From assembly GCA_037974965.1 (NCBI GenBank), contig JBBPFI010000017.1:1-64000 (forward strand): a stretch of DNA of 64,000 nt. The letters run 5' to 3'. A program made the translations under genes and the position numbers. The notes beneath the pieces are model-generated. The model was given only the letters and a program-made list of their open reading frames with translations, had not been told where the DNA came from and did no database searches. Below, piece after piece: positions 1 through 64,000 of this stretch. Positions within the stretch are counted from its first letter, which is position 1. Each line of letters starts with the position of its first letter. This DNA is from Dacryopinax spathularia (Eukaryota; Basidiomycota; Dacrymycetes; Dacrymycetales; Dacrymycetaceae).

Positions 1-860
1 GCAAGGCATGGATTATGCAAAGGCATTCACATTGATTCGCAAAGTGCTTGAAGACAATCTGGAAGACCCGGTGCATCAATTGTTCATCTTTCTTGCAACC
101 CTTTTGGCACGCATTCATCCTAACTATCACTACGAAAAACCAACTCCCGCTGCAAAGGCCAACTGCACGACACCCTTTCAGGTCCGCATCGAACAAAACC
201 GGTTGGTCGTCAAAGATGACATGGAAAGTGCAGCCAAACGAAAGCGTCGCAAAGGTCAAACGAAAATTGGTCCTATCATTTCAATTTTTTTGCTCTATTG
301 TGTTTATCGGCATCACAACATGGAGCATCTGATTCTCAAGAAAACCAAGGTGCCCTTGGATCACTTCAAAGAAAAGGTTCATTGTGAGTACAGTTGTTTA
401 TAGCAATGATATATGTCCACTGACACTTTTCATTACAGCAAACAAAGGCCTTAGCTTACCTCTTTTCTGCAACCTTGGTCTTTATCAAGTGATTGGCACC
501 GACACTCGCTTGCTCTCAGGTGGCTGTCCTGAGGCAGGGAACTATCGATTCAAGACCCGTGATGATCTATTAGAGGATTGGTTGATGCTGCAGCGTCTTT
601 GGTCTGCTGCAGACTATGCAAGGGTATTGGAAGAGCTACTGGGAACAAAGGAAATGCAACGGTACCAGGCACGAAACTTACTTCGACCGCCTCCAAGCTC
701 GTTTTCAGCCACTGCTGTCACTTTGGCAGATACTCGTGAAGCCACAGCAGTTCCTTCAGGCTCATCAAAACGCAAACAATCCGAGGCAGAGCTCTTATCA
801 AGGATTGCAGCTGAGAAGCGACGGAGGGGATTTGGGTCAACTGCAAACTCGGCGTGGTGA
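1..860 (+). pseudogene. Family S copy 1: C-terminal part of a gene-B-like protein
   Basis: This is the left-most piece of the third gene-B-related family (S). It encodes a segment resembling the end of gene B: LEDPVHQLFIFLATLL followed by IHPNYHY corresponds to TNLHQYILFCATLLCKIHPRY in gene B. A second segment after a short GT-AG intron (about 386-437) ends in a Lys/Arg-rich tail at 860. It is nearly identical to 23,806-24,665, at a constant offset of 23,805. The upstream part lies outside the window, so its full length is unknown. It looks like a relic of an unclassified element rather than an independent host gene. The protein's function is not recognised. Confidence 0.6.
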
Positions 861-1120
861 ATTAGATTAACGGTTTCTTGTCGAAGTACTACCTTCAACA
901 TGATGTACTTCATACTGCTGCTTCAACAGTCAGCATAGCACATGTTCAACCAATGTAGCAGGATACCTTCAGAAGACGTGCTGAAACAATATAGATACAT
1001 GCAGATAAAAAGGTTACCATGAGCTTCAAGTGTACCAAGTGGGGCAGTTCTGAAGCGAGAGTCACCAGTTGATGTGTCGGCTGATAGCATGATTGCCAGT
1101 GCAATTGCCCTGGTTTACTT

Positions 1121-1315
1121 GGTGGGGCCGTTCGCGCCAGAACGCCACCACCACCCCTTGGTGGGGCTGTTCGCGCCAGAACGCCACCACCACCCCTTGG
1201 TGGGGCCGTTCGCGCCAGAACGACACCACCACCCCTTGGTGGGGCCGTTCGCGCCAGAACGACACCACCATCCCTTGGTGGGGCCGTTCGCGCCAGAACG
1301 ACACCACTAAGATGC
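1121..1315. repeat. 39-bp minisatellite, five units (family S)
   Basis: Five head-to-tail units with an exact 39-bp period start near 1121, 1160, 1199, 1238 and 1277. Each contains two small inverted repeats: GTTC/GAAC around GCGCCA, and CCACCA/TGGTGG around CCCC. Because 39 is a multiple of three, the array gives spurious 13-residue repeat ORFs in several frames. The same minisatellite occurs with three units in the other two S copies. Confidence 0.95.
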
Positions 1316-1385
1316 TGGAAGCCACTGTATAAACCCATACATTTATGCAAACCCAACCCGAACCCACTGTAATATACCTATAGAT
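1316..1385 (+). repeat. Conserved 3' tail of family S, ending inside gene B copy 1
   Basis: About 70 bp follow the minisatellite and end in CCTATAGAT at 1385. The same tail ends at 25,112 and at 25,389, and in all three places similarity stops at that point. Directly after it, gene B copy 1 resumes at the base matching 14,191 of copy 2. The tail therefore marks the right end of an S element lodged in gene B. The three bases GAT at the junction are shared by element and target. Confidence 0.8.
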
Positions 1386-4178
1386 GGGGAAGAGTGTGCG
1401 GTGCTCTGCGACTACAACCGGATGAAGGCAGAGTTTCTTGGGAGGGAACGTGGAGGCCAGGGCGCAGCGTTCTATCCGCTCGGCTTCACCAAGGACGCGT
1501 GCAACATCCAGGCAAACACCCTCCCAAGCTTTTTCGCCACCGTCCTCCAGCGCCTGAACCAACGGTATATGGTGCCGAGCGAAAACGAGCAAGGTGAGGA
1601 GATAGCGGGGCCTGACCCGTTTGAGTGCATCAAATGGCAGGGCTACTCGGCACAGAAGAAGGTCTTCCGGAACTCGACAGACGAGCACGAGATCAGTCTT
1701 GGTCAGGAGGCCGCTGCGTTGGGTGTCTGTGGCGTTGGGGGCGGGTTTGAACGCAAGGTGCATGAGATGATCGAGCGTCTCAATCGGCAGTCAAGCTTCG
1801 ACAAGACCGCGACACGCATCCGGCAAGGTGAGGGATCGCTCGGGATCCGCTCGGAGATGGAGCTCGTCATCCACCCAGACAGGCTTGCCCCTGAGCATCG
1901 TAGCGGAAGGTAAATCTCTTCCCTTTCCGCGCACGCATGGTGTGTTAACGGACCGATCTAGCTGGGTGGTCAGCAAGCTCCTCAAGCCGATGACAACGGT
2001 GTATTATTCGGGTCTGCCCTCAGCGCAGTTCCGGGCATCGCTGCTTGTGCTCAGGCCTTCCGTACGCTTCATGCAGCATCCAGCGCAACCTCTGACATGA
2101 CGCACAGGTCTATCCGAACCTGCTTCTGGACGCGGCATGGTTCTGGACGGTCAGAGCGCGCCGTGTGTGGAAGGATGCGATGATGATCACCAACAACGGG
2201 ACACGTCCTTGTCCCTGGTATCTCATCGAGGGCATCGCAATCTGCCTCCGGAACATTGCGCTGGCCCAGACGGGGGACATGCGCACGATCTCAGGGCCTG
2301 TCTACCGTGCTGCGGGCCTGTGGTCTTCGATCCGTGAGAACGGTGTGCCGACCATGCTCAAGTCGTTCTGGGCGGGAGGGCCGCAAGGCCAGCTTGTGCC
2401 CAGCGCATGGCCACGGCCCATTCAGGGCGGGCTCCGTGCATCCGTAGCGGTAAGTGCGATCACGGCACACTTTGGTAAGGAGGCCGGCCTGGCCTATCGT
2501 CGCCGTTTCGAGCTTGAGTGGCGCCTCGACATGCTCGCAGAGCAAGGGAATGGCAGCGGCTCCGCCCTTCGCCAGGCAGCAGCGCAGCAGATCATCGAGG
2601 CGTACCGGCAGGAGATCCAGGAGAACGCCCTTTCAGCTGCAGGCCTGCTTGTGAGCACCAGTCGAATGTCGCTCTGGCGTGCCGGAGAACGCCATGCATT
2701 GGTCAGCCAGGTGATCGACCGACGAGAGCGCGCCATCAACGAATGGAAGGCCGAAGGAATGCCCCTCGATGCCACCAACGGCTATACGTACATCACGCGC
2801 ATGCTCGGCACAGAAGACCTCGTCCCAGCGTTCCCTCTCTCTGTCCAGCGTGCGACCATATCGACAGTGGACCTTGTCGATCTGATGCTGAAGATGGCAC
2901 GGGGGAAGAGGGCGATGGGATCTCCTTTCTTTGGTAAGCGCCGTATGCTCACCCTGTCCGTCCTGCAGACTGCGATCGGGCATTTGACCCGTGGCACGCC
3001 GGCCGAGCTGCACGAGCAAGTGATCGGCTGGTTACGGGAGGCCATGTGCCATGTGCTCAGGGCGTCAAGGCTGAACATTGTCCCTTGGGCTGGTCGGCGC
3101 GGTCTCTGGGCCAGTGCGCTTCACTGGATCCACGTGGTCGATGACAACCCCCGGCAGGCCCGGTCTGGCCGCTATGTGCCTGCGGATGAGGACGAGTACG
3201 TGACGATGCAGATCCAGGCTGAACGCGACCGTGTCAACCCCCGGCCGCATGCCTGGAAAGCTCAGCTCCCGCCAACGCTCTGGTCGATTCCAACCTTCCG
3301 CAGGGACCTGTCCGAGGAGATGAACAACGGCTTTGAAGAGCTCTGCAAGGGCGGGGGGCGTGGGGCGACAGGTGCGCAGTATCGACCGGCATTCGAGCAC
3401 CTCCGTGCGCTCTTCGAGGAGCGGATCGAGACCAACCTGCACCAGTACATCCTATTCTGTGCCACGCTGCTCTGCAAGATCCACCCACGATACCGATACA
3501 TGGCGTCCAACCCAAAGGCACGTCTCAACACGGTCGAGGATGCACGCAACGTGGTGAAGAACATGGTAATGCTGGTGCCAGAGCGTGCCGCAGGGACAAC
3601 CCACGTGGGGATCGTGGCCGCCTCGTTCATCGCCTGGCTGATGTACATGCTCTACGATCAGCAGGAGGAGCTTGCGACACATTGGGGGGTGACAGATGCG
3701 ATGATGAAGACAAAGACCTGTGAGTGTGACTGGATACGGGATGGATGCTCTGCTAATGACCGCAGCGAACCATGCCTTGCATTGGGGTCTGTTCGCATCC
3801 TGGGGCTTCTACACCGTCCTCAGCCCGCACAAGGATATGCTGGGTAAGCGTGGTCCACGCCAGCGCCAAACGAACGGCATCGAATACTGGCGAATGGCCA
3901 AGCATAGCCGGATCGAAGCACTCTGGAGGGAGATCAAGGACTGCTGGGAACGAGGACAGCACAAAGAAGGGCTACGGCATATCTGGTCGGATGCAGACAT
4001 TGCGCACTGGGAAGCTACAGGTATGTTGCAGCGTCCCGCACAGCGCAATACGGGCGCAAGCCCGGACAAGAGGGCGACAGTGCAGCAACGGCATGCCCCG
4101 ATGACGCAGGAGATGTTGCGTAATCTGACACGCAGCATGCACTCGTCCCGGCTCGAGCTGAACCCGCGTGGAGTCTAA
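1386..4178 (+). pseudogene. Gene B copy 1, lacking its 5' part
   Basis: This is a second copy of gene B matching 14,191-16,983 with a constant offset of 12,805, so essentially only substitutions separate the two. It lacks roughly the first 360 codons, which are displaced by the S element ending at 1385. The remaining exons have the same splice sites as copy 2. They encode the central domain (PFECIKWQGYSAQK, EISLGQEAAALG), the long C-terminal domain and the final exon (NHALHWGLFASWGFYTVL). Near-identity over 3.3 kb points to a recent duplication or strong homogenisation. No function is assigned. Confidence 0.75.
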
Positions 4179-4749
4179 GTCGGGAGCGGATAAAGGGAGC
4201 GCAATGAAATAAACGTAGAGGCTGTATATAAAGAAAGGATACCTTGTATTATAATGTATTATATGTATATTACGCTGTAGGCGGCCCAAGGAGGCCTTGG
4301 AAAGAGGCAGAAGACGATACGGTGCAACGGAGATGCAAGAGAGGGGTTACGGGGATGGTGGATGTGCTGCGAGCATTGCAGCGTGCGCCTAACAAATGAC
4401 CTGTGCCAACCCATCACGAGCTTGCAGGCGAGCTCGTGATGGGTCGGGCCGCTTTTTCGCTTAGCACAGCCCCTTCACGAGCTCGCGCGCGAGCTCGTGA
4501 TGGGTTGGCACGCGTTTAAACCCATCACGAGCTCGCGCGCGAGGAGGTGATGGGTTCGTAAGCGTTTTTCCATCACCTCCTCGCGCGCGAGCTCGTGATG
4601 GGTTCAAATGCGTGCCAACCCATCACGAGCTCGCCTGCGGGGAGGTGATGGGTGTTACGGATAGGGAGATAGGGAGGTTTCGGGCCGTATTTTCGGCGTA
4701 CCCTACCCTCAACCCCTATCCGTACTCACCCATAGACCCCTGTAGGATA
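4179..4749. repeat. Palindrome cluster and right end behind gene B copy 1
   Basis: This 571-bp stretch corresponds to 16,984-17,554. It holds five palindromes of about 34 bp between 4408 and 4655. The consensus half-site is CCCATCACGAGCTCGC followed by its reverse complement; some arms carry a GAGGAGGTGATGG variant. Similarity to the other copy stops after CCTGTAGGATA at 4749, which defines the right end of the B unit. No ORF here is convincing. Confidence 0.9.
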
Positions 4750-7647
4750 TGTCGGACCCACTCCCAACAGAAATCGGGACTCTCGCTGTTGTGGGGATGG
4801 AATCGCAGCGATAACCATGATTTCGCTAGGGTCTCCCCTGCGGACAGTCAGCGCGCGCCAAGTTCACACCTCACCATATCAGACCCATAAGCTAAGTTGC
4901 TCCCCTAGTATGCCCCATTACCCATGCCAAGCGGTTTGGCGAGGAAAATTACGGTGGCGGAGATACGGACACAACAAGACTGCAGCGCACCCTGATTCTA
5001 CAAGCGCATGCGCCATGCGACATGCAGCATATTACATGGGGCCCCCAAGTGGTCACACAGTGGCCTAGATATGTCCAACCAACTGGCAACTGAAATCGGG
5101 ACCCTCGGTGCCCTGGGGATGGAATCGCAGCGATAACCATGATTTCGCACGGGTCTCCCCTGCGGACAGTCAGCGTGCACCAAGTTCACACCTCACCATA
5201 TCGGACCCATAGGCTAAGTTGCTCCACTAGTATGCCCCATTACCCGTGCCAAGCGGTTTGGCGAGGAAAATTACGGTGGCGGAGATACGGACACAACAAG
5301 ACTGCAGCGCACCCTGATTCTACAAGCGCATGCGCCATGCGACATGCAGCATATTACATGGGGCCCCCAAGTGGTCACACAGTGGCCTAGATATGTCCAA
5401 CCAACTGGCAACTGAAATCGGGACCCTCGGTGCCCTGGGGATGGAATCGCAGCGATAGCAAACTTGTCGCACGGGTCTCCCCTGCGGACAGTCAGCGTGC
5501 GCCAAGTTCACACCTCACCATATCGGACCCATAGGCTAAGTTGCTCCCCTACTATGTCCCAATGCCTGTGCCAAGCGGTTTGGCTGGGAAAATTACGGTG
5601 GCGGAGATACGGACACAACAAGACTGCAGCGCACGCTGATTTTAAAAGCGCATGCGCCAGGCCACATGCAGCATATTACATTGGGCCCCCAAGTGGTCAC
5701 ACAATGGCCTAGATGTGTCCAACCCGCCCGCAACTGAAATCGGGACCCTCGGTGCCCTGGGGATGGAATCGCAGCGATAGCAAACTTGCCGCAAGGGTCT
5801 CCCCTGCGGACAGTCAGCGCGTGCCCAGTTCACCCCTCACGAAGTCGGTCCCATAAGGTAGGTTGCTCCCCTACTATGCCCGAAGTCCTGTGCCAAGCGG
5901 TTTGGCCCGCAAAACTACGGTGGCGGAGATACGCACACAACAGGATTGCAGCGCACCCTGATTTTTCAAGCGCATGCGCCAGGCCACATTCAGCATGTTA
6001 TACTGTGCTGCCAAGCGGTCCACCAGTGGCCTGGATATGTCCCACCAGCCTGCAACCAAAATCGGGACCCTCGCTGCCCTGGTTATGGAATCGCAGCGCG
6101 CACAAATCTCCCGCAAGGGTCTCCCCTGCGGACAGTCAGTGCGCGCCAAGTTCCCCCCTCACGAAGTCGGTCCCATAAGGTAGGTTGCTCCCCTACCATG
6201 CCCAAATTCCTGTGCCAAGCGGTTTGGCCCGCAAAACTACGGTGGCGGAGATACGGACATCACAAGACTGCAGCGCACCCTGAATCTACAAGTGCATGCG
6301 CCACTCCACATTCAGCATATTATACTGTGCCGCCAAGCGGTCCACCAGTGGCCTGGATATGTCCAACTAGCCTGCAACCAAAATCGGGACCCTGGCTGCC
6401 CTGGTTATGGAATCGCAGCGAACGCAAATCTCCCGCAAGGGTCTCCCCTGCGGACAGTCAGCGCGCGCCAAGTTCCCCCCTCACGAAGTCGGTCCCATAA
6501 GCTAAGCTGCTCCCCTACCATGCCCAAATTCCTGTGCCAAGCGGTTTGGCCAGCAAAACTACGGTGGCGGAGATACGGACATCACAAGACTGCGGCGCAC
6601 CCTGAATCTACAAGTGCATGCGCCACGCCAAATCCAGCATATTATACTGTGCCACCAAGCGGTCCACCAGTGGCCTGGATATGTCCAACCAGCTCGCAAC
6701 TGAAATCGGGACCCTCGCTACCCTGGTTATGGAATCGCAGCGATAGCAGACTTCCCGCAAGGGTCTCCCCTGCGGACAGTCAGCGCGCGCCCAGTTCCCC
6801 CCCCACCATGTCGGTCCCATAAGCTAAGTGGCTCCCCTACAATGCCCAAATGCCTGTGCCAAGCGATTTGGCCCGAAAAACTACGGTGGCTGAGATATGG
6901 GAGCGACAAGACTGCAGCGCACCCTGATTTTGCAAGTGCATGCGCCAGGCCACATCCAGCATATTATACTGTGCCGCCAAGCAGTCCACCAGTGGCCTGG
7001 ATATGTCCAACCAGCTCGCAACAAAAATCGGGACCCTCGCTACCCTGGTTATGGAATCGCAGCGATAGCAAACTTCCCGCAAGGGTCTCGCCTGCGGACA
7101 GTCAGCGCGCGCCAAGTTCACCCCTCACGAAGCCGGTCCCATATGCTAAGTTGCTCCTCTATTATGCCCTGAGCCCGGTGCCAAGTGGTGTGGCCGGGAC
7201 AATCACGGCGGTGGAGATACGGAGACAACAAGACCCCAGCACACGCTGGAAGCACCCGGCTTGTACTTGTGCTTGCACCATGCGAGATGCCCCATGTTAT
7301 ACCATGCCCCGAAGCGGTCCAATGGACCCGGATATATGCAGGAGCAGCTGGCAATTGAAATCGGGACCTTAGATGGCCTGGTTACGGATTCGCAGCGATA
7401 TCGAGCCTTTGCCTATGGTCTGACCTGCGGACAGGCAGCGTGCACCCAGTTCACCCATTACCATCCCGGTCCCATAAGCTAAGTTGCCCGCCTAGTATGC
7501 GTAGACACCCATGCGAAGTGGTGTGTCCAGGAAAATCACGGTCGTGGAGATACGGAGGGAACAAGACTCCAACGCATGTGGGCATGACACGCCTTGTACT
7601 GGTACATGATGATTACAGTGGTGGCGCAAAATAAAGGCACTCCACCC
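4750..7647. repeat. 322-bp satellite array, nine units
   Basis: The landmark GGGTCTCCCCTGCGG recurs at 4829, 5151, 5473, 5795, 6117, 6439, 6761, 7083 and (diverged) 7405, an exact period of 322 bp with no length drift. Nine periods (2,898 bp) fill the gap from the right end of the gene B copy 1 unit to about 7647. The first two units are almost identical; the last, nearest gene A, is clearly diverged. ORFs of 60-184 codons across the array are repeat artefacts because 322 is not a multiple of three. The role of the array is unknown. Confidence 0.95.
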
Positions 7648-7870
7648 ATGCGTGATTAAGGGCAGACGTTCCCGCCGTGGTCTTTACCAGGGATACCCTT
7701 ATATGCATGGGGACCAGATATACAAGAATCGGTGGTTATCCACATGAGTGTTCAAACTAAGTACAAAGCAAAAGCAAGGAGGCATACTGACGTGCCAGTT
7801 GAATGGCATATACAAGCGTTCGCATGTGCCCGTCACACACATGCCCGCGGGAAACTAGCTACTGCACCGT

Positions 7871-10800
7871 TCACTCATCTGTCACCTCCATGTCCTCCGC
7901 CTCGCTCTCATCACTCTCAAAGGGGGCCTTGGTTTGCGGCCCAGCCTGCAAGAGGCTGCGAAGCTCCTCGGAGATCTGCGCATTGGGGCCCAAGATTGCC
8001 ATCATGGCATCCATGGCCGGGCCGCTGAGTGCAGGCTTGCTCACCGGGAAGACGGGTGCTGGCGTGGAGCTTGGTCCTGCAACAGCAGGGCCCGATGCAG
8101 CACTTGCAGTCTGCGAGCGGGTGGCACGCAGCGGGCGCGCCTTAGGCTGCTCATGTGCCGGCTTTTTCGGGATCTGACCCACCTCTTTCAGCTTCTTCTT
8201 CTCCAGCGCCTGCATGCGCTCCAGACGCAGCTTCCTCTTCGCCATATCCATGGCGTCCGCAATGTCCTGCTCGCTGCGCTGCGCTAAGCAAGGCATCAGC
8301 ACTGTCCTCATGCGGTCCAGGCACATGAGACTTACTGGCAGGAGCAGGCGGCAGCGTGGGATCGTTCGCCGGTTGCGACGAGTTCGTACCTGTGATCTCC
8401 ACCTCTCCGTCATCCTCGGAAGCATCCGTGACCGAGTCTATCACCGACGCAGAGCGCACTGGAGTCCTGATCAGCCGAGTGCACAACAGAGTCCATGTCA
8501 AGACATTTACCTTTGCTTCTACCTTTCCCTTTGTTGGTGGCTTTGCCTTTGCCACGCTTGGACGGTGTCCGCTTGGGCGCCGCCGCTTTAGCAGGTGCTG
8601 CGGCTTGCTCAGGCAGTGCAGCCTGAGTGGCAGGGACCGTCGGAGGGGCACTCTGAGCAGCCTGGTCACCCACCAGAGGCGCGGCAGCCACAGCGGAGGT
8701 GCCCGTTCCAGCGGTTGGAGCCGTTGTGGCTGTCGGAGTGGCCCCCGAGGCAGGCGCACCGGCCGCATTCTCCACACCACTCGGATTGAAGAGGGTGAGG
8801 CGTGGGCGAGGCTGAGTCGAAGGCGGGGGAACAACCGGCTCCGTCTCAGGTTCAGACAGGTCGGACGTATCGCTGTCATGCGAGGAGTCATGTTCAGACT
8901 CACCCGCGGCCGTCGTCTTAGGGCGTTTCGCTGCTGGCCGCTGGCCGCTGGGGGATGCGTCATCGGCAGGCGCTATCGAGGTCTCGGAGAGCGTGTGCTT
9001 ATGGCCTGCTTGGCTGGCAGGCGGCACCGGGGCAGCTGTCGTATCAGCAGTCTCACCTTCTGCTGGCTGGTTGGTCGCACGCGCACGGCGGATCGTGCCT
9101 TTCTTCGGCAGTCGCATGGGCGGGAGGGGCCCCTGCGAGGGCGCAGCGGTGGTCTGAGGCGGGCCACGTCGCTCCTTCTCCTTGTCGTCCTCCAACACCG
9201 CTCGCGCAGTATTGAAGGATTGCTTGCGAGCGAGCTGACATGCCCACGTTAGCCCTGCACAAACACTGAGAGACGCACTTACCCTTTGCAGCCCTTTCTC
9301 CAAGTCTTCCCGCCCTACCTCAGGCCATATCTCCAGCAACGAACTCATATGGCCCAAGACCAAGTCTTCGAGCTTCACCGCCTCTGCCTTTACCTTTGCC
9401 TTCTCCTCTGCCCGCAGCGCTGTATCGTCCTCCTCCTCCTCCTCCTCTGCAATCGGCTCGGGAATTGGCTCACCAATCTTCCACTCCTCAGGCACGCTCT
9501 CAAAGACCGTCGGTCGCAGGCCGTGGTTGATGCGATAGAGATGGGTGGCAGCGGCGGCTTGATCTTTCCAGGCCTGATCGATCGAGCGGAGAACACGGCG
9601 CCAGGCGGGATGGTAGTTGAGCTTGCTGAACAAGAACTCGGACCGGAGGGCCACAGGCAGCCAGCGTTTCACACGCTCCCTGAACGTCCGCTTGCTGTTG
9701 TCGTCGGTTTGACCGGGCTTAGGCTTCAGGAGCGGCCAGCCCTCATCGAAGACGGTCTTGAACTTGGCCCAATCGGCAGGCTCGGCAGGCATGACGCGCG
9801 GCGGGTTCCGCAGGAAGTTCTTGCGGCAATACGCCCAGGCATAGTCGATCAGGCTGGTGAGGTGGTCGTTGACGTAGGCCTTCGAGAATGCCTCCACTTG
9901 TTCCGCGTACCGTGCCGTGACGTAAGCCAGCGTGCGCTTCATCTCCTGGAGGTGGTTCCAGGACGAGGGGAGGTACGGGTTCAGCCAGAGCATAAAAGGC
10001 TGCAGGAGGAGGAAATACTCGTCGTCCGTGATGCTGTCGAGCGAGTCCTTGCCAGTCTTCCGCATGACAAGTTGGGCAAGCACGGACTCAATCCGATGCT
10101 CGGCTTGGCTGCCAGGACCGTTGGTGATGTAGAACGGGTTGACGTACTGCCCAAGCTGCGAGAGATGAGTGAGAGCGTCCGTTAGCGAGCCAAAGTTGCA
10201 CGTACCAACTGCAGCACATCATCAAACACCGCAAACTGCATCACGTCGTTGTAGAACGTTGCCGAGGTCAGGATCGCCACCCGAGGGTTTTCCTCCAGAC
10301 GCCCACGCAGCCAGCGCATAAAGGGACGGGCGTGGGCCAGATGCTCCGCAGGGATCTTGTCCTGCGACTCCTTCTCCGCCAACGAGACCTGGCCCAGCCT
10401 GATCACCTCGCCGTTCTCATCCTTCTCATCCTCCATCGGTGCGTCTCCAGCCAGCAGCTTCTCGACCACGTTCACCATCGCGCTCTCCAACTCCTTGGCA
10501 CCGACCGCTTCCTCCTCTTCCTCCTCCTCCTCGCCTTCATTCTCCTCCGTCTGCTTCGCCTTGCCCTTCCCCTTCCGCGAGCGCCTACCGCGCTTAATCG
10601 TAACTACACTAAGCTCTTCTTCTATGGATGCTTGTAACGTAGCTAGAGAAACCAAACCATAACGCCGCGAAATCGCCTCCTGAATAAAGCACCATGCCGC
10701 CACCGGTTCCGAGTAGACCGTGTTCACCTTGGTCGTCTTAGGCTTACCAGTGAGGATAAGCCAATACTGAAGAATACCGTTCGTGATCGCAGTCCACAGG

Positions 10801-11887
10801 TGACGATCGGAGATCTCCGGATAGCCGGTATTGCGTTCGAGGCTCTCTCGAGAGAGCAAGACGTACGTGCGCTTCATCATATACCACCAACCCTATGTCT
10901 ATATCAGCACCGCGGCTCTATTAGAGTCAATGAAAGAACTTACGTCAGCAAAGTGAGAGTCACGTGCACGGACGATCGGGGCCATGGCCATGTCGTGGAA
11001 CTCCGAAATGCTGAAAAGCTGCTGGACGACCTTACGATAGCGCTTGTACTTGAAAGTACGGATGTTGGCCTGATCGTTGCTGAGCTCAACATAGGCCGTC
11101 AAGAGGCGGGACGCTTCGTCAGCCTTCCAATCGACGTTCTCCATGACGGCCATGGCGGAATCCCACAGGTTCTTAGCGCTCGCAGGCTTACCGACATCAC
11201 GGCGATTGCTCGCCAGCTTACGGTAGAGCTCGAGGCCAGGTCCAGATTCTTTCAACGCTGTTGCGCACATCAGTGGGTCAGTCACAGAGGCTGTAGAGGG
11301 CAGTACGTACAAGGCTTGTAGATCTGGACGATCCACCAAGGGACATTGTCGCCATCCCCATTCTCATCCGTCGCAAACAGATGGGCGTACTCGGGGTTGT
11401 GGCGATAACGCTCATAGAGCAGACGCACCGCATGCGTGCGATGCTGTCCAGCAACGACCATTACCTTGGTCATATCGATGAAGATGACCTCGCGCCACGT
11501 GTCGGGTTTCTTAAGGTCAACCTTGTTGCCGGTAATCTCACGGATGTTGGCGATATTGTCGACATCGGTGAGCAAGACGATCGGGTTGGCCGTGCGGCGG
11601 AGTTCGGTGGACATAGAGACCACAAGGGACTCTACGTGCTTCTCGTCAAGAGCGCGACCAAACTGGCGCTCGTACTGAGGCTGAGGTTCGTCGTCAGCCG
11701 GAATGACCCAGCACGCTTCGCCAACCATGAAGCTGGGAAGCATTGCAAAGAGATCCAAGGCCTCCCGCTCACTCTGAGAGGGCGCAAGCGACCTCTGAGA
11801 AGAGACGGTCAGCGACTGAGGCGTACCGGTAGGCGTGCCCTGAGAGGCGACACCGCTTGATTGCTGCGAGTTGGCGTTTGACGACAT
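7871..11887 (-). CDS. Gene A: large protein with ParB/sulfiredoxin-fold domain
   Basis: I read seven exons: 11311-11887, 10944-11257, 10206-10892, 9283-10155, 8511-9234, 8336-8458 and 7871-8283 (3,711 nt, 1,236 aa, open throughout). After a Ser/Gln-rich leader, residues about 64-175 resemble a ParB/Srx fold: a helix like ParB's (ALDEKHVESLVVSM), a strand NPIVLL, then VVAGQHRTHAVRLL at about 144-157. GQHRTHA matches the phosphate-binding G-x-H/E-R-x-x-A motif of ParB and sulfiredoxin. The rest is unrecognised: a helical middle, an acidic run near residue 400 and a Pro/Ala/Lys-rich tail with a basic patch suggesting nuclear location or DNA binding. It is divergently paired with gene B. Nucleotide or DNA binding is inferred from the fold; the biological role is unknown. 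Confidence 0.8.
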
Positions 11888-12945
11888 TGCTGTTTAGGCG
11901 ATATTCAAGAGACAAGATTCTGTGAGAGCGAGAGTCAGTGAATGCATGCGGGAAGAAGAACGTGAGGAAAAAAGAAATGCGGAAGTGCGAAAAATGAGCA
12001 AATACATGCGTTGCAGGCAATACGGCTTGCCGTAGAGCTGCGAACGCATGCAAAACAACAGGTACGCATGCCAGGCATCCGTACGGACCTGCGTACAGGC
12101 CGTAAGGTGCCTGCGGGACGCGTCACAGCGCAATCGCACATGCGAAAAGCAAGAAAATGGCCAAACAAGGCCTGCGAACATGCCTCGCAGGCCTCGCAAG
12201 CCCAAAAAAACGCCGTACAGGCGTCTGCGAGGGGTCCTAATGACTCCCCGATATGCGAAAACTACCTACGGATATACGCTAATAACTATTACTATTAAAA
12301 AGTAACGCGCGTACGCGAAAAGTGAAAAAACGAAAAAAATGCGAACCCATCACGAGCTCGCGCGCGAGCTCGTGATGGTCACGTGACCTCCGGACGCGCC
12401 TTACCTGAGGTGGTGGTAAGGGAGAGAGAGGTGAAGGACCCCTAGAGGAAGAAAACGCGCGTTTAGGACGCGCGTTTGCTTCCGTTAGGGTTCGCACAGC
12501 CTCTCGAACCCATCACGAGCTCGCGCGCGAGCTCGTGATGGGTTCGTTTCGCTTTTTAACCCATCACGAGCTCGCGCGCGAGCTCGTGATGGGTTTTTTC
12601 GTTATTTCGAAAAAGCGAAACGAACCCATCACGAGCTCGCCTGCGAGCAGGTGATGGACGGTTCAATCGGGGGTGTTTAGACCTCCCGTTGTAACCTGTT
12701 ACGGCCTCGTTCGCAAGCTGCGGGGCCGAAAAAGGTCTCATTTCAATTCAATTCATAACTGTACAACTGTGGATTGCTTCCCCGTGGAAGCTTTAATCGT
12801 CCCCCGGACTCCCGGGTCTTCTCTTCTCTTCTCTCTCCCTAACCACCACCATCTCCCGTTAGCTAGCGTAGCAGTTTTAGATAGAGAAATTGAAAAAGCG
12901 GCCCATTCGTACTAACTTTTATTAACAGAAAACCTTTTCAAAAAA
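11888..12945. promoter_or_regulatory. Shared divergent promoter region of genes A and B with palindromes
   Basis: The 1,058 bp between the two start codons must contain both promoters. Four palindromes with half-site CCCATCACGAGCTCGC lie at about 12,346-12,377, 12,508-12,542, 12,558-12,594 and 12,624-12,657. Three have near-perfect arms; the last is an imperfect variant. They match the clusters behind both gene B copies. Gene B starts after an A-rich leader (AAAAAAATGTC), a good fungal start context. I infer that the palindromes are binding sites for an element-encoded protein. No other gene is seen here. Confidence 0.7.
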
Positions 12946-15900
12946 ATGTCAGAACCAGAATCGATCAGGTACGCATTCCCCGTCTTTTCCTGGACGCATA
13001 CGCTAACACGTCTGACAGCGATAGCGATATGCGTCGTGCAGGCCTTCATCGTACCAACTCGTTTGGGAGCGATGTGCCTGACGACGGCCCTTTCGAAATG
13101 CCCATTCATGGCGCAGCAGCCGACTTAGGCGCAGACACGGTCGACGACAATCCTGAAGAACAGGCCAATACCGACTTCTTCAAGGACGCGAGCGGCATCT
13201 CGATCGCCACAACGGTGACGCCCGCATTCCTGCATGAAGGCAGGCGCGCGTCCGAACGCCTGGCAGCAGGCGGCAACGGCATCCACGATGATGTCAATGC
13301 CGACATGTGCTATCTCCCGATCAAGGTGAATCTCCTCGATGACAACGAGCCGGCAGCGTACAAGGTCACAGAGTACGCCACGCTCGACTGGGGGACGCGT
13401 GACCTCTTTCTCGACTCGTTCGGTGCCATCTCTGAAGAGCCTGGCCTTGGCGTCCTTTTCCCCGGCGATACCCACTTCAGCTTCAACGAATATCTCACGC
13501 TTCATGCTGGCCGCTTCACCCGCATGCTCTTCGACAAGCACGAGTTCATCGGCTTCCCATCCCGCCATCTTACCTTCTATCTCGGTGAATCGGAAGGACG
13601 GCACATCTGGCTTGTCTTCCGTGCCAAGCACAGGGAACAGCGTTTGCAAGGCAATCATGACGGCAAGGAACGCTGGATGAGGCGCATGCGCTACTTCCGT
13701 GGCTTCCTCTGCTGGTGCTGTGCCCAGCTGCCAGGCAAGAACATCGTCTCCGAGAGCATGCTGCACTGGGGAGATGAAGATGTGTCCACGCTTGTGTACG
13801 TACCCCTCCGCATGCTTCCCGTATCCCTGAATCGCTCGCTCACCATGGCCGCACAGGCACGGTCACGTCATTCTCTCACCGGATGAGGTGGAAGACCTGC
13901 ACCGGATCATGACAACCAGCTACGAAATCTTCGCAGGCCTTATGCAGCCCCTCGATCCATTCTTTCTCAACCACGAGCCCTTCTCGGTCACCCTCAAGTA
14001 CGGCCAGGACAACCCGATCTCGGAGACCCGCACGGCATGGGACAACTTCAAGAAGAGGTGGGATGCCTTGTACAGGTTTGAGGCCATCGGCCGCTTTGTC
14101 TGTGCGCTCGCCATGGTCCAAAGGTCAGTACGCTCGCTCGCAAAGACATGACGCGCTGAGTCAGTGGCCCACAGAGTGAAAGATGAGGATGGGGAAGAGT
14201 GTGCGGTGCTCTGCGACTACAACCGGATGAAGGCAGAGTTTCTCGGGAGGGAACGTGGAGGCCAGGGTGCTGCGTTCTATCCGCTCGGCTTCACCAAGGA
14301 CGCGTGCAACATCCAGGCGAACACCCTCCCAAGCTTTTTCGCCACCGTCCTCCAGCGCCTGAACCAACGGTATATGGTGCCGAGCGAAAACGAGCAAGGT
14401 GAGGAGATAGCGGGGCCTGACCCGTTTGAGTGCATCAAATGGCAGGGCTACTCGGCACAGAAGAAGGTCTTCCGGAACTCGACAGACGAGCACGAGATCA
14501 GTCTTGGTCAGGAGGCCGCTGCGTTGGGTGTCTGTGGTGTTGGGGGCGGGTTTGAACGCAAGGTGCATGAGATGATCGAGCGTCTCAATCGGCAGTCAAG
14601 CTTCGACAAGACCGCGACACGCATCCGGCAAGGTGAGGGATCGCTCGGGATCCGCTCGGAGATGGAGCTCGTCATCCACCCAGACAGGCTTGCCCCTGAG
14701 CATCGTAGCGGAAGGTAAATCTCTTCCCTTTCCGCGCACGCATGGTGTGTTAACGGACCGATCTAGCTGGGTTGTCAGCAAGCTCCTCAAGCCGATGACA
14801 ACGGTGTATTATTCGGGTCTGCCCTCAGCGCAGTTCCGGGCATCGCTGCTTGTGCTCAGGCCTTCCGTACGCTTCATGCAGCATCCAGCGCAACCTCTGA
14901 CATCACGCACAGGTCTATCCGAACCTGCTTCTGGACGCGGCATGGTTCTGGACGGTGAGAGCGCGCCGTGTGTGGAAGGATGCGATGATGATCACCAACA
15001 ACGGGACACGTCCTTGTCCCTGGTATCTCATCGAGGGCATCGCAATCTGCCTCCGGAACATTGCGCTGGCCCAGACGGGGGACATGCGCACGATCTCAGG
15101 GCCTGTCTACCGTGCTGCGGGCCTGTGGTCTTCGATCCGTGAGAACGGTGTGCCGACCATGCTCAAGTCGTTCTGGGCGGGAGGGCCGCAAGGCCAGCTT
15201 GTGCCCAGCGCATGGCCACGGCCCATTCAGGGCGGGCTCCGTGCATCCGTAGCGGTAAGTGCGATCACGGCACACTTTGGTAAGGAGGCCGGCCTGGCCT
15301 ATCGTCGCCGTTTCGAGCTCGAGTGGCGCCTCGACATGCTCGCAGAGCAAGGGAATGGCAGCGGCTCCGCCCTTCGCCAGGCAGCAGCGCAGCAGATCAT
15401 CGAGGCGTACCGGCAGGAGATCCAGGAGAACGCCCTTTCAGCTGCAGGCCTGCTTGTGAGCACCAGTCGAATGTCGCTCTGGCGTGCCGGAGAACGCCAT
15501 GCATTGGTCAGCCAGGTGATCGACCGACGAGAGCGCGCCATCAACGAATGGAAGGCCGAAGGAATGCCCCTCGATGCCACCAACGGGTATACGTACATCA
15601 CGCGCATGCTCGGCACAGAAGACCTCGTCCCAGCATTCCCTCTCTCTGTCCAGCGTGCGACCATATCGACAGTGGACCTTGTCGATCTGATGCTGAAGAT
15701 GGCACGGGGGAAGAGGGCGATGGGATCTCCTTTCTTTGGTAAGCGCCGTATGCTCACCCTGTCCGTCCTGCAGACTGCGATCGGGCATTTGACCCGTGGC
15801 ACGCCGGCCGAGCTGCATGAGCAAGTGATCGGCTGGTTACGGGACGCCATGTGCCATGTGCTCAGGGCGTCAAGGCTGAACATTGTCCCTTGGGCTGGTC

Positions 15901-16983
15901 GGCGCGGTCTCTGGGCCAGTGCGCTTCACTGGATCCACGTGGTCGATGACAACCCCCGGCAGGCCCGGTCTGGCCGCTATGTGCCTGCGGATGAGGACGA
16001 GTACGTGACGATGCAGATCCAGGCTGAACGCGACCGTGTCAACCCCCGGCCGCATGCCTGGAAAGCTCAGCTCCCGCCAACGCTCTGGTCGATTCCAACC
16101 TTCCGCAGGGACCTGTCCGAGGAGATGAACAACGGCTTTGAAGAGCTCTGCAAGGGCGGGGGGCGTGGGGCGACAGGTGCGCAGTATCGACCGGCATTCG
16201 AGCACCTCCGTGCGCTCTTCGAGGAGCGGATCGAGACCAACCTGCACCAGTACATCCTATTCTGTGCCACGCTGCTCTGCAAGATCCACCCACGATACCG
16301 ATACATGGCGTCCAACCCAAAGGCACGTCTCAACACGGTCGAGGATGCACGCAACGTGGTGAAGAACATGGTAATGCTGGTGCCAGAGCGTGCCGCAGGG
16401 ACAACCCACGTCGGGATCGTGGCCGCCTCGTTCATCGCCTGGCTGATGTACATGCTCTACGATCAGCAGGAGGAGCTTGCGACACATTGGGGGGTGACAG
16501 ATGCGATGATGAAGACAAAGACCTGTGAGTGTGACTGGATACGGGATGGATGCTCTGCTAATGACCGCAGCGAACCATGCCTTGCATTGGGGTCTGTTCG
16601 CATCCTGGGGCTTCTACACCGTCCTCAGCCCACACAAGGATATGCTGGGTAAGCGTGGTCCACGCCAGCGCCAAACGAACGGCATCGAATACTGGCGAAT
16701 GGCCAAGCATAGCCGGATCGAAGCGCTCTGGAGGGAGATCAAGGACTGCTGGGAACGAGGACAGCACAAAGAAGGGCTACGGCATATCTGGTCGGATGCA
16801 GACATTGCACACTGGGAAGCTACAGGTATGTTGCAGCGTCCCGCACAGCGCAATACGGGCGCAAGCCCAGACAAGAGGGCGACAGTGCAGCAACGGCATG
16901 CCCCGATGACGCAGGAGATGTTGCGTAATCTGACACGCAGCATGCACTCGTCCCGGCTCGAGCTGAACCCGCGTGGAGTCTAA
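12946..16983 (+). CDS. Gene B copy 2: intact 1,243-aa protein of unknown function
   Basis: I read seven exons: 12946-12968, 13019-13795, 13857-14123, 14175-14714, 14767-14866, 14913-16524 and 16571-16983 (3,732 nt, open throughout). The N-terminus is acidic. Blocks conserved with B-prime are GLGVLFPGDTHFSFNEY, then TFYLGESEGRHIW, then FSVTLKYGQD. These are followed by PFECIKWQGYSAQK with EISLGQEAAALG, then SWVVSKLLKPMTTVYY, a long helical region, LHQYILFCATLLCKIHP, and last-exon GLFASWGFYTVL. No transposase, helicase, polymerase or protease motif was recognised. Conservation of intron positions and of many aromatic and glycine residues between two clearly diverged intact paralogues suggests a functional protein. 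It is divergent from gene A and flanked on both sides by the same palindromes. It could be the mobility, replication or DNA-binding partner of gene A, but this is inference. Confidence 0.75.
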
Positions 16984-17554
16984 GTCGGGAGCGGATAAAG
17001 GGAGCGCGACAAAATAAACGTAGAGGCTGTATATAAAGAAAGGATACCTTGTATTATAATGTATTATATGTATATTACGCTGTAGGCGGCCCAAGGAGGC
17101 CTTGGAAAGAGGCAGAGGACGATACGGTGCAACGGAGATGCAAGAGAGGGGTTACGGGGATGGTGGATGTGCTGCGAGCATTGCAGCGTGCGCCTAACGA
17201 GTGACGCGTGCCAACCCATCACGAGCTTGCAGGCGAGCTCGTGATGGGTTGGGCCGCTTTTTCGCTTAGCACAGCCCCTTCACGAGCTCGCGCGCGAGCT
17301 CGTGATGGGTTGGCACGCGTTTAAACCCATCACGAGCTCGCGCGCGAGGAGGTGATGGGTTCGTAAGCGTTTTCCCATCACCTCCTCGCGCGCGAGCTCG
17401 TGATGGGTTCAAATGCGTGCCAACCCATCACGAGCTCGCCTGCGGGGAGGTGATGGGTGTTACAGATAGGGAGATAGGGAGGTTTCGGGCCGCATTTTCG
17501 GCGTACCCTACCCTCAACCCCTATCCGTACTCACCCATAGACCCCTGTAGGATA
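16984..17554. repeat. Palindrome cluster and right end behind gene B copy 2
   Basis: This is the counterpart of 4179-4749, with no net length difference. It has five palindromes of about 34 bp between 17,214 and 17,455, followed by a short G/A-rich stretch and an end at CCTGTAGGATA (17,554). Beyond this point the two copies differ completely: satellite on the left, the B-prime start codon on the right. Three separate palindrome clusters (five, four and five copies) argue for a repeated functional site rather than chance. Confidence 0.9.
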
Positions 17555-17560
17555 CAAAGG

Positions 17561-20500
17561 ATGGGCCGTGCGGCGTACGAGTCTGATTCAGACGAAGACA
17601 TAAGCTTTGTGCCCCCGGGGGCAGGCAATGCGGGGTACGCCAAGACCCTTCTGCAGAAAGAGTAACGGGGCTTAACAGGACGCACACAGGCATGGAGAGC
17701 GTGGGTCAGAGTCGATTTCGGACAAGCAGAGCAATACGATAGGGAGCACGGGGTACGCCAAAACACTTCTGCAGACAGAGTAACGTGGCTGAACAGGACG
17801 CACACAGGCATGGAGAGCGTGGGTCAGAGTCGATTTCGGACAAGCAGAGCAATACGATAGGGAGCACTACGAGCGAGTCTGGGTATGCCGAGCATGCCCT
17901 CCCAGAGGCAGGCACTTATATGCTTCACCCATCTGGATAGAAAGGGCCAACCGGGACCCGGGTCTGCGGCGCGCAAGGATATCAGCAGGGTACAGGCACA
18001 GGCAAGCAAGCCCAAGTAAGTCACCGGACTGCCCCGTAAGCGTGAGCTCACAGGCATTCAGCCCACACTGGATTGACCTGCCGCCCTTTCTATCGGATTC
18101 TGAAGGGGAGACGGCCAAGCTGGGGGAAGACAATGAGAAGGAGAGGTGCGTGCTGACAGGGTGTAGCGCAGATGGCACTGATCCTGGGGTCCAGTGCACG
18201 CAGCCCGGCACAAGCAAAGGGCAAGTGGGGAGCGCAGGACGACATCGAGGCCACTCCAATGTACCCAGAGCATCGGTAAGCATGGCCGAATCGCTGCTGT
18301 GCAAGCACTGATTCCATGCATAGCAGGACTCTGATTGGCAGGGAGAGCGAGGGAGAAGAAGACAGCCGTGAGAGCATAGACAATGCCGAGCTTTCGATCA
18401 GTCTGGGCGCCGTCACCCCCCCGCGGTCCATGGCAAGCACAGACAGCCAGGGGGAGAGAGAGCCCTCGTGCGTGCACAGGAGACCACACGGTGACCCACA
18501 CTCATGCAATCCACAGCCCATGGACAGCGCATGCAAATGCCATTGAACAGTCCGACATCGTGGAGCCCATGCTGGCCAACATGAGCATGCATGCGCAGGC
18601 AAACCGTAGAGCCAAGAAGGCAAGGTTGCAAACCAAGTATGGCCCATCCATGATCTGCCGCAAGGATACTTCTGATTGCCAACAGGGCGGACCGCAGTGT
18701 GATCGTGATCAGCGACGATGAGGATCAGCCTGCAACACAGTCCCAACCAAAGGCAAACGCTGCAGGGGCCAAGTAGGTCACGCATGTGGTCGTCCTGCAT
18801 GGTCAAGCTAACAGGCCACAGAGCGAGCGCTGTCATCATCACGCTCAGCGATGACGAGGAGGATGATGACGCATTTTCGGGCAGGGTACCTGGCACAGAG
18901 AACCCGCCAGTCCATGGCGCAGCAGCAAACTTGGGGGACGACATGATTGACGACCATGTGGACCCGCAGCCCAACGTGGATTTCTTCGATCAGATCAAAG
19001 AAAAGAAGAAATCACCTTGGGGAAAGCCCACGGTGATCACACCTCGCGCCCTTGCGGAGATACGCGATGACGAATGGTGGGTAGAGGATGAGCCATGCCA
19101 TCCAATGGAAGCACTCTGCCATTCGCGACTGGTCCTGGAGCTGTATGACAAACAGGAGCCAGCGGCGTTCAGAGTGTCGGAGCACAAGGACCTCACCTGG
19201 GGGCCACGTGAGGTGTACATGGACTCCTTTGGTGCGATTTCTGCGGCACCTGGCCTGGGCGTCCTCTACCCTGGCCCGGTGTGGTTTTCGATGAACGAGT
19301 ATGTCAAGATTCAGGCCAACCAGTTTGCCCGTGTCTTCCGGGACAAGCATCAGTTCATCGGCTTTGACTCGGCACATCGCACCTTCTACTTTGGTGAATC
19401 TGAAGGGCGGTCGATCTGGTTTGTGTTCCGCCCAATCGATGTGACAGAGCGTGGACGCGCCAACAGCGATGGATATGCAACATGGATCATACGCATGCGC
19501 CGCTTTGCTGCATTCCTTTCCTATGTGTTTGCGCACATGCCCAGCAAGAACATCCCCGAGCATAGTCCATGGGCAGACGATGCCAGGACACTGAGCCCTT
19601 TCCTGTGCAGTGTGCTTCCAAAACAGTGGTGCTGCATGGCTGACAATGAGACACAGGAAGGGCCAGCTGAAGCTTTCCGTCGGAGAGGTCCGGCTGTTTG
19701 ATAAGCTGTTTGGGCGCGCTTATCATCAGTGGGCTCAAGAGGCGCCATGGACCGATCCGTTCTTCCTCAGACATCAGGCATTCACCGTGACGCTCAAGTA
19801 CGGCCAGGACACTCCCATCTTGGAGTCAATGGAGGAGTGGGAGCGGATGAAGGACAAATGGGATTCACAGTATGACGTCACCAATATCGGGCGCTTTGTC
19901 TGTGCCATCGCCGTGAACCAAAGGTACGCAGGCCAATGTGGGACGCAGCCAAGCTGACCCTGGGCAGTGTTCGTGATGCCAGCAAGAACGAGTGCAGCGC
20001 GCTGTGCAACTACCAAGTGATGAAGAAACAATTCGGTGCCCGGCAGGGCGGCGGTGATGGTGCTGCCTTCTATCCGCTTGGCTTCACGACAACCGCATGC
20101 AACATCCAGGCGAACGGCCTACCGGCAATGTTCGAGGAAGAACTCATCAAGGCCAACGAGCGCAGTCGGGTGGTCACCGTGGACGAAGAAGGCAACAGGA
20201 AGTACGGGGAGGACCCATTTGAATGCATCAAGTGGCAAGCCTACTCAGCCCAGAAAACCGTGTTCAGAAACTCGGAGAAGGAACATGATATCAGCTTGGG
20301 GCGAGAGGCGGCCGCACTGGGCATGTGTGGGATGGCAGGGAAAGCGATTGGCAAGGTGGCAAGTGAACTCCGAGAGCTCGAGGCCGAATCCAGCTTCCAC
20401 CGCACTCAGCGTCGGATCGAGAGCAAGGAAGGAGGGACAGCAGTGCGTTCCGAGATGGAGCTTGTCATCCACCCTCGCCATCTCAGGAAGGCCCACCGCA

Positions 20501-22906
20501 CCGGAGCGTAAGCAAACATGGCCAAACGCTAGCACAGAGCTGATCAATAGTAGTTACATTGTCAGCAAGCTCTTGAAGCCGATGACCACCGTCTATTGGG
20601 AAGCACTCGGGGAGACCTTCCAATCAACCCTGATCGTGCTGCGTCCAGGAGTGCGTGGACAGGGCATGCTCATCGGGCACAAGCGCTGAGAATGAAACAG
20701 GTCTTCCCACGGCTGTTGATCGATACCGGCTACTCCTGGGCAGTGAAGGCTGAAAGGCTGTGGAGAGACGCCCTGCGCATGGTCGACAGCGGCCGCCGGT
20801 TCTGCCCATGGTACCTGACCGAGGGCATCATGTTCTGTTTGCGTGTGGCGACGTTTGCGCAGACTGGGGATATGCGGCTCATCTCGGGACCAATCTTTCA
20901 GAATGCCGGCATTGTCCAATCGGTCAGGGAGACCGGTTATCCATCGATGCATGATGGCTGGTGGGATGAGAAGGACAGCAGGATCAACCCAGCAGACTGG
21001 CCTCTGCGCCGGAATGGAAGCGTGTTCCCCTCTGTGGCAGCCAGCGCCATCCGAAGCCGCTATGGGAAAGAGGCCGCGGAGCAGTATCTTGTCCGCATCG
21101 AGCTGGAATGGCACCTGGACATGATCAAAATGAGAGGGCAAGCTTCGACGACCCGGCTGCATGCGGCCGCTGCACAACAAATCATCCGTGCCTATCGGCT
21201 GGAGATTCGCGAACGGACGACGGTCGAGGCTGAGGCATTGATCAGGGCAGAGCAGGCAAAAAGGGAGGAGCTGGTTGACCTCTCCCGCCATGCGCAAGCC
21301 GGGACGGTGATTGCCCGACGGGAGAAGGCACTGAAGGCGTGGCTTGAGAAAGAGGCCCCTCTGGATGGCGAGGGTTGGAGTCTGATCAGCGCCATGTTGG
21401 GGAGCAAGGCGCTGCCCCCCGAGTTCCCGTTGTCTCCGCGCGCCGAGCGGGTGGAAAGTGATGTGCTCACATCCAACTTGATTGAGATGGCCACGGGGAG
21501 CAAAAGCCTTGGGGCACCTTTGTTCAGTTCTCGCAGCCAGCTGACACTCTCGCTTATCCAAGCCGCGCTGGCCCACTTGGCAGGCAACGCGCATGAAGAG
21601 ATCCAACTGCAGCACCGACAATGGCTGGCAAAAGCGATGATCAACGAGTTTGCAGCCTCGGGCACAACCATTGTGCCATGGCAGACGACAGGCTCCCGTT
21701 TTGCCTCCGCTAAGGCATGGACGCACGTCACCCAGAGCCGCTCGATGAAGCGAACGAATCCTACAGGGAGGTATATCCCCCAGGATGAGGAAGAACTGCT
21801 GGCGATGAAAACGGCAGAGGCAAGAGAGAAGGCGAATCCAGCTCCAAATGCGTGGAGTGCCAGCCTTGAGCCTGCGCTGACCTCGATCGTGATCCCTAGG
21901 CAGGACATCTCCAAGGAAATGAGTGAGGGATTCAATCTGCTGGCCACCAATCAATCCGGCATAGAGTATAAGGAGGGTTATGGGCATTTGCGCACCCTGT
22001 TTGAAGACAACATCGACCGACCGCTCAACCAGTACATCCTGTTCTGCACCACCATCCTCTGCAAGATCCATCCGTTCCACGTGTGTGTGGCCAGCAAAAA
22101 GACCACGCTGCGCTCGCTTGAGGAGGCGCATGAGGCCATTGCCAACATGATCCTTACGCAGGCTTCCAAAACGGGATCCGGACACGACAAAAAGGGGATG
22201 GCAAACCGTGGCCAAATCGCTGCCTCGTTTATGGCCTGGTTGACGTACAAGTATTACGCGGACAAGAGGATGATGGAAGACCATTGGGGGATAACAGAGG
22301 CCAAGCTCAAGGCCAAGATCGGTGAGCAAAAAGCCAGGATTGTGTGGCGGGCATGAGCCTGATCCTGGACCAGCACATCATGGGCTCTTGTGGGGACTCT
22401 TTGCTTCATGGCATTTCTACACTGTGCTTGCGCCACATGACAACATCACGGGGAACAAGGGGTTTCCAGAGACAAGCCCCAGCGGAACACGGTTCTGGGA
22501 GCTAACGGCAGTAGACAAGGTTGAGACACACTGGGAGAGGGTTAAGGCGTACTGGCAGCGGCAGATGTACAAGGAGGCATTGGGAACGATGTGCTCCCAA
22601 GCGACCCTGCGGATGTGGGAGGAGCGTGGCTGGTTGGAGCAGCCGGCACCAAAAGTGAGCTCCTCCAGGCGGGACGATCGGCCTGTGAGGCCAGAAAGGG
22701 CAGTCATCAATCATGCCGGCGATCTGCGCAAGCTCTGGCGAGGGTTATCGACCCAACGTGTTGAGCTCCACCCTGGACGAGTCGTTGGTCCCAGCTATGT
22801 GGGCCGGTCGGCACAACAGGGAAGCTTGCAACAGAAGCAAGTGTGGGATGACGACACAGCCGATCTGATGCGTGCCCGGAGGGATGATGAGAACGATTTG
22901 TGGTAG
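17561..22906 (+). CDS. Gene B-prime: intact diverged paralogue of gene B
   Basis: The start ATG at 17,561 lies six bases after the right end of the neighbouring B unit. Several short N-terminal exons (17,561 to about 18,770) encode acidic, Ser-rich sequence including SVIVISDDEDQ near 18,695-18,727 and, after an intron, AVIITLSDDEEDDD near 18,828-18,870. From about 18,880 it follows gene B domain by domain: GLGVLYPGPVWFSMNEY, then TFYFGESEGRSIW, then PFECIKWQAYSAQK with DISLGREAAALG. Next come YIVSKLLKPMTTVYW, LNQYILFCTTILCKIHP and GLLWGLFASWHFYTVL. Most splice sites correspond to those of gene B. All core exons are open, ending at 22,906, and the protein is longer than gene B at both ends. 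The exact N-terminal exon structure is uncertain; the core is secure. Function is unknown. Confidence 0.7.
17633..17868 (+). repeat. 118-bp direct tandem duplication in the 5' part of B-prime
   Basis: Two adjacent, nearly identical units start with GGGTACGCC at about 17,633 and 17,751. Each unit contains a putative GT-AG intron and a short Ser/Asp-rich exon (ESISDKQSNTIGST), so the duplication looks like an exon-intron doubling. Confidence 0.75.
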
Positions 22907-23485
22907 CCCACCAAAAGCTATGGATCACAAGGTTCACAAAAGAAATATAGATAAAGACTGCGATTAGAACTAACCAAGAAAGCCCAAAAAAAGAATGGTA
23001 GATACCAAATGTCTCTAGAAAAGCTACAAAAATCCAAAAAAAGAATTGTATATAACCGCGAGCCAGGGGATGCGGTAGCGCCGCACACTGCACAAGCAAC
23101 ACTTTGACAAGATATGACTACCGTCCATAAACAATGCATGCGGTGCCTGCATCCTATCCTATAAACTGAAAGCAAGCGGGAAAAAGCGGTGCACGAAACT
23201 CGCGTGGTGAATACCATGTTACTTCAGGGCTGCCCAGCTGCAAACCGGGTGGTGCGCAGCCACCGTTAGTATACGTCGCGACGCATTCTAACGGTGGCTG
23301 CGCGACATATACTAACGCACAGCCACCGTTAGTATGCGTCGCGACGGATACTAACGGTGGCTGTGCGTTAGTATGAGTACGCGCAGCCACTGGCCCATAG
23401 GGGGCTGAGCGGCTGTGGCAAATGTCGTCAGGGTCCAGACCTAGCCCTAACCCTGGCCTGAACCCAGCCTCAAAGGGGTATAGAT
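22907..23485. repeat. 3' region of B-prime with a second type of palindrome
   Basis: The first 300 bp hold no recognisable gene. Between about 23,250 and 23,395 there are arms of CAGCCACCGTTAGTAT and its reverse complement around a TCGCGACG centre, in roughly two palindromes plus partial arms. The sequence is unrelated to the CCCATCACGAG palindrome of gene B but holds the same position behind the gene. A C-rich stretch then leads to GGGGTATAGAT at 23,485. That resembles the TATAGAT end of family S and the GTAGGATA end of family B, so it is probably the right end of the B-prime unit. Confidence 0.7.
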
Positions 23486-23539
23486 GTTGATCTTCTACCA
23501 TGGGCAATCAGCGGGGCATACCCAAACCCAAGACACTGG

Positions 23540-24665
23540 GTGCGCGTAACCTACCAGTCTGAGCCTGGTCCAAGGAAAGCGACTGTCAAAGAAGATGAAG
23601 AAGATTCAGAACCAGAGGATCCAGAAGAAGCACTTGAAGCACATGCTGAACGTCAACAGCGCCTTAACATGGAATCGGGTGAAGAATGGTTTGCACAAGA
23701 CCCGATGAATCTCAACTTCTACTCAATTGCACTTCACCGTACACGATTGTCAGAAGAGATGCGTCAAGGAATCAGCAATCTGTGTAGCAGCAAAGGGGTT
23801 CAAGTGCAAGGCATGGATTATGCAAAGGCATTCACATTGATTCGCAAAGTGCTTGAAGACAATTTGGAAGACCCGGTGCATCAATTGTTCATCTTTCTTG
23901 CAACCCTTTTGGCATGCATTCATCCTAACTATCACTATGAAAAACCAACTCCCGCTGCAAAGGCCAACTGCACGACACCCTTTCAGGTCCGCATCGAACA
24001 AAACCGGTTGGTCGTCAAAGATGACATGGAAAGTGCAGCCAAATGAAAGCGTCGCAAAGGTCAAACGAAAATTGGTCCTATCATTTCAATTTTTTTGCTC
24101 TATTGTGTTTATTGGCATCACAACATGGAGCATCTGATTCTCAAGAAAACCAAGGTGCCCTTGGATCACTTCAAAGAAAAGGTTCACTGTGAGTACAGTT
24201 GTTTATAGCAATGATACATGTCCACTGACACCTTTCATTACAGCAAACAAAGGCCTTAGCTTACATCTTTTCTGCAACCTTGGTCTTTATCAAGTAATTG
24301 GCACCGACACTCGCTTGCTCTCAGGTGGCTATCCTGAGGCAGGGAACTATCGATTCAAGTCCCGTGATGATCTAGTAGAGGATTGGTTGATGCTGCAGCG
24401 TCTTTGGTCTGCTGCGGACTATGCAAGAGTATTGGAAGAGCTACTGGGAACAAAGGAAATGCAACGGTACCAGGCACGAAACTTACGTCGACCGCCTCCA
24501 AGCTTGTTTTCAGCCACTGCTGTCACTTTGGCAGATACTCGTGAAGCCACAGCAGTTCCTTCGGGCTCATCAAAACGCAAACAATCCGAGGCAGAGCTCT
24601 TATCAAGGATTGCAGCTGAGAAGCAACGCAGGGGATTTGGGTCAACTGCAAACTCGGGGTGGTGA
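23540..24665 (+). pseudogene. Family S copy 2: C-terminal part of a gene-B-like protein
   Basis: This is nearly identical to 1-860 and extends further upstream. It encodes an acidic stretch (KEDEEDSEPEDPEEAL), then IALHRTRLSEEMRQGI with LEDPVHQLFIFLATLL. These align with the IPRQDISKEMSEGF and LNQYILFCTTILC parts of B-prime. An intron and a Lys/Arg-rich last exon follow. The 5' two-thirds expected from gene B are absent, so this is a shortened relic. It sits immediately behind the B-prime unit and shares its tail with the S copy lodged in gene B copy 1. Confidence 0.65.
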
Positions 24666-24925
24666 GTTGGATTAACGGTTTCTTGTCCAAGTACTACCTT
24701 CAACATGGTGTACTTCATACTGCTGCTTCAACAGTCAGCATAGCACATGTTCAACCAATATAGCAGGATACCTTCAGAAGATGGGCTGAAACAATATAGA
24801 TACATGCAGATAAAAAGGTTACCATGAGCTTCAAGTGTACCAAGTGGGGCAGTTCTGAAGCGAGAGTCACCAGTTGATGTGTTGGCTGATAGCACGATCG
24901 CCAGGGCAATTGACCTGGTTTATCT

Positions 24926-25112
24926 GGTGGGGTGGTTCGCGCCAGAACGACACCACCACCCCTTGGTGGGGCCGTTCGTGCCAGAACGACACCACCACCC
25001 CTTGGTGGGGCCGTTCGCGCCAGAACGACACCACTAGAATGCTGGAAGCCACTGCATAAACCCATACATTTATGCAAACCCAACCCAAACCCACTGTAAT
25101 ATACCTATAGAT
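24926..25112. repeat. 39-bp minisatellite (three units) and tail of S copy 2
   Basis: Three 39-bp units are followed by the 70-bp tail ending in CCTATAGAT at 25,112. Against the copy at 1121-1385 it is shorter by exactly two units (78 bp). Confidence 0.9.
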
Positions 25113-25203
25113 GATTGTACATGGTGGATGAAAAGGTAGACGCGCACAATCAGGGTTCACTTGGCTGAACTACTACTATTTATTACTACTGTGCGCTTCC
25201 ATG

Positions 25204-25389
25204 TCCTGGTGGTTCGTGCCAGAACGACACCACCACCCCTTGGTGGGGCCGTTCGCGCCAGAACGACACCACCACCCCTTGGTGGGGCCGTTTGCGCCAG
25301 AACGACACCACTAGAATGCTGGAAGCCACTGCATAAACCCATACATTTATGCAAACCCAACCCGAACCCACTGTAATATACCTATAGAT
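25204..25389. repeat. Tail-only S copy: minisatellite plus 3' tail
   Basis: About 2.7 minisatellite units plus the full tail ending in CCTATAGAT at 25,389, with no coding part upstream. It is separated from S copy 2 by about 90 bp of unrelated sequence. A constant 3' end with a variable 5' end is the pattern of 5'-truncated insertions, although a local duplication is also possible. Confidence 0.8.
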
Positions 25390-26243
25390 AGGCGATAGAA
25401 GCTCTTGCTGGGTGGCCATGGGTATTCAGTCATGATAAGGAGTCCAGGCTTTAGGGTCAAAAAAAGGTACGTCCCCTGACACCCCTGTAGGGTGCCCTTA
25501 TTTACCCTCTCTGGATACTACCCAATCTGGCTGTTCACCTGCAGTAACCTTGTTATTGTGGTGTGCCCTCACATGAGCCCATGCTTAATTGCAGGTCAGA
25601 CTGTAGATGCACAGTCGACCCTCCACACCTCGCTTAGCAGTGGTGTCTTCTAGTTCACCCTTGTTGCTCTCCAGATTCTGCCTTTGCGGCTCTGTTTCGG
25701 CGACAGGGCCATGAGTTTTCACTTGGATTTATGAAGCAGCACTATTCGAGTTTGTTGAAGCGAGTGCCGGGCACTCGTGGAAAGCGCGACAAGCCTGCCT
25801 ACTTGCTGGTCCTGCGACTCGGCAACGAGCGACTGGTTCACGGCACCAACCGGGCTTTACTGACAGCAGTCTGACCTGTTCGAGCTGTGTTTAGCACACT
25901 GGACTATCGGTCTGCCGTAGTCAACGTTCGACCTTGTCTTCTACAGTGGAAACCCTATTGGACTTCCGCCTTGCCTTCACACTTACCTCTGGAAAGTGAC
26001 CGAGCTCCACAGTTTTCCACTTGCGTCGAAGGCGGCAGGCCTCGCAATGATGGTCCTGCGGCGCTGCGCGTCCGTTAAGGTGAGTCTTTCATACAAACTA
26101 TTCTACAGGCATTCACAAGTAATCGTGAGCTCTCTGCTGGTGTATGTGTCGTATGTATCCTATGCCGCGCCGTACATGCGCATTTTGGTTCATCAATGTC
26201 CATGTTGTTCTCAAAACGTCTCCAGCATATTCGAATCACGCGC
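25390..26243. other. Boundary region between repeat block and host genes
   Basis: No gene is supported in these 850 bp. Around 25,479 the sequence CACCCCTGTAGGGTG is a small quasi-palindrome that shares CCCCTGTAGG with the right end of the B units. The last 200 bases are probably the 3' UTR of the DUF3292 gene. Confidence 0.4.
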
Positions 26244-29070
26244 TCACCACGCCTCCCACTTGTGCTTGACGAGCGCGATCAGTCGGTTGAAGAGCTCGTC
26301 TCGCCTCTTCATCGCGGTGAAGGTGTATGTCTTGCCTTTGGAATCGACGATCTCCAGACCGTCATACACCTCCCGTTCGTAAGCCCATCCGACCACGAGC
26401 TTGCCCTTCCAACCAAGCCCGCCAACCTTGCGCATCTCCTGGATGTCGGACAGGAGGATGGAGAACTCTGCCTGCCAATCTCCCGTCTCTTTGCTCCGTT
26501 TGCTGCCGGCTGGGATCCACGAGACGCAAGGTGTAGTAGCAGTAGTTGAGATGATAACATGGCCCTTCTTGCCGTGCACGCGGGCTTCGAAGACGCTCGG
26601 ACCGTCAACGAGATCGTCGCCGCCCGAAGGAGGTATAATCCCAAGGCGTTGTTTGGCGTGCTCACTACCCAGGCTCGCCTTCACGTGGTCGGCACCCATA
26701 ACGCCGCTCACGCCTGTCTTGGTAGCACCTTTAAGTAGACCTCCGATCTTGCTCATGACTTTGTGCTTCTTTTCAGTCTTGACACCTTTCCCGTGAGCGA
26801 CGTCCGGCGCTTCTTCAGGAGGGACGTTGCGCTCCACCTCGGCGTTCTGTAAGTCAGAAGGCAGATCTTCATGTTTGACAACTGGTGACGATGGTCGAGA
26901 AGGCGGAGCTTCCTTCGTAACGGGCGGAGGCGGCAGAGGCTGCTTGTTAGCCTCACCAATACGGAGGAGTGTAAGGGTGAGCTGAGCGTTGGTGGGAACA
27001 CCAACGAGCAAAGAGTTGCGCAAGTCGAGTGCCTTCTGCCAGTCGGGATAGTGCGTGTTCAGGTAGTTCAGTCCACGGTCGATCAAGGGTTGGCCAAAGA
27101 ACCCGAAGCCGACGCCAGCACCAATTCCCTTGTTCAACATCTCGTTGTTAAGCAGTGCGGTCAAGATGATGATAGGAGCGACGACGCCGGCCAGCTTATA
27201 TCGCGGGAGGTGATTGAACGGCGGAGTTGGTGAAAGAGCATTGGCGAGCATCTCCCACGTATCCGCAACGGCGGTCAGGGCGCGCATGGCCGGTCGAGCC
27301 TTCGTCCAGATAGCAACTTCCATTGGCTGCTTCGTCTTATCCTTATCTCGTTCCTGACCGTCACCACCGGCGGTCTGCTTAGCGTCCAGTGCGGTTGTAC
27401 CCAGGTTCGACGGGTCAGGGAGGGTCTTGTCGATAGCCTGGTTGGACGGATGTTTGCCTTCTACTGCATCACCGTCCGGATGCTTGCCAAGCGCGGTGCC
27501 CACTGCAAGGCTCGCGAACCCGTTGACAAAGTTGGTGGCTTCCTGCTCTGCAGCCTCGCCTTGATGGTTCTCCGGCGCACCGGTGAGGGTGTCGTCGGTA
27601 GCAAGGGTGCCTGCGCGTGGCGTCTGGAGGTTGCCCGTTTTGGTGCTCACCAGTGCGAGCGGAGCCGGCGGGAAAAGCGCTGTCCGAGCCGGCGGGAACA
27701 GAATGAGCACCAATATAAGCGTGAAGATCGTCGGAAGGATCATATCCGTCCACCAGGCCACAACGTATACCGCGAGCCATATACCGGTTCGGCGCGGCTC
27801 ATTCCAGCTTCGGAGGCGCATGATGTGCTTCACGAAGGCCATGGTAGAGATGATAACGGAGACGTAGAAGCGCTCGAGGTTAGCGCGCAGCTTGTCCGGC
27901 GAGAACTCTTCTTCCTCGGCGACTTGCAAATCCAGTGGGCCAACGATCTTTTCATCGGGGACTGCCTTAACATGGTACATTTGCTGAGGGATCATTAGCC
28001 TTTCACTCTCTGCGTTCAGGAATGTGATGACCGACCTTGTCAAAGCGTCGAATCAGCATCCATAACGTATCGTTCGTCACGCCGCCGATGACAGGCGAAG
28101 GGATGTCATCGGGGTGCTCATTCCAGCCTAGATCGACGATGCCAGGATCGTGCGCCGTCTTTTGGCTGACTTCAGCGGTCATCGTAACGGTCCCAGCCTC
28201 GGCGAGCCCATCCAAATGATCCGGCACCTTCGCTTTGACCTCAGCAGGTGGAACGTGCTCGGATGGCCTGTCGTCCCGGTCCGCGGGATGATCCTTCACA
28301 TTACCCATCTCGTCCTTGAACTCCGGTGCAACGAGGGGTGCCAGTGCGTCTTTCGGTGGCGGAGCAGGAGGAGTGAGACGGGGGACGGGACGAGCGGACG
28401 CTCCGAGGGACGGCTCCTCCCTCAACTCAGACGCAGGCGGAGTCGAAATTTGAGGGTTGAGAGGCCCAGCAGCGCCAGCCGTCGTGCTCAGCCTGTTCCA
28501 CGGGCTTCCAGTAGGCGACGTAGCCGTATTGAGGGGCGAGTCAACGGCGCGGGGGTCGTGGGTGGCGGCGGCTTGCTCTTTGTGGGGCTCCGGGAAGGGC
28601 TCCAGGCGGTTGTAGTGCGTGGGAGGGTTGGTGACCGGGTCGGCGAGGTTCGGGTCAGGAGGTGCAGACTGTTGCGGGTTGTCGTTTGGATTGTGGACAC
28701 GATCGCTCGTGGTCGTCGCAGTCGCGTCGTTGGTCGTTGATGGAGAAGGAACGTGTGAAGGTGCAGGCCCAGCAGCAGACATAGGCGGCGACACCTTTGT
28801 CCAATCACTCTCCTCCGCTCCCTGAGCCTGTCCTCCTGCATCCCCTCCATTCAAGCTTCCTGCACCAACGACTCCAACTTGCTCCGATCTCTCCGCCCCT
28901 GCTTTAGGAGGCAGCGTGTCCTGCGTCGGTGCATCCTGCCCTCGCAGATCCAGAGCGGGTCGATCGGTGTCGTCCCTCAACGGTGCTTTCGGTGCTGGGA
29001 CTGCGTGTGCGGGTGATGATTCGCCTGCGTCGTTCCCTACCACTGCGCCTAGCATGCCTAGGGAAGTCAT
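26244..29070 (-). CDS. DUF3292-family membrane protein
   Basis: Two exons, 28036-29070 and 27984 upstream-flanked 26244-27983, are joined across a 52-nt intron (27984-28035) with a GCTAATG branch point, giving 924 aa. The junction restores the family signature LWMLIRRFDK-QMYHVKAVPDEK. The N-terminal 340 residues are Pro/Ser/Thr-rich and probably disordered. A hydrophobic pair of segments follows near WWTDMILPTIFTLILVLIL, then an amphipathic linker. The C-terminal domain carries GKKGHVIISTTATTPCVSWI and MKRRDELFNRLIALVKHKW, a GRAM/PH-like C-terminus typical of fungal DUF3292 proteins. Biochemical function is unknown; membrane or lipid association is inferred from the hydrophobic segment and the GRAM-like end. 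Confidence 0.8.
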
Positions 29071-29915
29071 CCTAGCGGTCTAGCCGTGTTTGCTGATTGT
29101 TTGCGTCTAGTCAATCCAGTAGGAGTACGATGAAGGTGAACGCCAGAGCAAGCGCGGTTGTAGAAGTTCGTGTTGCAGAGATAGGGCCGGCTCCTAGCTA
29201 CCCCCAAGCCATATTCGATGGTTCCTCTCTCTGCTCCGTGTGCTGTAATGAGCCAAAGGGACGGAAGTGACGCAGATTGGAACGGCGCAGACGGAAGGTG
29301 ACGCATGTGGCGCATCTCCGCACTCAGATCGACGGAGGGAGTGCGAGGCAGCGCATGCACGTGATTGTCATCAGTATAGCCACCAACCTGTGATTGTTGG
29401 GAAGACACCGTGGGAACCCGTGTTCGTCGTCCTTCACCGAGTCATTTTTCGTCACCAGCACCCTAGCTTCTTGCGCCTTGTTCACACCTCCGCTTTCCCA
29501 TCATTCAGCGGAACGATTGACCGGTATACAGTATGGAGGGCCGCTTGAATATCCAATACAGGCTGATGCAAGGACATGGATTCGCACAAGGGTATGAGAC
29601 TGTAGTGAACAAAGCTACATATGTCTGGCTACCCACATTGCTCGGACAGAAGACGAATGATCGGCACACTGCTTGCATTTGACAGTCCCAAGTCTGGGCC
29701 GCAGGGGTATGTACATCTCCCCTTAGTTCCTCCTTTACTCTGAAACCTTTGAGGCTGCTAGAACATCCGTGGAGAAACGCTAGCAGACAATGCTGGGAAT
29801 CAATGGGCAAGGACGGTGGTGACTCGGTATACAATGGAAGAGACACGTAGAAGACTGAACATTGTCAGCTACGCAGCAACAAGGGCCGATGGAAACAAAC
29901 AGGGAAGACGCAGCC
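29071..29915. other. Intergenic region without a supported gene
   Basis: This 845-bp stretch holds the promoter of the DUF3292 gene and the 3' flank of the next minus-strand gene. Short ORFs on both strands show no family resemblance or splice-linked continuity. Confidence 0.5.
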
Positions 29916-31918
29916 CTAGTCGTGAACCGTAGGTTCGAAAAAAAGGACAGCTCTGGGAAATTCGGTCTTGATGACGTTGTTCCAGAGCCACTCCATAGGA
30001 GTGCCATAGGTAATCTCAGATGAATGAGGAGGCCCAGCAGCACCGGTCAGCAGGGCGACAAAGTCGTTGTTAGTGCCGACGATGGCGGATCCAGAGTCCC
30101 CACCTCGAGAAAACGGACCCGACTCGCTGTCACAGGGTAGGACTGACGTTTCGAACGAATCAAAGTGGCCCATGAGTCCATAACGGCGTTGGAAAGACTT
30201 GAATCTGTTGAGACGTCCTACGGTCGTCTTGGTAGTGGGGCCACGTTTGATTACGAACCGAGTAGGGTCCCCATCTGCATCTTTGCTATTCAGGTCCCCG
30301 AAGTTATCCAGACCAAGGATTGACTGGAGCGTATACAGGCGGTCATGAGGGTAGTCGAACTGGGAGGGGACGTCCTCTCGAGGAGACAAGAGACTCATCA
30401 AAGCGCCTGGCTCGATTTCCGTTCCTAGAGAACAACAGTTTGCTCACCAGATTCAGGACGACATAGAAGAACGCACCAAGGTCGATCCCATTGCCCCTGA
30501 AATTTGGAAGGAATTTGCGCTTCTTGAGCTTGATAACGCAAACATCCTTCGTATAGCCGTGCGGAGGGTTCATGCCGGTGATAGGCGGCGACCAGACCAC
30601 GTGCCCGATGACGCGGTCATTGACATTGGCCCAATCCTTCCTTAACAGTGCATAGAACTTCCTCAACTCTTCGATCTCTACCTCCGTCTCTGTAAGCAGC
30701 TGTTCGAGCTTTGCTAGGTCCAATGCTGCCTGGGCGATCTCAGCAGCCCTTGCCCGGTTGAAGTTGACTTGCTTATGTAGGACAATGACGGTATTGCTTA
30801 ACGTCCCGATGCGTGCCTGAACAAACACAAGGAGGTCATTGAACGCAGCTTCGCCCATCAAGACAACCTTCTTTTTCGGCACCGCTGTCAAGATATAGTC
30901 AGAACTCTGCTCGTCGCCTAGGAAAGGAGATCAAAGACGTAAACGCACAGGGTTCGAGTCTGTACAGGTCATTGCCCTCATCGTCGGGAAACAGGACGTG
31001 GCGAGCGGTGACCCCGTACAGCTCGTTGCCGACTCTGAAGTAGAATCCCAGCGACCCTTGCATGTGCAATGTCTTCAGCCCAGCAATGGGCAGGCTGAGC
31101 GGCGTCGTCAACCAGTCGAGAGCGTGTTTGAGAGGATGAACGCTGTTGACTGGCGCATAGAGAATGGGACCAGAAAGAGGATGGACAGTGGACTCTCGGA
31201 AGGCCACCTCGAGATCGTCGACACCGTGTTCCTCCAACACTTTCAGAATCTCCATCGCGGAAACATGGGCAACCTCGCTGGTGGTGCTGTCGGGCACGAC
31301 CCCAATCCAGACGGTGCTAGGGGTGATGACAACCTGGGTATCACCGCTTTCGAGCTCCTCCTTCCAGCCAAATCGAACGAGGTCGATGGATGTGATCTTG
31401 ACACCGTGATTGTCGAGGACTTCAACCAACTTGAAAAGAACGTCACTTTGCAGTTCAACCCTACCGTAGGATAGCCGCTAACCTTGTGAAGAATCGTATC
31501 CCAAAGGTTATTGTCCTCCAGCCTCTTGTGTTTGTGTACTGTGAGGAGTTGCATGGAGCGAATATCTTGAGTGGGTCCGGATGGTGGCAAAAACACATCC
31601 TTCGAAGTTCGGAAAATGAGCTTTGGACCAAGCTTGCGCCTACCGCGAAGACCGTAATAGTAGAGATAGGCTTCCATCTGCGCGCCATCATGGCTGTCAG
31701 AGTCGGACCCGGTCGAGCTGAGAGTGTCGTCCCAGAGTTCAGCAGATCCGTGCGAGGGCCCGCCGACTGAGCGGGACGATACGATCTTTGCGAGAGCGAT
31801 GCACTTCCGACTGAAGGCCTCGGAGTACACATAGGTATCCCAATCAACACCTGCAAGGTAGGTAAGCATCGGAAGACGGCCCACAGAACAGAAGCGACTT
31901 ACCTGAGTTATAGGACAT
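29916..31918 (-). CDS. Trypsin-fold protein of a basidiomycete family (GDSGS)
   Basis: Five exons, 31903-31918, 31483-31850, 30949-31429, 30477-30917 and 29916-30424, give 604 aa. The 16-nt first exon sets the start MSYNSG-VDWDTYVY. An N-terminal domain contains PKLIFRTS and ITSIDLVRFGW with a PSTVWIGVVP strand. The serine-protease-like fold follows, with the catalytic-His motif YGVTARHVLF (about residue 270) and the Ser motif GGDSGSAIVG near the end, then LLTGAAGPPHSSEITYGTP. Between them lies a coiled-coil-like insert (LEQLLTETEVEIEELRKF). This architecture is common in Agaricomycotina, usually as uncharacterised multicopy genes. No signal peptide is evident, so it is probably intracellular. 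The third intron would be only 31 nt, unusually short; that junction is the least certain. Confidence 0.75.
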
Positions 31919-32480
31919 GTGGAGGCGAAAGAGTATGAAGACACGATGTTGGCACTGTTGAGCTAGGCTGCGTTGACTCACAGCAAGTCGTCATCTAAGG
32001 GCCGTTGCCTCCATGGGTCACGGGTGGTGTCTCCAGTTGTAAGTGAACCTTGATCGCATGCGCAGGCGAGATTGTCCCGTCCGAGGCGCTGAGGAGCGGG
32101 CGGAGCGTCGACCGCAGTCAATTTCCTACTGGAAACGTCTCTAAGAGAGCGCCGACTGTGCTGTTTCGTCCTGACCGTTCGAGGGTAGGCGGAAGGGGTG
32201 AATTCGCAGCATGCTATCAAGGGTCGCCGCTGTCAAAAGTGTGACGTATTGCGTCACGTGCACCAGTGTGACCGCGTGGACGAAGTGAGCTGCCGATGGG
32301 CCACGCATCCACCGACGGTGCGCTCGTCGTTCGCAGCCTGTCAAAAGTCAGTCTGCGCACGAACCCTTTCCATCCCTATTTCAACGACGACGATGAGCGC
32401 AGGGTCGACGATGACCACCACTTCTCTCCTCTGCCTCTCAACCTGCTCATACCATTCTGGCATTAGCTAAGTCGCGAACC
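31919..32480. promoter_or_regulatory. Divergent promoter region
   Basis: These 562 bp lie between the start codons of the trypsin-fold gene (minus) and the glycosyltransferase (plus). No ORF is supported. CT-rich stretches before 32,481 resemble a fungal 5' leader. Confidence 0.5.
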
Positions 32481-33767
32481 ATGAAAGTACTCATCTCGAC
32501 AATGCCCGCAACGGGGCACGTCCACCCGTTCATACCACTGGCCACCGAGCTAGTCAGAGAAGGACACGAAGTCCTGTGGCATACAGGCGAGAAGTATCGA
32601 GCCAAGGTCGAAGCCACTGGGGCGCGTTTCGCCGCATTCGACAAGACACCAGACCTCGAGCAAATCCCCGTGGTTCCCGACCCAGGAGCGAGTGGGATGC
32701 AAGCGGGAGTGTCGGTCATGCGCCGCCTATTTGTCGACCGTATGGCCGGACAAGTGGAGGACTACCGCGCTCTCCTGCAGTCATTCCCCGCCGACGTGCT
32801 CGTGGTGGATATGTGCAGCCTCGGCGCGCTCGCCCTGCAAGACTATGGCGGTCCCGTCTACGCCACACTCGGTATCAACCCCCTCTCAACGTTCGACCCG
32901 GAGATCCCGCCGTTCGGCGTGGGCGGACCACCCGCCACGAGCTGGTTCGGCCAGTTGAAGAACTCCATCGCTCACTGGATGGCCCGCTGGCTGTTCATGC
33001 CCAAGTGCACTAAGCTGGTGAACGACGCCCGTGTCGAGATGGGACTCAAGCCGTACGGTCCGGAGAAGGAGTTCCAGAACCTGCTGAGGAGCGAATTTCT
33101 GCACATCATGCCGACTACGATGGCGTTCGAGTACCCGAGACGGAACATGCCGCGCCAAGTGCACTTTGTTGGACCGCTTATCCCTGCTCCGCCTAAGGAC
33201 TTCGAGTACCCTGCTTGGTGGAGCGAGCTGGAGCAGCATAAGGGGAAGGTGGTGCATGTGACCCAGGGGAGTTATGCCATCGACGAAGCGAATCTGATCC
33301 GACCGACCATCGCGGCGCTCGGGAAGGAGGACGTTCTCTTGGTCGTCACCTCCCCGAACGCGAGCACAGCTCTCACCAACCGGCCGCCGAATGTACGCGT
33401 TGCCAATTTCATCCCGCATCCGTTGCTGCTGCCGCATGTTGACTGTATGGTCACTAATGCTGGGTACAACGGCGTACTCACAGCGCTCGCCTTTGGTGTT
33501 CCTATGGTCTGTGCAGGAAGAACGGAGGACAAAGCCGACGTGAGTGGCCGTGTGGAATGGGCTGGAGCTGGGATCGACTTGAAGACAGACAAGCCCAGCG
33601 AGAAGCAGATCCGCGAGGCGGTTCGCCGTGTACTGCGTGAGGCGAACTTCAAGAACGGAGCCAGGAGGGTGAAGGAGGATTTTGCAAAGCACGAGAGTGC
33701 GAAGGAGGCTTGTGCACTGTTGCAGAAATTGGCAGAGACGAAGGCGCCTGTGATCCGAGATGCGTAG
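32481..33767 (+). CDS. GT1 (UGT/MGT-type) glycosyltransferase
   Basis: A single open exon of 428 aa. The N-terminus MKVLISTMPATGHVHPFIPLA is the first Rossmann strand and acceptor-site His (GHVHP) of GT-B fold family 1 enzymes. The C-terminal half has HVTQGS (about 255), the donor-loop region VRVANFIPHPLLLPHVD and the signature TNAGYNGVLTALAFGVPMVC with GRTEDKADVSGRVEW. Length and motifs match the soluble bacterial MGT/YjiC-like subgroup rather than sterol glucosyltransferases; there is no signal peptide or membrane segment. It should transfer a sugar from a nucleotide-sugar to a small lipophilic acceptor, which cannot be told from sequence. Absence of introns in an intron-rich neighbourhood is notable and could reflect horizontal origin or retroposition. 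Confidence 0.88.
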   Translation: MKVLISTMPATGHVHPFIPLATELVREGHEVLWHTGEKYRAKVEATGARFAAFDKTPDLEQIPVVPDPGASGMQAGVSVMRRLFVDRMAGQVEDYRALLQSFPADVLVVDMCSLGALALQDYGGPVYATLGINPLSTFDPEIPPFGVGGPPATSWFGQLKNSIAHWMARWLFMPKCTKLVNDARVEMGLKPYGPEKEFQNLLRSEFLHIMPTTMAFEYPRRNMPRQVHFVGPLIPAPPKDFEYPAWWSELEQHKGKVVHVTQGSYAIDEANLIRPTIAALGKEDVLLVVTSPNASTALTNRPPNVRVANFIPHPLLLPHVDCMVTNAGYNGVLTALAFGVPMVCAGRTEDKADVSGRVEWAGAGIDLKTDKPSEKQIREAVRRVLREANFKNGARRVKEDFAKHESAKEACALLQKLAETKAPVIRDA

Positions 33768-33893
33768 ATCGTAATGATATTGATGTTACTCGGCACAACA
33801 CCGTTATTCATGGCCTATGCAATACAGGTAGATGCGATGAAAGCGGCGCACAATTTGCGCGTGGCCCCGGGATACAACACGATTGCACCTCGT

Positions 33894-34707
33894 TCATGTA
33901 CTCTTCTGTGCCGCATCCTCAGGCTTTATCTCCCTCTCCATCAGCCAAGCGTCCCGCGGCTCGATCTTCTTGTAGTAGTCCTTGATCTCCGAAACGACCT
34001 TGAACCCTTCGCGCTCGTAGAATTTCCGCGCTTCTGCGTTGGAGACCTGAACATGTACGTAAACGTGAGAGATCTTGGGCGATTTGTGTTTTGCGGCGGC
34101 GTGGAGGACGAGTTGCAACATTTGCTTGCCGATCGTGAGAGATCGGTATGCCTAGACAAGTACGCCGGTGAGCAGATGACGAGAGTGTACGAGCAGCAGA
34201 CGTACAGCAAGGACCGCCATCGTTGCTATGTATAACCTGGCCGTATCCGACCCCGGTGTCTTGTCAAACCGGCAGACCACGCATGCAACCGGGATATCAT
34301 TGTAGTATACTGAACACCGAAGATTAGCCACATCTACCACATGCAGACAGCAACTTGATGCGCACCTAGTCGGTTGAACTCCTCCAGATCAGCTGCAAGC
34401 GACTCGTCTGCATGAGCCACCGCGTCAGCCAAGAGACGCGGCCATCAATACGTCAGAGGGAGGATAACGCACCATAGAACTTTGACGAGTACGATATGGG
34501 AAATACGACCTGGTTTATGCGCTTCACGGTACCGACGTTGTTCTTCGTGAGAGGCGCTGAGGTGATGCGGGCCGGTGGTGGCTTCTTCCAGTCTGCCTTT
34601 CGCGGTATCCGTTCGATTGGGATGGCGTCAGCTGCTGGTGTCGGTGAGACGTGCTGTGTGAGGGTGTCCGAGGTCATCATTGTTGCCGATTGGTATAAGT
34701 ATGACAA
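33894..34707 (-). CDS. NAA50: NAA50-like N-alpha-acetyltransferase (GNAT)
   Basis: Four exons, 34473-34707, 34366-34407, 34206-34309 and 33894-34151, give 212 aa. After about 50 residues comes LTKNNVGTVKRINQVVFP with ISYSSKFY, the typical NAA50/San start of the GNAT domain. VYYNDIPVACVVCRFD (strand 3), LYIATMAVLA and AYRSLTIGKQMLQLVL (acetyl-CoA loop), HVYVHVQVSN and AEARKFYEREGFKVV follow. The first glycine of the usual Q/R-x-x-G-x-G loop is a threonine here (RSLTIGK). The family acetylates N-terminal Met followed by a hydrophobic residue and supports sister-chromatid cohesion as part of NatE. The exon junctions restore the family alignment without gaps. Confidence 0.85.
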
Positions 34708-35501
34708 GGGATGTTTAGGGGATGAAGGGACCCGTATATATGCTGCTGGCTGTGTACGTCAACGGATAGATGAAGAAGGAGGATGAATGAGTAGCAGGAG
34801 GGGTGGTGTGGAGAAGAGGGTCTGTTGGTTGTAGCCGTTCAGGGTGAGTGCTGTAACGCGTGTGTGCGGGTGAGTCTAAATGCGGGAAAAGGGCTGCTAA
34901 AATGCCCGCAGCATAGCAACGTAATTTACCCTCAAATTCTCAATTGCAACCTGGACCGATGGGGGAGAACAAACGCCACGATCAGCCCTTACTCCTTCTT
35001 CTTACCCCGCTGTGGCGCACAACGAACTGGTCGAACACCATTAATGGGAGATTTCAACACAAAAGTCAACACCGTTTTCAACCCACACCGTACTACATTG
35101 CCAAATTGTGGCTTTCCAGTTCAGGCTACACTACCACCCTACTCCCCTACTTCTCGGTCTGCGGCGCGGCTCAGTATGGAGCCATTAGTGGTGCACACAA
35201 CAGGAGGGGGAATGACGTGGGAAACAGATGTGAGTACTGTACGATGACACGTCCACAACATTTCTGAAAAATAGATATTCCACCGCGACCGTTCGTATAA
35301 TGTCCGCGATACGGCCCGGGATCAGAGAGAGCCAAGAAAGAAAAAGGAAGAAATCGAAGCCGTATGGACAGGATTGTGACAGTTGGTCGCTTCGAGTTGG
35401 TTGTTGGGGGTTGTTGGCGAATAGAGAAAGGGAGAAGAAACAGGGGCCAGGCAGGGATACAGCGTCGAGAAGGGGAGAAATTTTCAGGAAGAGCGGGCAA
35501 C
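34708..35501. other. Intergenic region without a supported gene
   Basis: This 794-bp stretch lies between the NAA50 promoter and the 3' end of the C2H2 gene, which is read from the other side. It is rich in A/T-containing unique sequence. No splice-consistent ORF with family resemblance was found. Confidence 0.45.
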
Positions 35502-37250
35502 CTATGCTCCTGAACGTGGACCAGTGGTATGGTCTGACGTGCTCTGCGTTGGCGACGTCGCCGGCTGTCGAGGCATTTGTTGTTCCTGCTGGGATGGCTG
35601 ATGCTGTTGTGGGTACGGTGCGGTGGAGCCTGGATACGCCGTTGCTGATGGTGGAGTGGGCGTCTTGTTCTCCAACTTTGGCTCCAGCGCTTGAGGGTGT
35701 ACGTCACCATCCACCTGCATCTTGCCAAGCTCTTCTGCTCCTGACGACCCAGTGTCTCCCCTTGAACGCCCATCCTCCTCGTCGGACTGCTCCTCGGAAG
35801 AGGCACCATCGACAGCTTTGCCTGGTCCAGATGGTCCTCCTCCATTTCCGTCCGCCATGCTTTTCAGCGTCCCCAGCCCTGCACCTGGGGCATTCACACC
35901 ACAGTTCTTGGCAGCCATATGTCGCTTGGCAGCATCCTTCCTGGCAAATGTCCTGTGGCACACCTCGCACTCGTACGGACGCTCGTTCGTGTGGGTCCGC
36001 ATATGCCGCTTCAGATCATGTGACCTGGAGGACGTATATGCGCACAATCTGCATGCATACGGCTTGTTCGTCGGGCTTGTTGGCGTGATGGGCGAGCCCA
36101 GTGCTGCCTTCTCAGCTGCCGCGTAAGGATGGTATCGAGATACTCCACTCAATGCTATCGGCGACGTTCGCGGATGATAGGCGACTTCTGGCGATGTACT
36201 CCCACTATGGGAGTACGAGGGACCCGGTACCCCTGGAGCGTTTGCTCCTGGCGGATGTGGGTGAGCTGAGGTGTATATCGGCGGTGGAGGGAGACTGGCG
36301 GGCGGGTACACCGAGTACGAATATGACGACGGGTCAAATCCTGGTGCGGGGTTCGGCGGAGACACCGACGGTGACTGATCCATCCCAAAGGCACTCGAGT
36401 GTGTATACCCATCACCACCGGTGGAGAGATAGGTATGCTGTTGAGGAGGAGACGGATGAGTCGAGTGAGGTGAGCGACGTGCTGGACCGTAGGGCCCGTA
36501 AGCTGACGCATTCGTGTATGTTAGCGTCGGCACGGTTGAGGGTCCAGCGGCAGCGGCATTAGGGTTCCCTGAGTGGGCGCTTGCAGGCCCGTACTGAGCG
36601 AACGACTGGGTGTTATAGTAGGTGTCGGGAGAGGGGATGGTCTGGTAGGGATTTGTGGCTCGACTTGCTGTGCCAGGTGGACTCCAGGCGAAGGGCGAAG
36701 GGTCTGCCTCACCAGCTTCGGTATGATTCGTGGGGGACGGAAGGCCTGCCATGTGGTGTCTATCGTTCCGGGTGAGCAGACCTGCGTCTATTGCGACGCG
36801 AACTGGAGCCGTGACTGACAGACGATGGGGAGAATGAACAGGGATGGGTTGAAAGGAGGTCATTGGTGTGGAGGTGGCCAACGATCTGGAAGAGTGTGTG
36901 GGCGGTTGAGCTTGGGAATGTTGCTGATGCGATGACGGCGGATGAGGGTGCTGTGGCGCTTGATTCGCGGGCAGTCCGACGGGCTGAGCTTGGTCGAGGG
37001 TGTATGCGTCGTCGATGTCCTCGTCGAGGGGGAAGTGGGCACCGACCATGCGTATGGCTTTGTTGGCGGCAAGGAATGCGCCGGAAGACGGGAAGAGGGT
37101 AAGGGTCGTCGTTCTGAAAACGGGGTGCTGCCAGCCTACAGCAGGGCGGCGGCGTTCACAGCCGTGTATGTGTGAATGACCTGCCGGGGAAGGGCGGCGG
37201 CGGCGGCGGTGTGAAGGAGAGTAAGGGATGGAGGGGGCGGGGTTGGACAA
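35502..37250 (-). CDS. C2H2 zinc-finger transcription factor
   Basis: An uninterrupted frame of 582 codons. Most is low-complexity Pro/Ser/His/Tyr-rich sequence typical of fungal activators. Two adjacent C2H2 fingers lie at about residues 390-450: YACRLCAYTSSRSHDLKRHMRTH and YECEVCHRTFARKDAAKRHMAAKNC, joined by a TNERP linker; the second ends in Cys instead of the last His. The C-terminus is acidic and Pro/Gln-rich. The start is uncertain: the first Met (37,250) precedes a His/Arg-rich stretch that may hide an intron, while MVGAHFPLDEDIDDAY at 37,049 is a better-looking start. Nuclear DNA binding is expected; the target genes and the exact orthologue are not identifiable. Confidence 0.8.
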   Translation of the reverse strand: MSNPAPSIPYSPSHRRRRRPSPAGHSHIHGCERRRPAVGWQHPVFRTTTLTLFPSSGAFLAANKAIRMVGAHFPLDEDIDDAYTLDQAQPVGLPANQAPQHPHPPSSHQQHSQAQPPTHSSRSLATSTPMTSFQPIPVHSPHRLSVTAPVRVAIDAGLLTRNDRHHMAGLPSPTNHTEAGEADPSPFAWSPPGTASRATNPYQTIPSPDTYYNTQSFAQYGPASAHSGNPNAAAAGPSTVPTLTYTNASAYGPYGPARRSPHSTHPSPPQQHTYLSTGGDGYTHSSAFGMDQSPSVSPPNPAPGFDPSSYSYSVYPPASLPPPPIYTSAHPHPPGANAPGVPGPSYSHSGSTSPEVAYHPRTSPIALSGVSRYHPYAAAEKAALGSPITPTSPTNKPYACRLCAYTSSRSHDLKRHMRTHTNERPYECEVCHRTFARKDAAKRHMAAKNCGVNAPGAGLGTLKSMADGNGGGPSGPGKAVDGASSEEQSDEEDGRSRGDTGSSGAEELGKMQVDGDVHPQALEPKLENKTPTPPSATAYPGSTAPYPQQHQPSQQEQQMPRQPATSPTQSTSDHTTGPRSGA

Positions 37251-40200
37251 GGGACCTTGGATCGTCCAGAGAACGGGGCGTGGCGTCTTGCCTTTATCGC
37301 GCTCGGGATGGTTGACATGCCTCGCTCAGCGGGGCAAACTACTCGAAGTGGCTCCGGAAAGGAATGGCAGGACCGCAGTATGCGGAAAGGGGGGAGAACA
37401 CGCGAAAAAATTCAGGCCGTGTTTCGCCCCATTGGATAGAGACGGGGGCACAGATGGATGAGAAAACAGCCGAGAGGGCGAGGAGGAGGAGAGGGAGGAG
37501 GAAGAGGAGGAATGGGTATACGCTTTGGGTGATGGGAGGGGATTTGGGCCCAGGAGGAGGAGGGAGAGGAAGCGAAATGGCTCGGACGCGCACCCAACTG
37601 AACAAGGCCCGGTCCCAAAAGGATCCCTGGGCTCTCGACCCCGTCCATAACAGCCGCCCCCGGCGCTTTACCTTCACATTCTTCCCCCGGTCATTTGCTC
37701 CGCTTTTGCCCTTAAACTGCTCTCACGTACATTATTTACGGGTCTAAATGTCAGGTTCGGATGCTCTTCTTTTCCCCCCTTGCTTGCCCTACTACCCCAG
37801 GGGTTCCTCGGGTATCCCCCGGCGGCCGTTCGCTGCTACCCGGCACCACTTAACCCGACCCAGACAACGCCGAAATGAGCCCATACACCGACAAAAAGAG
37901 GACCCAACGGTCCAGGCTTGCGCTTACAGTTTTGACGCAGAGCGCGGACGCACAGCCGCTCCACGTGTCTCGCTTCATTCGTGCCTTGCCCCGCCTGAAC
38001 GGGTTCCTTGCCCAGGCGACTTCCTTTAACCGCTGTCCCTGCGAACCATTCGACTGTGCCTGGAATTTACGTTCTCCTCGGCCCTGTTTCATCACCCTCT
38101 TCCCCCCCTTCTTTCCTACTGCCTAGAAACGAAATCGAAGAAGTCGTTGACAAAAACAAAGTCGATGTGCGGGGCTTGTCCGGACAACCCGGACAAATAC
38201 GCGACAGCCTCCAGATGACGCAAACCGCTCCCGCTGAAGCTTGTTCCCGCAGCAGATGTGGCTTCTTGATTTGGCCTCCGCTTCCACGGAACTTTTCTAT
38301 CAAAAGGGTGTCCCATCAGACCAGGGACTCATCAGCTCATCTGAAGCCTATCGGTCCTTTTCGCCTTCTCGCAACCTTCCCCAACAACGGACGCTTTGGA
38401 TCGAACATCAAAATACAGAAAACGCTCGCGGACCGTCGTCGCTCCACCGGCATTGTCCTAGCACCGGCAACATCTCTCGTCTTCTTAATAGTTTAACACG
38501 ACACGCGGCTTGAGCGCCGAACGAACCCGAAAATTCCGCTCGCTAAGGCACAGGCGGCTGTGCAAGGCACCACAGCTTGTCATCTCGCCTGGATGTTGTT
38601 GTTGTCAACCGCACTATCAAGCTTTTTCGTACCTGGGCGTCATTGTTGCTAGGCTATAATGGCCCGCTTGACGCCTGCAATCTCACGTCACCGGTCGCCG
38701 TACGTCGGTGGCTCCACAATCGCGATATTGGCATACGGACAGTCAAGCTAAAGCCAATTGCAAAGACGAGCGCTCGACGCGTCGGGCCAAGCGAGTGGAT
38801 CCGCTGGTAACGCGACGCGTCGCCGAACTTTCGGTCCTCGCTGTTCGTATCATACGATGTCCGGAGCGCGTAGATGCCTTCAGATTGCGAATGCCTCGGT
38901 GCACGATTATCGGACCGCCTCAGGCCATACCATAATGTACCGCCGGTAAAGTACCACTGACCAGCCACCAAGACAATGGAGCACCGAGACACGGCCAAAC
39001 CGAGGGTGGTGGAAGAGAACAGTGCAACACCAAATAAATTGCCAGCGCGTGCATGTAACGTGGCGATTCTCATGCAGCTCGCGGTGCATCGTCCACCCAA
39101 GAACCGCTGCATCCATGCGGCCCGCTCGGCGATTACCGGATACGGAAGGCTCGGCCCGTAGCCTAATGTTCTCTTCTCGATTCGCGCGCCCACGGCCATG
39201 TGGCAATTCCCCGAAGAAACGGTCAAATCCCGACCCATTCAGCCCAATCGCCGAACTCTCTTTGCGCCGAGTTGCTGTAGATCGCGAAATTTTGAGCTTG
39301 AGCGCGCGGTCATCTCGCGATCTGGAATCTTTAGACCGGTGCATTCCTTTCTTCAGTTACCCCAGAAGGCAAGCGAGCTTGAAGATCCGGCTTCTACGGG
39401 TAAACGGCATGGCGATCCAGCGTGCCTGTACTATGCATAGCCCACGTACCATACGATGCAGAAGACGTAGAAGAAGTAGGTGTCCCATAATCGGACAGGG
39501 ACGACCGCGTCCCTTAGTGATGTACATGGCGCATTTGATGGTGGCTACTTAGCGCGTGGTTGTAAGGGCCTTTTGCACTGCCCAAGGTGAGCATGAAAAG
39601 GGAGACCCAATCTGACAATCTGCCAATCTCGATGATCTCGCACTCGGCAGCCGGCCACCGGGAGGTTGTGACAAGCCTCTCCGCCCCCTTCCACGCGGTG
39701 AACCCTGATTATCTAATACGGGCCCCACTGCCCCGGCGTCTCAATCGACCCGCTCTCTCCGGTGTGCCGGGGCCAGACCCTTTGGGCCCTTCTCATTCAC
39801 TGCCCTCGAACGGCCCGTATTACCTCGGAGGCGCTCCATCTGATGGGGTTGATTTTAGTGCGACGGATGGTCCGGGGGAGGCGCAGGCTAAACTTACTCC
39901 ATTCATTTTGGATTCCCGCAAGCCTCATCTTACTTACGAGCTCGAAAGCTTCGTCGCCGCCCGCCGCTCGTTGCGATGCAGTCTGTGCCTGTCCGGCGCC
40001 CGTGCACTCTCGTCGTCCTCGCGGCCGCAAACTACCGCTGTATGGTCCGTTGATCTGAGAATGTTGGTTTCGTGGCCTTTTTTCTGGACGTTCTCGTAAA
40101 GTATGCAGCCCCAGGCACATCCTGCTCTTACGACTTCGGATTGTCCCATACCAGTGCTGATACGGTATTGATGATTGAGCGGGACGAGCAGGCCGTACGT

Positions 40201-40459
40201 ATTGGTACGCAATGGCAATACCTCGGTCGGTTTGTACATCACCGTAGCAGACTCAAGGTCGTTACATTTCAGCATACGGAAAGAAAGACTCCACTCCATA
40301 TGCGTCCGACAGACGACGAATCGCATGGACGACCAAGTTCTCGATTGCTAACGGATTATGCCCATGCATCCGGTGGACAATTGGCGCAAAAAAGGATGCT
40401 ATCCGCACGGAGAGAAGCTTCGCTATCGTATGATGTTGTACTGTACATGTGCAACTGGC
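37251..40459. other. Long gene-poor interval (3.2 kb)
   Basis: This is the longest stretch without a supported gene in the host half. It starts with the C2H2 promoter, which has purine-rich stretches near 37,470-37,575. I looked for exon chains with matching splice frames on both strands and found none with family resemblance. ORFs of 130-194 codons near 38,654-39,552 and 39,587-40,326 overlap one another antisense and look random. It may hold long UTRs, a noncoding RNA or an unfamiliar gene. Confidence 0.4.
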
Positions 40460-41350
40460 TTATTGGATGCGGAGCGGAGCGGATCCCGTATTTGACCCAG
40501 TCGGGAGCGTTTTCTGATACAGGTCCAGCGGGATGTACCCGATATAATGCTCGCTGGCAACGAATAAGCTTGTGGTTCGCTGATGAGGGCGGTATATACG
40601 CACTCTCCAAATCCGCCCACCCAGTAGACGTGCTGTGAGGTGTAAGCCGGATACGAGGTTATTACAGGTCCCACTCACGTGTGGGTCGAATCGTGCCCAG
40701 TAGGCGTTATGCTACACAGCACGCTATCAGGTCCTCCTGGAGCACATACGGTAGTAGATCGCACAAACCGGCGCGTCCTCCCTCCCAGGCAGCCAATCCT
40801 CCGCATCCGGATGCTTCTCCAAATAACATTGCTCTAAACCCGGTCCTCCATCTTTTCCCAGAACCGTCACGCTCCCGATCAACGCAACCCGACCTCTTGA
40901 AGCCGGACTATCCCAGCCGCCATCGCCCGTATCGTCCGTCGGATCCGGTTGCCTGACCGTAAGAGTGGCAGAATGAGTCGGGGAAGCGAGGATATTGCGG
41001 TTGTTCTGCGCAATAGGGAGGAATAGGAGTGTCAGCGAGCCGTTGGTGTAACATCTGCTCTTTATCAATAACCTCACTCCCGGTAAGATGTGGACGAGCT
41101 CACGGCGCAAAGTACTCCATAAGGCTGAACGGCTGACCCGGTAATTCCGGGTGGGAGGGAGGGAAAACAGTCGCTAGGCTGCCGATCGTCTCTTGCCATA
41201 GCAGATTCCGGGCGAGTCGGGCTGCGACGCGATGAACAACGATGCTGATGAATCGATGGGACCGGACTGCGCACCAGCATCCTCGACTGTTTCTTTTGCT
41301 TGTGTGAACCCGGCGAATGTTGCGAGTAGGAGGGGGAGGAGGTGGAGCAT
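40460..41350 (-). CDS. CREG1-like secreted protein (FMN-binding split-barrel fold)
   Basis: Six exons, 41275-41350, 41104-41221, 40769-41054, 40679-40711, 40604-40632 and 40460-40553, give 211 aa. Each exon alone is too short to stand out, but junctions restore one alignment. The order is signal peptide MLHLLPLLLATFAGFTQA, ARLARNLLWQETIGSLATV, PGQPFSLMEYFAPCYTNG with SLTLLFLPIAQNNRNIL, RGRVALIGSVTVL, CYLEKHPDAEDWLPG, NAYWARFDPHVYWVGGFGD and EHYIGYIPLDLYQ. This is the order seen in CREG/pyridoxamine-5'-phosphate-oxidase-like secreted proteins, which share the flavin-binding split barrel but generally lack oxidase activity. It is probably a secreted or vacuolar glycoprotein; its role in fungi is unknown. 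Confidence 0.85.
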
Positions 41351-41997
41351 CGTGAGTGTGCGGGAATAGGGGTAGCACGCGAGTGACGGTGAGGCCTTGG
41401 TTCAACGAGTCGTATCCACTGCAAGAATACGTATGCGGTAGATACTGCCGTACTCCCAATCAACCGACGTTCTTACGAACAATGAACGATCTATAAGTTA
41501 TAAGAGTAGTGGCAGATATCCTCTAGTGATCAGAGTCGAGTATAATGCGACTACGCAGGCCTCGACTGCAAGAAGCGCCTATGGAAAGACTCAAGCGCCC
41601 GAAGGCCCGCTACGTGGTTCATCTGTGGCGATGCGTCCCTCAGTCCCCCTATTGTTCTGTCTTATCGGCCGTCCCAATGCTTCTCTCTCAGCGGCCTCGT
41701 CGTCATCCTCACAGCGGACACAATGAATGAACAATATCCGTCTTCTTCCACTTATTGTCCGTTAGCTCTCATGCTCGCCCTAGACGCTTGTTATGAGCTG
41801 TCAACCCATCCTCAAGAGGGGTCATGGTCCGCCCGCCCGCTCTATCTCCCTCTTCTGCCTATCATCGTTTCCCGCTCTGAGCGCAGCCTGGCGACCCACA
41901 GGCCAACGCCGACTCACCCCCTTTTACTGGCCATACCTCGGCCTCATCCATCCATCCCACTCACGGTCACATATACTCATCTAATATCGGCTGGACC
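41351..41997. promoter_or_regulatory. Divergent promoter region, CREG-like gene and PRM1
   Basis: 647 bp separate the two start codons. No gene is supported. The stretch before PRM1 is C/T-rich, as in many fungal 5' leaders. Confidence 0.5.
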
Positions 41998-44525
41998 ATG
42001 ACGACCTCTTTTTCCACCCCTCCTCCTCCTAGCTACTCTCCAGGCGAGAGCCCCTTCCAACGACGAGCGATGGCAGACCGCTTCAGAGCTCCGGTTGATC
42101 CTGCTACTGTCGACACGCCTCTTCCTCCTTACCTTCGGCTGGTGGACCATTACACTCTATCATGGCTTGCTACTCCTGTTATCTCTCTGCTGTTCGTCGT
42201 GATCAAGCTTGTTCTCTCGTCTTTCGATGTCCAGGCTGCGGTGGCAGATATGAAGGCGGATGTGCTGGCTAGCTGTCAGGCGGCCGAGAGGGCTGCTACG
42301 GTCGCTGCAAGCTTGCCGCGATACATGGCAGAGGGGACCAATAAGAGCATAGTGGACGCTGTCAACGGAACGATAGACGGTGCCAAGGACGTGCTCATCC
42401 TCACGTACGCTTCATCCTTTCTCAGATGCAGGATATATGCTGATATACGGGCTAGGCTCACCGCTCTGGAAGCGATCATCGACTTTATCGTCGACATGTA
42501 CCGCTCCACCTTCCTCTGCTTCCTCGAGCTCGTCATCCGAGGCGGCCTGGCGCTGCTCATCGGCGCAGTCCAAGAAGTGACTTCATTCCTCAACACGACC
42601 CTCAGCGCCATAGGGAAGAACATCGCCAACGACGTCTCTGCCGCTCAGAACGCGGTGAACAGTTTCTTCAGTGTCGTGAACTCTGCCCTGAGCTTCTTGC
42701 CCGGCGATCCGCAGATCCCGCAGATCTCGATTCCTAGCTTGGCACAGCTGGGGAATGTCACCATTCCGACGGACTTTGAGAATTCCCTTATCAACCTGAA
42801 TAATTCCCTGCCAACGCTCTCCACACTTAAAGATATGCTTACCCAATTGTGCGTGCCTGTGTCTATAGCCACCTTTACCCTTACCTTATGATCCTCAGAA
42901 TCGACACTCCTTTCCAAGACCTCATCAACGACATCAACAACACCTTCAACGGCCTGTCATTCGACGAGAACGTGCTCACCGTACCCATTCAGCAGCAAGT
43001 CACCTTCTGCAACGCCACCAACCTTGACAACACGATCGACGACCTAGGCAAGATAATGGCCAAGATCCCCATCATCGCGATCGGATTCGCGATCCTCGCT
43101 ATCATTCTCATCATCGGCGCCAACTGCGCCTGGCAGTGGTATCGCTGGCGCGTACTCATGAAGCGTGTCCGGACGATGAAAGAACGCTGGAACGCCGATG
43201 CCGCTATTTCGGGCATGTCGCAGGATCCGTTCGCGAACGAACGCTCGACCTTGACGTTCATGGCTGAATCGCATCACGCTATGATCCTGCAGTGGCTTGA
43301 GGTCAGCATTCTCAAGCGGATGTTCAGGACACCGACGGCGAGGAACAACGTCCGCTGGTTCCTGGCTTACATCACGTATCCGCCAGCTTTGATCTGCCTT
43401 GTTATCGGACTCGCCGGGATCTTGGCTGTCGAGCTTCAACTGGCACTGATCGCAATCTTCACCAAGCCCGCCCAGGATCAAGTCAGCACTGCCGTCAACG
43501 GTCTGACGGACGCGATCAGCGCCAGCCTGAACACGGCAATCCAGTCCCAGACCGGGAGCTACGTCAACGGGACGAACGCTCATATCCTCACTATCCAGCA
43601 AACAATCGACGGCGGCGTCTTCGGATGGGTGAACACCACGACCGTCAACCTCAACACCACGATCGAGACGTTCTACTCCGACGTCGTCTCTGCTGTCAAT
43701 ACCGTGTTCGGAAATACGATCCTAGGACCTCCGATCCAGGAGTTCGTCGCGTGCTTCTTGGGTGGGAAAGTGGAGCATATCGAGGAAGCCCTGACGTGGA
43801 TACATGATAACGTACAAGTCAAGCTGCCGCTCATGAACCCGGATATCCTGCAGCTGAGCAATACGAGTCAAACGGAGATCGCGACGAACATCCGAAATGC
43901 TGCCGTTGGCGATTCGGACGTGAACGGGGGGAGTCAAGGGCTGGCGGAACAGCTTATTGCCAAGTACACCAATTCCCTCTATACGGAGCGATGGATGTTT
44001 GGAATCTTCATTGCACTCTGGTTCATCGTCGTCCTGGTGGCGCTCGGCATTCTGCTCTGGCATAATTGGGGCAAGCACGCGGTGTACCGGTGGAAGAAGG
44101 CTCGCTGGGAGAAGCGGCGTGCTTTGCTCGGCGAGCCCGAGCTTCAGGAGAAGGATGTGGTCGATGACTATGGACCGTTGGAGAAGGGACGGGATGCAGA
44201 TGGCGAGTCGTTCCTTCCAGTGATTGTTGCTCCTAGAGAGCAGGATGGCAAGAAAGGACCGGCTGCATCACCTATGCCATCGCCAGGGCTCCCACCGTTC
44301 CCGGCCCCATCCAACAGCGCCCGAATAGAGGTCCGACCGTTCTCTCCACCTTCTGTCAATCCATCCAATCGAGTGCTTTCCCCTGATCTTCCCGCATACT
44401 CGTCTCGCTCAGTGCCACGTCAGTTGACACCCAACCTGGAGCCTCCGAATCCGTTTGCCACGTCGTTCGATGATCGTGTCGAAGACCGTTACCCTCGTCC
44501 TTCCTTCAGACCACACGCAATGTAG
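41998..44525 (+). CDS. PRM1: Plasma membrane fusion protein Prm1
   Basis: Three exons, 41998-42404, 42456-42848 and 42899-44525 (introns 51 and 50 nt), give 808 aa. Four to five membrane segments fit the Prm1 topology: LSWLATPVISLLFVVIKLVL (about 50-70), FLCFLELVIRGGLALLIGAV, IPIIAIGFAILAIILIIGAN, YPPALICLVIGLAGILAVEL and FGIFIALWFIVVLVALGILL. Large extracellular loops carry N-glycosylation sequons (NTT, NGT, NNT) and conserved Cys. The cytosolic tail of about 150 residues is Pro/Ser-rich. Prm1 acts at the cell-cell contact zone during mating and hyphal fusion, stabilising plasma membrane merger. The second intron (42849-42898) joins MLTQL to IDTPFQDL as in the family. Confidence 0.92.
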
Positions 44526-44772
44526 TTTAGTCAATCCACACCCAGGAGCCACATCTCATTCCATGTATCCGTATAACCTATCCCTATATCACAATTACAT
44601 CCTATGAAAATCTGTTACAATACATAATATCAGTGAGCGCCATTGGCGTGATATGGCTGCAGCGCGGGTGGCTGGATGTCCGCGACCTCATCCTCCCCTT
44701 CTGCAGGCATGGGATGTTGGCCGTTGACATGCTCACCCTCTCCCTCGCTCTTCTGGCGCATATAGATCAGCA

Positions 44773-45364
44773 TTACCGCTTGAAATACTTGACAATGGGG
44801 TTGACCTCTTTTTTGGCTTTGCTGTGTTTCGAGTAGCCGTATTCTGGCGGGACGATGTCGATGAGGAAGTCGAACTGGTCGCTCTGTCCGACAGCTCCAG
44901 CGACGTCTACCCTCTGCAGCGTTCTTCGCTTGTTAACCTCGGCCAACATCCATGCGCGAGACGTGACCTCCGATATGAATACTGTAGTTGACCAATCAGA
45001 GCTCATTCTCCGCATTCGTGGCGAACACACGCACTTTCACATGCTTTGGACAGCAATAATGGTGCTGCGATATTACATTGTTAGTACATGTTCAGGACGA
45101 CCCAAGAAGGCATGTAGGCACCGTCAGAGGAGATCATCTACTTCTCATGCCCGGTCAGCGCGCTATCCACGAGGCATAATGAACGCGCAACAGACGCACC
45201 TTGACATCCGGATCCATCTTCATGACCTTCTTTATCCGTGCCAGCGGTAACGTCGTCTCTTTCAGCCCGTCTTCGCGCATCGTCTCCGCCTGATCCATCT
45301 GACGCTGCCAGAATTCCCGCAGCCATGACTCGAGTTGTGGTGGTATCGCCGGTGTGCTTGACAT
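44773..45364 (-). CDS. HAP5: CCAAT-binding factor subunit Hap5 (NF-YC)
   Basis: Four exons, 45200-45364, 45122-45137 (16 nt), 45035-45064 (30 nt) and 44773-44981, give 139 aa. The histone-fold core reads LREFWQRQMDQAE, then [43 protein letters not shown], then NKRRTLQRVDVAGAV, a close NF-YC match across all three junctions. One intron has a perfect TACTAAC branch point. Hap5 pairs with Hap3 through the histone fold, binds CCAAT with Hap2, and in fungi responds to carbon source, iron and redox state. The protein is short, with almost no transactivation region beyond the core; an extra upstream Met in frame (45,502) exists but lacks resemblance to the family. Confidence 0.92.
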
Positions 45365-45643
45365 GGTCGGCGATGTTGTTGTTGTCCGTATTGAGCGCGG
45401 GACAAGGAGGCAAATCAGTGACTGGGCGATGGTCGCCATGTCTCGGTTGACCTGCGGCGGCGCGCTCGCCGCTTCTGCTGGCGGGTAGAGGCGACGAGCC
45501 ACCTACCCGCTATGGTAGGACGACAAGACAGCGACACTGGGCGTTCATAGCTGATGCACTCAATACGGATGTTAGCCGAATTGCTGTCTTCTATACAAGC
45601 TCAAGCACTTCTAACCTCCTTTCATGTAACACTACCCAACTGG

Positions 45644-46174
45644 TCATTTCCCCGAATAGATGCGATACCATGCCGTCGACCTCGCTAATATTGTACCATA
45701 TACCAACGATGCTCAGTACTGCCGTTCGAAGAGTCGTTAATGGAACGGAGCTACATACCATATGCTGTACCCAGCACCTTTTCGACCTTGTCTGCCCCTG
45801 CAAGCACGCCATGTTCGAGCTCTTTGACTCTGGCAGGTGCATCTTCCGCAGTACCGTTGAATACGATTCTGGAATGAGTTGGCAACATATTCTGGGGCAC
45901 GCACTAAACGGTAACCTACTTTGAAAGAGGCGCAACTTTGCGAAATACCCTTGTGGTCCTCTTTGGGCTGTCTGTCCAACCGAACTTGATGGAGTAATAT
46001 GGACTGGCGACCTAGCCGTGACAGTCTGACACGGTTGCGCTCCTTTCGAATGATCCCAAAGGTGCTTACGTTCAAGGATGGATCTGGATCTATCACCAGG
46101 TATACCACTTGTTTGCGAACCGATTGCACACTAGGTGCCGCCCTCCGGAAACGCAGCTTGAGGAGTCTGGCCAT
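45644..46174 (-). CDS. Small unrecognised gene (about 115 aa, four exons)
   Basis: Exons 46070-46174, 45920-46011, 45759-45868 and 45644-45684 join in frame through GT-AG introns. The result reads MARLLKLRFRRAAPS..., then VASPYYSIKFGWTDSPKR with TTRVFRKVAPLSK, then IVFNGTAEDAPARVKELEHG with VLAGADKVEKVLGTAY, ending ARSTAWYRIYSGK. The second and third exons have natural composition and the third looks helical. I do not recognise a family. The basic N-terminus could be a mitochondrial presequence or the start may be misplaced. Another acceptor at the last intron would give a longer end to about 45,591. It lies between HAP5 and EF3 on the same strand. Confidence 0.45.
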
Positions 46175-46468
46175 CTCCAAGTGATAGGTACCTCCAAAGA
46201 ACGACCTACTGCATGCCAGTGGGAAGTCATGCACCCTTTACAAGGCGCGAACCCGAACTCTTCGGAATTCGAAGAAAGAAGCAGTCAAGCAATGCATTAC
46301 AATCGACATCCGCAGGGTATGGTCTATGCGCTAGTTGTACAACATCGCTATTCTCGCCCGAATCGCCATGTCTAGTCTAAAGGGAATGCAAAAGGAAAGG
46401 AAACCAGAAACCAAAAGGGAACCAGTAGAAGCCATCGAAGCCGCCATCGAAGCCATCGGAACCTATGA

Positions 46469-49400
46469 TCAGTCGCTGTCCGTATCCTCCGGCTTTGGCC
46501 CGCCGTGGGTGAGCCAGTTGAGCTTCCGCAGCCGCCGGCGCTCCTCTTGCGCCTTAAGCTGGTTCCGCGTCATTTTCTTCTTCTTCTTAATGGGTGTAGC
46601 AACGCCGCTCGCGGGCTTCGAGTCTTCCGCACCGGAACCAGCTGGTGTAGGAAGCGTAGAAGCGTTCGGAGTTGTCCCTGCTGGTGTAGCGGCGGGCGTG
46701 TTGCTCCTGCTGGACTTCGAGCTCTTGACGTCTAAGAATGCGTCTTCGACGATGGCGACTTTGCCCTTCTTGGTCAAGACACCGGCGTCGACGTTCCAGA
46801 TTTCGGGGCAGAGCGCACTGACGAACTCGTCGTTGTGACTGATGATGATGACGGCACCAGACCAGTCGCGGATGGCAACAGCCAGACCACCAAGGGCTTC
46901 CCGGTCCAAGAAGTCTAGAAGGGCGCGGTCAGCCTTGGATCAACCGTAAGAGCGAGAGTATGCTTACTGGTAGGCTCGTCCAGTACAAGCAGCTGCGGGT
47001 TGTTCCACATCGCGGCAGCAATGACAACCTTGACCTTTTGTCCTCCCGAAAGACCGCGCATCTCGTTATACTGCGCGATATCTCCGTCCAGACCAACGTC
47101 CTCCAGATGCTTTCGCACAACAGCAGTCGAGGTTTCGCGAGTACCAGCACCCTCACGAGATGACTCGATATCGTCAAACTGCTGCACGAGCTTCAAGAAC
47201 CCCTTCTCGATCAGTTCGTCCCTCGGCAGCCACGTATTGAACCGATGGTCCAGCCCACGCCACTTGATCTCGTACTGCAAGCTCTTCTTGAGCTTTTGGC
47301 GACCCATGATCATCTCGATCTTCCTCCGCTCGCCGTTCTTGCCCACGAACTCGACCTCGAGCTGCTGTTTCTCTTCGTCTGTGAGGACACGGGTGGACTT
47401 CTCGAGAAGCTCGCGATCGTGCCCGTCTTGGTACCGCCATTGGATGTACTGCACAGGCGTCTTCTCGAGATGACGGTCGATATGGTGCGTGGCGTGCTGC
47501 GCGACATAGCCGACTCGCAGGGAAGGGTGCTTGGTGACGGTGCCTTCTTGCGGAGAGGTTTCGCCGGTGATGAGCTTGATAAGGGTGGACTTGCCAGCTC
47601 CGTTCGGGCCAATGACGCCAACGCGGCTTGAGAGCGTCAGAGCGCAGGAGACGTCCTTGAGCTGTGGGACCGTCTTGCCAGGGTAGGTGAACGTGCAGTG
47701 CGAAAGCTTGAGGATAGCGCGAGTATTGGACCGTACGCCCATGAGCGAGCCAGGGGGAGGGAACGCAAACCTGCATTTCGTCAGTATATGCGCATATAAC
47801 AGGCGGCGTGAGAACTCACTTGATGGAAGTAGCGGCAAGAGTGTAGTACGACTTCGCCTCTGGGTGTTTCTCCACGAAAGCGGCCAGGTTGCCCTTATAG
47901 TACACGAGCTTCTTGTCCTCATAATGGATGATATCGGTCGTCACCGCGTCCAAGAAACCAGAGTCGTGGGAGACGATCAGGCAGGTCACTTTGGTAAGAG
48001 AGATCAGGTAGTCCTGGAGCCACTTGACGGAGGCAGCATCAAGCTACACACATGTGGTCAGTACTTGCAATTGGGAAAGGGAGGGAGAATAAGGACGTAC
48101 ATGGTTAGTCGGCTCATCGAGTAGCAGCAAATCGGCATTGTAGAGCATCGCCCTGGCCAACTCGAGCTTCATCTTCCACCCTCCTGACAACGACCCTACA
48201 GTCTCCTGCTGCCTGGCATCATCGAACCCGACCTCCCTCAGCTGCGCGGCAATCTTCTCCCTCGGCACGCCCTTCAGCTGTTTATCCGAAGCGATAAAGT
48301 CCAAGATCGGTAGACTTGCATCTTCACCCTGCAGGGAATGCTCGACCATAACAGCGCGCAGCTCGGACTGAGGTGGAAAGTTCTCGACTTTGCCGTCTCG
48401 GATCGCCTTCATAAGCGTGCTCTTGCCCTGGCCGTTGCCGGCGCAGATACCGTATCGCCTACCGCGGTAAAGACGGAGGGTGGTATGGTTGAGCAGGAGG
48501 AGGGCACCGTATGCAAGAGAGAAGAGGATGTCGCACAGGAGCTCGCCTTCTTCGCCGTCGTCAGCTGCTGCGGGGGCATGCTTAGCCTGAATTTATCCTG
48601 TCAGCTCTATTGCGGCATATATGCAGGTAGAGACGAACCCTGTCGGCATCCATGAACGCCTGCCTAACAGCGCCAGAAACCTTCTTCCCCTCATCTGCGC
48701 CTCCAACCCACCAACCAAGATACACAGCAAGACACCGATCCCAAGCCTTGACATCAAAGCTCCTATCCCTCACGAGATCCGCGACGAGCGCCGCGCTCCA
48801 CCTCAACGACTTCTCCAGCTGAGGATGGAAGGGCGTTGCGGTGGCCGAGTTGGGACCAGGCGGGATAAGCAGGTATTCGGGCAAGCTGGCGAGGATCACC
48901 TTGTAGACAGCGTCGACTTCGGCTGCGATGTCCCTCGGCGGGGGTGGGGTGAACGTAGCTGATGCACCGGCTTTGAGGAGCGTGTTGAGAGCGGTGTTGG
49001 CGAAGGCGCGGACTTCAGGAAAACTGGCGCCCTTGGCGATCTGATCAACACCGGGCACTAATGTGCTTAGGTACCGTGCAGCCACGGCTGGGTCCCGAAC
49101 AAGCTTGACAAGATTGTCAATGACGATCACCGTCAACCGTTGAGTCTCCATGCTCCTTTCGTTGAGAGCACGGGAGAGAAGAGGGACCATCACTGCCAAT
49201 GTCGGGGCAGTGACTTCTGCTACAAAAGTGTTCGAGGCGAGCTTCTTGACGCAGGCAGGCACAGCGTCGGGCCGGGCCATGCACCCTACGAGATCGGGAA
49301 CGAATGGCTGGATATCGGCATTGTCGATCGTCTTACTACAGAGAGCGGTCGCGCATGCCACAGCTGCGGATGAGACCTATATTAGGAAGATCAGATACAA

Positions 49401-50043
49401 CACATTGGGTCAGGGAAAGAGGGAAACGTACCTCAGCCTTGGTATCATGCATCGCATGCTCGATCTTCGGCAAAATGGTAGCCAGCTCTTGCCCCAGTTG
49501 CTCTTTCGCAGTAGGGATCATCCCCTGGATCGCCTTCAGCACCCCGACCTTCGTCCTCCACTTCCCTTGCTCCAGTACACCCTCCAGTACAGAGAGGGTC
49601 AGGCGGGTCGCTTCGGGCGGGACGAGCTTCAGGATCGCCTTGACGGCTTTGTCCGCTGCGGAGCGGACGACGTCGCCTTTGTCCATGTAGAGGTCAAAGA
49701 GTGTTGGGATGGTGTCGAAGAGGGCGGGGTCGATGCCAGCGCCGCAGACCCGGGCGAGGGCGTGAAGACCGACAGCGGCGGACTCGCGCTCATATCCGGA
49801 TTTCTTGTTGTTGGCATAGTTCGTAAGGGTAGAGAGGATGTTATCATCGCTGAAAGCACCTGTTAGCACACATGCACCGAGTAGAGAACAGAGCAGGACA
49901 TACGTGAGTGACTGGAGTCCGGTCTGCTTGACTTGCACGGCGAGCTTCTCAGCTGCAGCCTTAGCGTCCGCATCAGTCGGTGCAGTTTTGAGCGCCTCCA
50001 AGAGCGCAGGAAAAGGGCTGTCCTGGACAGCGACAGGCGACAT
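46469..50043 (-). CDS. TEF3: Translation elongation factor 3 (eEF3, ABCF-type ATPase)
   Basis: Seven exons, 49904-50043, 49432-49849, 48639-49376, 48101-48586, 47820-48043, 46968-47770 and 46469-46914, give 1,084 aa. N-terminal HEAT repeats (to about 310) precede an ABC domain with Walker A GNGQGKSTL, signature LSGGWKMKLELARAML and Walker B LLLLDEPTNH. The second ABC domain has IGPNGAGKSTL, an inserted chromodomain-like region (LKKSLQYEIKWRGLDHRF), LSGGQKVKVVIAAAM and LLVLDEPTNFLDREALGGL. A Lys-rich C-terminus (KKKKKMTRNQLKAQEERRR) matches the ribosome-binding tail. eEF3 is a fungal factor that drives E-site tRNA release and late translocation with ATP. Length is slightly above the yeast 1,044 aa. 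Confidence 0.96.
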
Positions 50044-50617
50044 GATGTACAAGAGAGAGTTCACGAAGGTCTAGGAGGAGAAAGGAAAGGATTAAGTAAA
50101 TGTGATGGAGGGTATAGATGAGTGGTGAGTGTGGTCGTCTAGAAGTGAAGTGAGTGGAGAGAGAGAAGGGAAACAGGGGACTGACAATCTGCCTCTCTTC
50201 CAGGGCGCGGAGGAGGCCGTGTCCGGGAGATGTGGCACCGGATGGGTGGGCGCTTGATTGGGTGAGCTCCCAGCAAATCAAATTTTGGCCGTACCGGTGC
50301 CGGTCGATGCCGGAGCCAAAATGGAAGGGCGGAGCGCGCCCTTCGCTTCTCGCACGTGCATTATTCGGCACAGCCCCTGAGCGGTTGTCTGCTTCTGTCG
50401 TCTTTTGTCTTCCTGGTTCCCGAGTCAGAAGTTTGTTGACCCTGACATTCTACGACTCATCATCTCTGGTCAGCACATGGCGGAGATGGTCAATGCAAAC
50501 GCAGGACAAAGGGATCATGCGTATGGCCTGTGCTCTCCCCTTTGTTCTCGCAGCTAGCATTCATATACTCGCGCCTTCTTGGCTGCCAGTCCCCTATCGT
50601 GCCACAGCCTGCACAAG
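50044..50617. promoter_or_regulatory. Divergent promoter region, EF3 and APH-like kinase
   Basis: 574 bp between start codons. The stretch next to EF3 is purine-rich on the plus strand, so CT-rich on the EF3 sense strand, as common in highly expressed fungal genes. No gene is supported. Confidence 0.5.
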
Positions 50618-52051
50618 ATGTCTCTTCCTCAACTGTCCGACTCCGAGTCGCCTCGTCGAATGCGTTGGCCCAGTGATGCTTGGCTCCCATACGACGAGGC
50701 CCTGAACAAAGTGGACGACCAAAGCCAAGAGCGCATCCGCGATTTCGTCGCTCACTGTCCATGGGAGAGCATTGAACAACTGATCCATTCCCTTCGGCCG
50801 GACGGCGATTCCTTCATCGTTGTCCGAGACAAATTCGCCTGGGGCCAGTCAAACTTCGCAATTGGTAAGTTCGCATGTTAACCGTGAAGGTGCACCTGAC
50901 CTATGAAATTATTATTCAACCTTATGCTTGTGTAGAGGTCCGGTTTTCTGACGGCTCGTCCTGGATCCTTCGTATGCCCATGAAGAAGCTGTCTTGGCAA
51001 ACTCCAGAAGCGGCAGACATCCTTCGAGAAGTTGCAATAACGCGGCTGATCAAAGAACGTACCTTAATCCCCGTCCCGGCTGTAATCGATTTCCGAGCAA
51101 GTGCAGCAGGAAGCCCACTGGGTTGTGCATACACCATTCAAGAGGGTGTCGTCGGAGTCTTTCCGAAAGAGGCCGGTCTGGATCTCGTGAATGATATCCC
51201 GGCGGATGTCGAAGGGATGGACAAGATGAGAAGGTTCCTGCGACAGTATGCGGAAATTCTGCTTGAGCTTGATGCGATTCGATTTCCCCTCATTGGCGCG
51301 CTCGTTCCGTCCTCTCCGGAGGCCGGGGAGTGCAATATTGGGCCAGACGACTTAATCAAGAAAGGCCCTTTCAAAACCTGTCAAGAATACTTTGGGGCTT
51401 GTGCGAATTATCTTGATGGCCGTGCTCTGCTGCAGGACGAAAGTCACAGGGAGGAGTGTCTTTTTATGGCGATGCTGTGGCGACGTGCAGCAACCCAGGC
51501 AGGGAAGGAGATGAACGACGTCGAATTCGCCGTCGCGCACTGCGATCTTCACCCTGAAAACATCCTGGTTGATGAGGTGCGACCAGTTCACCGAATCTTG
51601 CTCACCCACTGACGTGGGCCAGAACTGCAACATCGTCGCCGTCTTAGACTGGAGCGAAGCCCATGTTCTCCCGCGCGGACTTGCCGCACTCGGCTGGGCC
51701 CTTTTCGCCAACCTCACGGTGATCGGCACTACTTCATGGCTAAACCAGCAAGTCATCGACTGCCTGGACGACGCATTCGCCAAAGCCGAAGCGAGTCGAT
51801 ATCCGCACCTTGACATCGGCTCGCCGGCCTCGCTGACACGACAACGTATGAGCCTACCCGCGCTGCTTTTCGCGCTCTGGTCCTGGATGGCGCTGTGCGA
51901 CTTCCCCGACCATTTCAGGGACCGGCTGGCAGTCTTTGCATACGGGCCGCAGGCCAAATTTGATGATCTGCCGAGGACGGGTTTCGAGGAGTACATGCGG
52001 GAAGCAGAAACCCGCAGTGCGGAGGGCACCGCCGCGAGTCATCAAGAGTGA
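50618..52051 (+). CDS. APH-family (aminoglycoside-phosphotransferase-like) kinase
   Basis: Three exons, 50618-50864, 50936-51576 and 51623-52051, give 438 aa. The small lobe has VEVRFSDGSSWILRMPMKK. The catalytic loop HCDLHPENILVDE (about residue 285) has the HxDxxxxN pattern, and after the second intron VAVLDWSEAH supplies the metal-binding Asp. This kinase-like fold phosphorylates small molecules such as choline, homoserine or antibiotics; fungal members are numerous and mostly uncharacterised, often with lost activity, but here the key residues are present. No signal peptide. An upstream in-frame ATG (50,579) would add 13 residues. Confidence 0.85.
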
Positions 52052-54848
<2,797 letters not shown>

Positions 54849-55400
54849 GGGACAAAGTCTTGGTTCACGGACAATTGCATTGGACAATACTCCTCATTCG
54901 CACGACTATACTCAGGAGCATATACATATAATGATCAATCAGCATCACAATAAAACGATTGGCATGGCAGTATAGATGTTGGCAAGCATCGAATGATCAA
55001 GGCCTGAGCGGCAGTCAAGCATCAAGAGGTTGGACATGCGCACGGCGTGCATGATTGCTCAGTCCCCGATAACCATGAGGTTGGCAATATATCACCATCT
55101 TGTGTAGCATAATCACACACAACATCTAATGCTTCCTCGATACTTGATTTTTTGACATACATCAATGCATCAGCGGGAGCCGAGCAGGACGAAGTTGCCG
55201 CAATCCCGACGCAGCCTCCGGGATCCCACACAAGCTGCGCGAGGCGTGCGAGTCCCTTCTTGTGCACCGCATGCATGCCAAGCATCACCAAAGGCCTCTT
55301 ATTCTCCTGCATCTTTGCGCTCCTCTCTGTCTTTCTCTACTCTCGCTTTGAGCTCACTAGGTCTCTGCTAAGTTTTCGACAAGAAGAGGCTCTTATCAGT
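54849..55400. other. Intergenic region upstream of the chitinase
   Basis: 552 bp with the GH9 3' flank and the GH18 promoter. From 55,275 an in-frame ATG could extend the chitinase upward through a hydrophobic stretch (GLLFSCIFALLSVFLY); see the chitinase entry. Confidence 0.45.
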
Positions 55401-57006
55401 ATGGCTGGAAAAAGGAGCGTCGGATAGTACGTCATCCGCTCAGATCGGACATTGATCCCTCACCGAGCTTGTCGTCGGCTTTGTCCTCTAGCTTCACGAA
55501 CTGGTATGTTTGCCTACTATCTGGCGCGTGCTTTGGCAATAAGACCGGATCAGGGGTATCTACGGCCGCAAATTCTTCCCGTGGCAGATCCCAGCAAACA
55601 ACCTAACGTCAGCCGATCGCACAGGCGGGTGAAACCGATATCTAATCAGAAACATGCAGACATATCCTCTACTCCTTTGCGAACGTCAGACCTGAGTCGG
55701 GCGAAGTATACTTGTCCGATGCTTGGGCTGACGAGCAGATCCATTATGAGGGTGATTCTTGGAACGACGTGGGCACGAACCTGTACGGGAACTTCAAACA
55801 GCTGTATCTCCTCAAGAAACGTTTTCGGTTAGTCCTCACGCACCCAGATCTTGCTAACACGCAGAGCATTAATGCTCGCCCGCTAGTCACTTGAAAGTTC
55901 TCCTGTCTATCGGAGGATACACCTACTCGTCGAACTTTCACCCGGTCGTCGTCAACCCGCACCTCAGGGCCAACTTCGTCCGCTCCGCCATCAGGCTCGT
56001 GGAAGACTACGGCCTAGACGGCCTCGACTTGGACTACGAGTTCCCGCAGAACTACGACCAAGCACGCGGGTACGCAGATCTCCTGCGCGAGCTCAGGTAC
56101 GGGCTGGATCAGCACGCATACCAGAAGGGGGCGAATTACCGGTTTGCTCTGACTGTAGGGCCGGCCTTTCCCCTTCCCTTTTGCTGATTGCTTCGGCTCA
56201 TAGCTGATCTGATTAGATTGCGGCGCCTTGCGGGCCGGACAACTACCAAAAGCTCCTAGCGGCGGATATGGACCAATCGCTCGATTTCTGGAATCTTATG
56301 GTCCGTAGTTCCTCCCCTGTCCAGTGAACATGCTGAGATCTAGTCGTCAATAGGCATACGACTATGCCGGTTCGTGGGACTCTATCGCCAACCATCAAGC
56401 GAACGTCTTCGGTCAGCCGTTCTCAACTGCCGCGGCAGTCCAGTGGTACCAAAGCCAAGGAATCAATCCAAGCAAGCTCGTGATCGGTCCGTCCTTCCAT
56501 CCCTCAGTGAGCAGCTGAGCAGGCTGATGAGAGAAACAGGCATCCCGCTGTACGGCCGCAGTTTCCTCAATACCGACGGCCCAGGCACGCCCTTCTCCGG
56601 CGTTGGCCCCGGAAGCTGGGAAGCAGGCAACTACGACTACCGTTCCCTCCCTCTCCCCGGCGCATACGAACAAGTCTCCCGGGAACTTATCGCCAGCTGG
56701 TCGTACGATCCCCAGAAAAGGGAGATGATCACGTACGACAACCCGGAAGTAGCGTGGCTCAAGGCAGACTGGATAAACCAGATGGGCCTGGGAGGGGCGA
56801 TGTTCTGGGAGCTGAGCGGGGACAAGAATACCGGTGGGAGGGAGGGGATGGAGGGCGGCGGTGCGGGGGGAGGGGAGGGGAAGGCCGAGGTGCCGGGGCA
56901 GAGCTTGGTGCAGGTCGTGAAGGATACGTTTGGCTGGCTGGACCAGACGCCCAATTGGCTGGGGTATGAGGGCGCCAAGTGGGATAACCTCCGGAGCGGC
57001 ATGTAG
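55401..57006 (+). CDS. GH18 chitinase
   Basis: Eight exons, 55401-55426, 55492-55503 (12 nt), 55554-55607, 55660-55827, 55887-56154, 56217-56300, 56354-56486 and 56540-57006, give 403 aa. The TIM barrel reads [49 protein letters not shown] (SxGG motif), [12 protein letters not shown] (DxxDxDxE with catalytic Glu), [19 protein letters not shown] and MFWELSGDK. It should cleave chitin during wall remodelling or scavenging. With the start at 55,401 there is no signal peptide, like the intracellular or non-classically exported fungal class; starting at 55,275 would add a likely signal-anchor helix. A Gly/Glu-rich low-complexity insert (about residues 345-362) precedes the C-terminus. Confidence 0.92.
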
Positions 57007-57305
57007 CGGCCCTCGGGTTTGCTTTTGCAATTGGGGAGCGAGTAGGAAAGCAGAAAGAAGACAGTGTATACCTTGTGCAAGGGATATCATTCATTGAGAG
57101 TATGCTCTTTAGTTGCGGTGCTATAGAGTGTAGTGTGCAGGCTGCAGGCTGTGGGCTGTGGTGTAACACTGTAACAGGAAAAAAAAACGACAAAAAGGAA
57201 AAGACTGGATGTTCACTGATGTAGGTAGGATGGATGGATGAAAGAGTCCCGGGTCGAGCAGCTGTCTACTGTAACGCCGACTGCGGCCTACCCCAAAGTC
57301 AGCAA
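57007..57305. other. Convergent 3' flanks of chitinase and MKK gene
   Basis: 299 bp between two convergent stop codons. It is A/G-rich around 57,180 and contains no supported gene. Confidence 0.5.
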
Positions 57306-59970
57306 TCATGCCGACCGGTATTCGGGCGCAGGAGCAGGAGCAAGAGCAGGAGCAGGAACGTACCGACTACTAGGCTGGTCCCACTGCCACACCTGCCTGA
57401 TCCATTTCGCGAGGTTGATCTTCCGTTTCCGGGACTCGACGATCCAGGGATGGTCGAGCAGTTCGGTGGGGGAGGGTCGTTTTGTGTGGTCTACTGATAG
57501 ACTTTCGCATGACGGATGGTCAGCATGAGGGTTCTTCGTGTCTGATGTGGGAGCGAAGCGGGGAGGAGGGAGAAGGAGGGAGGAGAAGGAGGGAGGAGAA
57601 GGAGGGAGGAGAAGGAGGGAGGAGAAGGAGGGGGGAGAAGGAGGGGGGAGAAGGAGGGGGGAGAAGGAGGGAGGAGAAGGAGCAGCAGGTGCAGGAGGAG
57701 GGGAAGCAAAGGGACCCACCACTGCCTAAAGAAATCCTTCATCTCGTCACTCCACTCCCCCTCCAACGCGGGCGGCTCCGAGCCCACAATATACGTGATC
57801 AGCTCTATCGGCCCTAGGTCCACGGGGTAGATAGGCTCTGTGCGGGCTAGTTCTAGCAGTGTTAGGCCGAGGGACCAGACGTCTGATCGGACGGAGTATT
57901 TCGCGCCTTGGATACGTTCGGGCTGCGGGGGTTGTCAGTCTCTGATTCTGTAGTGACGAGGGGAGGGAGGTAGGGTGAGAGGGGTGTGGGAGGAGGCAGG
58001 GAGGGAGGCAGGGAAGGAGGCAGAAAGAGAGGAAGAGCGCGCACCGCCATGTAGTATGATGTACCCGTAAACGTCCCCGCATAACTATCCACCAACTCCC
58101 CCGAAACGCCAAAATCGATCAGCTTCGGGATGCCCGCCGCGGTCAGGAGGATGTTGGAGGGCTTTATGTCTGCCAGAGCCACGGCGGAGCGTTAGCGAGG
58201 CTGCTAGAGCGTGGAGCAGGAGGAGGGACGAGGAGGAGGAGGAGGAGGAGGAGGAGGGAGGAGGAAGAAGAAGAGGGAGGAGGAGCAGGAGCGAGGAGCG
58301 AGGAGGAAGAGGAGGAGCAGGAAGAGTGAGGAGGAAGGGGAAGAGGGAAGCGGAAGAGGAAGAGAAGACGTACCACGATGAATGATATTCTTCGACTTCA
58401 AGTACTTGAGTCCCTCCAAACACTGCACGTTCCCGTTAGCCACTTTACGCAAATGGCATGAATGACGCAGATGGCATGGAAAGAAGAGAAGAGGGTGAGA
58501 AGAGGAGAGGGTGAGAAGAGAAGAGAAGAGAGGAGAGGAGAAGAGAAGAGGGTGAGAAGAGGGGAATGGGTGGACGTACGCCCTCGGCGATCTTGGCGAT
58601 CACTTTTTCGCTCATTCTGGCTCCTTCTTCTCGCATTCTGTCGCGGACTGCTTCTAGGGATCCTCCTACCCCAACCAAACATGTCAGCGTTCAGTTCTCT
58701 TTCCAAAGGCCGGAGCCGGGGAGATGGAGATGAAGAGAGGGAGGAGGGAAGAGGAGAGAAGAGAAGACTAGAGGAGAGAAGAGGCGAGCGGGTGGAGAAG
58801 AAGAGCAGAGCAGAGGGAGAAGAAGGGAGACGAGGTGAGGACGGGAACAGCACACACCTTCACAATACTCCATCAAAACATTAATCAACGAGTCCCCCGC
58901 CGAAAGATACGCCCCGTGAAAAACGACGATATGCGGATGTTTACAGTTCGCCAAAAAGTTCAGTTCTCTTCTCAGCTGTTGCACCGGGGCCGAGGGGGCG
59001 GGGATCGTCTGCCATCGCGGTCAGCCCTTGCCCCTTAGAGAAGTCTATAGTGGAGGAAGAGAAGAGATGGGAGAGGACGAACCTTTCGAGCCCATATCAA
59101 CCCCGTCCCGATCTCCCTCACCTTATCAACGCTCCCCCCCGCTCCCTCTCCAAGCCTCTCAAGAACCTCAAAATCCCCATCCGAGTACATCTTTCCCCCC
59201 TGCCCTCCCTGCCCCCCCTGCCCTCCCTGCCCTCCCTGCCCTCCCGTAGTGGAAGGGTTGGCACCAGTGGAAGGGTTGGCACCAGTGGAAAGGTCTGAAT
59301 CGGAGTCCTCGGAGTCGACGGGATGGATCGTCCATTCTTTGATCGCGTCCGCGAGAGAGGAGAGGCTGCTTGTCCCGCTTAGGGCGGACAGGGAAGCACC
59401 CGTGGAGGAGAGGGCAGAGCCTACGGATGAGGAGGCTGTCATTGGGGGGCGGAGGGTGGGCGTGTTGTATGATGCTACGTGGTTGTAGATTGAGGTGTCG
59501 TCCTCCGACGTAGGGGAGGTCGAGCGAGGCTGCGGCTGGAGGAGGAGGCCGTTTGAGCTGCTGTTGCTGCTGGAGCCGGAGCCGAGGGCACCAAGGTCGA
59601 GTCGGATGTGTGGGGTTGCGGAGCGCGAATGGGGCGGGCGGGGGATATGGAGCAGCGGGACGGGGCTCGCTCCTAGTCCGTTTGACTGGCTGTTGTTGTT
59701 GTTGTTGGCAGGAGGAGGGACGATCGTAGGCGGGCTAAGCGTAGGATGTCGGACAGGCGTAGGAGTGATCGTCTGGTCCACCGAGGCCTGTCTGGCCGGC
59801 TGTGGCTGCTGCTGCTGCTGCTGCTGCTGCTCCTGCTGCTGCGCTGGTGGGGCAGGTGAAGGCTCCCGAGCGGGGATGGCGAGGTTCAGCCTCGGAGTGG
59901 AGGGGAGCGGGCGGCCTCCTGCCGGTCGGGCGCGGCGTGCGGGTGGGATGGGGGCGGGGGAGGCGTCCAT
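57306..59970 (-). CDS. MKK2: MAP kinase kinase of the cell-wall-integrity pathway (Mkk1/2 type)
   Basis: Seven exons, 59083-59970, 58858-59008, 58580-58665, 58374-58422, 58045-58169, 57723-57922 and 57306-57501, give 564 aa. A disordered Pro/Ser-rich N-terminus has a polyglutamine run and Gly-Gly-Gln repeats. The kinase domain begins [15 protein letters not shown] (Gly loop), then WARK (ATP Lys), [22 protein letters not shown], the activation loop [20 protein letters not shown], and [26 protein letters not shown] with [15 protein letters not shown] is characteristic of Mkk1/2 rather than Pbs2 or Ste7, so this kinase probably phosphorylates the Slt2/Mpk1 MAPK downstream of Bck1. Introns are large and sense-strand pyrimidine-rich. 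Confidence 0.9.
57550..58850. repeat. Polypurine tracts in MKK introns
   Basis: At about 57,556-57,715, 58,200-58,370, 58,460-58,565 and 58,725-58,855 the plus strand is almost entirely A/G, with short tandem GGAGAAGGAGGGA-like units. All four tracts fall inside introns of the MKK gene (122-221 nt, against about 50 nt elsewhere), so they read as long pyrimidine runs in the pre-mRNA. Confidence 0.85.
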
Positions 59971-60524
59971 CGTCCTTTCTCTCTGTGTGTGTGTGCGATT
60001 TCTTGCGCCTTGTGATTGGTTGGTTGGGTGGGTGTTGTTGTTGTTGTAGGCGGGGGCGGGAGTAGGGTGCGGTTGTCAAGAAGGACGCAAGCAGGCCAAC
60101 GACTCGAGGTGAGAGAGGCTGAGGGGTACAAAGGCGGAATGCTGGCGCAGGAGGAGGAGGAGGTATGTCCTCAGTCCGGCCTGGTATGCGAGGTGTGGGA
60201 TGTCAAGTGTGAATGTATGCTGTGCTCAGATGACCCCTTAACGACGAGCAGTGACGACGGCCAGACCAAAGGGGGAGCAGGGAGTGAGGAGAATGAGGAG
60301 ATTGGGGAAGGTGAGGGGATAGATCTGTAACGCGACCTAGAACGGTGAGAGTGTGTGACGACGGCGACCGGGGATCATCCTGTCCACGCCGTTCAAACGC
60401 GGTCACTTTCGGCCACAGTGGCGAGTCAGAGTCACCAATAATATCCCTCACACGTCACCGACCCATCCTCCTCATCCTGTACCCCTACTCAGGCTCGATA
60501 TCCTCTTCACTCTAAGGCAGCAGC
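59971..60524. promoter_or_regulatory. Divergent promoter region, MKK and methyltransferase
   Basis: 554 bp between divergent start codons. The MKK leader side has GT-rich repeats (TTGTTGTTGTTG near 60,030-60,048). No gene is supported. Confidence 0.5.
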
Positions 60525-61574
60525 ATGTCCCCCTCCCCACCCCTAACAGCAGACACCCTCGCCCCCCTCTCCCTCCACACCCCCTCCTCCCTAAACATCC
60601 AACACGCCCAAACCTCTCACCGGCTCTCCATCCTCTCCCATTTCCCACCCATCGCGGAGGGGTCGAGCGTGCTGGAATTGGGGTGCGGGCAGGGTGATAT
60701 GACTGCCGTCCTTGCTGCTGCTGTTGGGGCGGGGGGGAGGGTGGTGGCGGTCGACCCGGCTCCGTTGGAGTATGGTGCGCATATACTCTACTTCCAACAC
60801 CGGTCTCGAGGCTCTTTAAGGCTCGGCAGGAGGCTGATGAGGGGTGATATTGCAGGGAGCCCATTCACGTTAGGAGAAGCCCAAGCCCATCTCTCCGCCT
60901 CCCCGCTCGGCCCACGCATCCACTGGGTCCAAAGCACACCGCTCGAGCACCTCGCCTCCCTCCCCTTCCCCAACCCCTCCTCCTCCACCACCACCACCAC
61001 CTCCTCCAACCCCTCCCCCAACTCCAACCCCTCCCCCGACCCAGCAACTCAAGAACCAAAAGCATACACCTACTCACACGCATTCCTAGCCCACTCCATA
61101 TTCTACTTCCCCTCCCCCTCCCACATCCTCACGACCCTCCAAGCCCTGCGCCCGCACTGTCAGACCCTCTGTCTAGCCGAATGGAGCTTACGGACAAGCC
61201 TACCAGAACAGCACGCTCACGTGCTCGCCGTTCTAGCTCAGGCAAGCCTGGAGTGCAGGAAGGGAGAGACGGCTAGTAATGTGCGCACCGTCCTTGCCCC
61301 TTCTCGCCTGCGGGCGCTTGCGGTGCAAGCGGGCTGGAAAGAGGAGAGCAGTACGACAATCACTCCAGAGCAGGGGATATTAGACGGACAATGGGAAGTC
61401 TCTGCTGTCCTCTCCCCTAGCTTCCAGAAACAGGTGGAGGAGTATGTGGAGGACGAGAGGGAGAGGAGTGTTGTTCTTGCGCTTAGGGATGCCGTGGAGG
61501 CTGAGGTTGGGGGGTTGGACGGGGGGGTGAGGGGGGTGAGGGCGATGGATGTTTGGGTTGGGGTGTTTGTTTGA
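60525..61574 (+). CDS. SAM-dependent class I methyltransferase
   Basis: Two exons, 60525-60774 and 60856-61574, joined over an 81-nt intron whose length is a multiple of three, give 322 aa. Motif I is VLELGCGQGDMTAVLAAAVG, and motif II ends in VVAVDPAPLEYG. The intron (GTGCGC to TTGCAG) joins LEYG to SPFTLGEAQAHL, as expected from the fold. A later hydrophobic strand HSIFYFPSPSHILTTLQAL with CLAEW fits motifs V-VI. A Ser/Thr/Pro/Asn-rich insert lies at about residues 165-185. The substrate is not deducible; resemblance is to fungal small-molecule methyltransferases. Confidence 0.82.
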   Translation: MSPSPPLTADTLAPLSLHTPSSLNIQHAQTSHRLSILSHFPPIAEGSSVLELGCGQGDMTAVLAAAVGAGGRVVAVDPAPLEYGAHILYFQHRSRGSLRLGRRLMRGDIAGSPFTLGEAQAHLSASPLGPRIHWVQSTPLEHLASLPFPNPSSSTTTTTSSNPSPNSNPSPDPATQEPKAYTYSHAFLAHSIFYFPSPSHILTTLQALRPHCQTLCLAEWSLRTSLPEQHAHVLAVLAQASLECRKGETASNVRTVLAPSRLRALAVQAGWKEESSTTITPEQGILDGQWEVSAVLSPSFQKQVEEYVEDERERSVVLALRDAVEAEVGGLDGGVRGVRAMDVWVGVFV

Positions 61575-61833
61575 TCTGGCTTGGGCTGGACGGGATGGGG
61601 TTGATGGGGTTGATGGGCGTGAGGAAGGAGCGATAGAAAGTAAGGTCAGGATTCGTTATAGTTCCCAGCGAAGTGGAGATCAAGATTACACATTCTACCC
61701 CGGCCCTTTGTCCGTCCGTCCATCCATCCGTCCATGTCCTACAAGCGTTCAAACCCCAGATAGTGTAGTACCCGACCAAGCCAGCCGATTTCAGGCGCAT
61801 ACTTACGTCCACCCCTCCTTTCCCGAGATGGGC

Positions 61834-64000
61834 CTACAGCTTCGCCCTCCCCCCTCTCCCCCGCTCCCTCCCATAAACACATCCCCACTCCCTCCCTCTC
61901 TCCCCCTCTCCACCTCCCAAACCCAAACCAACCAACCTCCCCAACTCCCTCACCCCACTCTCCCCCTCCCTCACCCACCGCTTCAAGAACTCCCATCCCC
62001 CCTCCCCTTCCCCCTCCCCTTCCCCCTCCTCCCCGGGTGTACGAGACGCCCAGAGAGCTTGTTCCAGCATCCCCAAAGCGGCGGTTGCGTGCCCCAGGGC
62101 AGGGAGGAGCGCTCGGGGTAGTCTGGGGTCTGAAGGCTGCGAAGGGCTGGGGTTCGGGTCGGCGAGGGAGTGGGTGGCTTGAAGGATAGTGATAATATGA
62201 CTTTTCAGCTGCCTAACACTCTCCTCTTCCTGCGGCGCCGTATCCAGAATCCCCTTAGCCCACTAACCCCAATCAGCTCTTGCAAATCAACAGAAAAAGA
62301 AAAAGAAGACGCACCTCCTCCCAAGCCCCCATCGCCTTCCCCCCCGATCGTCTAATCACGCGCCCCACATCAACCCCCAAAACCCCGCTCGTCCCCTCCC
62401 ATATCCTCTCCACTAACGAATCCCTCATCAGCCTGCTGAGGGGTTCTTCGTCCATATACCCCAGCCCGCCCAGCGCCTCTATACAGTCCTGTACCGCCTT
62501 ACTTGCTCTAACGCCAGCGAAGGCTTTTGCGACTGGGGTGAGGAGGCGTAGGCGGAGGTCTTCCGCTTGAGAAGTGAGGTTGAGTTCGGAGCGGCCTAGC
62601 AGGTGAGCGAGCGGGATAAGGAGATGCGTGAGGGCGTGATGCAGCGTCGCTACGTCCATTAAGAGCGCAGTATGAGCCGGCAAGTCCCGGAGAGGGACGT
62701 ACTTCCCGCTCTCGTGGTCCAATACCTCCCGGACTTGAGCGTAGGAAGTGGCGATCATCAGTGCCCTCCCGACGCTCCCCAGCGCGTGGAACGCAGAGTG
62801 CATACGCGTTATGTTCAAAACAGTTGCGATCGTCCGCACGCCCTCCCCGAGCCGGCCGACCAGGAACGCGCGGGCCGAAGAGAGGGAGAGTTCGGCGGTA
62901 GGGACGGATTTGGTGCCTATTTTCTGTTTGAGCCTGTGCAGGTGGACGCCGTTGTTCCCTTTCGGGGAGCCGGGGAGGTAGGAAGTGGATTTGAGAGGGA
63001 GGAGGAAGAGGCTTAGCCCGCTGCTGCCGGGGCCACCGGTTCGGGCGAGTGAGAGGGCTAGTTCGCCGTCTGTTGCACTGGAGAACCATTTGAAGCCATC
63101 TAGGATATACTCGTCCCCAGCTTTCGGTTCGTCCGAAGCGGCTGAGGCTGAGGATGAGGCTGAGCTGGATGAGGACGAAGTGCTGGCTGATGAGGGGAGA
63201 CGAGATGCAACGGTTTCTGTACGGGAGACGTCCGACCCGCCAGGCTTTTCAGTCATGAACTGTCCCGCCGTCCACGCTTTCCTACCATCGCGCGAGGTGA
63301 GGAGTGGAAGGAGAGAGGCTTGCATTGCGGGGGTGCCGTATTGTTCTAGCACTACTCACAGCTCATCAGTGAGAAACGCTGCAGGGATGAGGGAGAGGGA
63401 GGGTGCGGACCGCGGGCACAGCCGTCTGTCACTGACATTGGACATCCGACTACGCGGGAATCACCGACCCAGAGGTAGATCTGTCTTCCTTCTTAGGAAT
63501 GTTCTTGTTAGACAGAGAATGGGAGAGGCGCACCTTGGCAAACTGATGCACCCTCGCCCATTCGCCCGTCTTCCTCTCATACGCAATCGCAACGATCCTT
63601 CCCCATATCCATCAACATCCTCCCCCGCATATCCAGCAAGACAAGCAAAGAAACGGACGCACCCCTCCTCAGCAGCAACCTCCTTCAACCTCCTCCACCC
63701 TTCGCTCGTCTCCAACCGATCTACTCTCCGGCCAAAATGGTCATACTGCACCAGCCTAGGCTCGTTCTGCGGTCCATCAGCAAGCTTGCCAATAGCCTCA
63801 ATCTCTGCTCCTCACATCAGCCTCTGCTCTTTCCCTATTCAAAGGGAGAAGGGGAGAAGGGCGGGGCGTACCTCCGCTACCGAGACGTTTTCCAAATCGG
63901 TGCAGGTCGGCTTCGATCTCATCACGGGCGGGAGGAGGGAGAAGGCGCCGGAGGAGGGAGTTGAGCGAGCGGGAGGCGGCGTATATGTCTGAAGGGAGGG
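61834..64000 (-). CDS. Acyl-CoA dehydrogenase, AidB-like (5' end beyond the window)
   Basis: Partial gene. Visible exons are 63872-64000, 63663-63804, 63534-63597, 63411-63480, 62315-63351 and 61834-62253. The sequence reads NEPRLVQYDHFGRRVDRLETSEGW, AYERKTGEWARVHQFAK, IYLWVGDSRVVGCPMSVTDG, AGQFMTEKPGGSDVSRTET (flavin loop), YILDGFKWFSSATDG and LNITRMHSAFHALGSVGRA. Next are CIEALGGLGYMDEE, the catalytic-base region, and LVERIWEGTSGVLGVDVGR. This order is typical of the AidB/isovaleryl-CoA-dehydrogenase-like branch, FAD enzymes of mitochondria or peroxisomes in acyl-CoA or branched-chain breakdown. A Ser/Ala-rich insert (about 20 Ser and Ala) follows the flavin loop. The N-terminal targeting signal lies outside the window. 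Confidence 0.88.

Follow-up and report, generated by a model that had tools for sequence, protein, structure and literature searches.

Organization of the locus

The window analysed in this study is a 64,000-nucleotide stretch of Dacryopinax spathularia DNA that runs inward from a chromosome end (contig C17). Its TTAGGG telomeres and short introns, together with DUF3292 and EF3/New1-like genes, are features associated with fungi. At the core of the window lie two long genes that are transcribed divergently. Gene A (7871-11887, reverse strand) is predicted to encode 1236 amino acids and gene B (12946-16983, forward strand) 1239 amino acids. Each has seven exons in GT-AG models drawn by eye from sequence alone, and in this respect an earlier note describing two large, open and spliced genes holds. 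The two palindrome clusters of that note are also present, one between the genes (12343-12657, CCCATCACGAGCTCGCGCGCGAGCTCGTGATGGG type) and one of the same type near the right end of the module (17213-17458). The window contains five perfect palindromes with arms of at least 12 nucleotides; five mononucleotide shuffles gave a mean of 0. The module closes at 17541-17553 with the forward-strand terminus ACCCCTGTAGGA|T, which reads A|TCCTACAGGGGT on the reverse strand. The right end had been given as CCTGTAGGATA, and it is indeed sharp, except that the final A is assigned to the flank because most of 20 copies diverge after GGAT; the terminus common to the copies is ...CCTGTAGGAT.

The sequence to the left of gene A is composite. 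Positions 1-1384 hold the 3' part of an element of another lineage (C) on the forward strand, including a B-family protein piece (5-334 match B exon 6 at E 1.6e-9), and positions 1-1229 are 96.7% identical to 23806-25034. Its terminal part carries 39-bp imperfect palindromic repeats and then a fixed end, ...ACCTATAGA|T, which recurs at 25112 and 25390. Joined to this end is a first copy of gene B (1384-4748, forward strand), which is cut on its telomere side within exon 4, is 99.1% identical to the second copy at 14188-17554 and shares its right fixed end. A satellite array follows (4745-7576; 8.8 copies of a 322-bp unit according to TRF), as previously described, and the same satellite adjoins telomere repeats on contig C22. 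The proposal that the element starts at 4750 is unsupported, given that at 4749/4750 B copy 1 comes to its right end and meets the satellite array.

To the right, the module abuts the flank of the B2 element (17554-18717, forward strand), which is cut at 17554 and contains two copies of a 118-bp repeat; an uncut version on C22 reads GCA^TACAAAGG. Next comes the B paralogue B2 (18718-22906, forward strand; seven predicted exons with introns 1-2 uncertain, 1295 amino acids), which is 44% identical to B within the alignment. Together with B copy 1, it bears out the claim that gene B recurs nearby. Palindromes of the CCGTTAGTATACGTCGCGACGCATTCTAACGG type (23247-23383), also found upstream of A-like genes on C22, precede the B2 fixed end GGGGTATAGA|T (23475-23485, forward strand). 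In two further B2 copies the match likewise stops at 23485. This end abuts a cut C-lineage element (23484-25392, forward strand) that has two C fixed ends (25112 and 25390) and is the innermost element piece recognised in the window. The uncut C sequence at the joint is GAGCA^TGTTGATC.

One fixed end and one variable end

The centromere-side terminus of these elements is fixed to the nucleotide, whereas the telomere side is variable. Twenty B copies have an identical terminus against 20 different flanks, and all 20 ends read GGA|T and lack poly(A). The terminal 13-mer occurs at 30 places in the genome, where about three are expected by base composition and a reversed-pattern control gave none. 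In 29 of these 30 places it has the expected orientation (p 2.9e-8), with two occurrences on C10 placed by contig order, and 26 of the 28 on contigs of known length are at most 37 kb from an end.

The A-B unit, about 98-99% identical between copies, meets a different flank on each of C17, C1 and C6 and always ends at one and the same nucleotide, which supports the mobility that had been suggested for it. Gene A, antisense to B, travels with B and is whole on C17 and cut short on C1 and C6; relatives are present on C22. A and B have moved jointly onto three flanks. Among 16 B-lineage copies inspected on their left side, three have gene A.

On the telomere side, we surveyed 16 of the 23 B-lineage copies. 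Telomere repeats adjoin five of them (on C1, C5L, C7R, C14R and, as an internal tract, C21), another element's end adjoins nine, and an unclassified family, F, adjoins two. On C21, the C-lineage piece past the telomere tract lacks a fixed-end joint and stops early, at the equivalent of window position 1015. In the copies examined, elements stack head to tail with the B 5' side facing the telomere. A closed, two-ended unit flanked by target duplications is not supported. With one end fixed and, in the copies examined, telomere repeats or the end of another element on the opposite side, no duplication of the target site would be expected.

Target sites and the Helitron 5' rule

On the complementary strand, the fixed ends start with 5'-TC, immediately preceded by a host A, and the targets are A^T. 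The uncut target was A^T in 13 of 13 testable junctions from five lineages (chance about 0.26^13 = 2.6e-8), among which lineage E is seen once and one junction relies on neighbouring satellite units. A G precedes A^T in eight of the 13. Joining of a 5'-TC end to host A at AT is also the rule for Helitron 5' ends. The mobility mechanism, if any, had been expected to be new, but at its fixed end the element does resemble a known system. On the opposite side, where Helitrons have a 3' CTRR end that is preceded by a hairpin and joined to host T, we found telomere repeats or an element end in 14 of 16 copies; the remaining two are the family F ends, which depart from the TC/AT rule.

The genome has Helitrons of its own. 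The Rep matches listed number 45, many of them in frames of about 2000 codons, and they are spread through the contigs, in contrast to the B pieces, which lie close to contig ends. We considered whether the telomeric ends are simply Helitron starts, but two pairs of the genome's Helitrons appear to start T|TCCTGG rather than A|TC, which is a different site. For a second Rep group, no element start was found at the loci inspected.

The B family and the encoded proteins

The B family comprises 50 genomic matches, merged into 41 pieces, and is subtelomeric. Its 5' side points toward the telomere in 38 of 41 pieces as computed, or 39 of 41 when C22 is read from its telomere, and the opposite-pointing pieces are one on C16 and one on C3. 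Less terminal are the B copies on C6, at a distance of 132 kb from the contig end, and, at 48 kb, B2 on C2. We reject ordinary single-copy host genes as an explanation, and a single conserved locus free of palindromes and repeats, named earlier as the refuting outcome, does not occur within this genome. B and lineage-matched palindromes recur, and B introns sit within uninterrupted matches between copies. Proteins of other lineages are 31-56% identical to B, and their ends also start with TC. Variants in B exon 6 have a synonymous fraction of 0.58 against 0.33 expected (none of 2000 simulations reached this value), and purifying selection acts on this exon among the copies.

No domain was recognisable in B. 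A Pfam search of full-length A and B at E up to 10 gave no match to RepHel (HUH Rep plus SF1 helicase, which autonomous Helitrons encode), reverse transcriptase (RT) or recombinase, and the earlier statement that neither protein holds a recognisable transposase, RT or capsid still stands. For the tyrosine recombinases of Cryptons and Starships, likewise, neither protein has a Pfam match, and an AlphaFold model of B exon 6 was unusable (pLDDT 42). HUH and Walker A motifs are absent from A, B, B2 and two partial family proteins, so that there is no sign of a rolling-circle enzyme in the known part of the element, which might extend past the satellite. A B-family profile found no match among PDB sequences, and an alignment of the family against viral contigs gave 86 stretches that fitted a pattern, none of which was confirmed.

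Gene A has an N-terminal GQHRTHA motif (GxxRxxA), which we take to be ParB/sulfiredoxin-like, and a low-complexity C-terminal part. Its best Pfam signal was DndB, at E 0.16 and under the cut-off for that family. A four-member profile had no match in the PDB, single-member scans gave no ParB match, and the model of the N-terminal exon was unusable (pLDDT 37.5). The palindromes probably serve as lineage-specific binding sites, either for A with its ParB-like motif, for B or for both.

A possible mechanism and its alternatives

We give an even chance to the following reading. The A-B module would belong, as one of several lineages, to a family of mobile elements that sit at chromosome ends, have only one functional terminus and move by a run-off, rolling-circle-like process, with B as the nuclease or the module as cargo of a RepHel. 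We infer the steps from nick to loss of the distal arm as follows. Nicking at the 5'-TC end would start strand displacement, which would continue until the donor chromosome runs out because a right-hand terminator would not be used, and the displaced strand would have the TTAGGG strand as its 3' end. Its 5'-TC end would then be joined to the A of an AT in a different subtelomere, everything distal to that site on the recipient chromosome would be lost, and the incoming arm would carry its own telomere. Truncations on the telomere side might result from breakage of the displaced strand and telomerase healing, or from later erosion. The junctions come from one genome rather than from a comparison of strains, and joining and distal-arm loss are deduced from them. 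Several observations weigh against this reading: HUH and Walker A motifs are missing from the proteins inspected, two pairs of the genome's Helitrons appear to start T|TC, family F departs from the TC/AT rule, the C-lineage piece on C21 lacks a fixed-end joint, a few copies are less terminal or point the other way, and end joining that needs 2-4 nt of AT/GAT microhomology could also produce the A^T pattern.

Whether B is a nuclease or A-B is cargo of the same genome's Helitron RepHel appears roughly even. Taken by itself, the possibility that ordinary Helitrons supply a RepHel that reads the TC end in trans, with A and B serving otherwise, is tentative; it is a sub-case of the run-off process, and its odds overlap with those just given. 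The Rep matches listed, the TC/AT rule and the ability of Helraiser, as described for that element, to function without a right end (PMC4778049) are all consistent with it, but the Helitron starts found look like T|TC, the Rep matches are dispersed rather than terminal, and the recurrence of B with its palindromes and the selection on exon 6 argue against A and B as mere passengers. We regard as rather doubtful the bolder proposal that B and a ParB-like A constitute new end-replacing machinery, in which a one-terminus DNA element would nick itself at 5'-TC, run off the chromosome end and attach the displaced arm with its telomere to an AT site on another chromosome, by means of a protein family unrelated to RepHel and RT.

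Passive subtelomere traffic, in which ordinary genes are moved by break-induced replication, unequal exchange or microhomology end joining and then capped by telomere healing, is an unlikely explanation. Two B copies on C3 have one common truncation point, as tandem duplication might give, the C3 end appears inverted and duplicated, and cut copies on C1, C5, C7 and C14 are capped by telomere repeats. Against this explanation, one terminal nucleotide facing 20 flanks, together with A^T at all 13 testable targets, calls for a sequence-specific step, and the TC start is common to lineages whose proteins have diverged as far as noted above.

A telomeric retroelement (HeT-A, MoTeR or Penelope-like), in which the 3' end of an RNA would be copied at the exposed end of a chromosome, is quite improbable: the gross architecture is alike (a fixed 3' end, variable 5' truncation on the telomere side, and head-to-tail arrays in a single orientation at chromosome ends), the joints have short AT/GAT overlap and Penelope-like elements can keep introns, but the RT expected of non-LTR and Penelope-like elements was not found in A or B, the [YF]xDD motif is absent from B, B2 and two partial family proteins, and the antisense gene A, the fixed end free of poly(A) and the TC/AT rule all speak against it. 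An RT-bearing partner at telomeres was likewise rejected, as the 57 RVT_1 matches listed for the genome are dispersed or on mitochondrial-looking contigs, with none at the coordinates of listed B-family pieces; a few lie in the C3 and C16 subtelomeres, apart from the listed B pieces.

Comparison with known systems

The well-studied selfish elements of chromosome ends are retroelements. HeT-A/TART, MoTeR and FoTeR are telomeric non-LTR retrotransposons that are stacked and truncated at chromosome ends. As far as these elements are characterised, the present family resembles them in its location, stacking and truncation, and differs in that RT was not found in A or B, introns are retained and an antisense gene lies inside the unit.

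Fungal subtelomeric RecQ-like helicase genes form a large family of complete and truncated copies, as does the B family, although neither a Pfam helicase match nor a Walker A motif was found in B, and an exact common terminus at AT sites is not reported in the portion of that account drawn on here (PMC7473861). Helraiser, as described in part of its report, has the canonical joint of 5'-TC to host A, AT targets and a palindrome near an end; its left end is essential and its right end dispensable, and loss of the latter leads to truncation and read-through (PMC4778049). The elements described here share the joint, the AT targets and a palindrome close to an end. They differ from Helraiser in that RepHel was not found in A or B, a right end was not seen, they lie near chromosome ends, and their palindromes are both near the TC end and between the genes.

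The closest precedent is provided by the telomeric Helitron-like elements of Oscheius tipulae. The relevant portion of that report places large Helitron-like sequences in 11 of 12 subtelomeric extensions, with one further match elsewhere, and describes them as different from the Helitrons dispersed in that genome and as having nuclease and Pif1 helicase domains (PMC8022731). Our elements are similarly large and subtelomeric and follow the Helitron 5' rule, whereas Rep and helicase were not found in A or B, and one-ended AT joints with telomere-side truncation are not described in that portion for O. tipulae. One exact end combined with an open or cut telomere side hints at a little-known, possibly new route of chromosome-end replacement. 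If this is true, a one-ended, apparently DNA-based element with Helitron-like joining would offer a second route by which subtelomeres are built and spread, such an element could bring its own telomere, and the finding would bear on the telomeric Helitron-like elements of this nematode.

Anatomy of the left end of the contig

Contig C17, one of 24 contigs in a genome of 29.2 Mb, has the window as its left end, and TTAGGG telomere repeats are present at several contig ends among the matches listed. Reverse transcriptase (RT) matches on C19, C23 and C24 carry in-frame TGA, suggesting that these contigs are mitochondrial and rich in intron-encoded proteins.

An earlier note had described a unit in which two genes, A and B, lie between a 322-bp satellite and a sharp right end, with one palindrome cluster separating the genes and another following gene B. 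All of these parts were confirmed, the satellite at 4745-7576. Gene A (7871-11887, minus strand; 1236 aa) and gene B (12946-16983, plus strand; 1239 aa) are each modelled with seven exons; the predicted introns are of the GT-AG type and 46-64 bp long. A similar seven-exon model fits B2, a paralogue of B at 18718-22906, and the copy of B on contig C1 is open over 1239 codons, with exons as in the window. Fungal-type genes (DUF3292, EF3/New1-like, UDP-glycosyltransferase) occupy the remaining window.

Position and orientation of copies

A genome search with B exon 6 yielded at least 50 matches, which merge into at least 41 pieces at no fewer than 26 contig ends. The 5' side of B faces the nearest contig end in 38 of the 41 pieces listed as computed, and in 39 after re-reading C22, whose piece is correctly oriented because the left end of that contig starts with telomere repeats. 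The remaining exceptions are one piece on C16 and one on C3 that mirrors another C3 piece. The right end of C3 (2576000-2613975) contains an apparent inverted duplication around 2595700, with B and RT matches mirrored, which is either a fold-back or an assembly artefact.

Independently of gene B, the terminal 13-mer ACCCCTNTAGGAT occurs 30 times in the genome, versus 0 for a reversed control and about 3 expected by base composition. Its orientation is as expected in 29 of 30 cases (p 2.9e-8; two C10 occurrences placed by contig order). On contigs of known length, 26 of 28 occurrences lie within 37 kb of a contig end, and the other two are on C6, 134 kb away from the end.

One fixed end and one open end

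The centromere-side terminus of B (17553 in the window) falls at the identical nucleotide in twenty rows, each with different flanking sequence. Telomere sides were examined for 16 of 23 B-lineage copies (pieces merged), and their neighbour is telomere repeats in five (C1, inside gene A; C5; C7; C14; C21), the end of another element in nine (four of lineage B, two of C, two of D and one of E) and the end of family F in two. Of the four joints to a B end, one is with the satellite at 4749, two are in C3 copies with one truncation point in common, and one is on C9. None of the 16 sides joins recognised chromosome-internal DNA, although F and E (the latter known solely from one joint) are unclassified sequences. 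The telomere repeats on C21 form a short internal tract with B on one side and a C-lineage element on the other; against the general pattern, this C-lineage piece stops early, short of its own fixed end. The A-B unit meets a different flank on each of C17, C1 and C6, and is cut inside A at window position 8853 on C1, by telomere repeats, and at 10265 on C6.

Lineage D (L048:1-2841, L047, L044:8866-10000) consists, behind its fixed end, of arrayed repeats of about 161 bp each, a further chromosome-end satellite.

A sequence-specific joint

Read from the chromosome outward, the fixed ends show A immediately before TCCTACAGGGGT (B), TCTATACCCC (B2), TCTATAGGTA (C), TCTAGGTATG (D) or TCATCAGGAA (E). 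All 13 junctions comparable with an uncut version, in the window or at another locus, have A^T as the uncut target (the caret marks the joining point). Twelve of these targets were printed directly; the thirteenth, at the satellite, comes from a comparison by eye with adjacent units. Given that A precedes T here at a frequency of 0.26, the chance for 13 junctions is 2.6e-8. G precedes A^T in eight of the 13.

Two junctions of family F fall outside this TC/AT rule. This family ends in GCGGCGGTT (L045:468-3201; L046:3243-3301), with host AGG on the other side of the joint, at two separate positions within A and B. On the minus strand, G-rich, telomere-like runs oriented as in the telomeric G strand occur immediately internal to the TC ends of B (17492-17553), B2 (23424-23485; GGGTTAGGG) and C (1323-1385; GGGTTCGGGTTGGG).

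Proteins, palindromes and selection

No recognisable domain was found in A, in B or in the B family searched by profile; the earlier remark that no transposase, RT or capsid motif is recognised holds for A and B. Aligned family members share 31-56% identity with B, two of them being partial and approximate. Exon 6 of B was compared in ten near-full copies (that on C6 carries a stop); 38 variants are synonymous and 28 non-synonymous, a synonymous fraction of 0.58 versus 0.33 expected (sd 0.06) that was reached in 0 of 2000 simulations. Selection acts on gene B. Changes from G to A or from C to T account for 44 of the 66 variants.

A larger module of the A-B kind occupies C22:1-25400 (L053-L056), in the order telomere repeats, the 322-bp satellite (up to 86% to the array in the window), three minus-strand A-like genes in tandem, and B2. 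The first and second A-like genes match A at E 4e-26 (about 30% identity) and 7e-7; tblastn at E 0.01 did not link the third to A, and it is called A-like by eye only (motif, position), with 25% identity in alignment. The N-terminal motif of A, GQHRTHA, corresponds to GAHRLAA, GVQRYHA and GVKRIKA in these genes, and we tentatively read it as ParB/sulfiredoxin-like. A Pfam search with A gave only DndB (E 0.16, below its cut-off), and a PDB search with the A family gave no match.

Palindromes of the B-lineage type flank B on both sides, and each C22 A-like gene has B2-type palindromes upstream. Palindrome type thus tracks the B lineage in two cases (B and B2), which suggests that the palindromes are candidate binding sites for an element protein.

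Proposed mechanism and alternatives

The element is one-ended and attached to chromosome ends, with a sequence-specific joint, head-to-tail stacking and a selected gene B. It represents a real and unusual mobile-element family, and we are highly confident that this family is an end-attached mobile element. The single joint of lineage E, the C21 exception and the third A-like gene called by eye weigh little against the counts for the terminus and the targets. We give about even weight to movement by a Helitron-like run-off mechanism. Strand displacement, rolling-circle-like, would start at the TC end and run off the donor chromosome end, and the displaced strand would then join AT sites in other subtelomeres. 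With its 3' end on the telomere side, this strand would finish in TTAGGG, and the new arm could arrive capped.

Mobilisation in trans by the Helitrons of the genome is possible given 45 Helitron Rep matches, although two Helitron pairs appear to start with TCCTGG after a T. Many Rep matches genome-wide (e.g. L057-L066) have frames of about 2000 codons, and some Helitrons look recently active, as the two compared pairs are 99.9-100% identical over 2-2.8 kb. The A^T joints match the Helitron 5'-end rule, as in Helraiser (PMC4778049), but simple Helitron membership is opposed by the absence of RepHel in A and B. No right end stood out either on the 16 telomere sides examined, an inspection of neighbouring sequence rather than a scan for CTRR. 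A spliced-RNA route conflicts with introns retained in copies, inside uninterrupted matches of 97.7-99.2%, with gene A lying antisense within the unit, and with the absence of poly(A) and of an RT motif. We consider it rather unlikely that B/A constitute new machinery.

Comparison with known systems

Among the titles and abstract openings listed in searches of open-licence literature, none concerned a DNA element that lacks RepHel, has a single defined end and sits at chromosome ends. Neighbouring systems include the telomeric Helitron-like elements of the nematode Oscheius tipulae, with Pif1-type helicase domains (PMC8022731), the telomeric retrotransposons MoTeR and FoTeR, and fungal subtelomeric RecQ genes (PMC7473861). 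For Helraiser, the left end is described as essential and the right end as dispensable, with more truncation and read-through when the right hairpin is missing (PMC4778049).
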